NCBI GenBank assembly: GCA_017473085.1
Contig: JAFUNF010000023.1
Location: forward strand, 1 to 48,887
Source of the DNA: Clostridia bacterium
GTDB taxonomy: Bacteria > Bacillota > Clostridia > Oscillospirales > CAG-272
Length of the DNA stretch: 48,887 bases
Direction of reading: 5' to 3'
The first letter of the stretch is position 1. Each line of letters opens with the position of its first letter. The notes beneath the pieces were generated by a model, which did not search any database, had not been told where the DNA came from, and was given only the letters and a program-made list of their open reading frames with translations. Shown here one piece after another: positions 1 through 48,887 of the stretch. The translations under genes and the position numbers were made by a program.

Positions 1-113
1 ACCCACGTGACCCATTTAATGGGTAGCAAGTAGAGCATGCGTGACTGGCAGGTCCTTTTTTGACGCACTTGTGCGTAGCCTGTAGTATTAGGGTTATACC
101 CGAAAATGAAATA
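1..113 (+). ncRNA. possible 3' part of a structured RNA (window edge)
   Basis: No open reading frame is convincing here. Three short perfect hairpins follow each other: ACCCAT/ATGGGT (10-24), ACGCAC/GTGCGT (63-76) and GGGT/ACCC (91-101). A strong plus-strand terminator comes directly after them. Consecutive hairpins plus a terminator suggest the 3' portion of a non-coding RNA or a long 3' UTR whose beginning lies outside the window. I cannot name a family, and strand and identity are inferred only from the terminator. Confidence 0.3.
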
Positions 114-138
114 CCCCACGTTTTACGTGGGGATTTTT
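114..138 (+). terminator. intrinsic terminator
   Basis: A perfect 8-bp stem, CCCCACGT/ACGTGGGG, with a 3-nt loop is followed by five T residues on the plus strand. It ends whatever is transcribed into the window from the left. It also abuts the stop codon of the minus-strand cyclase gene and may serve both directions. Confidence 0.75.
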
Positions 139-727
139 ATTCTATCAATATAGCTCGACAGGGTGAGCCGTCGGCATCCTTTAAATTCAAGGGTGCTGAA
201 TTTAAAAGGTAAACACCCTCGGGCACCTCTGACAAGCGAATACCTTCAAGCAAGATTACCCCTGCACCTAAAAGGGTAAGGTGCACCTCCATAGGTGCAT
301 TTTTAGGTCCAACAGTTTGGGATTCGTTTCCTAAAAGCAAAATGCCTGAATTTGCAAAAACTCTTGCAGCCTCGTTTGAAACCTCTGCATCTCCCTTAAT
401 TAAAATTCTTTTTGAGGCTTCCTTGTCTTGTACCTTGGCTTTTTTCATTATTTGTATAGCATCGTCCTCGGTAATTGCACCTATATGCTCCACAACGTAA
501 GCCTTTCCAACAAGAGCATCCAAGGGGATTTTATCCACACTCTGTCCGCCTTTTATGAAATGAAGGGGTGCATCTATATGGGTGCCATTGTGGGCACACA
601 TACTAAAGGAGGATAGGTTACATATATCGCCATTTTCTATTGAAGAAAGCACCTGCTTGCTTGGGGAAGGGTCCCCGTCAAACACCTGAGATGAAAAAAC
701 CTCTTGAGAAATATCGTAGATTTTCAT
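137..727 (-). CDS. cyclase family protein (kynurenine formamidase-like metal hydrolase)
   Basis: A 196-residue protein of the cyclase/KynB family, metal-dependent hydrolases acting on amides or lactones such as N-formylkynurenine. The family signature HNGTHIDAPLHF is at residues 46-57 and supplies the metal ligands (H46, H50, D52). Length is typical of the family (about 200). The start at 727 is chosen because the protein then begins MKIYDIS as in relatives and a GGGAG site lies just upstream; an upstream in-frame ATG at 790 lacks this support. It has its own promoter (767-795). No tryptophan-catabolism genes are nearby, so the true substrate is unknown. The protein is probably cytosolic, with no signal peptide. 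Confidence 0.88.
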   Translation of the reverse strand: MKIYDISQEVFSSQVFDGDPSPSKQVLSSIENGDICNLSSFSMCAHNGTHIDAPLHFIKGGQSVDKIPLDALVGKAYVVEHIGAITEDDAIQIMKKAKVQDKEASKRILIKGDAEVSNEAARVFANSGILLLGNESQTVGPKNAPMEVHLTLLGAGVILLEGIRLSEVPEGVYLLNSAPLNLKDADGSPCRAILIE

Positions 728-766
728 TTTTATTCTCCCTTTTAATTGGAATTTACCACTGATGAT

Positions 767-795
767 ATTATACCATACAAGAAGAGGCAATTCAA
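767..795 (-). promoter_or_regulatory. SigA-type promoter for the cyclase gene
   Basis: Read on the minus strand: -35 TTGAAT (790-795), 17-bp spacer, -10 TATAAT (767-772). It lies 40 nt upstream of the chosen start codon. Confidence 0.7.
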
Positions 796-805
796 GTGAA
801 AAGGA

Positions 806-834
806 AAGCTCGACCTATGGAAAAGGTCGAGCTT
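806..834 (-). terminator. terminator of the lipoprotein gene
   Basis: An 11-bp perfect stem (AAGCTCGACCT/AGGTCGAGCTT) with a 7-nt loop lies directly downstream of the lipoprotein stop codon on the minus strand. A moderately T-rich stretch follows. Confidence 0.65.
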
Positions 835-839
835 GAGTA

Positions 840-1961
840 TTAGTATGGAGTCCAATTTGTTGGCTCGTGGGAAAGGATGTTGCCCTCAAGGGTAATTTTA
901 TAGGTATAGTCAATTTCCTCGGCATCGTCCTCGGGCCCTGGAATGTCCTTGGCGCCTATTAGGGAAATGGTATAGTATTCGCCTGTGCCCAAGTATGTAG
1001 CACGAAGGGACAAAATAGCCTCTGGGGAAACCTCAATATAGTTGGAATAGTGGTATTCGGCAAGGAAGCAAGCTGTTTTTTCGCTAATTGTGGCTAAGGC
1101 CTCAGGCTCAAAGTAGTAAATTGGATCCTCTTTTACAATTTCTTGGTCCTTAGAAATGCCTGCAATTTCAGTTGCGTTTATATCACAAAGGGTAAGGGTG
1201 TGAAGCTCCCTTTTGACACCTGTAAAGGTGCCGTCACACTCATAGCTGATATAGTCTATTTGTGTGTCGTTTAGCTTAATTTCTATGTTATAAATGCTTG
1301 AATAACCCTTGATGACAGATGCTGTGTAAATGTCATTTTCGCTATCGTAGGAAAAGTCCTCTATGCTTAGTCTAAGATTGCCTAAGGCAACAAAGGAAAA
1401 GATTGATTCCTCAAGGTAGTAGCCCTCGTATCTCTTCCAACCATCGCCCTCGGGCAAATAATAGGAAACACCATAGATTGTGTCAATTCCAAGGGCACCA
1501 TCGTCAAGGGTGCGTATTTCCTTTCTTGAAATGGTGCTTTCAAAATCCGTATTAAGGCTATTTATTAATTCAGAGGTATAGGACTGGTCCTTGGTTGATT
1601 TATGAAGCCTTGTGCCAAGAGTAAGAGTGCTGTCGCTTTTTACAATAATTAAGTCGTGAATTGTGGTAAGACTTTCGTAGCCGTTGATTGCGTTTGCTAA
1701 AGCCTTGTCTAACCTTGCAAGGACAGGGTCAAGCTCATTGGGTGCTTGTGGGTCGCTTGGTAGCTGGGGAAGAGGGTCCTGTGTTAATCCACCCTGTGTA
1801 GATGTATCAGCAATTTGGCTATTTGCTGTGTCTGTGCCTGTGGTTGTATTTGGCACTGTGCCTGTGCCACCTGTTTCCTCCTGTGAAGGTGGTAGAGTAC
1901 AAGCACTAAATGCAAAAATAGCTATTAAAAGCACAAATAATAATATTTTTAGCTTTTTCAT
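840..1961 (-). CDS. putative lipoprotein of unknown function
   Basis: A 373-residue secreted lipoprotein. It starts MKKLKILLFVLLIAIFAFSA and has a lipobox cysteine at residue 21 (FSAC), so it should be anchored to the outer face of the membrane. Residues about 25-75 form a Thr/Gly/Pro-rich flexible linker, followed by a globular region of about 300 residues with many alternating hydrophobic and polar residues, consistent with a beta-rich fold. I recognise no known domain. The start at 1961 is favoured over 2036 because it begins the signal peptide and has an AAGGAGTG ribosome site. It lies between a cyclase and a heparinase-like gene, separated from both by terminators, so it is probably transcribed alone. 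Confidence 0.8.
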   Translation of the reverse strand: MKKLKILLFVLLIAIFAFSACTLPPSQEETGGTGTVPNTTTGTDTANSQIADTSTQGGLTQDPLPQLPSDPQAPNELDPVLARLDKALANAINGYESLTTIHDLIIVKSDSTLTLGTRLHKSTKDQSYTSELINSLNTDFESTISRKEIRTLDDGALGIDTIYGVSYYLPEGDGWKRYEGYYLEESIFSFVALGNLRLSIEDFSYDSENDIYTASVIKGYSSIYNIEIKLNDTQIDYISYECDGTFTGVKRELHTLTLCDINATEIAGISKDQEIVKEDPIYYFEPEALATISEKTACFLAEYHYSNYIEVSPEAILSLRATYLGTGEYYTISLIGAKDIPGPEDDAEEIDYTYKITLEGNILSHEPTNWTPY

Positions 1962-2012
1962 AAAATCACTCCTTTCATAAATAATGACGGAAAATGTGAT
2001 TGTTTGGTTACA

Positions 2013-2040
2013 AAAATATGGTCGATTATCGACCATATTT
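2013..2040 (-). terminator. terminator of the heparinase-like gene
   Basis: The hairpin AAATATGGTCGA/TCGACCATATTT with a 3-nt loop lies directly after the stop codon of the minus-strand gene ending at 2042. T residues flank both sides. Confidence 0.7.
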
Positions 2041-2041
2041 T

Positions 2042-3715
2042 TTACTTTGTTTCAATTAAAAGGTTAAATTCAGACACTCCTGTGGGTAAAATGTAGTCAA
2101 TTAGGTATGCGTTATACTTAATTTCGCCAATGTGGGTTTCAGCTACCTTAATGGAGATTTTTGGAATTATACCCTCCTTGCATTCAAGGGTTGTATCCTC
2201 GATTATTACCTTGCCATCAAGGATTTTTGGCTCGATTACAGACACGAATCTCTCTGTAATTTCGCTTTCCTTGGTTAGTGTGAATTTGTCGCAAAGAAGG
2301 ACCTTGTCCTCGAAAAGTGTAAAGGTACGCTCTGCCTTTTTAAGATAATCCTGTCCGTAGCCGTTTGTAAAGTCCATTGAAACTATGGATTTATCCTCGT
2401 TTACGTTTAGATATACGTTATCACGACGGACACCATCTTGACCTATGCCATCAAAAAATGGAATGTTGTGGGAGTAGGCAGAGGGGTTAAAGAAGGTATA
2501 TCTTGGGTTTTCGTGGTAGCCAGGCTTGTATGGTCCTGCACCTAAGTCGCAAAGAATTTGATGATTGTTTCTTGCAAAAATGAAGGAGCCAACGTCGTTG
2601 TGGTTGTGGCTTTCTCCGTTGTTGCCACCCTTTGTAGCAAAGCCATAGTGAGAGGTACGCTTAACAAAATATGCAGAGTCCTTCATATGATAGGAGGCAC
2701 TTTCATTTATTTCGTTTGTTACGTATTCGGGCTTGAAGTAGAGAATACAACGAAGCAAGAAGTTAAAGTGGGTGTTGTCCTTTGCCACAATTGCAAGCTT
2801 AATTGGTAATTTTTCTACACTCTCTCCATAAACTGTCCTTAAAACGTGGGGTAGCCATACGGAATAGGTTTGTACTCCTGAACAGTCGCTAAAGGAAACT
2901 ATTACGTCACGTTGTAGGAACATTTTTTGCATAAAGGTTGCAATTTCGTGTACCTTTGGAATTTTAAACCAGTCGGTTTTGCCCTCGGTTAGCTCTCTTT
3001 CTAAAAGGGCATAGGTTACGAAGAAGCCAAAGCCAAAGGACCAATAGCCTGTACCCTCAACGCATACTCCGTCGTCCTTGTAGGAGTCCAGATAAACCTG
3101 CATAACAGAGTCCAGTCTGTCCTTTTGCTGATAAAAGATTTCAGGGCACTCATACATTAAAACGCCACCTACACCACCTGCGCAAACTGCTGCCCAGTTG
3201 TTAGGGTGCTTTTCCCAGAAATAGGTTCTGTTAAGGAATGGGTCAATTGTTCTTCTTTTTAACTCGGCACTTATTCTGTCCTTAAGTAGCTTAGGGAAGC
3301 GATCCTCAAAGAGATTTTTTATCTCGGCAAGGGCAAGAGCAGCACTTGATGCAAAAATATCAATAAGTCCTGTGTCGTAGTCCTGTGGAGTTCTGTTATA
3401 ATAGCTATTATAGTGACCTAAGGGTGCCCAGGTGTATTCGTTAAGATATGCCCAAACGATTTTCAAAAGATTGTCGTAATATTCCTCGTTGTCGGGGTAT
3501 ATCAACGCAAGGGCAGCTGAGGTTTGTAGCTGGTCAAATTGCAATCTCCAAAGACCACTGTCGTTTACCTCAAAAATTTCCTTTGCAGAATGGGGGCGAG
3601 GCTCGGTCTTAAATGCCTCCTTGTATAGCTCTAATATTTCTTCTCTGTGTTGGTCGTAGTCCTTACTTGTCCTTACGTTTTCCCAAAAATTTTTATCCTT
3701 TGCAAAATTTAGCAT
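2042..3715 (-). CDS. heparinase II/III-like protein (polysaccharide lyase-type)
   Basis: A 557-residue protein with the two-part layout of heparinase II/III and related lyases. An alpha-barrel half includes HPNNWAAVCAGGVGG (170-184) and EGTGYWSFGFG (220-230), the latter likely carrying the catalytic Tyr. A beta-sandwich half carries GESHNHNDVGSF (367-378) and PSAYSHNIPF. In this family such residues abstract a proton from uronic-acid-containing glycans. There is no signal peptide, so it likely acts on imported oligosaccharides, and the exact substrate cannot be told. The start at 3715 is preferred to 3763 because GAGGT lies just upstream and the family alignment begins near there. It has its own promoter and terminator. 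Confidence 0.85.
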   Translation of the reverse strand: MLNFAKDKNFWENVRTSKDYDQHREEILELYKEAFKTEPRPHSAKEIFEVNDSGLWRLQFDQLQTSAALALIYPDNEEYYDNLLKIVWAYLNEYTWAPLGHYNSYYNRTPQDYDTGLIDIFASSAALALAEIKNLFEDRFPKLLKDRISAELKRRTIDPFLNRTYFWEKHPNNWAAVCAGGVGGVLMYECPEIFYQQKDRLDSVMQVYLDSYKDDGVCVEGTGYWSFGFGFFVTYALLERELTEGKTDWFKIPKVHEIATFMQKMFLQRDVIVSFSDCSGVQTYSVWLPHVLRTVYGESVEKLPIKLAIVAKDNTHFNFLLRCILYFKPEYVTNEINESASYHMKDSAYFVKRTSHYGFATKGGNNGESHNHNDVGSFIFARNNHQILCDLGAGPYKPGYHENPRYTFFNPSAYSHNIPFFDGIGQDGVRRDNVYLNVNEDKSIVSMDFTNGYGQDYLKKAERTFTLFEDKVLLCDKFTLTKESEITERFVSVIEPKILDGKVIIEDTTLECKEGIIPKISIKVAETHIGEIKYNAYLIDYILPTGVSEFNLLIETK

Positions 3716-3747
3716 AATTAACCTCACGTGGAATATTTTATAGTTTA

Positions 3748-3776
3748 ATTTTAGCATAGTCACCTAAGGATTGCAA
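3748..3776 (-). promoter_or_regulatory. SigA-type promoter for the heparinase-like gene
   Basis: Minus strand: -35 TTGCAA (3771-3776), 17-bp spacer, -10 TAAAAT (3748-3753), 32 nt before the start codon at 3715. Confidence 0.65.
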
Positions 3777-3788
3777 CAAATATAATAA

Positions 3789-3817
3789 AAAAGAGGCTTA
3801 ATTTTTAAGCCTCTTTT
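3789..3817 (-). terminator. terminator downstream of rtcB
   Basis: AAAAGAGGCTTA pairs with TAAGCCTCTTTT and a T-run follows on the minus strand. It terminates transcription from rtcB after the intervening hairpin array. The sequence could also work in the plus direction. Confidence 0.7.
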
Positions 3818-3818
3818 C

Positions 3819-3925
3819 ATCCTACAAAGTAGGATTTCATCGCTTCGCGATTTCATCCACCATCGGTGGATTTCATCCGTCATAACTGTGACGGATTTAA
3901 TTGCGTGCACGGCAGGCGTGCACGC
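3819..3925. repeat. tandem mini-hairpin array, GATTTCATC linkers
   Basis: Four tiny perfect palindromes stand head to tail: ATCCTAC/GTAGGAT, ATCGC/GCGAT, ATCCACC/GGTGGAT and ATCCGTCA/TGACGGAT. Each begins with ATC, ends with GAT, and is joined to the next by TTC, giving the recurring junction GATTTCATC. A fifth hairpin, GCGTGCAC/GTGCACGC (3903-3925), abuts the rtcB stop codon. The array therefore lies in the rtcB 3' untranslated region, upstream of its terminator. Stem sequences differ but pairing is perfect in every unit. Related arrays occur near 22070, 42722 and 46160. Confidence 0.8.
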
Positions 3926-5137
3926 TTACTTTCCAGATGCCTTGAAGTTATATATAGGCTTTATTACCTTTACAATTTCAACAGTAGGTGTGATTTGAGA
4001 AACGATTGCATCCATATCCTTGTATGCCATAGGTGACTCGTCAAGAGTGCCTGGGCAGATGCAGGTTGTATAGATGCCCTCCATTTGCTTTTTGTATTCC
4101 TCAAGGGTTAATGTTTCCTTTGCAGTGCTTCTTTTTAAGAGTCTGCCTGCACCATGAGGAGCAGAGTAGTTCCAATTTTCGTTACCCTTACCCAAGCAGA
4201 TAAGCGCACCATCACGCATATTAATAGGAATTAAAAGCTTTTCATTGTTCTTTGCAGAAACGGAGCCCTTTCTCAAAATCATCGACTCAGTGTCGATATA
4301 ATTGTGTATTGTAGTAAAGCGTTCAAGCTGAGGTAAGCCTAAAACGTTGATAATGGTGTCGGCAATTGCTTGTCTGTTTAGGGTTGCAAACTGCTGAACT
4401 ATTTTCATATCGTGAATATACATATTAAACAGCTCGCCCTCAAGACAGCATAGCTCCTTGGAGATTGGCTTATTTGCGTAGTCCTTTTTCATTTTGTCAA
4501 GGGTCTGTGCAATTTCATTTTTGGATTTGCCCTGTGACATAAGCTCCTTGGTTACCTTTTCGCTCAGGGAAGCAGGGAAGGTGCGTTGCATTTCAAAGGC
4601 TTGGTTGATATAATATTCTGCAACCTCCTTGCCTAAACGTCTGCTACCTGAGTGTATAACTAAGTACTTGTTTCCTTCGTCGTCCTTGTCAACCTCGATA
4701 AAGTGGTTACCACCACCCAAGGTGCCTAAGCCGAATAGTGCCTTTTCGCCCTCGATTTTATCGTAGCAATAAAGCTTTGTTATGTCGATTTTGTCAGTAT
4801 ATTTGTGGTAGGTTTTTCTGTTCGAGTTGCCTGAGGGGATATTTCTTCTTATACAGTCGTCAAGCTTTTTAAAATCAATATCTACCTTACCAAGACAAAC
4901 TGTTTCCATACCACAGCCGATATCAACGCCTACCATTGAGGGTGATACCTTATCCTTTATTGTCATGGTTGTACCGATTGTACAGCCCTTGCCTGAGTGT
5001 ACGTCAGGCATTATTCTTATTTTTGTTTCCTTAAAGGCTTCATCGTTACACACGTTGAGTATTTGCTTGTAAGCATCCTCGGCTAAAAGCTCGGTGTAAC
5101 ACATAGCCTTGTTATATTTGCCGTATACTTCTATCAT
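3926..5137 (-). CDS. rtcB: RtcB family RNA 3'-phosphate ligase
   Basis: A 403-residue RtcB-type RNA ligase, which joins RNA 2',3'-cyclic phosphate or 3'-phosphate ends to 5'-hydroxyl ends using GTP and manganese. Visible signatures are PDVHSGKGCTIG (residues 44-55), VGVDIGCGM (69-77, metal-binding D72 and C75), GGGNHFIE and HSGSRRLG in the middle, and APHGAGR near 328, whose His is the guanylylated residue in characterised RtcB proteins. The start at 5137 has a GAGGAGAG site directly upstream. It is the last gene of a minus-strand block with a slipin, a P-loop/CYTH protein and two WYL regulators, a context that suggests RNA repair. No archease or RtcA is present. Confidence 0.95.
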   Translation of the reverse strand: MIEVYGKYNKAMCYTELLAEDAYKQILNVCNDEAFKETKIRIMPDVHSGKGCTIGTTMTIKDKVSPSMVGVDIGCGMETVCLGKVDIDFKKLDDCIRRNIPSGNSNRKTYHKYTDKIDITKLYCYDKIEGEKALFGLGTLGGGNHFIEVDKDDEGNKYLVIHSGSRRLGKEVAEYYINQAFEMQRTFPASLSEKVTKELMSQGKSKNEIAQTLDKMKKDYANKPISKELCCLEGELFNMYIHDMKIVQQFATLNRQAIADTIINVLGLPQLERFTTIHNYIDTESMILRKGSVSAKNNEKLLIPINMRDGALICLGKGNENWNYSAPHGAGRLLKRSTAKETLTLEEYKKQMEGIYTTCICPGTLDESPMAYKDMDAIVSQITPTVEIVKVIKPIYNFKASGK

Positions 5138-5187
5138 AATTTTCTCTCCTCTCGTTGTATGTTGTAGAGGGAGAGTTAGGTTAGAGA

Positions 5188-5244
5188 AATGGCGAGTGCG
5201 TACACGTCGCCGTACTGGTGTACGGCAGAGTAGTAGTCGCCATT
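5188..5244. repeat. palindromic hairpin element with conserved head
   Basis: It lies in the 240-bp gap between the slipin and rtcB genes. An outer stem AATGGCGA/TCGCCATT encloses an inner hairpin CCGTAC/GTACGG with loop TGGT. The inner part is nearly the same, in opposite orientation, as a hairpin at 22604-22652 whose outer stem is different but also perfectly paired. The rest of the gap (5245-5377) shows only an ordinary AT-rich spacer with a small GGAATTTTC/GAAAATTCC inverted repeat. Confidence 0.6.
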
Positions 5245-5377
5245 AAAAAGGCGAATACAATTAAAGGAATTTTCAAAAGGAAAATTCCTACCTTGTAAAA
5301 AAGAAAGCTTTGGCGTTTGCCTTACTATCTTGGTGTTTTCCACCTCGCCTTTTGTTCTATAACACTAAATCCGCCCT

Positions 5378-6481
5378 CTAATTAGTCTTGGGATTCTTAA
5401 GAATAGAAACAAGGTCGGTAATTGCGCTTGACCCGCCACTTAGGTTGAGGGTATCAACCTTCTCACAAATACGCTCAAGGTATTCGAGCTCCTTAAGCTT
5501 GTAGAGGGTTGCATTCTCGTCCATAAGCTTTGCGGTGTTAAGAAGTGAACGGGTTGAAGCAACCTCTTCACGTCTTGCAATTACGCTTGCTTGCGCCTTC
5601 TTCTCAGCCATAAGAACGGTATTCATAATAGCTCTGATTTCGCCAGGGAGAACGATGTCCTTTACGCCAGCATCGGAGAAGCTAACGGATAGGGACTCTT
5701 CCTTCTCAACAAGCTTATCAAAAACGTACTTGGAGATAGCGTCCTTATTTTCGAGGATCTCGTCAAGCTTGTACTTGCTCACGTAGTCGCGCATAGCGAG
5801 CTGAGCACAAAGTCTGATTTGCTCCTCGTAGGAATCAACCTCGCTAACTGCCTTTACAGCATCGGTAACACGATAGTTGCAAACGAAGTTAATACGAACG
5901 TTTACCTTGTCCTGAGTAAGAATCTCTTGGCAGGCTATATCCATTCTTTGAAGCCTTGTATCGACTACGCGAGTAGTAACTGATACGCTGTTCTTCCAGA
6001 AGTAATATACGCCAGGCTCAAGAACCTTAACAAGCTGGTTGTCAAGGTATAGAAGTGCCTTTTGATAAGCATCAACTGACACCTTTTGGTAATAGATCGC
6101 AGGGATCCTTGCCATAATTTGTGGAGCAACGTCCTCAATCATGACCTTTGATGTGTCGAAGAGCACAAGCTCCTCGGTGGCATCGGTTTTGAAGTAAACG
6201 TATCTTCCCTCCTTGTAGAAGTTGGTGCCGATACCGTTTACGAAACGCATACCATAGTGTCCCGCAGGAACCTCATATACGTTTACAGCGTTTCTTACCT
6301 CTTCATTAGCAAGAAGAGTGTCAAGAGAACACTTGGATGAGTTAAGATAGGTGTCAATTGGAAGAATTTCAACCTCTCTTTGTCTCCAGAACTTATATGA
6401 GCCAGCAGTAAGAAGCTTTTCAAGCTTACCATCCTTGAAAAGTATGCCTCTTTGATTTTCGTTAATAACAAATCTTTTCAT
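5378..6481 (-). CDS. slipin / SPFH (band 7) domain protein
   Basis: A 367-residue protein of the stomatin-prohibitin-flotillin-HflK/C group. Residues about 1-110 form a beta-rich N-terminal region (KRFVINENQRGILFKDGKLEKLL). They are followed by the SPFH core (RVVDTRLQRMDIACQEILTQDK through VSFSDAGVKDIVLPGEIRAIMNTVLMAEKKAQASVIARREEVASTRS) and a helical C-terminal part that would oligomerise. There is no strong N-terminal membrane helix, which differs from membrane-bound stomatins. A TAAAAGGAGATAAAGAAA leader gives a good ribosome site for 6481. The gene is 240 bp upstream of rtcB on the same strand. From memory, slipin genes recur beside RtcB and Ro60/Y-RNA loci in bacteria; the role here is inferred. 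Confidence 0.88.
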   Translation of the reverse strand: MKRFVINENQRGILFKDGKLEKLLTAGSYKFWRQREVEILPIDTYLNSSKCSLDTLLANEEVRNAVNVYEVPAGHYGMRFVNGIGTNFYKEGRYVYFKTDATEELVLFDTSKVMIEDVAPQIMARIPAIYYQKVSVDAYQKALLYLDNQLVKVLEPGVYYFWKNSVSVTTRVVDTRLQRMDIACQEILTQDKVNVRINFVCNYRVTDAVKAVSEVDSYEEQIRLCAQLAMRDYVSKYKLDEILENKDAISKYVFDKLVEKEESLSVSFSDAGVKDIVLPGEIRAIMNTVLMAEKKAQASVIARREEVASTRSLLNTAKLMDENATLYKLKELEYLERICEKVDTLNLSGGSSAITDLVSILKNPKTN

Positions 6482-6527
6482 TTTCTTTATCTCCTTTTAT
6501 GTATTATTTTCTATTGATATATTAAAC

Positions 6528-6826
6528 GGCATTTAGCCGATGCTTAGCGAAAGCAAGTGTCCCTTATACCAAAAACGGTACGTTGCTTAAGCTTGCAAGG
6601 AGCTAAGGCGGAGCATAATGCCTGGCCGAAGCCCGTTACAAGTGGTATCCACAACATAGCAGGGTCCTTGATATATCTCGGTTAGGGTGGCTGGCAGAGG
6701 GACGGGCTACAACGGGTAGCCACGCCACTCATGACACAAGCCCTACTTATTTACTATCGGCAAAGCCTTTTATAAATAGGTAGGATTTGTAGCTTGCCTC
6801 CATAAAGGAGCACAGGGACAAGTGCC
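6528..6826 (+). ncRNA. candidate structured RNA, about 300 nt, with pseudoknot
   Basis: There is no coding potential, but the base pairing is dense. The ends pair: GGCA (6528-6531) with TGCC (6823-6826) and TGTCCCT (6558-6564) with AGGGACA (6814-6820). A 12-bp helix joins 6742-6753 to 6773-6784. AGCCCGT (6630-6636) can pair with ACGGGCT (6702-6708), crossing GTGGCT (6687-6692) with AGCCAC (6718-6723). Small hairpins include GTGG/CCAC (6642-6652) and GCGAAAGC with a GAAA loop. The plus strand is favoured because a T.G pair in the 12-bp helix and a G.T pair near 6542/6558 become mismatches on the minus strand. A CUUCGG loop near 6624 argues the other way. I cannot assign a family. Confidence 0.5.
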
Positions 6827-6901
6827 AAAATCAATCATGTTTTTATAAAACTTAAATGGTTTCTTTTTTTCTAAAAGAATTTAGTTCCTTTTTTAATCTA
6901 G

Positions 6902-7024
6902 AGATGGAGCCACCAAATGTTTACAAAAACATTCCCACGGAATCGAACCGTAGATTTTTGCAAGCTGATATACACTCAATTCAGTTTTCACCACGACGCC
7001 CTGCGTGAGAAAATTGGTGCATCT
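6902..7024 (-). ncRNA. candidate small RNA with tRNA-like T-arm (Y-RNA-like?)
   Basis: On the minus strand a perfect T-arm is present: UACGG, loop UUCGAUU, CCGUG (6936-6952). The ends of the region pair: AGATG plus CACCAA with TTGGTG plus CATCT (7024-7014 with 6916-6902), interrupted by a 4-nt bulge on the 3' strand. Two more hairpins, AATGTTT/AAACATT (6916-6933) and TTTTC-CACG/CGTG-GAAAA (6985-7013), complete a branched fold. It is not a normal tRNA: no matching 7-bp acceptor stem or anticodon arm fits the T-arm. Paired ends plus a T-arm near rtcB and slipin resemble the layout of bacterial Y RNAs, but no Ro60 gene is seen. A tRNA remnant is the alternative. Confidence 0.35.
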
Positions 7025-7188
7025 TTGTGACATCCGGTCTGTTTTTGACTCGCTGATAAATCACCAAAACTGTCTTGCTGATATAAGTATATGGCACAAA
7101 AAGGTAAAAATCACGGAAAAAAACTTGCGAAGACTGGGTTTTTGCACTTTTTTGGAAATTTTTATAAACAGAAAAAAGAGCAGACACC

Positions 7189-7440
7189 GTAGCGTGATAC
7201 TCTTAACGGAGTATTCACGCTACAACTATGATTGCCCTTACGGGCAAGTTATGAGTTATGAAATGCTACACATTGTTATGATTGGCTTCGCCAAGTTTTA
7301 GATTAGATGGGAAATCATATCATAACGCTTGGACTATCCAAGCTTATAACGGCGAGAGGGACGAGCCTCATAACTCCAAAATAAAAGCTAACAGAAAAGA
7401 GAGGACATTTCGGTATAGACCGATTTGTTCTCTCTTTTTT
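7189..7440 (-). repeat. composite hairpin repeat element, copy 1
   Basis: Read on the minus strand it has three parts. First is a long hairpin starting GAGAGAACAAATCGG and ending CCGAAATGTCCTCTC (about 7399-7435). Next is a string of small palindromes joined by GTTATGA-like linkers, for example TTGGC/GCCAA and TTGCCC/GGGCAA. Last is a terminal hairpin GTAGCGTGA...TCACGCTAC (7189-7223) containing the motif ACTCCGTTAAG. The same order of parts is found at 32451-32712 and 48376-48763, and in short form at 45408-45556. It lies after the stop codon of the P-loop/CYTH gene, where the T-rich flank of the first hairpin may also terminate transcription. Confidence 0.75.
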
Positions 7441-7447
7441 GCTTGTT

Positions 7448-8539
7448 TTATGATTTGATTTTGGCGAGGCTTGCGTTTTTGTATGCCTCGTCATCTGTGA
7501 CCTCTTTGATTATCTTAATTTGCTCGGGAAAGGTGATTGTTGTGTTTTCGTCGCTAAGCTCGATTTCAACAATTGCCTTGTCGGTCCAAAAGGGATAAAC
7601 GTCTATTTCGAAATATTGGTTTTCGTAGGTCAGACAATATCTTGTTTTGCGAATCTGTCTTTTAGTTGTATCTGCATCCATAAGAAGTCGTAGATATTCG
7701 CTTTGGGAAAGTCGTCTTTCAATCTCTACACGCTTAAGGTCAGATACCCTTTTCTTTATTGTTTGGAAATATATATAGCTTCCGTTAATTCCACGCTGGC
7801 GAACACGGACCTCGTCTCCTGTTGTACTTTTAAGGTAGGTTTGAATAATTTCTATTCGTTGGCATGCAGGATTTGATTCAAGCCAGCTAATGTCGGGGTA
7901 TTCTATTAAATATTTGCGTTCAATTTCAAATGGCTCAGGCTCTCCTAAAAAGGTGGAGATTTCCTTAATCAGCCTTTTCATTTTATTATCAAATGTAGTG
8001 GAGTTGTCGATTACACGAAGGTGTGGGTGACCTGTCCATGCAGAAATTAGCTTATCGTCAAGCAAGGAGGCCTCCTCAACTGTTTCAGTTCTTGCAGAGT
8101 TATTAGCAGTTGTATAAAACTCAACAGCACCCTTTGCGGCAGATGTAAGATGAAAAACAGCATCATAGCTATCACGAAGCTCTACCTCGGTTGAGTTTAT
8201 GTCGGAAATAGCCTGCGAAAACTCATCCTCGGTCATATAAGCCTTATTATCAAGAGTACCACGGTCGCACACAATAAGAGCCTTTTCCGCCCTCATTGTG
8301 CCACAGGCTTGCTCAAAAACTCTTTCCTTTTCGATTTGTAGCCTTAACTGACATTTTTGATAATCAAGGTTTGTACCACAGGTCCAAGGAGCAACACCAC
8401 CAGTAATAAGCTCGGTTGCAGTTTCTGGTACAAACAAAACAGTGTAGCCTAACTGGGTAAATGCGTTTTGTATCCAACTCATAGCAGTGGATTTGCCTGC
8501 GCAGGGACCACCTGTAATTACGATTTTTGAAATTTCCAT
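7448..8539 (-). CDS. P-loop NTPase/kinase fused to CYTH domain
   Basis: A 363-residue two-domain protein. The N-terminal half is an AAA_28-type P-loop domain with Walker A GGPCAGKST (10-18) and a Walker B-like stretch ALIVCDRG (87-94), resembling small nucleotide or polynucleotide kinases. The C-terminal half (about 203-355) is a CYTH triphosphate tunnel domain with the metal-binding ExExK signature EIERK (205-209) and further Arg/Lys/Glu strands (VRVRQRG, VEIERRL, FEIDVYPF, AIVEIEL). CYTH enzymes hydrolyse triphosphates, including RNA 5'-triphosphates in some members. The gene follows the second WYL gene by 22 bp on the same strand, so it is probably in that operon. The substrate is not known. 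Processing of nucleic-acid ends is plausible given rtcB nearby. Confidence 0.85.
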   Translation of the reverse strand: MEISKIVITGGPCAGKSTAMSWIQNAFTQLGYTVLFVPETATELITGGVAPWTCGTNLDYQKCQLRLQIEKERVFEQACGTMRAEKALIVCDRGTLDNKAYMTEDEFSQAISDINSTEVELRDSYDAVFHLTSAAKGAVEFYTTANNSARTETVEEASLLDDKLISAWTGHPHLRVIDNSTTFDNKMKRLIKEISTFLGEPEPFEIERKYLIEYPDISWLESNPACQRIEIIQTYLKSTTGDEVRVRQRGINGSYIYFQTIKKRVSDLKRVEIERRLSQSEYLRLLMDADTTKRQIRKTRYCLTYENQYFEIDVYPFWTDKAIVEIELSDENTTITFPEQIKIIKEVTDDEAYKNASLAKIKS

Positions 8540-8561
8540 AAATTTTCCTCACTATATATAA

Positions 8562-9485
8562 TTAATGAAGCTTTTTGAAAAGCTGGGCTTGTTTTTCAAG
8601 TCTTTCCTTGGTAAGTGCAACGAAGGTATCGGGAGCAATAGCACGCACAGTGGGTCCAAAGGATAGAACTCTTATCACAAGCTCGGTTTCGTCCCTTTCG
8701 TTATACTCGATATTTACAAGGTACTTGTCCTTGTCTATGCGAGAGGCTTGCTTTTTAAAGTGGGCAAAGTGGAGCATTACTCGTTCAAGTGCGTTTCGCT
8801 TGTCGTATAGCTCAAGGGTAAGAGTTTTGATTTTTGGCTCACGCTCTTGGTCGGTGAGCCAAGTGGGCGTTGCCACGATTTCGCAAGCTGTAATTGAGGA
8901 CAGATTAACTGTCTCAACAGACCTGTTGCCTATGGCAATAAGTCGAAATTTGTCGTCCTTTTCGGAATATTCAAGTCGTTTAGGAACAACACAGGTGGAA
9001 AAGTGGGTGTCCCTTCTTGTTGTGATTGATATTTTTAAGGCTTTTTCTTCCTTTATTGCATCAAGTATCGTGCGAAATACCTTTATATAAAATTTGCTGT
9101 CGTAGTTATCGTGGTCGTCGTACTTGTCATATATTTCAAGGTCGTTTGGGGAGAATAAGGGCTCATAATTCCATAATTGATATGGAATCTCATCAAGGAA
9201 TAGCTTAATTCTTTTGTCCTCCACTAAGGCTCTTAGCCATCTTAATTGAAGGGAGGTTAAGGGGAGCTTGGGTGGATTTTCAAGGTTAGTTGTATAATCC
9301 TTATTTATAAAGCTCCATCTTTCTTCCTTGATAGCCTGTGATATTTCAAGGTAGCTATCTAAAAATGCGTTTTTGTTAATGATTTCTTGAAGCTGACTCT
9401 TGTCAATAGAGCCAGCTTTAAGTATTTCGTTAATAATTTTTGTAACGGTGTTATAATATGCACCATAAATTTCGTTAAAAATCAT
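8562..9485 (-). CDS. WYL domain-containing protein (second of a pair)
   Basis: A 307-residue protein with a WYL-type ligand-binding region in its middle (LKISITTRRDTHFSTCVVPKRLEYSEKDDKFRLIAIG, about 145-185) and a WCX-like C-terminal extension. The first 100 residues are helical and do not show a textbook winged helix. WYL domains are thought to bind nucleotides or nucleic-acid-related ligands and often control phage-defence, DNA-damage or RNA-repair genes. Its ATG overlaps the stop codon of the upstream WYL gene (ATGA, 9482-9485), so the two are translationally coupled and may form a heterodimer. The P-loop/CYTH gene follows at once. Confidence 0.85.
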   Translation of the reverse strand: MIFNEIYGAYYNTVTKIINEILKAGSIDKSQLQEIINKNAFLDSYLEISQAIKEERWSFINKDYTTNLENPPKLPLTSLQLRWLRALVEDKRIKLFLDEIPYQLWNYEPLFSPNDLEIYDKYDDHDNYDSKFYIKVFRTILDAIKEEKALKISITTRRDTHFSTCVVPKRLEYSEKDDKFRLIAIGNRSVETVNLSSITACEIVATPTWLTDQEREPKIKTLTLELYDKRNALERVMLHFAHFKKQASRIDKDKYLVNIEYNERDETELVIRVLSFGPTVRAIAPDTFVALTKERLEKQAQLFKKLH

Positions 9486-10723
9486 TGTGGCACACCTCCT
9501 TGGTCGTATAGCTTAAGCGTCCTTTCAAAATCCTCAAGAAACTGTCTTTCAACTGCCTTGTTTTGAAAGCTGATGTCGGTTATACGTGTTATAAAGGTGC
9601 GTATCCAAGGAACTATTTCCTGACTATCGTAAATGTAGGCACAGAAGCGTGCGTGGCTTTCGTCAACCATTTCAACAACACCACATCTTTTTTCACGAAA
9701 TAGTCTTTTGTAAATATATTCCTCGCCATTATCTACAAATACTGTAAATTCCACACGCTCGGTGGCGTTTATGTTCTTTTTCATAGAAACACCCCAAATA
9801 TGACCACGCATTTTTTCAAATTGCTCAAGGAGTGCATCGTAAAACTCGCAAGCATTTCCTTGCTTGACACTCTTTATGTAGTCAATTCTAAGGGGGACCA
9901 TTTTTTGTAGCTTGAGGTCGTAAGCCATTAAGTGCATACGTCCGTTTTGGGCACTTGAAAAAATCTTAAGGGGTACAACATCCATTTGTCGTTCTTCCTT
10001 GCCTCTGCTTTGAGTTTTAACTGTGATTTGTAGTCTTCTTCTGATTGAGTCAAGGCACAAAAGCAAAATGTCGCTATCTAAGGCAGAGGTCAAATAATGG
10101 TGCTTAAAGGCAAAGGGGGAGCTTTGCCATTCGTCCCTTTCTAACATAAAGAAGCCTAATGCACCCAAGGGGCTAACCTCGGAAAAGAAAGCGATTGCAT
10201 CATAAAGTGTGTTAAGGCTTAGATCTGTTGGCCTTTTATATTTTACTGTTTTGCCTGATTTTTCGCTTACAAGTATGCCTTGGGCTTCATAATCCTTTAG
10301 CTTTTTTCTAAGGGTGGACTCGTCAAAAAGCTCTGTTACGCTTTTTGAGGACCCTGCAAGACGCAAATTTATGCCCTCTAAAATTTCCTTGTGAGTTAAA
10401 GAAACGTCGGGGGAGTGTAGCAAATCTAAAATAAAAAAGTGAAGAATTATGTCGTTGTCGGTAAAGCTTTTTGATTTAAGTGAGGCGAAAAGTGGGTTTG
10501 AGGCAATATCACGACTATCAATTGAAAGGTATACGCTTTTTCCGTCAAGAGTGCGTGAGGCACTCATAAAGTTACTCAGGTAGCTTTCTATTCTGTGCTT
10601 TTCGTAATCGTAGGATCTGGAGCTTTTGCCTGTGTATTCGTCCCTGTGCTTAAAGCCATAAATATAAAACTCTCTCATATAGTCACGAATTTTTTCGTAA
10701 TTCTTTATAAGCTCAGATGCCAT
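9482..10723 (-). CDS. WYL domain-containing transcriptional regulator (first of a pair)
   Basis: A 413-residue protein. Residues about 85-170 look like a winged-helix DNA-binding region (SLTHKEILEGINLRL... STLRKKLKDYEAQGILVSEKSGKTVKYKRP). The middle holds the WYL core (KEERQMDVVPLKIFSSAQNGRMHLMAYDLKLQKMVPLRIDYIKSVKQG) and the end has a WCX-like extension. It is the first gene of the operon from the promoter at 10756-10784 and overlaps the next WYL gene by 4 bp. It is likely an effector-responsive regulator of its own operon. The start at 10723 is supported by GAAAGGAGACG upstream. Confidence 0.87.
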   Translation of the reverse strand: MASELIKNYEKIRDYMREFYIYGFKHRDEYTGKSSRSYDYEKHRIESYLSNFMSASRTLDGKSVYLSIDSRDIASNPLFASLKSKSFTDNDIILHFFILDLLHSPDVSLTHKEILEGINLRLAGSSKSVTELFDESTLRKKLKDYEAQGILVSEKSGKTVKYKRPTDLSLNTLYDAIAFFSEVSPLGALGFFMLERDEWQSSPFAFKHHYLTSALDSDILLLCLDSIRRRLQITVKTQSRGKEERQMDVVPLKIFSSAQNGRMHLMAYDLKLQKMVPLRIDYIKSVKQGNACEFYDALLEQFEKMRGHIWGVSMKKNINATERVEFTVFVDNGEEYIYKRLFREKRCGVVEMVDESHARFCAYIYDSQEIVPWIRTFITRITDISFQNKAVERQFLEDFERTLKLYDQGGVPQ

Positions 10724-10755
10724 TTTAAGCGTCTCCTTTCTTTAGTCTTAATTAT

Positions 10756-10784
10756 ATTATAGTTGATTTTGTAGATAAATTCAA
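10756..10784 (-). promoter_or_regulatory. SigA-type promoter for the WYL-WYL-CYTH operon
   Basis: Minus strand: -35 TTGAAT (10779-10784), 17-bp spacer, -10 TATAAT (10756-10761). It lies 33 nt before the first WYL gene. Confidence 0.7.
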
Positions 10785-10824
10785 GGCTTGGACGAGGTAA
10801 ATACTTCAATATTCGACTTTTCTC

Positions 10825-10853
10825 TTGACAACTCCCTAAAATAAATGTATAAT
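10825..10853 (+). promoter_or_regulatory. consensus SigA promoter of mscL
   Basis: Perfect -35 TTGACA (10825-10830) and perfect -10 TATAAT (10848-10853) are separated by exactly 17 bp. Transcription should begin near 10860, giving a short leader before the AAAGGAG site and ATG at 10888. Confidence 0.85.
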
Positions 10854-10887
10854 TTTTTTGTATAAAATAATTTAAAGGAGAAAAACA

Positions 10888-11523
10888 ATGAAAAAGTTTT
10901 TTGAAGAATTCAAAAAGTTTATAACACGTGGCAATGTTGTTGACATGGCTGTCGGCGTTATCGTCGGTGGCGCATTTACAGGTATTGTAAACGGACTTAG
11001 CAACTACGTATTAAAGCCAATCATTAACTGGATTTTGGCTTTGATTATCGGTAAGGATGGTCTTAGTGGTGCTATTACTATGCTTCATCCAGCTTGGACA
11101 ACACAAGATGTTGTGAATTCAGAGGGTGTAGTTACAGGCACCGAAAAGGTTTGGGACCTTGCAAACTCCATTTACATTGACTGGGGCTCATTCATTAGCG
11201 CTATCATTAACTTCTTTATTATCGCTTTCGTTCTTTTTGCAATCGTTAAGGTTATTAACGGCTTAAGAGAGGGTGGCGAGGAAGCTAAGAAGGCTAAAGA
11301 GGCTAAGCGTGCACTCAAGGCTGAGCTTAAGGAAAACGGCATCAACCCTAAGGATAAGGAAGCTGTTGAGGCTTACCTTGCTAAAAAGGAAGAGGAGGCT
11401 CAGGCTCAAGCTGAGGCTGAGGCTAAGGAGGCCGAAGAAAAGGCTCGTCAAGAAAGACTTGAAAACCCAACCACCGAGGATCTACTTAAGGACATCAGAG
11501 ACCTACTAAAGAGCAAAAACTAA
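10888..11523 (+). CDS. mscL: large-conductance mechanosensitive channel MscL with long C-terminal tail
   Basis: MscL opens a large pore under membrane tension and protects against osmotic downshock. The N-terminus FFEEFKKFITRGNVVDMAVGVIVGGAFTGIVNGL is the classic amphipathic helix plus TM1 (about 1-45). TM2 is FISAIINFFIIAFVLFAIVKVING (about 100-123). The protein has 211 residues, against about 130-150 for most family members. The extra length is a longer extracellular loop (about 55-95, with DVVNSEGVVTGTEKV) and a cytoplasmic tail of about 85 residues rich in Ala, Glu and Lys (AKKEEEAQAQAEAEAKEAEEK, as one coiled-coil-like helix). It is a single-gene unit with its own consensus promoter and a strong terminator. 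Confidence 0.95.
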   Translation: MKKFFEEFKKFITRGNVVDMAVGVIVGGAFTGIVNGLSNYVLKPIINWILALIIGKDGLSGAITMLHPAWTTQDVVNSEGVVTGTEKVWDLANSIYIDWGSFISAIINFFIIAFVLFAIVKVINGLREGGEEAKKAKEAKRALKAELKENGINPKDKEAVEAYLAKKEEEAQAQAEAEAKEAEEKARQERLENPTTEDLLKDIRDLLKSKN

Positions 11524-11542
11524 TTTATAGCTAACAAAACAG

Positions 11543-11573
11543 AGGCAAGCACGAAAGTGCTTGCCTGTTTTTT
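11543..11573 (+). terminator. mscL terminator
   Basis: The stem AGGCAAGCAC/GTGCTTGCCT is closed by a GAAA loop and followed by six T residues. The hairpin core is identical to that at 14130-14149. Confidence 0.88.
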
Positions 11574-11821
11574 ATTCTACAATGGTGGTGCTTAATGCAA
11601 TGCTTTTGCCTCGTCAAAGCTGAGCAAAAATATAAATAAAAAAATGAAGTTTTTTAAAAGAAAAGACTCTTTATTTATATATGAAAAAGATAAAATAGCT
11701 TGCCTTGACAAGCTATTGCCTAATACGATGGTGATATAGTGTTAGAAATAGAAAAAATTTTTAATTACTTTTTTATACTAATGCTAATCTTAGTTTTTTG
11801 TTTGATATCTTGCTATGTAGA

Positions 11822-11857
11822 TTTCAATGTATTCGTCCAAAGACGAATACATTGAAA
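11822..11857. repeat. perfect 16-bp inverted repeat in a gene-free stretch
   Basis: TTTCAATGTATTCGTC (11822-11837) and its exact complement GACGAATACATTGAAA (11842-11857) surround a CAAA loop. The gene-free stretch 11574-12137 also holds AATAGCTTG/CAAGCTATT near 11695-11718, and is otherwise AT-rich with no credible gene. This hairpin could be a terminator-like stem, a protein-binding site or the remnant of a mobile element. Confidence 0.55.
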
Positions 11858-12054
11858 AATTGATGACTCAGAATGTTTTTTGCCAACTCAGAGCTTTTTG
11901 AAAGTTTTTGAATATTTAGAGGGTAAATATAGTTTTTATGAAGAATTAATGGAGCTCCTACAATCAGTTTAATATTTTTAAGGTACGATGAAGAAGCATA
12001 TGCTTTCACGCTTGGGACGTAGAGTGCTATCGAAACATTAATGAATAACGAAAT

Positions 12055-12083
12055 AGGGCTGACGGGAAGCAATCGTCAGCCCT
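12055..12083 (-). terminator. hairpin downstream of the tetR-type gene, possible terminator
   Basis: AGGGCTGACG (12055-12064) pairs perfectly with CGTCAGCCCT (12074-12083). It is 54 bp downstream of the tetR stop codon on the minus strand, but the following T-run is weak, so terminator function is uncertain. Confidence 0.45.
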
Positions 12084-12137
12084 CAAAATATAGTCGCAGT
12101 GGTCAAAAGATGGTCAGAAAATGTAGGAATAATTATA

Positions 12138-12689
12138 TTATTTCATTCGCTCAATCAATTCTTTGTAATTTTTCTCGCCAAAGGAAGCAAGAAATAATGT
12201 CTCTGCCACTTTTTCAATTGGCTCGGTACAATCATCCTTTACCCATTGTATCGTAATGTTATATATTGCTCCCGAGTAAAAATAAGGAAGTAGCGTATTG
12301 TTCGGCTTTCCTGCATCCTCGAACACAGACAAATACTGTTCGTTAAGATAATTAAGAAGCAAGGTTTCAAGATGTGATTTTATAATGAGCTGAACCATAT
12401 TTTTATTTTTCTCCATTGTGCGAAGGATTGACAGAATGGTATCATAATAATCATCGTCACATCGTGGGATAAAACGGGTTTGAGAATTCAATTCTTCAAC
12501 AACATTATTAAAATGGTAAATCAAAACATCTTCTTTGCTATTAAAGTTACGGTAGAAGGTTGCCCTGCCTACACCTGCCTTTTTTGCTATTTCTGTAATG
12601 CTGATCTCATGAAAGTCCTTTTCTTCCATTAGCTGTAAAACAGCCTCTGAAATATACTGCTTAGTAAAATCTGTGTAATCAATTCTCAC
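12138..12689 (-). CDS. TetR/AcrR family transcriptional regulator
   Basis: A 183-residue repressor-type protein. The N-terminal helix-turn-helix is clear (ISITEIAKKAGVGRATFYRNFNSKEDVL, about residues 29-56). The C-terminal ligand-binding half resembles the TetR_C group with YSGAIYNITIQWVKDDCTEPIEKVAETL. Translation starts at a GTG (12689) preceded by AAGGGGAG at a slightly long spacing. It is divergent from the unknown gene at 12886. The 196-bp gap between them carries four TGTCTCA motifs and a tandem 19-bp repeat, so it likely represses itself and that gene. The ligand is unknown. Confidence 0.9.
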   Translation of the reverse strand: MRIDYTDFTKQYISEAVLQLMEEKDFHEISITEIAKKAGVGRATFYRNFNSKEDVLIYHFNNVVEELNSQTRFIPRCDDDYYDTILSILRTMEKNKNMVQLIIKSHLETLLLNYLNEQYLSVFEDAGKPNNTLLPYFYSGAIYNITIQWVKDDCTEPIEKVAETLFLASFGEKNYKELIERMK

Positions 12690-12709
12690 GCGAACAAAAA
12701 CTCCCCTTC

Positions 12710-12829
12710 TGTCTCATTTAGGTCAACAAAACCATTCGTATTGTCTCATCAATGTCTAAATTGCTTGCAATGAACAACAAAATATATTATAATACAGTTG
12801 TCTCAATGCGATACAGTTGTCTCAATGCA
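12710..12829 (+). promoter_or_regulatory. divergent promoter region with tandem 19-bp repeats (probable TetR operator)
   Basis: The motif TGTCTCA occurs four times in one orientation (12710, 12742, 12799, 12818). The last two are part of a head-to-tail 19-bp duplication, ATACAGTTGTCTCAATGC plus one base, at 12792-12810 and 12811-12829. A plus-strand promoter (-35 TTGCAA at 12765-12770, 17-bp spacer, -10 TATAAT at 12788-12793) ends exactly where the repeats begin, so a bound repressor would cover the transcription start. The regulator is inferred to be the adjacent TetR-type protein. Confidence 0.6.
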
Positions 12830-12885
12830 TTATACATACTTTTATCGAAAAAGTCAAGAAAAATTTAAGAAAGAGGTATTGAAAG

Positions 12886-14019
12886 ATGAAAATTGAAAAC
12901 CCAAAAGTGACACTTTCAGATGAGGCAAGAAATGGTGTAAAGGAAGAAGTCAGAAGCGGATTCCTTGATTGGTTAATGGAATTCAATGTGGAGGGTGATG
13001 ACGGCGAGCTTTACGCGCTCGGTGGTTCTATTCTCTCCCTTGCACTTGAAAAGATGGATCTTGTCAATCTTTGCTATGCTAAAGGAAAGGGCTCTGTCAA
13101 GCAGCTTCGCAATTCGGTATATAAGCTTGCGAAATATCCCGGAACCGTAATGAATAAGTTTTACAGAAATCCACAAGGTACTTTACAGATCGAAAAGAGA
13201 GAGCATAGTGTGCTTGTCACCTGTGCCGAGCATTACAAGGTAGAATGCTTTGATAACGGCACGTGGCATTTGATGCTCGATACCTGTGACGGCGAATACA
13301 AGGCAGATCTTTATCATAGAGCGCACGGATTTCCTCTTTGGTATGGCAGAGAGAAGCCCTCGCTTCTTACACAGCACTCCATTACCTACGGCTACAACTG
13401 GTCGGGTGATGTAGATGGAACGATCTGGTTGAACGGAAAAGAGATCAAGGTTAAAGGAACAGGTCAGCGTGAAAGATACGTTGCCGTTGACTCCTCTGCG
13501 GCGGAGCTTGGCGGTTGGGAGGATTGGGGATATATTACCTTCAATGAGATTCACTCCTCGATGTACGATATGCGTCTCGGAATGAAGGACTACTCAGTAT
13601 ACGATCTTGAAAACGAAAAGCATTATACCTCAAATGGCAACCTTAAGGGTGGCGACAGAGATATCGCCGAGATGGAGATCACACATGAGGATTGGGCATT
13701 TATGCGTGAGCTTGATGGTTTTGTTCCTTCTTACTACAACATCAAGATTAAGGTTGAGGATGGTATATATGAAGCAAGAGCACATGTGTGCAATGCTCGT
13801 GTATGGGGAGTAACCTTCCAAACACCCGATAATCCTGTAGCAACTCTTATTTTTGATAAGGTTGAAGGTTCATTCACGAGTAACAATGGGACTGTAAGAA
13901 CTCTTACGGGTGGTCGCGGTACAATGTCTGTAAGGCAGTGGCATCAGTATCCCAATATGCTTCCTCGCGAGCTTTACTGCGATGATGAGCGTACGGGAGA
14001 AAAGTTTGAAACACTTTAA
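12886..14019 (+). CDS. uncharacterised protein, possibly lipocalin-like (AttH/CrtC-type fold)
   Basis: A 377-residue soluble protein without signal peptide or membrane helices. I do not recognise it with certainty. Many short beta strands with Trp/Tyr/Gly-rich turns (THSITYGYNWSGDVDGTIWLNG is split by such turns; GGWEDWGYITFNE; SYYNIKIKVEDGIYEARAHVCNARVWGVTF) suggest a double beta-barrel, like the hydroxyneurosporene-hydratase/AttH lipocalin-like group. A conserved-looking HQYPN and GRGTMSV lie near the end. The ribosome site AAGAGG precedes ATG 12886. Codons such as ATC, CTC, GCG and GGC appear more often than in neighbouring genes, hinting at transfer. It is controlled from the TetR-type operator region and ended by the terminator at 14130. 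Confidence 0.7.
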   Translation: MKIENPKVTLSDEARNGVKEEVRSGFLDWLMEFNVEGDDGELYALGGSILSLALEKMDLVNLCYAKGKGSVKQLRNSVYKLAKYPGTVMNKFYRNPQGTLQIEKREHSVLVTCAEHYKVECFDNGTWHLMLDTCDGEYKADLYHRAHGFPLWYGREKPSLLTQHSITYGYNWSGDVDGTIWLNGKEIKVKGTGQRERYVAVDSSAAELGGWEDWGYITFNEIHSSMYDMRLGMKDYSVYDLENEKHYTSNGNLKGGDRDIAEMEITHEDWAFMRELDGFVPSYYNIKIKVEDGIYEARAHVCNARVWGVTFQTPDNPVATLIFDKVEGSFTSNNGTVRTLTGGRGTMSVRQWHQYPNMLPRELYCDDERTGEKFETL

Positions 14020-14129
14020 TATCTAATATTAGAGGGGCGATTGCGGTCGGTTTTTAAAATTTGCGGTGCAAAACTGACGAAAAGGAGGGACAGGGGACGA
14101 TTCCTTGTCTTCAAATAACTGACAGGTGG

Positions 14130-14157
14130 GCAAGCACGAAAGTGCTTGCTTTTTTTT
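14130..14157 (+). terminator. terminator of the 12886-14019 gene
   Basis: GCAAGCAC/GTGCTTGC with a GAAA loop is followed by eight T residues. The 20-nt hairpin is identical to that of the mscL terminator 2.6 kb upstream. Confidence 0.88.
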
Positions 14158-14158
14158 A

Positions 14159-14187
14159 TTGACTTGTGGGAATATAAATGATAAAAT
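14159..14187 (+). promoter_or_regulatory. promoter of the first intracellular LRR gene
   Basis: -35 TTGACT (14159-14164), 17-bp spacer beginning TGTGGG, -10 TAAAAT (14182-14187). It closely resembles the promoter at 15207-15235. Confidence 0.8.
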
Positions 14188-14219
14188 AATAGTAACAACA
14201 GCTCTAAGGGGGAGAGGAA

Positions 14220-15173
14220 ATGAGAGATACAAAGAACGAGGGAGGACTCGGTTATAACCAAAAGGGCGACATAGAGCAAATCGTCGACTACCTGATAGCC
14301 GAGCATAGAGATGAATTTGAGCTTGAGCTTTCACAAAAGCTCAAGGGGTTTGAGGCACAGCTTCGAAGTGATTTTAATCGTAGGCTGGAACTTATTAGGA
14401 AGGACCTTTCTGAAAACCTAAAGGGACAGATTGAGCTTATCAATAGAAATAACAACGTTGTTAACACATCGCCATCTATTGCTCCACCGATTGTTGAGTG
14501 CGACTATTTAAAATATAATGAAACGGCAGAGGGACTTTGTATAACAGGCTTAAATGAAAAATATTCAAGCAAGACTGACGTTTACATTCCTGCTACTATT
14601 AATGGAAAAAGAGTTGCGAAAATAGGCGATAATGCTTTTTTAAATAACCAGATTATAGAAAAAGTAGAAATAGCAAACGGAATTGAGACAATAGGCAAAA
14701 AAGCGTTTAGTGCCTGTGCTAATTTAAAAGAGCTTATTATACCTGATAGTGTAACCTCTATTCAAAGAGAGGCCATGTATGCAAGCAAAAAGCTTGAGCG
14801 TGTAAACATACCAAAGAATATAAAGGTCCTTGAGTATGGTGTTTTGTATCAAGCAGGAATAAAATCCCTCGAATTACCAGAGGGCTTGAAGGAAATTGGT
14901 GCTCTTGCTCTTTGTGGCTGTTATGCTCTTCGTCAGATAAATATTCCAAGCACTGTTACTACTATTGGAAATTACGGCTTTTACTATTGCTTCTTTAATC
15001 AAGGAGCAGATGGGGAGATTTACATTCCTGATAGCGTTGCAAAAATAGATGCAGATGTCTTTGGCGGATGCAGATATTTAAAAATCTCCTGTGGAGCAAA
15101 AAGAAAGCCAGCAGGCTGGAATGAAAAATGGAATTCGGGAAATTGTCCTGTTAAGTGGGGAGCTAAATATTAA
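14220..15173 (+). CDS. intracellular BspA-type leucine-rich-repeat protein (LRR 1)
   Basis: A 317-residue protein without signal peptide. Residues about 20-80 are a charged helical coiled coil (EFELELSQKLKGFEAQLRSD and so on). The rest is LRR_5/BspA-like repeats of about 23 residues (IGDNAFLNNQIIEKVEIANG, IGKKAFSACANLKELIIPDS). It closes with a C-terminal cap, CGAKRKPAGWNEKW...VKWG. That cap, of form C-x-A-x-x-x-P-x-G-W-x-x-x-W, recurs in the next four genes. LRR_5 proteins usually bind other proteins and are mostly secreted in bacteria; cytosolic location here is inferred from the missing signal peptide. The start has GGGGGAGAGG upstream. It has its own promoter and terminator. Confidence 0.88.
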   Translation: MRDTKNEGGLGYNQKGDIEQIVDYLIAEHRDEFELELSQKLKGFEAQLRSDFNRRLELIRKDLSENLKGQIELINRNNNVVNTSPSIAPPIVECDYLKYNETAEGLCITGLNEKYSSKTDVYIPATINGKRVAKIGDNAFLNNQIIEKVEIANGIETIGKKAFSACANLKELIIPDSVTSIQREAMYASKKLERVNIPKNIKVLEYGVLYQAGIKSLELPEGLKEIGALALCGCYALRQINIPSTVTTIGNYGFYYCFFNQGADGEIYIPDSVAKIDADVFGGCRYLKISCGAKRKPAGWNEKWNSGNCPVKWGAKY

Positions 15174-15180
15174 AAATCTA

Positions 15181-15207
15181 AAAAGCAGATGCAAGTCTGC
15201 TTTTTAT
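15181..15207 (+). terminator. terminator after LRR 1
   Basis: AAAAGCAGA pairs with TCTGCTTTT around a 6-nt loop and the T-run continues. It separates LRR 1 from the next unit, whose -35 box begins at its end. Confidence 0.82.
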
Positions 15208-15235
15208 TGACTTTAGGGTGTGTTAATGATAAAAT
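15207..15235 (+). promoter_or_regulatory. promoter of the LRR-RING operon
   Basis: -35 TTGACT (15207-15212), 17-bp spacer, -10 TAAAAT (15230-15235). Identical bases with the promoter at 14159 include TTGACTT, GGG in the spacer and AATGATAAAATA around the -10 box. Confidence 0.8.
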
Positions 15236-15266
15236 ATAATAAAGGCTATTTTTAAGGAGGCACACT

Positions 15267-16196
15267 ATGAAAATTGAAAACGGAGTGTTGATTTTAGAGG
15301 GAGAGAGTGTTATAACTAATCAATTCAAGGGTGACGAGGAATTGGTTGAGGCTGTTATTCCTGTGGGTGTCAAGAGGATAGAGAATGAAGCCTTTATGGA
15401 GTGCGAGAGCTTAAAAAGAGTAGCTTTGCCAGAGGGGCTTGAGTATATTGGCGAAAATGCCTTTCGTGGTTGCGAAAGAATTGAGGAAATTGAGGTGCCT
15501 GATTCTGTTGTATCTATTGGAGAGGGTGCGTTTTGTGGTTGTGAGAGCTTGAAATATTTAATTTTGCCAAAGGGACTTAAGGTCGTGCCTGACGCTCTTT
15601 GCTATTGTTGCTTCAATCTTATTGGAATTACAATTCCAGAAGGGGTTAAGGAAATTGGCAAGGAATCATTTTCTGCTTGCTGGGGGCTACAAAGGGTAGC
15701 CTTGCCCTCCAATCTTGAGAAAATAGGGGAGCAAGCGTTTTGTGGTTGCAGAGAGCTTGACGGAGTGGTCCTGCCACAGACTCTTACAGACATTGGGGAC
15801 GGAGCATTCTTGGATTGCTTTGGTCTTACCCGAATAGAAATACCTAAGGGGATTAAGTCCTTAGGAGATAGCACCTTTGGTGGTTGTTGTGAGCTTGGAG
15901 TGGTGGTTTTAAACGAGGGACTTTTAGACCTTGGCAGAAATGCGTTTTCTGGTTGTCGTGAGCTTTATGATATTCGCTTGCCAAAAAGCCTTAAATCTAT
16001 TGGTGATTATGCCTTTGAATATTGCGTAAGGCTTGAAAGAATTTTTATACCTAAGGGTGTAGAATATATGGGCTTTTGCGTATTTTGGGAAGACCACGTA
16101 GATGTATATTGCGAGGCAGAGCAACAGCCGAAGGGCTGGGACGAGGGCTGGTGTTGTTCTATTGTCACATATAGCTGGGGCAACAAGGGGGAATAA
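15267..16196 (+). CDS. intracellular BspA-type leucine-rich-repeat protein (LRR 2)
   Basis: A 309-residue protein made almost entirely of about eleven LRR_5 repeats with the pattern I-x-x-x-A-F-x-x-C-x-x-L-x-x-I-x-[IL]-P-x-x-[LV] (for example IGENAFRGCERIEEIEVPDS, IGDGAFLDCFGLTRIEIPKG). It closes with the shared cap YCEAEQQPKGWDEGWCCS...YSWG. It lacks the N-terminal coiled coil of LRR 1 and any signal peptide. AAGGAGG precedes the ATG. It is the first gene of a five-gene cluster with gaps of 1-12 bp, a strong sign of one operon from the promoter at 15207. The function is presumed protein binding; no enzymatic domain is visible. Confidence 0.88.
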   Translation: MKIENGVLILEGESVITNQFKGDEELVEAVIPVGVKRIENEAFMECESLKRVALPEGLEYIGENAFRGCERIEEIEVPDSVVSIGEGAFCGCESLKYLILPKGLKVVPDALCYCCFNLIGITIPEGVKEIGKESFSACWGLQRVALPSNLEKIGEQAFCGCRELDGVVLPQTLTDIGDGAFLDCFGLTRIEIPKGIKSLGDSTFGGCCELGVVVLNEGLLDLGRNAFSGCRELYDIRLPKSLKSIGDYAFEYCVRLERIFIPKGVEYMGFCVFWEDHVDVYCEAEQQPKGWDEGWCCSIVTYSWGNKGE

Positions 16197-16197
16197 T

Positions 16198-17706
16198 ATG
16201 GAATTAAGTATAAAAATTGATGGTCTTGATTGCAAATATTTGGAAAATCCTCAAGGGAGTGTGTCTATTTTAGAGCTTGTTGACACCGAGGGGACAAGAG
16301 AAAACATAGAGATACCAAGAGAAATAGAAGGTCTTTTGGTTACCGAAATTAAGGACGGAGCAATAATGGCACACTGTGCTAAGACGATATTTATCCCATC
16401 AAGCGTTGAGATAATAGGCGACTACGCCTTTTCAAAATGTCCTGCGGTTGAGGAATACGTAGTAGAGGAAGGCAGTGATTTTCTTGAGAGCCTTGATGGA
16501 GATTTATATACCAAGGGACTTGAAAAGCTTATCAAGGTTGCCTGTGGCAAGGAATTTGAGGAGTTTTTTGTGCCTGAGGAGGTTTCGGAAATAGGCGTGT
16601 GCGCCTTTTCTCATGTTAAAGTGCCTCACATTTTTGCAGGCGAGGGAGTTGAGAAAATAGGCAAGGGTGCCTTTTCTTATTGTGAGAGCCTTTCAACAAT
16701 TGAGCTTTGCGATAATGTGAAGGAAATTGGAGAAAAAGCATTTGTTGGTTGCCCTAAGCTAACGAAAATAGGAGTTAGCTCGAATAATCCATATTATTCA
16801 GATATAGACGGAGTATTATATACCAAGGACCAACGCACTATTATATGCTTTCCTGCCAGCTTAAAGGAAATAAAATTGCCAAGCTGTGTTGAAAAAATAG
16901 AGGACTATGCCTTTAATTGTGTTATAGGTCTTAGGAAAATCAGCTTGCCAAGAGGCTTAAGACGTATAGGTAATAATGCCTTTGAATGTTGTCGAAATCT
17001 TACAGAGGTAGAGATAAAGGGTAGAATTGATTACATAGGTAAAAATGCCTTTATTGATTGTAAAAGACTAAAGAGCTTGACATTTTTAAAGGGAGAAACA
17101 GTTATCGAGGAGCAAGCCTTTAAAAATTGCGAGAAGCTGGAGGAAATTGTTTTGCCTGAGGGACTTTGCAAAATCAGCAACAGCATGCTTCAGGATTGCA
17201 AGGCGCTAAAAAAGGTTGCTATTCCTTCAACTGTGAAGGCAATTGGTAGCTATGCCTTCGGTGGCTGTCGTGAGCTTGAAGCCTTAGAATTGCCAAGTGA
17301 TTTAATAGAGATTGGTGAGGGTGCCTTTGGTTTTTCAGGGCTAAAGGAGATTGAAATTCCAGCAGGCGTTAAGGTAATAGACAAGAGCACATTTTGTATT
17401 TGCTTGAAGCTTGAAAAAATAAAGCTAAACGAGGGGCTTGAAAAAATTGGTGGTGCTTCCTTTATTGGTAGTGGTATTAAGGAGATAGAGCTTCCTAAGA
17501 GTGTAAGAGAGATTGAAAGTCTTGCGTTTATTGATTGTACTAATCTAAAAAGCGTGAAAATCCCTAAGGAAGTGTCTATAATTGGCAAAGAGGCCTTTCA
17601 GCTTTGCCACACAGAATTAGTCATTTGTTGTGAGGCTGAGGAAAAGCCCGAGGGCTGGGCACAAAATTGGTGTGGTGAACACAAGGCAAGATTTAAAAAC
17701 GATTAA
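16198..17706 (+). CDS. intracellular BspA-type leucine-rich-repeat protein (LRR 3)
   Basis: A 502-residue protein and the longest of the cytosolic LRR set, with about eighteen LRR_5 repeats from residue 50 to 475 and the cap CCEAEEKPEGWAQNWCG at the end. Two repeats contain longer inserts (EGSDFLESLDGDLYTKGLEK and NNPYYSDIDGVLYTKDQRTI), a feature common in BspA-like proteins. The start at 16198 is used because the ATG follows the previous stop codon by one base and an AAGGGGG site overlaps the end of LRR 2; an earlier in-frame ATG (16102) lies inside LRR 2. There is no signal peptide or anchor. It is translationally coupled to its neighbours. Confidence 0.87.
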   Translation: MELSIKIDGLDCKYLENPQGSVSILELVDTEGTRENIEIPREIEGLLVTEIKDGAIMAHCAKTIFIPSSVEIIGDYAFSKCPAVEEYVVEEGSDFLESLDGDLYTKGLEKLIKVACGKEFEEFFVPEEVSEIGVCAFSHVKVPHIFAGEGVEKIGKGAFSYCESLSTIELCDNVKEIGEKAFVGCPKLTKIGVSSNNPYYSDIDGVLYTKDQRTIICFPASLKEIKLPSCVEKIEDYAFNCVIGLRKISLPRGLRRIGNNAFECCRNLTEVEIKGRIDYIGKNAFIDCKRLKSLTFLKGETVIEEQAFKNCEKLEEIVLPEGLCKISNSMLQDCKALKKVAIPSTVKAIGSYAFGGCRELEALELPSDLIEIGEGAFGFSGLKEIEIPAGVKVIDKSTFCICLKLEKIKLNEGLEKIGGASFIGSGIKEIELPKSVREIESLAFIDCTNLKSVKIPKEVSIIGKEAFQLCHTELVICCEAEEKPEGWAQNWCGEHKARFKND

Positions 17707-17718
17707 AGGAGTAGGACT

Positions 17719-18447
17719 ATGAAAAAGAAAACTGTTGATTTAATTAATGAAAAAATCAGTGAGTTAGAAAAGGATTTTTCAGAGAAGCTTCAGGAATTGA
17801 AAAAGGAGCTTATTTTGGCACTTGACAGCGAGGATACACAAGGTCAGGATGGTCAAGCTGCTTCTGATAATGCGATTGACGACGAGGAGTATATAATGGC
17901 ACCTGAGGACAATATTTTTGCCTGTCAACAAATACCAAGAGGAATCATAATAACTGGCTTTAATACGCTCTATAAGGGTGGAGATATTGTTATTCCGTCA
18001 AAAATTGGTAAGACTCCTGTCATAGAAGTACAGGCTGGAGCCTTTAAGGAAAAGGAGTCTATTACAGGCGTTAAAATTGCCAAGGGTATAAAAATCATAA
18101 GAGAAAAAGCGTTTGCTTATTGTAACTATATTGAAAAAATAGAAATTCCTGACACTGTAACCACGATTGAGCCATTTGCCTTTACTGGCTGTAATAGTGT
18201 TAAGGAAATTTCCTTGCCAAGCAGTGTAACCTCAATAGGCGAAAAGGCTTTTTATCATTGTGAAAGCTTGCGTAGTGTCTATATCCCAAAAAGTGTTGAG
18301 GCTATTGGAAAAAATGCGTTTTATATGTGCAACGAGCTAAAGGTGTATTGTGAGGCTGACAGTAAGCCACAAGCATGGGATAACGATTGGCTTGGAGTTG
18401 GAATCCCAACAGAAAAAAAGCTTAAAAAGGTTTTATGGGGAATGTGA
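17719..18447 (+). CDS. intracellular BspA-type leucine-rich-repeat protein with N-terminal coiled coil (LRR 4)
   Basis: A 242-residue protein. Residues 1-37 are a predicted coiled coil (INEKISELEKDFSEKLQELK), 38-60 an acidic linker, 70-215 LRR_5 repeats (KAFAYCNYIEKIEIPDTV, KAFYHCESLRSVYIPKSV), and the end is the cap YCEADSKPQAWDNDW...LWGM. AAAGGAGTAGG precedes the start. The layout matches LRR 1 and LRR 5, suggesting that the coiled coil brings together several LRR subunits, possibly with the coiled-coil membrane protein encoded at the end of the operon. That partnership is an inference from gene order. Confidence 0.86.
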   Translation: MKKKTVDLINEKISELEKDFSEKLQELKKELILALDSEDTQGQDGQAASDNAIDDEEYIMAPEDNIFACQQIPRGIIITGFNTLYKGGDIVIPSKIGKTPVIEVQAGAFKEKESITGVKIAKGIKIIREKAFAYCNYIEKIEIPDTVTTIEPFAFTGCNSVKEISLPSSVTSIGEKAFYHCESLRSVYIPKSVEAIGKNAFYMCNELKVYCEADSKPQAWDNDWLGVGIPTEKKLKKVLWGM

Positions 18448-18457
18448 GGAGACAAGA

Positions 18458-19042
18458 ATGAGCATGATAAACGATACTAAGGGTAGTGAAGAGCTATCAA
18501 CGACACAGAGCGAGAGCGTGTCTGATATAATTAAAAGAATTGACGAGTTAGAGGAAGAGCTAATTGCCATTATTAAGGAAAAAACTACTGCTTTAAAGAA
18601 GCAGATTGTGAAAAACAGCACAGTCTTGCCATCGCTTACACTTGCCGAGGAAGAAAATATTTTTGATGTTATGAAGGTATCAAAGGGCGTTGTTATTTTA
18701 GGATTAATTGACAAGCAAAAGAAAATTGATAACCTTGTAATACCCGAAAAAATTGGAAATGATAAGGTAATTAGCATAGAAGATAATGCTTTTGCAAACA
18801 AAGCAAGTATAAAAAGAGTTGAATTGCCAGCGTGTCTTGAAGTGATAGGTGAAAAATCGTTTTATAATTGCACAGGACTAAAGCATGTGTTAATACCTAA
18901 GAGTGTTCGTAAAATAGGTTGGGCTGCTTTTGATGCAATTTCCAGCGAAGCAAGGATTTATTGCGAGGTGGAAAAAAGACCACAGGGCTGGAAATCAGAT
19001 TGGTATGCTTGGGAAAGCGAAAGGGTCCGTTGGGGAATGTAA
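18458..19042 (+). CDS. short intracellular LRR protein with N-terminal coiled coil (LRR 5)
   Basis: A 194-residue protein built like LRR 4: a Ser/Thr-rich start, a coiled coil (ISDIIKRIDELEEELIAIIK is its core, about 25-50), a short domain with ENIFDVMKVSKGVVILGL that also occurs in LRR 4 (DNIFACQQIPRGIIITGF), three LRR_5 repeats and the cap YCEVEKRPQGWKSDWYAW...RWGM. The start at 18458 follows GAGGAG that overlaps the LRR 4 stop codon; the longer in-frame ATG at 18350 lies within LRR 4. It is followed by the RING-like gene one base after its stop. Confidence 0.84.
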   Translation: MSMINDTKGSEELSTTQSESVSDIIKRIDELEEELIAIIKEKTTALKKQIVKNSTVLPSLTLAEEENIFDVMKVSKGVVILGLIDKQKKIDNLVIPEKIGNDKVISIEDNAFANKASIKRVELPACLEVIGEKSFYNCTGLKHVLIPKSVRKIGWAAFDAISSEARIYCEVEKRPQGWKSDWYAWESERVRWGM

Positions 19043-19043
19043 T

Positions 19044-20222
19044 ATGGAGCATGGTGTGAGAAGTACAAAGGGAGAAGATTTTAACATAGATTTTAGCCAA
19101 GAGATAATATGCACAATTTGTGGCAAACAAATTTCGGCGGATCAAGAGTTTGAAATTTGTCCAGAGTGCATAAGTCCCTTTCATAAAACCTGTTACGAGA
19201 CAAACAAAGGCTGTGGAAATGCAAAGTGTTCAAAATTTGTTAAGAGAGAAAAATACTCAGAAAGTGCATTTGATAAAATAATAAAATCAATTCACGAAAA
19301 TGCTGACGAGTATCTCAAAGCTGAGCAATATGAGAAGGCAAAAGCTTGCTTTCATAAGATACTTGAGCTAAAAAACGATGACCAAGAAGCAATAATTGGC
19401 ATGATGTTAGTTGAAAGCAAGGTGGAAGATTTAAACAGGCTTAAAGAAAGCATGATTAATGTTGAAGGACTTGTAGCATATCAGTTGGTTTTGGAAAAAG
19501 GAACTTATAAAACAAAGAAGATTTTTGAGGATGCAATTCTTTATCGCAAAAAAATGGAAGAAAAAAGAGCCATTGAAAAGAAAGCGAAAGAAGAAAAGGT
19601 TAAAAAACTGAAGGAAGACCTTGTGCAACTTGAACTAGATAAAAATGAGCTTTTGAAAAAAGAAAAGGAAGCGTCAAAAAAATATGATGAAATTAGCAAG
19701 ACTCTTCAAGTTGCAAGAGATAAGATTAGCGAGATAGAAATAAAAAAGCAGGAAATCTTTAAAAAAATTGAAAAAACAAAGAATGAATACGAGGAGGCTC
19801 TCTTAAGTGCTGACGAGGTGTTAAAAAGAAAAAAAGAGAGAAGAGAAAAAATAAAAAGCCTTTTTCAATGGAAAAAAGCATACACGGCAGGAGAAATAAA
19901 GGAAAACAATAAATGGAGTGATAGCTTAATTGCGTTTTTCTTTACTTTCATAATTGCAACAATAACTGTATTTACAAATGCAAATGCTTTCCATTCGTTC
20001 TATTCTAGATATTATGAAGTGTCCGGCTTTACAATTTTGGGAATAGTTGTGAGCATAGTTGGCACAGTTGCTTTTGTCATGATGTCTCTTGTTTCGATGA
20101 ACGGATTTTTAGAACAAAACGAAAAGAAGATGGCTGTACATCGGGGATTGATTTCTCTTGCATCATTTTTGGTAGCAGCAGGCTTGATAGTAGTTTTCAT
20201 AGTGATATGCGCTAATATGTAA
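19044..20222 (+). CDS. membrane protein with prokaryotic RING-like zinc finger, coiled coil and three TM helices
   Basis: A 392-residue protein. Residues 23-62 carry an eight-ligand zinc-binding pattern C23-x2-C26-x12-C39-x2-C42-x4-H47-x2-C50-x6-C57-x4-C62, like prokaryotic RING finger family 1. A TPR-like pair of helices follows (about 90-140: DEYLKAEQYEKAKACFHKIL), then a long Lys/Glu coiled coil (about 165-290) and three hydrophobic helices (about 292-315, 325-350, 367-392). Relatives of RING domains in bacteria are thought to mediate protein interactions, and ubiquitin-ligase activity is not implied. It is the last gene of the operon with four LRR genes, so it may recruit them to the membrane. 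The start at 19044 follows the previous stop codon by one base. Confidence 0.8.
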   Translation: MEHGVRSTKGEDFNIDFSQEIICTICGKQISADQEFEICPECISPFHKTCYETNKGCGNAKCSKFVKREKYSESAFDKIIKSIHENADEYLKAEQYEKAKACFHKILELKNDDQEAIIGMMLVESKVEDLNRLKESMINVEGLVAYQLVLEKGTYKTKKIFEDAILYRKKMEEKRAIEKKAKEEKVKKLKEDLVQLELDKNELLKKEKEASKKYDEISKTLQVARDKISEIEIKKQEIFKKIEKTKNEYEEALLSADEVLKRKKERREKIKSLFQWKKAYTAGEIKENNKWSDSLIAFFFTFIIATITVFTNANAFHSFYSRYYEVSGFTILGIVVSIVGTVAFVMMSLVSMNGFLEQNEKKMAVHRGLISLASFLVAAGLIVVFIVICANM

Positions 20223-20254
20223 AAAATACGGGATTTTGAAATCCCGTATTTTTT
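20223..20254. terminator. bidirectional terminator between the LRR-RING operon and dusB
   Basis: AAAATACGGGATTT (20223-20236) pairs perfectly with AAATCCCGTATTTT (20239-20252), with a T-run on each strand. It sits between the stop codons of convergent genes. Confidence 0.9.
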
Positions 20255-21245
20255 ATTGATTTGTAAGAAATGCATTTAGGATTCGGTCTATTTCCTCAAA
20301 TGTTGTTGCACTATTGATTTGGGCACGAGCACTTGCTGAGCCGACAGCACCCTTTAGGTACCAGGCAATTTGCTTACGAGCCTCGCAAATTGCAACTCGC
20401 TCGCCCTTTTCCTCAACCATGAGTGCAACCTGCTCAAGTGCTACCTCAACTCTTTGATGAATTGTTGGGGGAGTGTAGCTTTTTCCACTTAAAAGGCACT
20501 TGATTTCCTCAAAAATAAAGGGGTTACCCATAGCACCTCTGCCAACCATTACGCTATCTGCTCCTGTTTGATTGAGCATATCTATTGCGTCCTTGCTACA
20601 AAATATATCGCCATTGCCGATTACAGGAATTGAAACTGCGTCCTTTACTGATTTTATGTAGGACCAATCAGCGCTTGGCTCGTACATTTGCTCCTTTGTT
20701 CTTCCGTGAACTGCAATTGCAGAGGCACCACAGCCCTCGGCTATTTTGGCTATCTCAACGCAGTTAATTTTGCTTTTGCTCCAGCCTGCGCGGATTTTTA
20801 CTGTTACAGGCAAGGCACTTGCCTTGACACACTCGGTAATTATTTCCTTTACCAGCTGTGGATTATTCATTAATGCACTTCCGTCCCCTGCCGAAACGAT
20901 TTTCTTTACAGGACAACCCATATTTATATCAATATATGAGGGGAGTGGCTCTAAAAAGCCCTTTGGAGTGTCTATATTTTCAGGATTGTATAGTCCTCTT
21001 GACAAAAGGTAGGCACTTTGTGCCATAGCATGTGGCTCGTGGCCAAAGATTTGTATGCCATAGGGCGCGTCGTCTTTTTTGGTATAGATAAGAGTGGCAG
21101 TTTTCTTATCGTTAAACTCCATTGCCCTTGAGCTTACCATTTCAGAAACAGTAAGGTCAGCACCAAATCGCCTTGCGATTTTCCTAAAGGGGTAATCCGT
21201 AACTCCTGCCATAGGAGCCAAAATTATTTTATTCTTAAAGTCCAT
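20253..21245 (-). CDS. dusB: tRNA-dihydrouridine synthase
   Basis: A 330-residue flavoenzyme that reduces uridine to dihydrouridine in tRNA D-loops. Family signatures run in order: [23 protein letters not shown] (FMN-binding start), [14 protein letters not shown] with the catalytic Cys, [38 protein letters not shown] and [18 protein letters not shown]. Length fits DusB. The C-terminal helical tRNA-binding region ends with a normal-looking tail. GAAAGGAG lies upstream of the ATG at 21245. It is a stand-alone gene divergent from fic and convergent with the RING-like gene. Confidence 0.94.
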
Positions 21246-21262
21246 TTTTGACTCCTTTCGTG

Positions 21263-21291
21263 TTGATTTTTACGTGATAATGTGGTAAAAT
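21263..21291 (+). promoter_or_regulatory. promoter of the fic-type gene
   Basis: -35 TTGATT (21263-21268), 17-bp spacer, -10 TAAAAT (21286-21291), followed by AAAAGGGGG and the ATG at 21326. Confidence 0.65.
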
Positions 21292-21325
21292 ATATATAGC
21301 TAAATTTGAAAAGGGGGTAAATGCT

Positions 21326-21928
21326 ATGTTAGAGAACAAGCTTGGAATAACAAGCTCGGCAGAGCTTGCTATCGAAGAGGAAAAAATAAGCAAGAAAAAG
21401 GCTAAGCTTATGTTTGAAAATGGTTATCTTGATAGCCTTGTGCCAGGTACATTTTCCTCTCTTGCCAAAATTCACAAGTATTTGTTTGAGGATATTTATG
21501 AGTTTGCAGGCAAAATAAGAACTGTTAATTTGGCAAAGGGAAGCTTTCGCTTTGCTCCTCTTATGTATTTACAGGTTGCTCTTGATAACATTGACAAAAT
21601 GCCACAGAGTAATTTCGATGAAATAGTTGAGAAATACGTGGAAATGAATATTGCTCATCCTTTTCGTGAGGGAAATGGTCGTAGCACAAGAATATGGCTT
21701 GATTTAATGCTTAAAAAATCAATTGGCAAGGTGGTGGATTGGAGCCAAATTGACAAGGAGGACTACCTTTTGGCAATGGAGAGAAGTCCAATCCGTGATA
21801 TTGAAATCAAGCACGTGCTAAAAAAAGCTCTTGTTGACGATACAGGAAACCGTGACGTCTATATGAAGGGTATAGACACAAGCTACTATTATGAGGGCTA
21901 TACCACCTATAAAACCGAAGATGTATAA
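21326..21928 (+). CDS. class III Fic family AMP transferase
   Basis: A 200-residue Fic protein; such enzymes usually transfer AMP from ATP to a hydroxyl of a target protein. The catalytic motif is HPFREGNGRSTR at 111-122, with H111 as the base and the anion-binding loop intact. The C-terminus carries SYYYEG (186-191), the [S/T]-x-x-x-E-[G/N] inhibitory motif with E190. This is the class III arrangement, in which the inhibitory helix is in the same protein. The sequence closely resembles the well-studied Neisseria meningitidis Fic (YVEMNIAHPF, RSTRIWLDL, SYYYEGY). The target is probably a housekeeping protein such as gyrase, as in relatives. No separate antitoxin is encoded nearby, consistent with self-inhibition. 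Confidence 0.93.
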   Translation: MLENKLGITSSAELAIEEEKISKKKAKLMFENGYLDSLVPGTFSSLAKIHKYLFEDIYEFAGKIRTVNLAKGSFRFAPLMYLQVALDNIDKMPQSNFDEIVEKYVEMNIAHPFREGNGRSTRIWLDLMLKKSIGKVVDWSQIDKEDYLLAMERSPIRDIEIKHVLKKALVDDTGNRDVYMKGIDTSYYYEGYTTYKTEDV

Positions 21929-22000
21929 AAGTCAAGCAATGCTTGGCTTTTTTGTTTAGAGAGTGACCTTTAGGCATGCCTTGTATAGAAGAAGGTCTCT

Positions 22001-22262
22001 CCTTTCGTCACGGCTTTGCCGTGCCACCTTCCTCGTCAGAGGAAGGCAAGGGGGGAAATCTTCACTGAGTGAAGGTGAAATCCGTTGTTGACGGATGAAA
22101 TCACTGCGTGATGAAATCAACGGTGTTGATGAAATCCTTGCAAAGCAAGGGCTAATAACTACCCCTCCGTCACGACAAGTCGTGCCACCTCCCCTGACAA
22201 GGGGAGGCAAGAGAAAGTGGGGGGTGTGACTCATAAGGGTGCCAGACAAGGGTAGGCAAGGG
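22001..22262. repeat. mini-hairpin array plus CACGGC-type intergenic repeat
   Basis: The region holds CACGGC/GCCGTG (22009-22023) and repeated CCACCT and GGGGAGG blocks typical of common Clostridia intergenic repeats. Between 22055 and 22150 is a chain of tiny palindromes (TTCACT/AGTGAA, ATCCGT/ACGGAT, ATCA/TGAT, ATCAAC/GTTGAT, ATCCTTGC/GCAAGG) joined by GATGAAATC, the reverse complement of the linker seen at 3819-3899. No gene is present. Confidence 0.7.
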
Positions 22263-22264
22263 GG

Positions 22265-22441
22265 TTAGTTTTGTTTTTGTACTGACTTGTATTCGTCGTA
22301 GAATTTGTAGTACGGACAGGTTTTGTTTTTATTTGTTATGTAGTGAAGGTATTCGTCCTCGTCGAGATTGATTTTGCAATAATATTCCTCAAATTCCTCG
22401 TCGTAGTCGTAATATTCACAGCTTTCGCAGATGTTAGCCAT
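22265..22441 (-). CDS. small cysteine-rich protein, DUF6472-like
   Basis: A 58-residue protein starting MANICESCEYYDYDEEFEEY. Four cysteines (C5, C8, C22 and C42 in CESC, YYC and KTCPYY) and many acidic and aromatic residues fit the small DUF6472-type family found across Clostridia, probably a zinc-binding protein of unknown role. The start at 22441 is chosen for its CAAAGGAG site at proper spacing; an in-frame ATG 45 bp upstream lacks this. It appears to be a single gene between repeat-rich spacers. Confidence 0.8.
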   Translation of the reverse strand: MANICESCEYYDYDEEFEEYYCKINLDEDEYLHYITNKNKTCPYYKFYDEYKSVQKQN

Positions 22442-22486
22442 AGTTTTCTCCTTTGTGATGGGACTGCTGCAATAGACGCAAAACAA

Positions 22487-22690
22487 AAACAGACGAGAAA
22501 TGGCACGATTGTTGTGTAGCGATAGCTTTCAGTTTTGGAAAGAGTGTAAGGTTGAGATTTTGCAACTTTGCAAAATCTCTTCATTGATGTCTGTTTTTTA
22601 GGCACGATTGCTTCTCTGTCGTACACCAGTACGCCGACGAGCACGCAATCGTCCCTTTTGCCCCCATTTCGCTAGTCCCCAGGTTTCTTA
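22487..22690. repeat. repeat-rich spacer with conserved-head hairpin
   Basis: The spacer upstream of the DUF6472-like gene holds GAGATTTTGC/GCAAAATCTC (about 22555-22580) and a larger hairpin at 22604-22652: outer stem ACGATTGC/GCAATCGT and inner CGTAC/GTACG with loop ACCA. The inner segment matches, on the opposite strand, the hairpin at 5188-5244. No gene is visible. Confidence 0.55.
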
Positions 22691-22716
22691 AAAAAGAGGT
22701 GAAGCCACCTCTTTTT
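22691..22716 (-). terminator. cysS terminator
   Basis: AAAAAGAGGTG pairs with CACCTCTTTTT around a 4-nt loop. The minus-strand T-run follows the cysS stop codon. Confidence 0.8.
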
Positions 22717-22718
22717 AA

Positions 22719-24155
22719 TTAGTTTAGTGTATAGGTTGTGCCCTCGCGGGTGTCCTTGATGGTAACGCCCATTTCGGTAAGCTGTGCTCTTATTTCGTCG
22801 GCACGGGCAAAGTTCTTTTCACGCTTTGCGTTTGCACGCTCTTCTATAAGTGATTCGATTTTCTCTTTTAGCTCTGGGTCAATGTTAATCTCGTTGCTTG
22901 CTTGCTCCTGGGGTTGCTCCTTTGTAAGTGCTTTTGCACCCTCAATAAGATTTAGTGAAAGCACGTAGTCTATTTCCTTAAGTGCTTCAAGCTTGGATTT
23001 GTCGCTTACCTTAGCCTTTAATATGTTATAAATGCTTGTAATACCAAGTGCAGTATTAAGGTCTGCGCCCACAACGTCGATAAATTGCTTTTTGCAATCC
23101 TCAACGAAGGCTGTGTCAACCTCGCCCTCGTTTTTAAGAGAGGCAATTCTGCGAAGAAGCTTATCGTAGGTTGCCTGTGCTTGGTCAAGTGCAGGGTAGG
23201 AGAATACAAGTGGCTTTCTATAATGAGATTGCAAGCAGAAAAATCTGTATGCAAGTGGGTTATAGCCCTTTGATTCAATAAGAGAAACTGTCAAGAAGTC
23301 GCCCTTTGACTTGCTCATTTTACCTGTTTCGTCGTTTAAGTGATGTACGTGGAACCAATAGTTACACCATTTTTCCCCTGTGTATGCTTCGCTTTGTGCG
23401 ATTTCGTTGGTGTGGTGTGGGAAAATATTATCTACACCACCACAGTGAATATCAAGCTTTTTGCCTAAGTGCTTCATACAGATAGCAGAGCACTCAATGT
23501 GCCAGCCTGGGTAGCCAATACCCCAAGGGCTATTCCATTTTAGCTCTTGATCGTCAAACTTTGATTTTGTAAACCAAAGAACAAAGTCGCTCTTATTCTT
23601 TTTGCTTGTATCCTCGCTAACGTCCTCACGAACACCAACCATAAGCTCCTCGGGATTGTGACCTGTCAGAGCATAGTAGTTTTCAACACGAGAGGTGTCA
23701 AAATACACATTCCCATCGGCTACGTATGCGTAGCCCTTGTTAAGAAGTCCCTCTACCATTTCGATAAAGCTATCGATACAATGGGTGGCAGGCTCAACAA
23801 TGTCGGGATATTTTATATTTAGCTTTCTGCAATCGCTAAAGAAGGCCTCTTTATAAAATTCAGCGATTTCCAAAACGGTTTTCTTTTCACGCTTTGCGCC
23901 CTTAAGCATTTTGTCCTCACCTGTATCGCCATCGCTTGATAAGTGACCGACGTCGGTAATGTTCATTACACGAGTAACGTCATAGCCATAGAAGCGAAGG
24001 AACTTTTCAAGCACGTCCTCCATAATGTAGGAGCGAAGGTTACCTATATGGGCAAAGTGGTAAACGGTAGGACCACAGGTATACATTTTTACCTTGCCTT
24101 CCTCGTTTGGTACAAACTCGTCAACCTTTTTTGTAAGTGTATTATATATTTTCAT
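22719..24155 (-). CDS. cysS: cysteinyl-tRNA synthetase
   Basis: A 478-residue class I aminoacyl-tRNA synthetase that charges tRNA-Cys. Motifs are MYTCGPTVYHFAHIGNLRS with zinc ligand C27 and the HIGN signature at 36-39, GWHIECSAICMKHLG and GGVDNIFPHHTNEIAQSEA for zinc and adenylate binding, and KMSKSKG near 279-285. The DALR-type anticodon region follows. Its C-terminus ends DEIRAQLTEMGVTIKDTREGTTYTL, typical of the family. The start at 24155 (AGAGG site) is preferred to the TTG two codons earlier. It overlaps the end of the CPBP protease gene by 14 bp, so both are co-transcribed from the promoter at 24988-25016. Confidence 0.96.
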   Translation of the reverse strand: MKIYNTLTKKVDEFVPNEEGKVKMYTCGPTVYHFAHIGNLRSYIMEDVLEKFLRFYGYDVTRVMNITDVGHLSSDGDTGEDKMLKGAKREKKTVLEIAEFYKEAFFSDCRKLNIKYPDIVEPATHCIDSFIEMVEGLLNKGYAYVADGNVYFDTSRVENYYALTGHNPEELMVGVREDVSEDTSKKNKSDFVLWFTKSKFDDQELKWNSPWGIGYPGWHIECSAICMKHLGKKLDIHCGGVDNIFPHHTNEIAQSEAYTGEKWCNYWFHVHHLNDETGKMSKSKGDFLTVSLIESKGYNPLAYRFFCLQSHYRKPLVFSYPALDQAQATYDKLLRRIASLKNEGEVDTAFVEDCKKQFIDVVGADLNTALGITSIYNILKAKVSDKSKLEALKEIDYVLSLNLIEGAKALTKEQPQEQASNEINIDPELKEKIESLIEERANAKREKNFARADEIRAQLTEMGVTIKDTREGTTYTLN

Positions 24156-24954
24156 AATCAAAACCTCTGTATCTGATAAAAATGTAAATTAGCTCGCCAA
24201 CTGTAATTACAGCAGAGAGAATAAAGACATAAAGCGGAATATTAACTCCTGCCACCAAAAGTGACATTAAATTAAAGGCTAAGTGGAATAGCATGCTTGC
24301 AAGAAGTGAGCCAGTTCTAAAATAGATAATGCACATAACTGCACCACAAATTGTTGCATAGATAAGTCCTATCATACCATTGTGCATTAAACCAAATACA
24401 AGGCTACTCAGAATAACGGCAAGCCAAGATGGCATTATTTCACGAAGCTTTTTTGCAATAAGACCTCTGAATAGAATTTCCTCACAAATTGGAGCAACGA
24501 TACAAACAGCTACTGCTTCAATTGCCTTGTTACCTATACCAAAGGTGGAGTTTTCCTCAAAGGAGGTAAACCAAGAGCTAGGTGCAAAAAGCTGAAGTAG
24601 CATCAAAATTAAATTGATAACAAACATAAAGCTTGCACCGAAAAGGAGCATATTATAGCAAAGAGAAACACAACAGGGACCAAGTCTGACACGCTCAAGC
24701 ATTGAAACTCCCTTGTGCCTGTACAAAAGACCCATAACCACAACAAAGATAGCACCACTTAAGCCACTAACGGCTGTTGCATAGGGCATAAACAAATCCA
24801 ATATCTTTTCAGTAGAGTAGCCAGGATTAGCTATTGACAGAGAGGAGACAACGAAGGAGGTAACAATAGTGGTTATTCCGTACCAAATGCCAAAATAAAC
24901 GAGGCACTTGAAAATTCCTAACAAAAAGCTACGAATTGTTACATTTTTCTTCAT
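24142..24954 (-). CDS. CPBP family intramembrane metalloprotease
   Basis: A 270-residue membrane protein with about eight hydrophobic helices. The family's three motifs are present: EEILFRG (E-E-x-x-x-R), FGLMH (F-x-x-x-H) and HLAFN (H-x-x-x-N), which bind the catalytic metal inside the membrane (former CAAX/Abi group). Known members process prenylated proteins or bacteriocin-related peptides; the substrate here is unknown. The first gene of a two-gene unit with cysS, which it overlaps by 14 bp. The ATG at 24954 is preceded by GAAAGGGAG. Positively charged residues at the N-terminus indicate an inside start. Confidence 0.88.
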   Translation of the reverse strand: MKKNVTIRSFLLGIFKCLVYFGIWYGITTIVTSFVVSSLSIANPGYSTEKILDLFMPYATAVSGLSGAIFVVVMGLLYRHKGVSMLERVRLGPCCVSLCYNMLLFGASFMFVINLILMLLQLFAPSSWFTSFEENSTFGIGNKAIEAVAVCIVAPICEEILFRGLIAKKLREIMPSWLAVILSSLVFGLMHNGMIGLIYATICGAVMCIIYFRTGSLLASMLFHLAFNLMSLLVAGVNIPLYVFILSAVITVGELIYIFIRYRGFDYENI

Positions 24955-24987
24955 ATTTTCTCCCTTTCTTGTAGTTTAATTAAATAT

Positions 24988-25016
24988 ATTATAAATACTC
25001 TAAGAAAAAAAGTCAA
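24988..25016 (-). promoter_or_regulatory. promoter of CPBP-cysS
   Basis: Minus strand: -35 TTGACT (25011-25016), 17-bp spacer, -10 TATAAT (24988-24993). It is divergent from the rimP promoter with only 18 bp between the two -35 boxes. Confidence 0.8.
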
Positions 25017-25034
25017 CAAAATTATAAAAAAATA

Positions 25035-25063
25035 TTGCAATTTGGGAAAATGCGTGATATAAT
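25035..25063 (+). promoter_or_regulatory. promoter of the rimP-infB operon
   Basis: -35 TTGCAA (25035-25040), 17-bp spacer, -10 TATAAT (25058-25063). The expected start near 25070 places the hairpin at 25082 at the very beginning of the transcript. Confidence 0.78.
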
Positions 25064-25081
25064 ACCCTTGCATACAAGGGC

Positions 25082-25104
25082 GAGAGAGTGGTTTTCACTC
25101 TCTC
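25082..25104 (+). promoter_or_regulatory. leader hairpin of the rimP-infB operon, possible attenuator
   Basis: GAGAGAGTG (25082-25090) pairs perfectly with CACTCTCTC (25096-25104), followed by a pyrimidine-rich TCTCTTTT tail. It lies about 12 nt after the predicted transcription start and 30 nt before rimP. It could be a transcription attenuator or an mRNA 5'-end protection hairpin. Confidence 0.5.
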
Positions 25105-25133
25105 TCTTTTATAATTGGAGCAAATAAAAAGGA

Positions 25134-25604
25134 GTGATTTTTATCAAGTCAGCAAAAAACATTGTAGGCGTTGTTTATCCTATTGTAGAAGAGGTTGCTA
25201 CCTCTCTTGGCTACTCCGTTTGGGACGTGGAATACGTTAAGGAGGGCACTGAGTGGTTTCTTCGAATTACAATAGACTCAGAAGAAGGCATTGGAATTGA
25301 GGACTGCGAGAAAATGTCTCGTGCAATCGACCCTGTCCTTGACGAAAAGGACCCTATTGAGGGCTTTTACAGGCTTGAGGTTTCCTCTCCAGGTCTTGAG
25401 AGGGATATAAGGACAGATGCACACCTTGAATGGAGCCTTGGTCAGGTTATCGAGGTTAAGCTTTATGCGCCTATGGACGGCTGTAAGCTTGCAAGAGGCA
25501 CTCTTTATAGCTATGACAATGAAAAAATCGTTCTGAAGGACGAGTGCGAGATAGTTATTCCAAGGAAAAATATTGGAAAAATGAATATCTATTTCGAATT
25601 TTAA
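25134..25604 (+). CDS. rimP: ribosome maturation factor RimP
   Basis: RimP helps assemble the 30S subunit. The protein (about 153-156 residues) has the family pattern VWDVEYVKEG...LRITIDSEEGIGIEDCEKMSR, followed by DPVLDEKDPIEGFYRLEVSSPGLERDI, and an SH3-like C-terminal half. The start is odd. The only conventional start codon after an in-frame TAA (25125-25127) is GTG 25134, which lies inside the AAAAAGGAG ribosome site. With normal spacing, initiation would be at ATC 25143, giving a product that begins KSAKNIVG after the initiator as relatives do. It is the first gene of the nusA-infB operon, the classic order. Confidence 0.92.
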   Translation: MIFIKSAKNIVGVVYPIVEEVATSLGYSVWDVEYVKEGTEWFLRITIDSEEGIGIEDCEKMSRAIDPVLDEKDPIEGFYRLEVSSPGLERDIRTDAHLEWSLGQVIEVKLYAPMDGCKLARGTLYSYDNEKIVLKDECEIVIPRKNIGKMNIYFEF

Positions 25605-25643
25605 ATTTGTTTATTAAAAATTGAGAATAAAAAGGAGACTAAA

Positions 25644-26708
25644 ATGAACAAGGAGTTTTTTGAGGCACTTAATCTGTTAGAGAAGGAACGTCATATTCCT
25701 AAGGCTTACATGATTGAGAAAATTGAGGCAGCCTTGGCAACGGCCTGCAAAAGGGAGCTTGGTACTACTAACATTACAGTAGTTATCGACCCTGAAAAGG
25801 AGGATATGAAGGTTTACCGCAAGTACAAAATCGTTGCAGAGGTTGAGGACCCATCGACAGAAATTACAAAGGAGCAAATTGAGGCACTTGAGGCTAAGCA
25901 AAAGTCCCTTGGTATTAAGCACAAGGTTCGCTCCCGTCGTCGCACCATTGGTAGCGATTATGAGTATGAGCTTCATACAAAGGAATTTAAGAGACTTAGC
26001 GCACAAAGTGCTAAGCAGGTAATTATTCAAGGTATTCGTGAGGCTGAAAGAAGCTATCAGGTTAAGGAATACGAGGACAAGAAGGGCGAAATGCTTTCTT
26101 GTATCGTTACTAAGGTTGAGGATTCAACAGGTAACGTAGTTGTTGACACAGGTATTTCACAGGCTGTTCTTTTAAAGAGCGAGCAAATTCCTGGCGAGGT
26201 GCTTAAGGTTGACGACAGAATTAAGGTTTTTGCAACACAGGTAAACACAGAGGGCAAGGGTCCACTTGTTAGCCTTACACGTATTCATCCATCTCTTGTA
26301 AAGAGACTTTTTGAGGCTGAGGTGCCTGAAATTGTTGATGGTACAATCACTGTAAGAGCTATTTCTCGTGAGGCAGGCTCAAGAACTAAGATTTCTGTTC
26401 AATCAAGAGACCCAGAGGTTGATGCTGTTGGCTCCTGCATTGGTAACAGAGGCTCAAGAATTTCAATTGTAGTAGATGAGCTAAAGGGCGAAAAGATTGA
26501 TGTTATCCCATACAGCGACGATGTTTGCGAGTATGTTAAGAGTGCACTTTCTCCTGCTACTGTTAAGAGCGTTGAGCTACTTGGCGACAGACAAACAAGA
26601 GCTATTGTGTCACCTGATCAGCTTTCACTTGCTATCGGTAAGATGGGTCAAAATGTTCGTCTTGCTGCAAAGCTTACAGGCTGTAAGATAGATATTAAGA
26701 GCGAGTAA
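25644..26708 (+). CDS. nusA: transcription termination/antitermination factor NusA
   Basis: A 354-residue NusA, which binds RNA polymerase and nascent RNA to control pausing, termination and antitermination. The N-terminal polymerase-binding domain (1-150) contains an unusual Lys/Arg-rich insert, LGIKHKVRSRRRTIGSDYEYELHT (105-128; quoted without its flanks). It is followed by the S1 domain (about 155-225), KH1 with IGNRGSRISIVVDEL and KH2 ending SLAIGKMGQNVRLAAKLTGCKIDI. There are no acidic C-terminal repeats, normal for Bacillota. AAAAGGAG precedes the start. It lies 39 bp after rimP in the usual order. Confidence 0.95.
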   Translation: MNKEFFEALNLLEKERHIPKAYMIEKIEAALATACKRELGTTNITVVIDPEKEDMKVYRKYKIVAEVEDPSTEITKEQIEALEAKQKSLGIKHKVRSRRRTIGSDYEYELHTKEFKRLSAQSAKQVIIQGIREAERSYQVKEYEDKKGEMLSCIVTKVEDSTGNVVVDTGISQAVLLKSEQIPGEVLKVDDRIKVFATQVNTEGKGPLVSLTRIHPSLVKRLFEAEVPEIVDGTITVRAISREAGSRTKISVQSRDPEVDAVGSCIGNRGSRISIVVDELKGEKIDVIPYSDDVCEYVKSALSPATVKSVELLGDRQTRAIVSPDQLSLAIGKMGQNVRLAAKLTGCKIDIKSE

Positions 26709-26752
26709 TCGCTTGCCAATTCAAAGCATTGCTTTGAAAAAGGGAGGAAAGA

Positions 26753-27028
26753 ATGGAAAATAAGGTTAAGAAGGTTCCCATGCGTAAATGCCTTGGCTGT
26801 ATGAATTCCTTTCCTAAAAGGGAGCTTGTCCGTGTGGTAAGAACACCCGAGGGAGTGGTTGTGCTTGATAAAACAGGCAAGCAAAACGGAAGAGGCGCAT
26901 ATATTTGCAAATGCAAGGAATGTCTTAAGAAGGCTATAAAATCAAAGAGGATAGCCCGTAGCTTAGAGGTTGAAATTCCAACTGAGCTTGAGGAGGCACT
27001 TCAAAGGGAGCTTGAGGAAATTGACTGA
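26753..27028 (+). CDS. ylxR: YlxR family RNA-binding protein (RnpM)
   Basis: A 91-residue protein with the family pattern PMRKCLGCMNSFPKRELVRVVR...VVLDKTGKQNGRGAYICKCKECLKKAIK. The paired CxxC-like motifs and the GRGAY segment are diagnostic. YlxR has been linked to RNase P regulation and nucleoid functions and is nearly always between nusA and infB in Bacillota. AAAGGGAGG precedes its ATG. Its stop codon overlaps the start of ylxQ. Confidence 0.92.
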   Translation: MENKVKKVPMRKCLGCMNSFPKRELVRVVRTPEGVVVLDKTGKQNGRGAYICKCKECLKKAIKSKRIARSLEVEIPTELEEALQRELEEID

Positions 27029-27332
27029 TAAATTCTTATTTATGTTAGGTCTTGCAAGAAAAGCAGGATCTGTTATAATTGGCACTGAGCTGGTGACTAA
27101 GAATCTCGCCAGCGGGAAAATTAAGCTGGTTATATATACGCAAAATTCTTCTGCAAACACCGAAAAAAAGGTAACAGATAAATGCAGGTTCTACGAAGTT
27201 GAGTGCGTAAAAGCAAATCACGACTCTGACACAGTAGGACACGCAGTTGGAAAAAGCGGAAGCGTGTGTGTGCTTGGCATAACTAATGAAAGCTTTTCCA
27301 CACAGCTTAAATCTCTTATACTCAACATTTAA
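27021..27332 (+). CDS. ylxQ: L7Ae/YlxQ family ribosomal-type protein
   Basis: A 103-residue member of the L7Ae/L30e/S12e fold, RNA-binding proteins that recognise kink-turns. The core reads MLGLARKAGSVIIGTELVTK...KLVIYTQNSS. I place the start at TTG 27021, which overlaps the ylxR stop codon by 8 bp and has GGAG and GAGG upstream; the protein then begins TDKFLFMLGLARKAG as relatives do. The ATG codons at 26970 and 27042 would be too early or would cut the first strand. It lies in the usual place before infB. Confidence 0.88.
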   Translation: MTDKFLFMLGLARKAGSVIIGTELVTKNLASGKIKLVIYTQNSSANTEKKVTDKCRFYEVECVKANHDSDTVGHAVGKSGSVCVLGITNESFSTQLKSLILNI

Positions 27333-27350
27333 AGAAACGAGGTATAATTT

Positions 27351-30149
27351 ATGGCACGAATTAAAGACTTTGCAAAGGACTTAGGTCTTGATATAAAGGA
27401 CGCTCTTGTTATTATCGAAAAGTACGGACTTGGACAAAAGCAAATCACAGGAAATATTGAGGACGAGGAAATCTCAACATTTCTTAATAAATACACTCTT
27501 GACCACCAAGCAACAGGCTTGATGGAAAAATATCTTCTTGGCGAGGTTACTATTGGTGGCAAGAAAAAGGCTACCAAGAATGAAGAGGCTAAGCCAGAAA
27601 AGAAACAAGAAAAGAATGAAGAAAAGAAGCCTGAGCCAAAGGCTGAGGTTAAGCCTGAAATAAAGGTGGAGAAAAAGGAAGAGCCTAAGCCTGTGGAGAA
27701 GAAGCCAGAGGTTAAGGAAGAACCAAAGGTTGAAGCTAAGCCAGAAAAGAAGGAAGAGGTTAAGGTTGAGCCTAAGCCTGTGGAGAAGAAGCCAGAGGTT
27801 AAGGTTGAACCAAAGATTGAGCCTAAGGTTGAGCCAAGGGTTGAACCAAAGGTAGAAAAGAAGGAAGAGCAAAAGCCTAAATTTGAGCCTAAATTCGAAA
27901 AGAAGCCTGAAAGACCAGAGGGTCAAGGACAAAGACAGGGCGGAAATCAAGGCTATCAGCAAAAAAACAATGGCTTTGAGAAGAAGTTTGACGGAAGGAA
28001 TAACTTCGACAATAAGAGAAACGATGGCAAATTTGAAAAGAAATTTGACCAAAGAGATAACAACAAAAAGGGCAACTTCGGCTTTGACAAGGACGGAAAC
28101 GAAAAGAAAACCTACAACGTTATGCCTAAGATTAAGAAGCCCGAAAGCAACGTTGTTGAAATTAAGACAAAAACAGGTGCAACTCGCTTGGTTGACACTC
28201 GTTCATCAAACGTAAACCTTTCTAAGTATGACGAAAAGTTTGAGGTTTATGAGGAAGAAAACGAGAAGCTAAAGGGTGGTAGTGGCAACCGTCAAAAGCT
28301 TAAAAAGCAAAACAATAAGGACAATTTCGGCTCCAAGAAGGAAAAGGAGCGTTTGGCTATGGAAAAGCTAAAGAGAGAGGCATTTGAGAAGGCTAAGAAT
28401 ACTCAGCTTTCTGTAACTGTACCTGACGAAATTACTGTTGGCGAGCTTGCTACAAGATTCAAGGTAAACTCTGGCGAGGTTATTAAGAAGCTTATGCTTT
28501 TGGGTGTTATGGCATCTGTAAACCAAACTATTGACTATGATACAGCTTACCTAATCGGTGACGAGCTTGGTATTAAGGTTTCTAAAGAGGTTGTGGTTAC
28601 TATCGAGGAAAAGCTTTTCGAGGAGGTTGAGGACTCACCTGAAAGCTTGAAGGAAAGAGCTCCTGTTGTTTGCGTTATGGGTCACGTTGACCATGGTAAA
28701 ACATCACTTCTTGATGCAATCAGACATACTCATGTTACAACAGGCGAGGCTGGTGGTATTACTCAGCACATCGGTGCTTACAGAGTAAATATTAATGGTA
28801 AGGATATTACCTTCCTTGACACCCCTGGTCACGAGGCGTTTACTGCTATGCGTCTTCGTGGTGCTATGGCAACAGATATTGCTATTATTGTTGTTGCAGC
28901 AGATGACGGAATTATGCCACAAACGGTTGAGGCTATCAATCACGCAAAGGCAGCAGGAGTTGATATTGTTGTTGCTATCAATAAGATGGATAAGCCAACT
29001 GCAAATCCTGAAAACATTAAGCAGGAGCTAACAAAATATGACCTTGTTCCAGAGGAATGGGGTGGAGATATTATGTGTATTCCTGTATCTGCACACACAA
29101 AGAAGGGTATTGATGATCTTCTTGAAAGCGTATTGCTTATCGCCGAGGTTAAGGAGCTTAAGGCAAATCCTGACAGACTTGCTAAGGGTATCGTTATTGA
29201 GGCTAAGCTTGATAAGGGTAGAGGCCCTGTTGCTACAATTCTTGTTCAAAATGGTACACTTAAGTCAGGCGATGTTGTTATTGCAGGAACTGCAGTAGGT
29301 CACGTAAGAGCTATGACTGACCATAACGGAAGAAATCTTAAGGTGGCTGGTCCATCTGTTCCTGTTGAAATTACAGGTCTTTCTGAGGTTCCACAGGCAG
29401 GCGATGAGTTCAATGCTGTTAAGGACGAAAAGATGGCAAGAGAATTGGCTGAGCAAAGAAAGGCTAAGGCTAAGGAAGAGGTATTTAAGGCTAATGCTAA
29501 GCTTAACCTTGATGACCTATTTGCTCAAATCAGCGATGGTGCTAAGGAAATCAGCATCATTGTTAAGGCAGACGTTGGTGGAAGTGCTGAGGCTGTTAAG
29601 GCTTCACTTGTTAAGCTTTCTAACCCTGAGGTTAAGGTTAGCGTAATCCACACAGCAGTTGGCGGAATTACCGAGGGCGACGTTATGCTTGCTGCTGCAT
29701 CTAATGCAATCATCGTTGGCTTTAACGTACGTCCTGACAAGAGCGCTATTGACTCTGCTGAAAGACAAGGCGTTGATATTAGAACTCATAGAATTATCTA
29801 TGAAATTATAGAAGAAATCGAAGCTGCTATGAAGGGTATGCTTGCACCAACCTATAAAGAGGTTATCAACGGACACGCAGAGGTTAGACAAACCATCAGA
29901 GTACCAGGTGTTGGCACAATCGCAGGTAGCTACGTTCAAGACGGCAAGATTACAAGACAATCTCTTATCAGAATCATTCGTAATGGTGTAGTAATTGCAG
30001 AGGACAAAATCTCATCTCTTAAGAGATTTAAGGACGATGCAAAAGAGGTTGCCAGTGGTTACGAGTGTGGTATTGGACTTGATAAGTTTAACGACATAAA
30101 GGAAGGGGATATACTGGAAGCTTACGAAATGCAAGAAGTGGCTAGGTAA
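27351..30149 (+). CDS. infB: translation initiation factor IF-2 with long charged N-terminus
   Basis: A 932-residue GTPase that places initiator tRNA on the 30S subunit and promotes subunit joining. Layout: first IF2_N domain (1-50), a Lys/Glu/Pro/Val repeat region (about 70-190), a Gly/Asn/Gln/Phe-rich basic stretch (190-290), a second IF2_N (about 345-405), then the G domain with GHVDHGKT (about 444-451), DTPGHEAF and NKMDKP, domain II, and the C-terminal tRNA-binding domain. The KPEVK region has an internal near-perfect duplication at the DNA level (27680-27716 and 27769-27805), typical of a length-variable linker. Start at 27351 after GAGGTATAATTT. No rbfA or truB follows; the operon ends here. 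Confidence 0.96.
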
Positions 30150-30360
30150 AGTGATAAGCTACGAATTTCGTCGTTGTTCCTCGCTGACAAATTCGACGTA
30201 CGCAAAGTACGTCATCATCTGTCAGCTCCGGTACGCCTTGAAATTCTTGCTTCTAACTTTCCCTAGTGCTCACCAATGAAGCTGGGAGAAAAACTTCTAA
30301 TTTCTGTGTTGCTTCTTGTTTATCTCGTGCTCGCAAGATAGCTTGGAGTAAATCTAAATA
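30150..30360. repeat. spacer with probable intergenic repeat
   Basis: No gene is visible. The block 30160-30260 contains ACGAATTTCGT and the hairpin GACGTAC/GTACGTC, and has the look of a dispersed Clostridia intergenic repeat, though it occurs once here. The remainder is AT-rich with no strong signal. Confidence 0.4.
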
Positions 30361-30363
30361 ATA

Positions 30364-30393
30364 AAAACGGAGCAGAGAAATCTGCTCCGTTTT
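30364..30393 (+). terminator. terminator of the rimP-infB operon
   Basis: AAAACGGAGCAGA pairs with TCTGCTCCGTTTT around a GAAA loop. It lies 215 bp after infB and directs termination of rightward transcription. Confidence 0.82.
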
Positions 30394-30399
30394 GTGTAA

Positions 30400-30430
30400 A
30401 AAAGATGCAATCCGTGGGATTGCATCTTTT
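30400..30430 (-). terminator. terminator of the first secreted LRR gene
   Basis: AAAAGATGCAATCC pairs with GGATTGCATCTTTT around GTG. Six T residues follow on the minus strand, directly after the stop codon of the gene ending at 30434. Confidence 0.82.
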
Positions 30431-30433
30431 GTT

Positions 30434-32317
30434 TTATACAGTTAGGCTTGCGTAGGTTACTGCTGTTGGGTTTTCGCTTGCTGTTCCGTTATGGAGGTAG
30501 AGAAGCTTGCCGTTTGCTATTACGTAGCCACAGCAGTAAACTGTTGCGTTTGCGTAAGCTTCAAGTCCTACAATCTTCATTTCGAAAACGTCGTAGGCTC
30601 TTTCCGAGAAGTCAACGGATGCTACCTTATTTTTAAAGGCACCTGTTTCTGTGTCGTAAAGAGCGCCACCGAATTGACCAGCTACCTCGTCACTTGGGTC
30701 GGTATCCTCAACTGCGGCTAAAAGACCGAAGGAGATTTCGCCGAAAAACTCCTTATATTGAGGAAGTAGTGTTTTGTCTATTGCAAGGGATTGCATAATT
30801 GCTCCATTATAATCAGACTTGGAGAAGCCTGCAAAGGAGAATAGTGCATCAATTGTTGAGTCAACCTCTTCCTTTGCACATTGTGTTCTTGTGCAAACGC
30901 CTGTAAGGCTACAAGCACTTACGAATTGACCATTTGTAAATACAGGTGTTAGCTCGCCAAATGCGTGAGTGCCCTCGTAGAATGCATTACAATGGTTTAC
31001 GTCGTAAACAAGGAAGTTTTTCTTTGAGGATTTATCACTATCACTCAATGCCAAATAGTCGCTTATGGAAAGCACGGTTGTTGTATCTACAACAAAGGCG
31101 CCGTTGCTACTTGTGTTTGAACTGGATTTTAATGATTCTGCTTGTGCTTGCGTGCCTGCAAAGAAGAAGGCAACACCACTTGTCTTTGCACCATTAAAGG
31201 TACCCTGTGGGAATGCAGTTACGCCCTGTGGAATGTACATTTCGTTGAAGTACACCTTTTCAAATGGATATACGCCTGATTCAGTTGTCATTTCAAGGTT
31301 AGCAGGAAGAACAATTGTGTTAATCGTCTTATAATTACCTGCAAAGGCACACTTGCCGATTGTTGTAACGCCATTAGGAATTACAAGCTTATCTTGAACA
31401 ATTAGATGTCCACCAAAGGCATATTGACCGATTGCAGTTAGGGTTTGTGGTAGCTCAAGTGAGGTAATAGCTGTACTGTTAAATGCGTATTCTACAACCT
31501 CTGTTAGCTGAGTGTTTTTAAAGTTTTCAAGGGTTGTAAGCTTTGTCTTTTCAAAGGCACCCCTTCCAATATAGGTTAGGGTTGATGGGAAGTAGAATGT
31601 GGTTATCAAGGATTTCTCAAATGCGTACTGACCTATATGAGTAATTTGTGCATCATGAGGAACTGTAACTGTTGCAAGGCTCGTGCAGGTTGTTGCTGCC
31701 CATTGCTCAATTCTTGTAACCGTTGAAGGAAGAGAAAGAGCTGTAAGAGCATAGCATTTAGAGAAAGTGCCTGAATTGTCGTTGTAAGTGGCATTAGGGT
31801 TTCCACTCAAAGCTGTAATCTTTGTCTTTTCTAAGTTATCAACGTGAGTAAGAGCGGAGCATTGGTTGAAGGTACCAACACCAATCTCCTCAAGAGTAGT
31901 TGGGAATTTAACTGTAACCAAAACCTTGTTTTCTTCGCTTCCTGAAATGTGGAAGGACCAGTTAGTCATAGTTGTAATTCCCTCTGGAATTTCCATACGA
32001 ACAACGTAGCGTCTTATTTCCTTATCGGCAGAGAGAGTAACGCCCAATTTCTCTCTTACGGCTGTTGGAACTGACCAGGTAAAGGTCTCGCTGTCCTTGA
32101 TTAAGTAGTAGGCTGGTACTGTGTAGTAGGTGCCGTCTACTGCCACTACTGCGCGTGCGTTTTTGTCAATTGTGCTTGGCTCGGTAATGTCCTCAACTGT
32201 GTCGAGAGTGCCGTACTCGCTTGATTCTGTGCTTGAAGCAAAGGATACAAGAGAAAGGGCAAGAGTAAAAGCTAAAACACAAGACAAGATTAATGTTAGC
32301 TTTAATGCTTTTTTCAT
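30434..32317 (-). CDS. secreted BspA-type LRR protein with conserved C-terminal domain (copy A)
   Basis: A 627-residue exported protein. The signal peptide is MKKALKLTLILSCVLAFTLA through SFA (about 1-27). Residues about 95-390 are LRR_5 repeats (IGQYAFEKSLITTFYFPSTL). The last 190 residues form a domain shared with two other proteins here: C-x-x-F-Y-x-G-x-H, then C-T-R-x-x-C, then LFSFAGFSKSDYNGAIMQ, FGEISFGLLAAVED, NKVASVDFSERAYDVFEMKI and YCCGYVI. There is no LPXTG or other wall anchor, so it is released or held by the C-terminal domain. Its role, such as adhesion or glycan or protein binding, is inferred. Its promoter is at 32352-32380. Confidence 0.85.
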   Translation of the reverse strand: MKKALKLTLILSCVLAFTLALSLVSFASSTESSEYGTLDTVEDITEPSTIDKNARAVVAVDGTYYTVPAYYLIKDSETFTWSVPTAVREKLGVTLSADKEIRRYVVRMEIPEGITTMTNWSFHISGSEENKVLVTVKFPTTLEEIGVGTFNQCSALTHVDNLEKTKITALSGNPNATYNDNSGTFSKCYALTALSLPSTVTRIEQWAATTCTSLATVTVPHDAQITHIGQYAFEKSLITTFYFPSTLTYIGRGAFEKTKLTTLENFKNTQLTEVVEYAFNSTAITSLELPQTLTAIGQYAFGGHLIVQDKLVIPNGVTTIGKCAFAGNYKTINTIVLPANLEMTTESGVYPFEKVYFNEMYIPQGVTAFPQGTFNGAKTSGVAFFFAGTQAQAESLKSSSNTSSNGAFVVDTTTVLSISDYLALSDSDKSSKKNFLVYDVNHCNAFYEGTHAFGELTPVFTNGQFVSACSLTGVCTRTQCAKEEVDSTIDALFSFAGFSKSDYNGAIMQSLAIDKTLLPQYKEFFGEISFGLLAAVEDTDPSDEVAGQFGGALYDTETGAFKNKVASVDFSERAYDVFEMKIVGLEAYANATVYCCGYVIANGKLLYLHNGTASENPTAVTYASLTV

Positions 32318-32351
32318 AATATTTCTCCTTTAAAGATATATTTACATTTTA

Positions 32352-32380
32352 ATATTACCATATAAAGAATAATTTGTCAA
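32352..32380 (-). promoter_or_regulatory. promoter of secreted LRR copy A
   Basis: Minus strand: perfect -35 TTGACA (32375-32380), 17-bp spacer, -10 TAATAT (32352-32357). Confidence 0.75.
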
Positions 32381-32450
32381 TAAAAAGGTTGCTCGAATAT
32401 GGGTGAGGTTCTTAGTGGAGAATTTGCAACTTGACAAAAGTGCAAGCATC

Positions 32451-32712
32451 GCATTTGACTAGTCAAATGCAAATGTGGGCTAAGCCCAACCCCTTATTAC
32501 AAGCAGAAAGAGAGAACAAATCGATTCGTAGCCGAAATGTCCTCTCTTTTCTGTTGGTGAAGTTTTTGCTAACGTAAAAGTGAAGTTAAGTTTGCCCACT
32601 TTGCCGAAGGCAAAACTTCACTCACGAAGTGAACTTCACTATCGCAGATAACTTCACTTGCCCGCAAGGGCAAACTTAGTTATGCGTGTTCTCCGTTAAG
32701 GATAACACGCAT
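32451..32712. repeat. composite hairpin repeat element, copy 2
   Basis: A 262-bp element. It starts with a perfect 20-bp palindrome GCATTTGACTAGTCAAATGC (32451-32470). Next is the hairpin beginning GAGAGAACAAATCG and ending CCGAAATGTCCTCTC, then TGTTGGTGAAGTTTTTGC. A string of small palindromes follows (CAC/GTG, ATC/GAT, GCCC/GGGC) linked by AACTTCACT. It ends in ATGCGTGTT/AACACGCAT (32682-32712) with TCTCCGTTAAGG between. The start, hairpin, linkers and end are shared with 48376-48763 while the internal string differs in length. No protein is encoded. Confidence 0.82.
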
Positions 32713-32732
32713 ATGTGAGCAACCTTTTTTTG

Positions 32733-34811
32733 TTATGATATGGAGCTATAAGTGATTGCAGTAGGAGTACTACTTACTGTACCATTATGTAGATAGTAAA
32801 GCTGTCCGTTTACCAAAATGTAGCCACAGCAGTAAATTTGTGCGTTTGCGTAATCGTTGAGCCCTGTTATTATCAATTCAAAAATATCGTAGCTGTTCTT
32901 TGAAAAATCAATGCTTGCAACCTTATTTTTAAAGGTATTGCTTTCGCTATCGTAAAGAACACCACCAAATTGACCAGCTACCTCGTCGCTTGGGTCAACG
33001 TCCTCAACTGCACCTATCAAGCCAAAGGATATATCACCAAAGAGCGTGGTGTATTCGTCAACAAGGCTTCTATCTATTGCAAAGGACTGCATAATCGCTC
33101 CGTTATAATCAGACTTGGAGAAGCCTGCAAAGGAAAATAGTGGGTCAAGTGTGGATTTTATAACTCCCTCGCCACAGCCATTTCTTGTGCATAGTGTGCC
33201 AACATTACAGGTGCTTATAAAGCTATCTCCTGTAAATACAGGGGTGTCAGTATCGGAGAATGCGTGTCCGTCATAGAGCACATCGCAGGGCTTACAGCCG
33301 TAAACCAACAGGTTTTTGCCACTAAAGGTTTTGCCCTCTGGAACTGTGCCGTCCTCCTTGTACGCAAGGTATTCCTCGTAGGTACAAAGAATTGCACTTG
33401 AGAAATAGGCGTTGCCTGAGTTGATTGTTCCTGTGGCAATAAGAGTTTCATAGTCGTTGCCTGCAAAAAATATTACTCCACCTGCGGTGTTTTGACCATT
33501 TTGCTTAAGGTAAGTAGAATAAAAGGCTTCTTTTCCCACGGAGGTAAGCATAGGTATAGAAACTGTTGCAAGCTTTGAGCAGTATTTGAACATTGTAGCG
33601 CCTACGACTGAGCCACGCAAGCGAACGGAGGTAATGGAAGAGCAGCTTTCAAAGACACTGTCGCCTACGGTAGTAAGAGTAGAGGGTAAGTCGAGGGAGA
33701 CGAACCCTGCTTTATAGAAGGCATAATTACCTATTGTGGTTAATCCCTCGCAGAAGTTAAAGCTTGTAAGAGCGGAGCAATTTCTAAAGGCACGCTCGCC
33801 AATTTCTACAAGGCTTTTGGTAGTTTTTACGGATTTAAGACCTGAGCAGGCATCAAACATATACGTACCAATAATTGATCCTCTATAATCAACGGACTCA
33901 AGAGAAGTACAGCCGTAAAAAGCGGTAGTGCCAACTGAGGATACTGATGCAGGGATTGTTATTGAAGTGAACGACGTACAGTTTTTAAAGGCTGATTTTC
34001 CAATGCTTGTTAAGACGTTGCCCAAATTAATGGATTGGAGCGCGTTGCAGTTGTAAAAGGCGGTCTCGCCAATTTCGGTAACGTTATCATTCAACGTTAT
34101 TGCTGAAAGCGATGAGCATCCGTTAAATGCCTGGCTTTTGACAGAGGTTACACCTTCAAAGCCTGTAACGGTGGTCAATGAGGAGCATTGATAGAAGCAT
34201 TGTGAATCAATTACTGAAATACCCCTTGAGAATTTCAATGTGGTTAGCTTCGTTGCACCCAGAAATGCTATGTTGGTATTCATACTTGTTACAGAGTCGG
34301 GAATTTCCACCTCTTCAACGGTTGAATTGTTATAGAAGGGACAATCTCCTATTGAGGTAACGGTGTCTGGGATTTTAACGTAAATTATACAGTCTATACC
34401 TTGGTCGTCTCTGAAGTTTCTGTCCTCCATTGAGGTAAAGCCAACGGGGATTTCAAGCTTTAAAATTGAAGCATAGCTATAGGTAATGTTTGTTGCTTCG
34501 TTTATAGCGGTAAAATCAAGCTCTGTTCTTTTAGATGAAAATATCGTATCAGTACATTTTAAAATGTAATATGCGGGATAGGTTGTATAAACCGTTGTTT
34601 CCTCTTGGGTGTCGGGGTCGGTTACTGTATGTGATAGCATAACCCTTGAGGTTGTATCAAAGGTAACTGTGCCATCTGTTGTGGTTTTGGCACTAAAGCC
34701 ATCTAGGGATTTTGTTTCTGTCCATTCGGGGACAGTTGCACCAACTGTGATTGCAAAGGTGCAAGCTAACAGTGACACTATAAGAAGCGTTAATAATATT
34801 TTCTTTTTCAT
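32733..34811 (-). CDS. secreted BspA-type LRR protein with conserved C-terminal domain (copy B), in the xylAB operon
   Basis: A 692-residue exported protein. The signal peptide is MKKKILLTLLIVSLLACTFA plus ITVGA (1-25). LRR_5 repeats span about 120-430 (IGETAFYNCNALQSINLGNV). The C-terminal 190 residues are very similar to copy A (LFSFAGFSKSDYNGAIMQS, DPSDEVAGQFGG, YCCGYI), including C-x-x-x-Y-x-G-H and C-T-R-x-x-C. The gene starts 18 bp after the xylB stop codon, with AAAGGAGG in that gap and no promoter, so it belongs to the xylA-xylB operon. This points to a surface role during growth on xylose-containing glycans. No anchor motif is seen. Confidence 0.86.
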   Translation of the reverse strand: MKKKILLTLLIVSLLACTFAITVGATVPEWTETKSLDGFSAKTTTDGTVTFDTTSRVMLSHTVTDPDTQEETTVYTTYPAYYILKCTDTIFSSKRTELDFTAINEATNITYSYASILKLEIPVGFTSMEDRNFRDDQGIDCIIYVKIPDTVTSIGDCPFYNNSTVEEVEIPDSVTSMNTNIAFLGATKLTTLKFSRGISVIDSQCFYQCSSLTTVTGFEGVTSVKSQAFNGCSSLSAITLNDNVTEIGETAFYNCNALQSINLGNVLTSIGKSAFKNCTSFTSITIPASVSSVGTTAFYGCTSLESVDYRGSIIGTYMFDACSGLKSVKTTKSLVEIGERAFRNCSALTSFNFCEGLTTIGNYAFYKAGFVSLDLPSTLTTVGDSVFESCSSITSVRLRGSVVGATMFKYCSKLATVSIPMLTSVGKEAFYSTYLKQNGQNTAGGVIFFAGNDYETLIATGTINSGNAYFSSAILCTYEEYLAYKEDGTVPEGKTFSGKNLLVYGCKPCDVLYDGHAFSDTDTPVFTGDSFISTCNVGTLCTRNGCGEGVIKSTLDPLFSFAGFSKSDYNGAIMQSFAIDRSLVDEYTTLFGDISFGLIGAVEDVDPSDEVAGQFGGVLYDSESNTFKNKVASIDFSKNSYDIFELIITGLNDYANAQIYCCGYILVNGQLYYLHNGTVSSTPTAITYSSIS

Positions 34812-34829
34812 TATTTCCTCCTTTTGAAT

Positions 34830-36302
34830 TTAGAATTGCTTATATACGTCTTTAAGTGCTGGGTAAAGCTTTTTCCAAAGCTGATATTTTTTCTCGTATT
34901 TTTCTACAAGGGAAGGCTCGGGCTTTGTTTCGTCCTTAATTTTTACAAGAGAGCTTGTAGCCTCCTCAACGCTTGAATACTCGCCACAGCCCACCATTGC
35001 AAGAATTGCGCCACCATAGGAGGGGCCCTCCTCGATTTCTGTTCTTAAAACAGGAATACCAAGGACGTTTGCAAGGATTTTTCTCCAAAGTGGGCTTTTT
35101 GCACCACCTCCACAGACTGTGGTTTTTTCTATTTTTACGCCACCCTGCTTTGCAATTTCAACACAATCACGAAGAGCAAAGGCAACTCCCTCTAAAACGG
35201 AAAGAGTCATTTGACTTCTTTTGGTGTTTGGTCGCATACCGATAAACACACCACGAGCGTCTGTGTCGTTGTGAGGGCTTCTTTCGCCCATTAGGTAGGG
35301 GAGGAACAAAACCTCGTTTATACCAAGGAATTGGTCACACTCACTTTCCTCACGTCTGAAATCCGTTGTGCCTAAAATGTCCTCAACCCACCACTTATTA
35401 CAGGAGGCAGCAGAGAGAATACAGCCCATTAGGTGATATTTGCCATTTGAGTGGCAGAAGCTATGGAGTGCATTTGATGAGTCAACGAAGAAATTATCCT
35501 GTGACACGAAAACAGTACCACTCGTGCCAAGGGAAATATTACAGCTACCATTATTTACAGTACCTGTGCCAACGGCAGCACCTGCGTTGTCGCCTGCACC
35601 TATGATAATTGAAACGTGGTCGCTAAGTCCAAGCTTGCTTGCAAGCTCCTTTTTTAACGTGCCTATTTTTTCGTAGGATTCGTAGAGCGTGGGGAGCATG
35701 CTTTCGTCAATACCACAGGTAGACAGCATTTCCTTGCTCCAGCATCTGTTTTTAACGTCTAAAAGAAGCATACCAGAGGCATCGGAAAAATCTGTTGCGA
35801 AGGAGCCACTAAGCATATATGCCAAATAGTCCTTTGGTAGCATAATTTTTTTGATTTTTGCAAATATTTCAGGCTCGTTTTCCTTAACCCATAGAATTTT
35901 AGGAGCAGTAAAGCCTGCAAAGGCAATATTTGCTGTGCACTGGGACAAGACGTCCTTGCCAACTACTGTGTTTAAATAGTCGGTTTCCTTAAAGGTACGG
36001 CCATCATTCCAAAGGATTGCAGGGCGTAAAACTCGGTCATTTTCGTCAAGAATTACAAGTCCGTGCATTTGTCCACCGAAGGAAATACCACGCACGCTTG
36101 CCTTGTCACAATCTAAGAGTAGCTCGCCCATTGCTTCAAGCGTGCTTTCATACCAGCACTCAGGGGATTGCTCACTCCAGCCACTTTGTGGGTAGGAAAC
36201 AGGATAGGAGCGAGAGGCTGATTTTAATATTTTGCCATCGGCACCAACCAAGGATAGCTTAACCGAGGAGGTGCCTAAGTCTATTCCTATATAAGTATTC
36301 AT
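34830..36302 (-). CDS. xylB: xylulokinase
   Basis: A 490-residue FGGY-family sugar kinase that phosphorylates D-xylulose with ATP to xylulose 5-phosphate, the second step of the isomerase pathway. It starts YIGIDLGTSSVKLSLVGADG (phosphate-1 motif). It has SFGGQMHGLVILDENDRVLRP and AILWND for substrate binding, GAGDNAGAAVGTG, the FGGY signature region VLEGVAFALRDCVEIAKQGG, and CGGGAKSPLWRKILANVLG. It lies 9 bp downstream of xylA and 18 bp upstream of the secreted LRR gene in one operon. It acts in the cytosol. Confidence 0.94.
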   Translation of the reverse strand: MNTYIGIDLGTSSVKLSLVGADGKILKSASRSYPVSYPQSGWSEQSPECWYESTLEAMGELLLDCDKASVRGISFGGQMHGLVILDENDRVLRPAILWNDGRTFKETDYLNTVVGKDVLSQCTANIAFAGFTAPKILWVKENEPEIFAKIKKIMLPKDYLAYMLSGSFATDFSDASGMLLLDVKNRCWSKEMLSTCGIDESMLPTLYESYEKIGTLKKELASKLGLSDHVSIIIGAGDNAGAAVGTGTVNNGSCNISLGTSGTVFVSQDNFFVDSSNALHSFCHSNGKYHLMGCILSAASCNKWWVEDILGTTDFRREESECDQFLGINEVLFLPYLMGERSPHNDTDARGVFIGMRPNTKRSQMTLSVLEGVAFALRDCVEIAKQGGVKIEKTTVCGGGAKSPLWRKILANVLGIPVLRTEIEEGPSYGGAILAMVGCGEYSSVEEATSSLVKIKDETKPEPSLVEKYEKKYQLWKKLYPALKDVYKQF

Positions 36303-36311
36303 TTTTATACC

Positions 36312-37627
36312 TTAGTTAAAAAGAATTTGGTTGATAACACCCTCTAAGTATTCCTGCTTGCCACTGCCTGGGAGTGATGCTTTACCCAAGCTCTCAGCAT
36401 AAGAGGAAATTTCCTCAAGAGTTGCGTTACCTGAAAGGATTTTTTTACCAAGCTCGGTATTGTAGTAGCTTGAATATCTTTGTGCCTTGAACTCGTCAAT
36501 TCTTCCGTCCTCGATAAGCTCTGCTGCCTTGATAAGACCAAGTGCAAAGGTATCCATACCTAAAATAAAGCCGATAAACATATCCTCGTAGGTATAGGAT
36601 GGGCGTCTGTTCTTTGCATCGAAGTTAAAGCCACCTGTAAGTCCACCAGCCTTTAATACCTCGTACATACACATAGTAGCAGAATATACGTCAAATGGGA
36701 ATTCGTCTGTGTCCCAGCCAAGCAAGTAATCGCCTTGGTTTGCATCAATTGAGCCAAGCATACCATTGATGGCACTAATGCGAAGGTCGTGCTCAAAGGT
36801 GTGACCTGCAAGGGTTGCGTGGTTAGCCTCAATGTTCATCTTAAAGTCCTTGTCAAGACCATGAGCCTTCAAAAAGCCGATTGCCGTTGCTGCGTCGAAA
36901 TCGTATTGGTGCTTCATTGGCTCCTTTGGCTTAGGCTCGATGTAGAAATCTCCTGTAAAGCCGATTTTTCTACCATATTCAACTGCCATCTTCATTAAGC
37001 GAGCAATGTTGTCCTGCTCGAACTTAACATCGGTGTTGACAAGAGTTTCATAGCCCTCACGACCACCCCAGAATACGTAGCCACGACCACCTAACTTAAC
37101 AGTCAGGTCAAGAGCCTTTTTAACCTGTGCACAGGCAAATGCAAATACCTCTGCACTGTTTGAGCTACCTGCACCATTACAGAAGCGAGGATTTGAGAAC
37201 ATATTAGCAGTACCCCAAAGACATTTAATGCCTGTTTGGTTCATCTTTTCAAGTATGTAGTCGGTAATTTCGTCAAGGCGACGATTTGTTTCGTTGATGT
37301 CCTCTGCCTCGGGAACAATATCAACATCGTGGAAGCAGAAATACTTAATGCCAAGCTTCTGCATAAACTCAAAGCCTGCATCTACCTTAGCTCTTGCGTG
37401 CTCCATTGTGCCGTACTCACAGCCAAAGGATTTATTGGCAACGCCACGACCAAACATATCTGTGCCCTCTGCACAAAGGTTGTGCCACCAAGCCATAGCA
37501 AAGGGTAGGTGCTCGGACATTTTCTTGCCCATAATAACTCTGTCGGGTCGTAATACTTAAATGAGAGTGGGTTTTTACTCTTAGGACCCTCGTATTTGAT
37601 TTGTGGAATGTTTTCAAAAATTGACAT
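36312..37627 (-). CDS. xylA: xylose isomerase, disrupted by a one-base frameshift near the N-terminus
   Basis: XylA converts D-xylose to D-xylulose. Residues [14 protein letters not shown] to YYDPTE are read from ATG 37627. The rest, [20 protein letters not shown] onward, is in another frame starting 37532. A single missing base between 37537 and 37540 accounts for the break: GAG-TTATT-ATG where E-V-I-M needs GAGGTTATTATG. Repair gives a normal 438 residues. All metal and catalytic residues are downstream ([60 protein letters not shown]). AAAGGAGC precedes ATG 37627. It could be a sequencing error, a real mutation or, less likely, programmed frameshifting. Translation from 37532 alone would lack about 31 residues. 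Confidence 0.88.
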
Positions 37628-37668
37628 AACAATGCTCCTTTAAAAATATTTATCTATTTTAATATTAA

Positions 37669-37729
37669 TATATAACCGTTGCAATTTCTATTCATTAGTG
37701 GTATAATTATAATCATAAATTAAGATTTT
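37669..37729 (-). promoter_or_regulatory. xylAB promoter with AraC-type operator
   Basis: On the minus strand the 20-bp site AAAATCTTAATTTATGATTA (37729-37710) is followed, 15 nt later, by TGAATAGAAA. A GGTTATATA block then has its -10 hexamer at 37674-37669. The same three blocks occur at identical distances before the GH31 gene (38504-38564). The 20-bp site is 82 nt from xylA. Confidence 0.75.
37679..37707 (+). promoter_or_regulatory. promoter of the AraC-type regulator
   Basis: -35 TTGCAA (37679-37684), 17-bp spacer, -10 TATAAT (37702-37707). It overlaps the divergent xylA promoter. The 20-bp operator (37710-37729) covers its predicted start, so a bound regulator would repress its own gene. 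Confidence 0.7.
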
Positions 37730-37739
37730 GAGGTGTTTT

Positions 37740-38504
37740 ATGGTAATATATGAAGAATTTCGTTCTTACTTAAATTATGAAACCTTTGAGCGTGACGACG
37801 AGGACATTTCCTTTGATTTGCATTTGCACAACAGCTTTGAGATATTTTACGTTATGGAGGGGCAGGTTGTGGTAACTATTGAGGGAAGTGATTATTTAGT
37901 AAGCAAGGGGCAGGCCATTATGATTTTGCCTAACAGAATACACTCCTATCGCACCCCTGAAAAATCAAGGAGCAGAGTACATATTTTTGCCAACAATTAT
38001 ATTAGCTCCTTTTACCACAAGGTTAAGGACAAAATGCCAATAAATCCTGTGTTTGAGCTTGATTTTTCCGTTTTGGACGAGCTTCACACAAGGGAGGCTG
38101 ACAAGTATCTTTTAAAGTCTATTTATTATAGAATAGCACACACCTTGAACAAAAGCACGGAGTTTGTTGAAAGAAAAAGCAAAAGTGCAGATAACTACGT
38201 AAGGATTCTGACCTACATTTCCGAGCATTATCAAGAGCCGATTACGGCAATTGACGTGGCTAAGGAGCTGGGCTACGACCACAGATACGTAACCTCGCTG
38301 ATTAAGAAGGGGCTGAAAAGCACCTTTAGAACTCTTTTGAATGAGTATAGAATTTCTCACGCACAGCACCTTTTGACAACGGAAAATAAGAGCATTTCAC
38401 AAATTGCCTACGAGTGTGGGTACGAGAGTCTTTGCTCCTTTAACAGAAACTTTAAAGAGATAACAGGCACAACGCCTAAGGAGTACAGACAGGATAAAAT
38501 ATAA
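37740..38504 (+). CDS. AraC family regulator of the xylose genes
   Basis: A 254-residue regulator. The N-terminal cupin-like sensor (LHLHNSFEIFYVMEGQVVVTIEGSDYLVSKG, about 30-60) likely binds a sugar. The C-terminal pair of helix-turn-helix motifs (about 160-254: AIDVAKELGYDHRYVTSLIKK and ISQIAYECGYESLCSFNRNF) is standard AraC/XylS. The start at 37740 has GAGGTG upstream; the TTG at 37728 is less likely. It sits between the xylAB operon and the GH31-GH3 genes, and exact copies of a 20-bp site flank it, one facing each target. It is most likely the xylose- or xyloside-responsive activator of both units. Confidence 0.92.
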   Translation: MVIYEEFRSYLNYETFERDDEDISFDLHLHNSFEIFYVMEGQVVVTIEGSDYLVSKGQAIMILPNRIHSYRTPEKSRSRVHIFANNYISSFYHKVKDKMPINPVFELDFSVLDELHTREADKYLLKSIYYRIAHTLNKSTEFVERKSKSADNYVRILTYISEHYQEPITAIDVAKELGYDHRYVTSLIKKGLKSTFRTLLNEYRISHAQHLLTTENKSISQIAYECGYESLCSFNRNFKEITGTTPKEYRQDKI

Positions 38505-38564
38505 AAATCTTAATTTATGATTAGTTTTTAATCCTTGCTGAATAGAAAAGCCGATGGTTATAAT
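38504..38564 (+). promoter_or_regulatory. GH31-GH3 promoter with AraC-type operator
   Basis: The 20-bp site AAAATCTTAATTTATGATTA (38504-38523) is followed by TGAATAGAAA starting 16 nt after its end and a -10 TATAAT at 38559-38564. A possible -35 TTGCTG is at 38535-38540. The site is 78 nt from the start codon. Base positions of the blocks match the xylA promoter exactly. Confidence 0.75.
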
Positions 38565-38601
38565 TTAACATAGTGTTAGAGCATATTAGGAGGTATTTGT
38601 T

Positions 38602-40584
38602 TTGTTTATAAAGGAAGAAAACGCATTAATTCGCTTTTTTAACTCGGAGCTTGTAAGGATTGAGCCTTGGGGCAAAAGCTCCTTGCGTGTAAGGGCAACA
38701 CCAAATGCAAGGCTTGATGATGAGAAAAGAGCCTTGCTTGATATAAATAATGAAAAGGCAGATATTGAAATTTTTGAAAATAGTGCCTCAATTACAAATG
38801 GAAAAATAAGAGCAGAAATAGATAAAAATGGTAAGATTACCTTTTACAAGGAGGACAAAAAAATTCTTGAGGAGGCACTAAGGCTTAATCCCTTAAAGAC
38901 TCCTGCAAGATTTTTCAAGGCTAACCACTTGGGAAAATACCAGCTTACTATGTCCTTTGAATCAGTTCCTGAGGAAAAGATTTTCGGTATGGGTCAGTAT
39001 CAACAGGAGCTTTTGAATTTAAAGGGCTGTGTCCTTGAGCTTGCTCATAGAAACTCACAGGCAAGCGTGCCCTTTTACCTTTCAAGCCTTGGCTACGGCT
39101 TTCTTTGGAATTTGCCTGCTATTGGAGAGGCTATCTTTGGTAGGAATATAACTAAATTCAAGGCAGAGTCAACAGACGTGCTTGACTATTTGATTATAGC
39201 CGAGGACACACCCTCAAAGATAGTTGAGACCTATATGGAGGCAGTAGGTAAGCCACCTATGATGCCAGATTATGCCTTAGGACTTTGGCAATCTAAGCTT
39301 CGTTACAGCACACAAGAGGAGCTAATGGGGGTTGCAAGAAAATATAAGGAGCTTGGTATTCCCCTGTCCGTTATCGTGTGCGATTTCTTCCATTGGCCAC
39401 ATCAAGGGGACTATCGCTTTGACTACGACTATTTTCCAAGTCCAGAGGAAATGACTAAGGAGCTTGCCGAAATGGGCACAGAGCTTATGGTGTCCGTTTG
39501 GCCAACCATTGAAAAGGGTAGCGAAAGCTATGAGGAAATGCTTGAGGGTGGTATGCTTACCAAAAACGAAAGAGGCTCCTTTATGCAAATGGATTGCGTA
39601 CAGCCTGCCATTTTTTACGATGCAACTAACCCACAGACGAGAAAATACGTTTGGAACAAGATAAAGAAAAATTACTACGACAAGGGTATTCGCCTTTTCT
39701 GGCTTGACGAGGCAGAGCCTGAGTATATGACCTATGATTTTGACAATCACAGATATTACAAGGGCCACTGTGCCGAGGTTGGAAACCTTTACCCTGTTGA
39801 TTACGTAAAGGGCTTCAGAGAGGGACTTTTAGAGGCAGGAGAAAAGGAAACTGTATGCCTTATTCGTTGTGCTTGGGCAGGTAGTGCCAAGTATGGTGCT
39901 CTTGTTTGGAGTGGAGATATTATGCCTACCTTTGAGGCGCTAAGATGTCAGATAAGGGCAGGGCTAAATATGGCAATTGCAGGTATTCCTTGGTGGACCA
40001 CTGACATTGGTGGCTTTGATGAGGGAGACCCAAATGATAAGGACTATCGTGAGCTTGTTGTAAGATGGTTCCAATACGCAACCTTTTTGCCTGTACTTCG
40101 TATGCACGGCTATCGTGCACCCTATATTCCTGCAAAGGAGGGAGCAACAGGGGCAGGACAATGCTTTAGTGGTGGAGATAACGAGCTTTGGTCCTATGGC
40201 GAGGACAATTTTGAAATTATGAGGTCCTACGTTTTCTTGCGTGAAAGACTAAAGCCATACATTAAGGAGTTAATGGCACTTGCTCACAAAAATGGTACAC
40301 CACCTACAAGACCACTATTTTATGATTTTCCAGAGGATGAAAAATGCTGGGAGATAGAGGACCAATTTATGTTTGGCAGTGACCTTTTGGTTTGTCCTGT
40401 ATGCTATCTTGGAAAAAGGACAAGGGAGGTATATTTGCCAAGTGGTGCTACTTGGATTGATGGTTTTTCTGGCGTGGAAATTCAAGGGGGAGTGTCTATA
40501 ATTGTAGATGCGCCTATTGAGAAAATACCTGTATTTATAAGAAAGGGTAGTCACTTAACAAGGGAGCTATTTAAGGGAGAATAA
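38602..40584 (+). CDS. GH31 glycosidase, probable alpha-xylosidase
   Basis: A 660-residue family 31 glycoside hydrolase. The nucleophile region is RLFWLDEAEPEY (D near 368), the acid/base region WWTTDIGGFDEGD (D near 468), and substrate-pocket motifs are VCDFFHWPHQGDYRFDYDYF and RMHGYRAPY. The nucleophile context W-L-D-E-A-E resembles alpha-xylosidases, which remove xylose from xyloglucan or isoprimeverose oligosaccharides; alpha-glucosidase activity cannot be excluded. There is no signal peptide, so it is cytosolic. Translation starts at TTG 38602, 8 nt after a perfect AGGAGG. The stop codon is one base before the GH3 ATG. Both genes share the AraC-controlled promoter. Confidence 0.92.
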   Translation: MFIKEENALIRFFNSELVRIEPWGKSSLRVRATPNARLDDEKRALLDINNEKADIEIFENSASITNGKIRAEIDKNGKITFYKEDKKILEEALRLNPLKTPARFFKANHLGKYQLTMSFESVPEEKIFGMGQYQQELLNLKGCVLELAHRNSQASVPFYLSSLGYGFLWNLPAIGEAIFGRNITKFKAESTDVLDYLIIAEDTPSKIVETYMEAVGKPPMMPDYALGLWQSKLRYSTQEELMGVARKYKELGIPLSVIVCDFFHWPHQGDYRFDYDYFPSPEEMTKELAEMGTELMVSVWPTIEKGSESYEEMLEGGMLTKNERGSFMQMDCVQPAIFYDATNPQTRKYVWNKIKKNYYDKGIRLFWLDEAEPEYMTYDFDNHRYYKGHCAEVGNLYPVDYVKGFREGLLEAGEKETVCLIRCAWAGSAKYGALVWSGDIMPTFEALRCQIRAGLNMAIAGIPWWTTDIGGFDEGDPNDKDYRELVVRWFQYATFLPVLRMHGYRAPYIPAKEGATGAGQCFSGGDNELWSYGEDNFEIMRSYVFLRERLKPYIKELMALAHKNGTPPTRPLFYDFPEDEKCWEIEDQFMFGSDLLVCPVCYLGKRTREVYLPSGATWIDGFSGVEIQGGVSIIVDAPIEKIPVFIRKGSHLTRELFKGE

Positions 40585-40585
40585 T

Positions 40586-42715
40586 ATGGCAAACGTAAAG
40601 GAAAAATACAAAAAGGAATTTGAAAGGCGAGCAAGAGCCTTAGTTTCTCAAATGACCCTTGAGGAAAAGATTTCTCAAATGGTAAACAAGGCAGTTGAGA
40701 TTGAGCGTTTAGGTATTAAGGAGTACGACTGGTGGAACGAGGCACTTCACGGAGTTGCAAGGGCAGGAGTTGCTACTGTGTTTCCACAGGCTATTGCCTT
40801 AGGTGCTACCTTTGATGCTGACCTTGTTGAAAGGGTTGGCGACGTAATTTCAACCGAGGCGAGAGCAAAATACAACGCTTCGCAAAGAATAAAGGATTAC
40901 AAGGGCTACAAGGGTCTTACCTTTTGGTCACCTAACGTGAATATTTTCCGTGACCCACGCTGGGGCAGAGGTCACGAAACCTATGGTGAGGACCCCTATC
41001 TTACCTCAAGAATTGGCGTTGCCTTTATAAACGGACTACAAGGCTATGACGAAAAATATCTGAAATCGGCAGGCTGTGCTAAGCATTATGCAGTACACTC
41101 AGGCCCTGAGGGCATAAGGAGTAGCTTTAATGCAAAGGTAAGTCAAAAAGACCTGTGGGAAACCTACCTCCCTGCCTTTGAGGCTTGCGTTAAGGAAGCA
41201 CAGGTTGAGGGCGTTATGGGTGCTTATAATCGTACAAATGACGAGCCTTGCTGTGGAAGTGCTACACTCCTAAAGGGTATTTTAAGAGATAAGTGGGGCT
41301 TTGACGGCTACGTAACCTCAGACTGTGAGGCTATAAGATATTTCCACGAGTATCACAAGGTAACAAGCGAGCCTATGGAATCGGTAAAGCTTGCAGTTGA
41401 AAATACCTGCGATTTAAACTGTGGCTGTATGTATCAGCACGCAGTTAATGCAGTAAAGAGTGGCGTGCTTGACGAAAAATTCGTTGACGAGTGCTGTGTC
41501 AGACTGTTTACAACAAGAATGAAGCTGGGCGAGTTTGATAAGTCAACCCCTTGGGACAATATCCCTTATTCAGTTGTGGCTTGTCCTGAGCACAGAGCCT
41601 TAGCGCTTGAGAGTGCAAAAAAGAGCATTGTCCTACTTAAAAACAACGGGGTATTGCCACTTGACAAGAAAAAAATCAGGTCCGTTGGCGTAATCGGACC
41701 TAATGCAGATAACAGAGTAGCACTTCAAGGTAACTACTGTGGAACAGCCACAAGATATGTAACAGTTCTTGAGGGAATACAGGATTTGTGCGAAAAAGAG
41801 GGGGTACGTGTCTATTATTCACAGGGCTGTGACCTTGTAAAGCCATCTACCTATTGGTACGAAAATGACAGACTTGACGAGGTAAGAGAGCTTTGTCGTG
41901 AGTGTGACGTTATAATTGGTGTGTTCGGTCTTGACGAAACCTTAGAGGGCGAGGAAATGCCAGGTGGACTTGGTATGCAGGGCGACAAGCCTGACCTTAA
42001 ATTCCCAGGTATTCAAAACGAGATTATGAAGGAAATTTCCCAAAATGCGAAAAAATCCGTGCTTGTTTGTATGACAGGTAGTGCTATGGATTTGAGTGAG
42101 CAAAACGAGGATTTTGATGCAATAATTCAAGGCTGGTACCCTGGCGAAAAGGGTGGCGAGGCATTAGCTAAGGCTATATTTGGCGAATACTCCTTTGAGG
42201 GTAAGCTACCTCTGACCTTCTACAAAAAGACCGAGGACGTGCCTGATTTTGTAGATTATTCTATGAAGGGACGCACTTATAGATATATTGATAAGGAGCC
42301 ACTTTACCCCTTTGGCTTTGGTCTTTCATACAATGAATACCAAATTGATGCAAAATTCAACGGAGATGTTGAAAATGGTATAGATATTGATGTGACTATT
42401 GAAAACAAGGGTGCTTATGAGGGTAGCGAGGTTGTGCAGGTGTATGTTAAGGCACTAAGAGAAAACACGCCAAATGCTACACTTAAGGCGTTTAAGAGGG
42501 TGGAGCTTAGGCCAAGCGAGAAAAAGTCAATCAAGCTACACCTGAGCCCTTGTGATTTTGGCTTCTACAACGAAGAGGGCAAGCTTGTAGTTGAAGCAGG
42601 CGAGTATGAAATTTACGTTGGAAACAGACAACCCGACTGTCGCTCTGAGGTGCTTTTGCCAACTGAAATTATTAAGCTTAAAGTGGAGTGTAAGAAAAAC
42701 ATAGCTTTTGATTGA
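40586..42715 (+). CDS. GH3 glycosidase, probable beta-xylosidase
   Basis: A 709-residue family 3 glycoside hydrolase. Layout: (beta/alpha)8 barrel with KYNASQRIKDYKGYKGLTFW, then SPNVNIFRDPRWGRGHETYGEDPYL, and nucleophile loop GYVTSDCEAI (D about 246). A beta-sandwich domain follows with ESAKKSIVLLKNNGVLPL and the E-rich loop ETLEGEEMPGGLGMQGDKPDL that likely supplies the acid/base. A C-terminal fibronectin-type domain ends it. The loop sequences fit beta-xylosidases that trim xylo-oligosaccharides to xylose. It lacks a signal peptide and is cytosolic. GGGAGAATAAT gives its ribosome site, and it is coupled to GH31 by a 1-bp gap. Confidence 0.93.
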   Translation: MANVKEKYKKEFERRARALVSQMTLEEKISQMVNKAVEIERLGIKEYDWWNEALHGVARAGVATVFPQAIALGATFDADLVERVGDVISTEARAKYNASQRIKDYKGYKGLTFWSPNVNIFRDPRWGRGHETYGEDPYLTSRIGVAFINGLQGYDEKYLKSAGCAKHYAVHSGPEGIRSSFNAKVSQKDLWETYLPAFEACVKEAQVEGVMGAYNRTNDEPCCGSATLLKGILRDKWGFDGYVTSDCEAIRYFHEYHKVTSEPMESVKLAVENTCDLNCGCMYQHAVNAVKSGVLDEKFVDECCVRLFTTRMKLGEFDKSTPWDNIPYSVVACPEHRALALESAKKSIVLLKNNGVLPLDKKKIRSVGVIGPNADNRVALQGNYCGTATRYVTVLEGIQDLCEKEGVRVYYSQGCDLVKPSTYWYENDRLDEVRELCRECDVIIGVFGLDETLEGEEMPGGLGMQGDKPDLKFPGIQNEIMKEISQNAKKSVLVCMTGSAMDLSEQNEDFDAIIQGWYPGEKGGEALAKAIFGEYSFEGKLPLTFYKKTEDVPDFVDYSMKGRTYRYIDKEPLYPFGFGLSYNEYQIDAKFNGDVENGIDIDVTIENKGAYEGSEVVQVYVKALRENTPNATLKAFKRVELRPSEKKSIKLHLSPCDFGFYNEEGKLVVEAGEYEIYVGNRQPDCRSEVLLPTEIIKLKVECKKNIAFD

Positions 42716-42803
42716 ATACGCAATTAAATCCGTCTTTTTAAGACAAAATAAATCACCTTGTGATGAAGTCGCTTATGCGATGAATTCTGATTCGCAGGGT
42801 TAA
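42716..42803. repeat. short mini-hairpin string between GH3 and the next gene
   Basis: Small palindromes (ATCAC/GTGAT, TCGC/GCGA, GATTCTGATTC region) are joined by GATGAA-type linkers, the degenerate form of the array at 22070. It precedes the shared terminator. Confidence 0.5.
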
Positions 42804-42832
42804 AAAAAGCCGACCTTTGAAGTCGGCTTTTT
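42804..42832. terminator. bidirectional terminator
   Basis: AAAAAGCCGAC pairs with GTCGGCTTTTT around a 7-nt loop, with T-runs on both strands. It separates the convergent GH3 and secreted LRR genes. Confidence 0.88.
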
Positions 42833-42834
42833 AG

Positions 42835-44403
42835 TTATGCTTGAGATTGGTTTTTTAACGTATTCAACGTAGTAGCACTTGCGTTATCCAACGTCTTATC
42901 GTTATCGAGGTAAGCTACATTATTACCTATAATTGCGTACGCACAGCAGTATAATTCTGTATCGGCATAATCAGTAAGTCCATTTATTTTCATTTCAAAA
43001 ATATCGTAGCTTCTGTCGGTCATATCAACGAATGCAACCTTTTGATTAGCTACTGTGCCGTCTGCTGAAATCAGGTTACCTGTGTCTGTATTTAGCTCTG
43101 CCCTTGATACGGCAGCAACAAGACCGAAATTAATCTTGCCGAAAATCTGCTCATATTTTTCAATCAGATTTCGATTTATTGCAAAGCCCTGTAAAATTGA
43201 GCTTCCCGAAACAGAGTAGCCCTTACATACGAATAGACTGTCTACTGTTTCCGAGCTTACTATATGACCACAATTACGTGAGCATCCTGTTGAAACTGTC
43301 ATCTCACTTAAATATTTTTCGCCGTCAAAGGAGATGAGCTTTTCGTCAGAAACAGTATGCTCATTTCCGTAAAATGCAGAGCATTTGTTGTAGTTATATA
43401 CAATGTTCCAGCCACTTGTTGGGATATATTCGCTATCAGCAATAGCGGTGTCGTGCTCAACGAGAGTAGCATTTGTAAAAATAGGTGTATCGCTTTGAGC
43501 CTTATCAATTAAAGCCTGAGCCTGCTCCTTAGTGCCTGTATAGAAGATTACACCCTTAACAAGTCTTGTACCTGTCCAGCCGTTTAACCTTCCTCTTTCT
43601 ATTGTTTCAAGGTTAGCAAAAAGCTTTTCAGAGGCATAGATGCTGATAGGACCATCTGTATAAGAGAAGTTACCACCATCACTGCCATATGCGTCAACTA
43701 CGGCAGCTGCACCGAAATCGGCTAAATTCTCACCAGCATATAAAACCGAAAGATTTGTAAAGGAGCTGTGAAAGGCTTTTTTGTCAATGGTAGTCATTTG
43801 ATTAGAGAATTTCACTATTTTAATGTTAGTTGAACTAGTAAATGAATCAGCAGGTAAAACTGCAGAAAAGCCATCGTCAAATACAAGCTCCTCAAGAGCA
43901 GAGCTATTTTTTATAATCAGGGTTCCAATAGTTGTAACATTTTTAGGAATATTTAACTTTTGAAGCTTCTTATTATTATAGAAACAACCGTATTCCAATG
44001 TTGTAAGCTGAGAATCAGGTGAAAACTTAATTTCAACAAGGCTACTTGTTTGAGAAAGCACACCACAGTTAGGCGCAATTAAAATATTGTCAGGAACTTC
44101 AATTCTAACCACGCTATTTTTGGTGTATTCCACACCATTTGCGTTTTTAATGCGAGTAAAGTCATATGCAAATTTAGTAGCATTAGTTACCACATATCTT
44201 GCAGGATAGGTGTGATAGGTAACGCCGTCGCTATCTACTAAAACAACCCTTGCGTTTGTATCCTCGTTCATGTCTGTTAAATCAATTCCGTCAATTGATT
44301 CAAGCGCTCCGAATTCGTTTGTATCAGCTGCAAAAGCACTGAATGAAAGGATTAAGCAGAATAAAGTGCTCAGCCAAAGAGTAAATAAAAGCTTCTTTTT
44401 CAT
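42835..44403 (-). CDS. secreted LRR-like protein with conserved C-terminal domain (copy C)
   Basis: A 522-residue exported protein. The signal peptide is MKKKLLFTLWLSTLFCLILS plus FSAFA (1-25). It has fewer and more degenerate LRR_5 units than copies A and B (YGCFYNNKKLQKLNIPKNVT). The C-terminal domain is divergent but keeps C-S-A-F-Y-G-N-E-H, C-S-R-N-C, FGKINFGLVAAVS, NQKVAFVDMTDRSYDIFEMKI and YCCAYAI. It is monocistronic, with the promoter at 44445-44473 directly below a direct-repeat operator that it shares with the divergent AraC-type gene, the probable regulator. No anchor is seen. Confidence 0.83.
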   Translation of the reverse strand: MKKKLLFTLWLSTLFCLILSFSAFAADTNEFGALESIDGIDLTDMNEDTNARVVLVDSDGVTYHTYPARYVVTNATKFAYDFTRIKNANGVEYTKNSVVRIEVPDNILIAPNCGVLSQTSSLVEIKFSPDSQLTTLEYGCFYNNKKLQKLNIPKNVTTIGTLIIKNSSALEELVFDDGFSAVLPADSFTSSTNIKIVKFSNQMTTIDKKAFHSSFTNLSVLYAGENLADFGAAAVVDAYGSDGGNFSYTDGPISIYASEKLFANLETIERGRLNGWTGTRLVKGVIFYTGTKEQAQALIDKAQSDTPIFTNATLVEHDTAIADSEYIPTSGWNIVYNYNKCSAFYGNEHTVSDEKLISFDGEKYLSEMTVSTGCSRNCGHIVSSETVDSLFVCKGYSVSGSSILQGFAINRNLIEKYEQIFGKINFGLVAAVSRAELNTDTGNLISADGTVANQKVAFVDMTDRSYDIFEMKINGLTDYADTELYCCAYAIIGNNVAYLDNDKTLDNASATTLNTLKNQSQA

Positions 44404-44444
44404 AAATATCTCCTTTTAGTAATATTTGACTTTTATCTAATTTT

Positions 44445-44507
44445 ATGATACAATAAAATAAATACATATACAAGGTATTATTTAACAAAAAAATTGTATT
44501 ATTTGAC
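44445..44507 (-). promoter_or_regulatory. promoter of secreted LRR copy C with direct-repeat operator
   Basis: Minus strand: -35 TTGTAT (44468-44473), 17-bp spacer, -10 TATCAT (44445-44450). Just upstream are two direct repeats GTATTATTT[A/G]AC at 44475-44486 and 44496-44507. They are exactly 21 bp apart, two helical turns, as expected for an AraC-type dimer. The near copy touches the -35 box. Confidence 0.65.
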
Positions 44508-44515
44508 GGTGATAT

Positions 44516-45370
44516 ATGGAAAGTATTTATCATTATTTAAATGAAAACAGTGGAAACATAGGCGAAAAAAATGAGGGTAGCAGAGAATTATACTCCTTGC
44601 CCTTGATTGTAAATTGTGCTGGACGATGTATTGCATATAGTGGTGCTGTAAATGATAATCCAAAGGGGCGACTTGATTACTATCTTATATATGTAATTTC
44701 AGGTGAGCTAAAGCTTTGTGACGGAGAAAGGACAATTTCAGCTGGTGCGTGTAGTACAGTTTTATATCCTCCGAAAACTGGTTATAAATTTTTCTCAAAC
44801 AGTAAAAATGATAGTAGCTTTTTGTGGGTTCACTTTACAGGGAGCAATGTGGAAAGGATACTAAGGGATTATGGCATAGAGCCCTTTCCGTGTATTCAAA
44901 AAACTAATGCTCAAAATAGCATATCTACAAAGTTTAAAAGACTTTTTGACGGCTTTGCAAAAAATGACCATCTCAGAGAAAGAGATTTGTCCGCATTGCT
45001 TGACAGATTGCTTATAGAGGTATCAAGGTCGATTGAAAGCCTGAAAACAGACAGTCTAAGCCTTTCAAGGTCAATAAGATATATAAACGAGTATTTTACC
45101 TCTCCTATAAAGATAACGGAGCTGGCAAAAATGGAAAAAATGTGTATGACCACGTATAATCTTAAATTCAAAAAGCAATTGGGTATTCCACCGACAAAAT
45201 ACATAATTAAGCTTCGTGTGGATTTAGCTAAGGAGCTTCTTTCACAAACGTCAAGGCCTGTCAAGGAAATAGGCGAGCTTTGTGGATATTATGACATAAA
45301 TTTTTTCAGCAAGGTTTTTAAGGAAAACGTAGGTGTGTCTCCCTTGACTTATAGGAAGCAACACGAATGA
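44516..45370 (+). CDS. AraC family regulator (second)
   Basis: A 284-residue regulator. The N-terminal arabinose-binding/cupin-like part (YYLIYVISGELKLCDGERTI and SAGACSTVLYPPKTGYKFFS, about 50-100) precedes two helix-turn-helix motifs (about 190-284: ITELAKMEKMCMTTYNLKFKK and VKEIGELCGYYDINFFSKVFK). It is divergent from the secreted LRR copy C and the direct repeats between them fit its binding mode. The ligand is not known; a glycan-derived sugar is a reasonable guess from the neighbourhood. ATG 44516 follows a weak GACGGTGAT ribosome site. Confidence 0.9.
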   Translation: MESIYHYLNENSGNIGEKNEGSRELYSLPLIVNCAGRCIAYSGAVNDNPKGRLDYYLIYVISGELKLCDGERTISAGACSTVLYPPKTGYKFFSNSKNDSSFLWVHFTGSNVERILRDYGIEPFPCIQKTNAQNSISTKFKRLFDGFAKNDHLRERDLSALLDRLLIEVSRSIESLKTDSLSLSRSIRYINEYFTSPIKITELAKMEKMCMTTYNLKFKKQLGIPPTKYIIKLRVDLAKELLSQTSRPVKEIGELCGYYDINFFSKVFKENVGVSPLTYRKQHE

Positions 45371-45407
45371 AAACTGATTACACACTGCATATAAGGTTAT
45401 ACAAACA

Positions 45408-45556
45408 AAGAGAGAACGTTTTGACGCGTCCTCTCTTTTTTGCTAATATAAAAGTTATATTTTATTCGCTCAAGCTTGACTTTGACCAGGTGGCAATGTC
45501 ATTTGTCAAGGGCAAATAGCTTGGCGTGATACTCCAAGCGAAGTATCACGCCAAGC
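45408..45556. repeat. composite hairpin repeat element, short copy 3
   Basis: The element starts with GAGAGAACG...CGTCCTCTC (the shortened first hairpin) followed by TTTTTTGCTAATATAAAAGTTATATT. It ends in a perfect 16-bp stem AGCTTGGCGTGATACT/AGTATCACGCCAAGCT (45518-45556), the equivalent of the terminal hairpin in the other copies. The internal small-palindrome string is nearly missing. It lies between the AraC-type gene and the convergent XRE gene. Confidence 0.68.
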
Positions 45557-45564
45557 TCCCTGTT

Positions 45565-45777
45565 TTATTTATAGCGCTCTGGATTGTTAGTCTCTCCTAA
45601 TAGATAGTCGATGCTTGTGCTGTAGAACCTTGCAAGCTTAATGAGTATGTCGGTTGGAATGTCGTTTTCGCCAGTTTCATACTTGGAGTAGCCAGTTTGT
45701 GACATACCAAGCATTTTAGCAATTTGTGTTTGCGTTAGGTCCTTGTCTTCGCGTAAATCACGAATACGCTTATACAT
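45565..45777 (-). CDS. small XRE-family helix-turn-helix regulator
   Basis: A 70-residue Cro/CI-type DNA-binding protein consisting only of the five-helix HTH_3 domain: IRDLREDKDLTQTQIAKMLGMSQTGYSKYETG, then IPTDILIKLARFYSTSIDYLLG. Such one-domain proteins control plasmid-, phage- or housekeeping-related genes. No phage or plasmid genes adjoin it. GAAAGGGTG lies upstream of the ATG. The spacer above it has GTAC-flanked and CCTAA-containing repeats that may be its operator. Confidence 0.88.
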   Translation of the reverse strand: MYKRIRDLREDKDLTQTQIAKMLGMSQTGYSKYETGENDIPTDILIKLARFYSTSIDYLLGETNNPERYK

Positions 45778-46089
45778 AAAAACACCCTTTCTAAATTTTT
45801 ATAAGGCGTTAGGCTTTTTAGCCTAAGTACATTATCATTGTACTATATTAAATTATGCGTTTTTTGTTTTTAACCTAAAAAATCCTAAGTTTTTTTGAAT
45901 AACACCCACATCAAGTAGCTAAAATTCATTAAAAATCCTTGAAAAATGGGGATAAAGTGGTGGATGATAGATTAAAAGTGCTGATATTTTGCGTAAATCG
46001 ACCTGATCGCTATTGTTATACCCTTATTATATCACTAAAATTCAATTGTGCAACAATGAAATATATGGATATTTAAAAGGTGTAACTGA
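45778..46089. other. gene-free spacer upstream of the XRE gene
   Basis: AT-rich, without a credible gene. GTAC-ATTATCATT-GTAC (about 45828-45844) is a near palindrome, and AACCTAAAAAATCCTAAG lies around 45873-45890; both are candidate regulator sites for the XRE gene. Nothing else is visible. Confidence 0.35.
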
Positions 46090-46118
46090 TTGACATAAAA
46101 CAAGGCTTGTGGTAAAAT
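46090..46118 (+). promoter_or_regulatory. SigA promoter of the GH92 gene
   Basis: Perfect -35 TTGACA (46090-46095), 17-bp spacer, -10 TAAAAT (46113-46118). The resulting leader of about 210 nt contains the hairpin array at 46160-46320. Confidence 0.78.
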
Positions 46119-46159
46119 AGATAAGGAAATATATCAAATTAAGACACAGGGTGAAGAAA

Positions 46160-46320
46160 AACCGACGTAGTCGGCTTTTCAGTTATGAGCCGACTATATC
46201 GGCGTTATGATTGACTACGTCAAGCTATGAATTTACTTCGTAAATGTTATGAGTTTATTTCATAAACGTTTGAAGTGAGTTGTTGATTTCATCCAAGGTG
46301 TGCCTTGGATTTCATTAAAG
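46160..46320. repeat. tandem mini-hairpin array with GTTATGA linkers in the GH92 leader
   Basis: Palindromes CCGAC/GTCGG, GCCGA/CGGC, TTGAC/GTCAA, ATTTAC/GTAAAT, GTTTAT/ATAAAC and ATCCAAGG/CCTTGGAT stand in a row. They are joined by (G)TTATGA or, in the last unit, GATTTCAT. The array lies inside the predicted 5' leader of the GH92 mRNA and ends about 15 nt before its start codon. Confidence 0.75.
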
Positions 46321-46335
46321 CAATGGGAGGATTCT

Positions 46336-48363
46336 ATGGAATATTTAAGCTATGTTAATACGAAAATGGGTACGAATAACCATCAAAGGTTTTCAACGGG
46401 AAATGCACTCCCCTTGTGCCAGCTACCCTTTGGTATGGTGTCCTTTTGCCCGCAAACTGAAAGGCAAGAGGGCAAGCAAGGTTGGTTTTACAACCCAAAC
46501 GTGCCGTTTATGGAGGGCATCAGGCTAACCCATCAGCCAAGCCCTTGGATTGGAGATTACGCAACTATTTTATTTATGCCTCAATGTGACGTTTTGGGGG
46601 ACACTACCTCATCTGCTTGGTCAAGCTTTCTTGAAGATGAGTGCGAATTAAGACCTGATTATATTAAGGTGAGATTGCTAAGACCTAAATGCACTCTTCA
46701 GCTTGTTCCTACGCAAAGATGTGGTGTATTTAAGTTAGACTATGAAAGAGAAATGACGCCTTACCTTTCTATGCTTTCAACAGATAGCAGAGTTGAATTG
46801 GTTGAAAATGGGTCAAACGATACGATTACTCTACATCTCCACGGGGCTGGACAAGCAGACGCTCCTGGCTTTAAGGGCTATTTGGTAGTAAAATGTAAGG
46901 ACTTTGACAAAAGCAAGCTATCTGTTATTGAGAATGATGGTAAGCAAGCCATTCATATACCACTTTTGAGTAAAAACACCGAGGTGCGTGTAGGACTTTC
47001 TTATTTAAGCTTTGAGCAAGCGCTCTTGAATATGGAGAGAGAAGTTGACAAAAAATCCTTTGAGGAGCTAAAGGAAAACGCAAAAAGCAACTGGGAGGAA
47101 AAGCTTTCAAGAATAAAAATCGAGGCTGACGAGGATACCTTGAAAACCTTTTATTCCTGTATGTATAGAGTGTTTCTGTTTCCACAAAAGGCATATGAAA
47201 TTGACGATAGTGGACGTCCTGCTCACTATGCACCCTTGCTCCACGCAAAAAGAATGGGTGTAAGATATACAGGAAGTGGCTTTTGGGATACGTACAGAAC
47301 GCAATTCCCCTTGCTTTCTATGATTGCTAAGGAGGAGTATAAGGAAATTTTAAAGGGCTTTATTGCTGATTACAAGGACGGAGGCTGGCTCCCTCGCTGG
47401 AGTGCAATGGGAGAGGTTGGCTGTATGCCCAGTACTCTTATTGAGCCTGTGATTGCTGACGGTGCCATTAAGGGACTTTTGGATGACGAGGATTTGTTTT
47501 GTGGCTTCCTCGGTATGGCAAAGAATGTTTTAGACAGGTCTATTGAGCCAATTTATGGCAGACGAGGAATGGACGATTTTATAAAATATGGATACGTGCC
47601 CTCGGATTTATACAGAGAAAGTGTAAATCTTACGGTGGATTTCTCCTATGGCGATTATTGTGTGGGCACGGTTGCAGGTATTATTCTTGAAAGATATGCT
47701 CAGCTTGATGAGGATAGCCCTGAAAGAAGTCGGTTTAACATGGAAGCACTACTCCTTGCAAGAGATTTATACAAGCTTTGCTTAAGCGAGGAAAGAATGG
47801 GTGCGTACAAAAACCTATACAATAAGGAAAGAGGCTTTATTGTACCAAGAGATAGCGAGGGCGTGTTCAAAATGGATTTTGACCCTTACGAGTGGAGTGG
47901 GGATTACACGGAAAGCTCGGCATGGCAGGGCTTGTTCTCTCCTGTTCACGACCTTGAGGGCTTAGCTAAGCTAATGGGAGGCGAGGAAAGGCTTCTTGAA
48001 AGGCTTGACCAGCTAATAAGCACGGAGGCTGACTTCAGGGTTAGTGGCTATGGCTCGGAAATTCACGAAATGTCAGAAATGGCACAGGGGCAAATAGGAC
48101 AGCTTGCGATTTCCAATCAGCCAAGCTTCCATATTCCATTTATTTATGCTTACTTTAAGCAAGCTGTTAAAACAAGACAGCTTGTAAGAGATATTACCCA
48201 AAAGATGTTTTCGTGGGATAAGGGCTTCCCAGGTGACGAGGACAACGGAAGCATGGCGTCCTGGTACGTATTAGCTAACATCGGCAGATACCCCATTTGT
48301 CCAGGCAAGGACAAGATAGTTAAGTATAAGCCACTTGTGAAAATTATTGAAATTAAAGAATAA
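46336..48363 (+). CDS. GH92 family glycosidase (exo-alpha-mannosidase-like)
   Basis: A 675-residue member of family 92, calcium-dependent enzymes that remove alpha-linked mannose from N-glycans or yeast mannan. N-terminal domain: YVNTKMGTNNHQRFSTGNALPLCQLPFGMVSFCPQT. The (alpha/alpha)6 barrel has GSGFWDTYRTQFPLLSMI, GGWLPRWSAMGEVGCM, SEMAQGQIGQLAISNQPSFH and, near 640, GDEDNGSMASWYVLANIGRYP, matching the family motif with two catalytic acidic residues. It is slightly shorter than typical members (about 700-770). There is no signal peptide, so it is predicted to act on imported oligosaccharides. The start at 46336 follows GGGAGG; an upstream ATG at 46300 is within the repeat array. Confidence 0.91.
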   Translation: MEYLSYVNTKMGTNNHQRFSTGNALPLCQLPFGMVSFCPQTERQEGKQGWFYNPNVPFMEGIRLTHQPSPWIGDYATILFMPQCDVLGDTTSSAWSSFLEDECELRPDYIKVRLLRPKCTLQLVPTQRCGVFKLDYEREMTPYLSMLSTDSRVELVENGSNDTITLHLHGAGQADAPGFKGYLVVKCKDFDKSKLSVIENDGKQAIHIPLLSKNTEVRVGLSYLSFEQALLNMEREVDKKSFEELKENAKSNWEEKLSRIKIEADEDTLKTFYSCMYRVFLFPQKAYEIDDSGRPAHYAPLLHAKRMGVRYTGSGFWDTYRTQFPLLSMIAKEEYKEILKGFIADYKDGGWLPRWSAMGEVGCMPSTLIEPVIADGAIKGLLDDEDLFCGFLGMAKNVLDRSIEPIYGRRGMDDFIKYGYVPSDLYRESVNLTVDFSYGDYCVGTVAGIILERYAQLDEDSPERSRFNMEALLLARDLYKLCLSEERMGAYKNLYNKERGFIVPRDSEGVFKMDFDPYEWSGDYTESSAWQGLFSPVHDLEGLAKLMGGEERLLERLDQLISTEADFRVSGYGSEIHEMSEMAQGQIGQLAISNQPSFHIPFIYAYFKQAVKTRQLVRDITQKMFSWDKGFPGDEDNGSMASWYVLANIGRYPICPGKDKIVKYKPLVKIIEIKE

Positions 48364-48375
48364 GTAAAGAGCCTC

Positions 48376-48763
48376 GCATTTTGACTAGTCAAATGCATTA
48401 TGGACTAAGCCTAAACCCACATTATGAGCAGAGCGAATAACAAGGTTCTGCATAGCAGGTTCTTATAACAACAGAACGAGGAAACAAATCGGTTCATAGC
48501 CGAAATGTTTCCTCTTTTTATGTTAGTGAAGTTTTTGCTAACGCAAAAGTGAAGTTGCTACGCGAACCCCCAAAGCTCATACTTCGCTTCGGGGAACCCC
48601 GTATGCAGTGAAGTTCGTGCTACGCACAAGTGAAGTTAAGTTTGCCCACTTTGCCATAGACAAAACTTTACTATCCGTAAGATAACTTCATTTACGAAGT
48701 AAACTTCACTTGCCCATAAGGCAAACTTAGTTATGCGTGTTCTCCGTTAAGGATAACACGCAT
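48376..48763. repeat. composite hairpin repeat element, copy 4 (long)
   Basis: A 388-bp element homologous to 32451-32712. Palindrome TTTGACTAGTCAAA (48380-48393) starts it. The hairpin GAGGAAACAAATCGG...CCGAAATGTTTCCTC (48478-48514) keeps pairing through changes on both sides relative to copy 2. A longer string of palindromes with AGTGAAGTT/AACTTCACT linkers follows. The same terminal hairpin ATGCGTGTT/AACACGCAT closes it. About 125 bp more internal sequence is present than in copy 2. Confidence 0.82.
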
Positions 48764-48795
48764 AATTTTCTCAATACCATTAAGTTAAGAAAATC

Positions 48796-48828
48796 GACCT
48801 ACTTCGAAAGAGGTAGGTCTTTTTTTTA
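48796..48828 (+). terminator. intrinsic terminator after GH92
   Basis: GACCTAC pairs with GTAGGTC around a loop containing TTCGAAAGA, and eight T residues follow. It ends transcription from the GH92 gene after the repeat element. Confidence 0.8.
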
Positions 48829-48887
48829 TTAAAAAAAATCAAAAAATATCAAAAAAGACTTGACAAATGAGATAAAATGTGCGGTCG
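48829..48887 (+). promoter_or_regulatory. partial promoter at the window edge
   Basis: A perfect -35-like TTGACA (48860-48865) occurs in an AT-rich stretch. The -10 box at a 17-bp spacing would fall at the cut end, so the promoter cannot be confirmed. Confidence 0.3.

Follow-up and report, generated by a model that had tools for sequence, protein, structure and literature searches.

A hairpin array behind rtcB in a Clostridia bacterium as a probable truncated arm of a palindromic Gut-1 element in terminator loops

In the accessible part of the original account (Weinberg et al. 2010, PMC2864571), Gut-1 is a noncoding RNA known only from environmental sequence, and its motif has conserved UGAAA linkers between three hairpins. 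As far as their accessible parts go, no other paper on Gut-1 or RF01706 was found among the open-licence full texts. Judged from the listings, the open-licence full texts on terminator-targeting, RAYT, IS1630 and hairpin-repeat topics hold no recognisable account of the element described below. IS1630 is an insertion sequence that targets terminators, and some group II introns insert near terminators. REP elements carry the tetranucleotide GTAG or GGAG next to each hairpin.

The window analyzed here is the whole stretch of 48,887 nucleotides of contig JAFUNF010000023.1 from a Clostridia bacterium (assembly GCA_017473085.1; G000, the own genome hereafter). On its minus strand, a string of small hairpins lies behind rtcB at 3819..3925. 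With a probability of roughly 0.7, this array represents a truncated arm of a palindromic DNA element, here called the Gut-1 element, that is dispersed, non-autonomous and located in terminator loops. The original prediction, made from the letters of the window alone, missed that the array belongs to a larger mobile-looking element, one arm of which is already in Rfam as Gut-1.

The array shares with Gut-1 RNA the three hairpins with UGAAA linkers and scores just above the Rfam cut-off. Unlike the motif in the accessible part of the Gut-1 account (PMC2864571), the array makes up a single arm of a longer element, which also has a second arm, a terminal palindrome (P0), an internal terminator and a 3′ end. 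As many as 50 copies occur in one genome, and there are several linker classes. Similar to REP/RAYT systems, intergenic hairpin arrays lie beside a constant short motif. The linkers here, however, are of the TGAAA(T), GTGAAGT, TTATGA, TGATAT and TGAAT types, not GTAG or GGAG; the stems differ within an array, and no transposase gene is flanked by arrays among the loci examined. The element resembles MITEs in being short, non-coding and dispersed, in the lack of its own transposase, in its related inverted ends, and in its polymorphism between relatives. It differs from them in the ladder of changing linker class, the terminator-loop site, the internal terminator, and the related ends that also enclose genes (L406 and L458), and no parent was found. 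For the hairpin elements of mitochondria, we know of no terminator targeting or paired linkers. Repetitive or double-hairpin elements such as the sponge RHE are, in the accessible part of their description (PMC2800124), also mobile and hairpin-forming, but organellar.

The array behind rtcB and its relation to Gut-1

The array occupies the gap between the stop codon of rtcB (gene end 3926) and a bidirectional intrinsic terminator of the host at 3789..3817 (no strand assigned). The terminator is kept in the sister species G005. The rtcB gene (RtcB, Pfam PF01139; 3926..5137, minus strand) is directly upstream of the array in the transcript sense. Sequence reading and a hairpin-chain script both give five hairpins in 3819-3925, and all stems are perfectly paired. 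Counted from the terminator, the first three are ATCCTAC/AAA/GTAGGAT, ATCGC/TTC/GCGAT and ATCCACC/ATC/GGTGGAT. The fourth is ATCCGTCA/TAACTG/TGACGGAT, and the outermost fifth, GCGTGCACG/GCAGG/CGTGCACGC, is set off by TTAATT. The three linkers among the four terminator-proximal hairpins are TTC, or ATTTCAT if the closing T-A pairs are included, which is ATGAAAT on the rtcB transcript strand. The predicted string of hairpins with constant linkers is thus real.

In an alignment, the array matches hairpin by hairpin the parts P0-P1-P2-P3-P4 of five longer elements: L304 and L307 from the own genome, L224 and L276 from G005, and L159 from a named MAG. The P0-like hairpin is at 3903-3925, P1 at 3875-3896, P2 at 3855-3871, P3 at 3839-3851, and P4 at 3819-3835. 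P2 is CCACC/GGTGG in four of the six aligned rows; L307 contains a G-T pair and L304 has a shorter stem. P3 is CGC/GCG or CAC/GTG across the rows, and P4 is CCTAC/GTAGG in the rtcB array and CCTGC/GCAGG or a variant in the others. The array is therefore one arm, which ends at P4 and is followed by the host terminator. The units inside one array are unlike each other because every position has its own history. The stems had been described as changing freely while pairing is kept. They do differ within the array with pairing kept, but they are not free, as each position has its counterpart in other copies. The rtcB copy is without the 3′ half, so its own insertion is not readable from it.

The covariance model of Gut-1 RNA (RF01706) spans one arm of the element and matches 3829-3903 (minus strand) with 50.1 bits, against a gathering cut-off of 50. 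Three other copies in the window score 48.4, 46.6 and 38.7 bits, all below the cut-off. The best of these, at 22051-22122, belongs to a second ATGAAAT-linker array with five hairpins (22060..22150, plus strand), which confirms the inverted linker copy predicted near 22070. A third dispersed family, of the CCTCCGTCACGAC..GTCGTGCCACCTCCCCT..AGGGGAGGCAAG type, flanks this array on both sides (22010-22250) and is also seen at L307 and L313. A further linker copy had been predicted at 46310. Here, one hairpin does lie between two linkers, GATTTCATC and GATTTCATT (46285..46316, plus strand), but there is no string with that linker. It is beside a separate TATGA-linker hairpin array upstream of a GH92 gene (46184..46252, plus strand).

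At E up to 0.001, Gut-1 is present in 44 of 57 genomes, the own genome counted (38 above the cut-off, up to 50 copies per genome). One of 14 control genomes has a match, which is below the cut-off. At E up to 0.01, there are 50 copies in the own genome, 21 in G005 and 16 in G026, a member of the same genus; two control genomes then have matches, again below the cut-off. The family claimed in the original prediction is a real one: arrays and Gut-1 matches are found in many genomes, complementarity of the stems is not lost in them, and the arrays are not unique to this contig. None of the 50 copies is on contigs C3 and C8 of the own genome, the two longest seen (363 and 176 kb). Judging from the spacing of matches, the short contigs C16 and C30 of the own genome and C7 and C20 of G026 seem to duplicate stretches of other contigs of the same assembly.

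Based on crude ORF calls, 45 of the 50 own-genome copies could be placed, and 42 are intergenic after three inside ORFs were dropped. In 33 of the 42, the gene upstream, seen along the Gut-1 strand, is on that strand too: 17 of these copies are between convergent and 13 between tandem genes, and 3 have no gene called on the opposite side. Eight others are antisense between tandem genes, one is without an upstream call, and none of the 42 is between divergent genes. These settings are regions where terminators are expected.

The linker pattern itself is far from random. GATTTCATC is seen seven times in the window against 0.53 expected, a number reached by none of 100 shuffles, and 87 times in the 1.7 Mb of the own genome against 8 for the reversed pattern. 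GATTTCATY-N4-20-GATTTCATY has 72 matches in the own genome, is present in 25 of 57 genomes (own counted), and has zero matches in controls. Arrays were also sought with a detector that requires a single 5-mer to occur three times, separated by hairpins. The window contains 4 such arrays, and 152 kb of the own genome, selected around its Gut-1 copies, contain 41 with 108 units; contigs C3, C8, C9, C17 and C20 of this genome contain 4 in 396 kb. Other genomes gave 18 arrays in 391 kb, in stretches chosen near matches. The 57 kb examined in G005 had none and the 50 kb in G026 had 1, and one dinucleotide shuffle of each stretch gave zero. The linker core is constant inside each array because the detector was built to require it. 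Between ATTTCAT linkers, 216 of 325 units form hairpins, compared with 418 of 1521 (27%) after arms were swapped between units; this is a wider set that includes chance matches from unrelated genomes. The linker types found include TGAAATC, TTGAAAT, GTGAAAT, GTGAAGT, GTTATAT, TGATAT, TGAAT and TCATAAC/GTTATGA.

The complete element, its turnover and its place in terminators

Complete elements are about 315-336 bp long and contain a terminal palindrome P0, a two-armed hairpin ladder, a bidirectional terminator inside the element, and a conserved 3′ end. In order, the parts are P0 (GCGTAGTG.CCTTAAGG.CACTACGC), P1, the ladder, a TGCATTTGTG hairpin, the internal terminator, and the 3′ end finishing in CTGTCCTTAA. 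By eye, P0 (GCGTAGTGTCCTTAAGGACA) and the reverse complement of the 3′ end (GCGTACTCTTAAGGACAG) are related but imperfect inverted ends. Copies of 332-336 bp are non-coding and dispersed, with unrelated flanks. L356 and L269 are 97.0% identical over 336 bp, and L352 and L202 are 90.7% identical over 335 aligned columns. L375, a somewhat shorter element, has an identical P0 and a closely similar 3′ module, yet its ladder is of the TTATGA class. With a 336 bp query, 55 of 295 genomes of the order give matches, many of them partial. The 3′ motif is present in 14 of 394 genomes, or in 27 of 394 in a looser form. Phages and plasmids gave no match, and the exact 3′-module pattern is absent from viral contigs. 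An open frame adjoins one element.

The linkers of the two arms are usually reverse complements of each other. At 32 places (duplicates removed), two arrays lie within 170 nt; 24 of them have reverse-complement linkers, whereas 1000 permutations of the second arms gave 11.8 on average and never more than 20. Seven share one linker in the same orientation, and one shows neither arrangement. One strand can therefore fold into a linker stem with side hairpins at the junctions. The UGAAA linkers of Gut-1 are present here and, in two-armed elements, can pair with the opposite arm. In predicted folds, left linkers pair with right linkers and the mini-hairpins are at the junctions, most clearly in L346 and only partly in the others. 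The centre (e.g., GAAATTTGCCC) can pair with the 3′ strand of P1 and the following GGGCAAATTTC in 11 pairs, with 96.7% of cells paired and double changes in five pairs; the outer five of these 11 lie within the pattern used to find the elements. P1 is paired in 90.9% of cells, although two of five measures for P1 alone are no higher than in shuffles. The pairing of the centre and that of P1 are mutually exclusive because both use the same 3′ strand.

Three further elements are in the window. The TTATGA/TCATAAC-class element at 7189..7447 (plus strand; P0 7189-7223, internal terminator 7390-7440, 3′ limit approximate) immediately follows GAGCAGACACC (7178-7188), which is a host terminator's left arm. 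At the orthologous site, G005 contains a plain terminator and G026 contains a GTGAAGT-class element between two terminator arms. A GTGAAGT-class element at 32395..32716 (minus strand; P0 core 32684-32710, Gut-1 46.6 bits at 32610-32682) has its limits set by the host terminator arms AAAAAGGTTGCTC (32717-32729) and GAGCAACCTTTTT (32382-32394). Another is at 48474..48764 (minus strand; P0 core 48735-48761, internal terminator 48474-48519, Gut-1 38.7 bits at 48660-48733), with a provisional 3′ limit. In this copy, the loop of one mini-hairpin contains a second small palindrome of the GGGGTCCTCAAGGCGAAATATGAGCCTTGGGGTTC type. Palindromes of this type are also found inside or beside mini-hairpins on contig C20 of the own genome, near 4414-23593 (L037 and L315), and look as if they too insert into hairpin loops.

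Six of the seven two-ended elements, a small sample, are located in the loop of a host terminator. The inverted matches between their flanks are 6, 17, 9, 12, 10, 11 and 13 nt (mean 11.1), while 42 cross pairs of flanks used as controls have a mean of 6.6 and a maximum of 10, with 9 of the 42 reaching at least 8 nt. L202 has no clear terminator at its flanks. The longest flank match of L269 is an A-rich stretch; the arms GAACAGAC/GTCTGTTC are nonetheless visible. Downstream of 26 distinct 3′ ends, a T4 run is seen within 9-34 nt in 25 (20.7% of random positions) and a T5 run in 23 (8.2% of random positions). No convincing target-site duplication was found, as the similarities between flanks are short and imperfect; the flanks in G056 share AATCCGCACCGTA.

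The arrays are gained or lost quickly between relatives. In G005, whose RtcB is 94% identical, the rtcB array is absent, and the terminator, which is the same, lies about 20 bp beyond the stop codon. The corresponding site of G026 is occupied by a different, degenerate string. The block around 22051 is absent from both G005 and G026, the latter having a nearby array of ATTCCATA linkers, and the arrays at 46184-46316 are absent in G005. At four other orthologous places, the hairpin strings of the own genome and G005 differ, in some cases also in linker class. On C20 of the own genome, the sites at 4414, 9561, 19266, 21466 and 23593 have similar surroundings, and whole hairpin stems differ among them, that of the terminator included. 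The site at 9561 seems to have lost units, leaving a mixed hairpin.

The protection of the 3′ end of rtcB mRNA, proposed as a reason for the array, is not supported by these observations. The terminator is kept in G005 without the array, the site in G026 contains a different string, similar arrays are behind many genes, and G-U pairs are rare in the stems. The position of the array between stop codon and terminator is compatible with a side effect on the rtcB mRNA.

A copy of 336 bp is 97% identical between G026 and G056, which belongs to another GTDB family. The flanks are unrelated, and both copies are inside long contigs. CysS of G026 is 90% identical to that of the own genome, and CysS of G056 only 42%. 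Similarly, L197 (G031) and L198 (G044, from a third family) have 240 bp in common at 97%. This near-identity across families appears to indicate horizontal spread, unless the contigs are mis-binned, which could also produce it.

Change of the stems

The alignment A1 consists of 11 complete ladders, all of those found by the linker pattern, with 29 pairs and 317 cells. The helices counted are H1-H3 and the pairing of the centre with the 3′ strand; three other hairpins, poorly aligned, were omitted. The cells comprise 291 Watson-Crick, 0 G-U, 6 A-C and 20 other pairs. In 65 cells both sides have changed, and there are zero one-sided standard changes, although the rows are related and the counts are thereby inflated. 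The covariation score was reached by none of 500 shuffles. Without the 55 cells of the search pattern, the remaining 262 are 237 Watson-Crick, 0 G-U, 6 A-C and 19 other. P1, counted apart, has 2 U-G in 66 cells.

Array units were counted as well (245 usable of 283, selected for at least 4 Watson-Crick pairs and at most 1 mismatch). Read on the purine-linker strand, their inner stems have 1006 pairs: 991 Watson-Crick, 1 G-U, 7 A-C and 7 other. The two linker-adjacent positions have 336: 326 Watson-Crick, 0 G-U and 10 A-C. If outer and inner positions are taken together, there are 17 G-U pairs on the ATTTCAT-linker strand and 1 on the Gut-1-type linker strand. Ten of the 17 adjoin the linker, where ATTTCATT variants are common. 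A looser and partly chance set of units contains 26 G-T and 13 A-C in 764 pairs at positions 1-5 beyond the linker-adjacent pair, and 24 T-G at the linker-adjacent pair on the ATTTCAT-linker strand. This strand bias may come from linker variation, mutation bias or folding of the ATTTCAT-linker strand. As a reference, 87 distinct tRNAs from all loci examined, unrelated bacteria included, have 132 G-U in 1836 pairs (7.2%; ARAGORN drawings).

Covariation in RNA normally passes through G-U. The rarity of G-U in the stems therefore suggests that constraint or copying acts on the DNA itself. Double-sided change without G-U argues strongly, if not finally, against ordinary RNA covariation, and fits DNA selection or templated copying. 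This pattern is what templated correction of palindromes, or very strict selection at the DNA level, would give. The process writing inverted repeats that the original prediction suggested is supported by it, as all 65 changed cells in the 11 elements are double, with no G-U and no one-sided standard change.

Mobility, alternatives and implications

The architecture and dispersal of the element, its presence or absence in sister species, the near-identical copies in two families, the location in terminator loops and the double-sided change of the stems can all be read directly from the sequences. The Gut-1 element probably inserts in the loop of an intrinsic terminator of the host and brings its own terminator, so that insertion would be nearly harmless. 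A trans-acting enzyme would move it in single-stranded or cruciform form, and templated (quasi-palindrome) copying would renew its stems. The linkers may be held by pairing with the other arm and by whatever recognizes the linker class. The rule for linkers would thus come from arm-to-arm pairing and class identity, and the rule for stems from maintenance at the DNA level.

Y1 enzymes act on hairpins in single-stranded DNA. The hairpins could be REP-like and spread by an IS200/IS605-type (Y1, HUH) transposase that recognizes hairpin and short linker, with one enzyme per class. IS200-like Y1 transposases gave 16 matches in 7 of 14 genomes searched, including the own genome. In G053 (L414), the Y1 gene directly abuts the conserved 3′ end; the gene of L417 in G030 has a related end just upstream. 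These are the only two with a related end nearby among the 14 of 16 loci that gave a gene model; by eye, the other flanks examined have neither P0 nor 3′ end. None of the 14 has arrays on both sides of the gene, although contig ends truncate some of these loci. No Y1 match was found in seven of the 14 genomes, including G005, G056, G044 and G017, several of which are incomplete. As only two loci have a related end and several Y1 genes are behind terminators, the association is read as a shared hot spot, and spread by such an enzyme is doubtful. For the same reasons, the G053 gene was rejected as part of a parent element. The IS200-like genes of L410, L412, L416, L417 and L419 are directly behind terminator-like hairpins. 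The RAYT-like Y1 gene of the own genome (L420, C17:2217) is flanked by another repeat, being preceded by repeated GACAGGGGACGGTGGCTTGTCTT units, which also speaks against this mode of spread. Among the end-motif and Y1 loci read, no gene is plainly tied to the element ends as a mobilizer, and no autonomous parent with the same ends was recognized among the end-motif loci returned by the searches.

Gut-1 might instead be a structured RNA, either a small RNA or a 3′ UTR element, whose stems covary under selection on the RNA fold and whose copies spread passively. In its favour, Rfam classes it as sRNA, covariation is strong, and 33 of the 42 intergenic copies follow a gene on their own strand, none lying between divergent genes. 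The wobble pairs are biased to one strand (17 against 1), but this is the strand opposite to that of Rfam. With 0 G-U in the 317 cells of A1, only 1 (Gut-1-type strand) or 7 (other strand) in the 1006 inner pairs against 7.2% in tRNAs, and quick changes of presence and absence, a structured RNA is unlikely as the explanation. Still less probable is the absence of any mobility, with replication slippage and template switching at terminators making and rewriting hairpin strings in place. The differences between the strings of sister species at four orthologous intergenic sites, the differing hairpin and terminator stems of related C20 sites with similar surroundings, and the exclusively double-sided changes in A1 would be expected from it. 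However, a process acting in place would hardly make separate copies whose ends are conserved and whose flanks are unrelated, one of which is near-identical in another family. A group II intron was also considered and rejected: six element loci searched against Rfam (E up to 1) matched Gut-1 and, once and weakly, mir-513, but no intron family.

The Gut-1 element may belong to something larger. In L406 (~1500-2206, ~0.7 kb), related repeats at both ends enclose a lipoprotein-like frame between terminator arms. In L458 (~1500-2930, ~1.4 kb), related ends enclose a lipoprotein-like frame and a DUF559 gene, also between terminator arms. Based on these contents, the larger two-ended elements were rejected as carriers of a transposase; they look more like gene cassettes. 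A tentative extension, possible but not favoured, is a cassette system of gut Clostridia in which related palindromic ends in terminator loops carry either genes and their own terminator, or a ladder. The linkers of the ladder would be swapped wholesale, left and right together, the stems would be rewritten by DNA copying between the arms, and a hairpin-recognizing recombinase would act in trans. If true, such a system would be previously undescribed, and the ladder would be a hypervariable structural domain whose structure is inherited and whose sequence is not.

Regarding the element as probably mobile recasts an Rfam family of unknown role, as Gut-1 would be part of a mobile-looking DNA element that is directed at terminator hairpins and comes with a terminator of its own. 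The ladders are natural data on perfect inverted repeats that are kept while their sequence turns over, and they bear on the question of templated mutation versus RNA selection. Covariation is often taken to signal a functional RNA. A DNA element with strong covariation and few G-U pairs would be a warning, and possibly a diagnostic.
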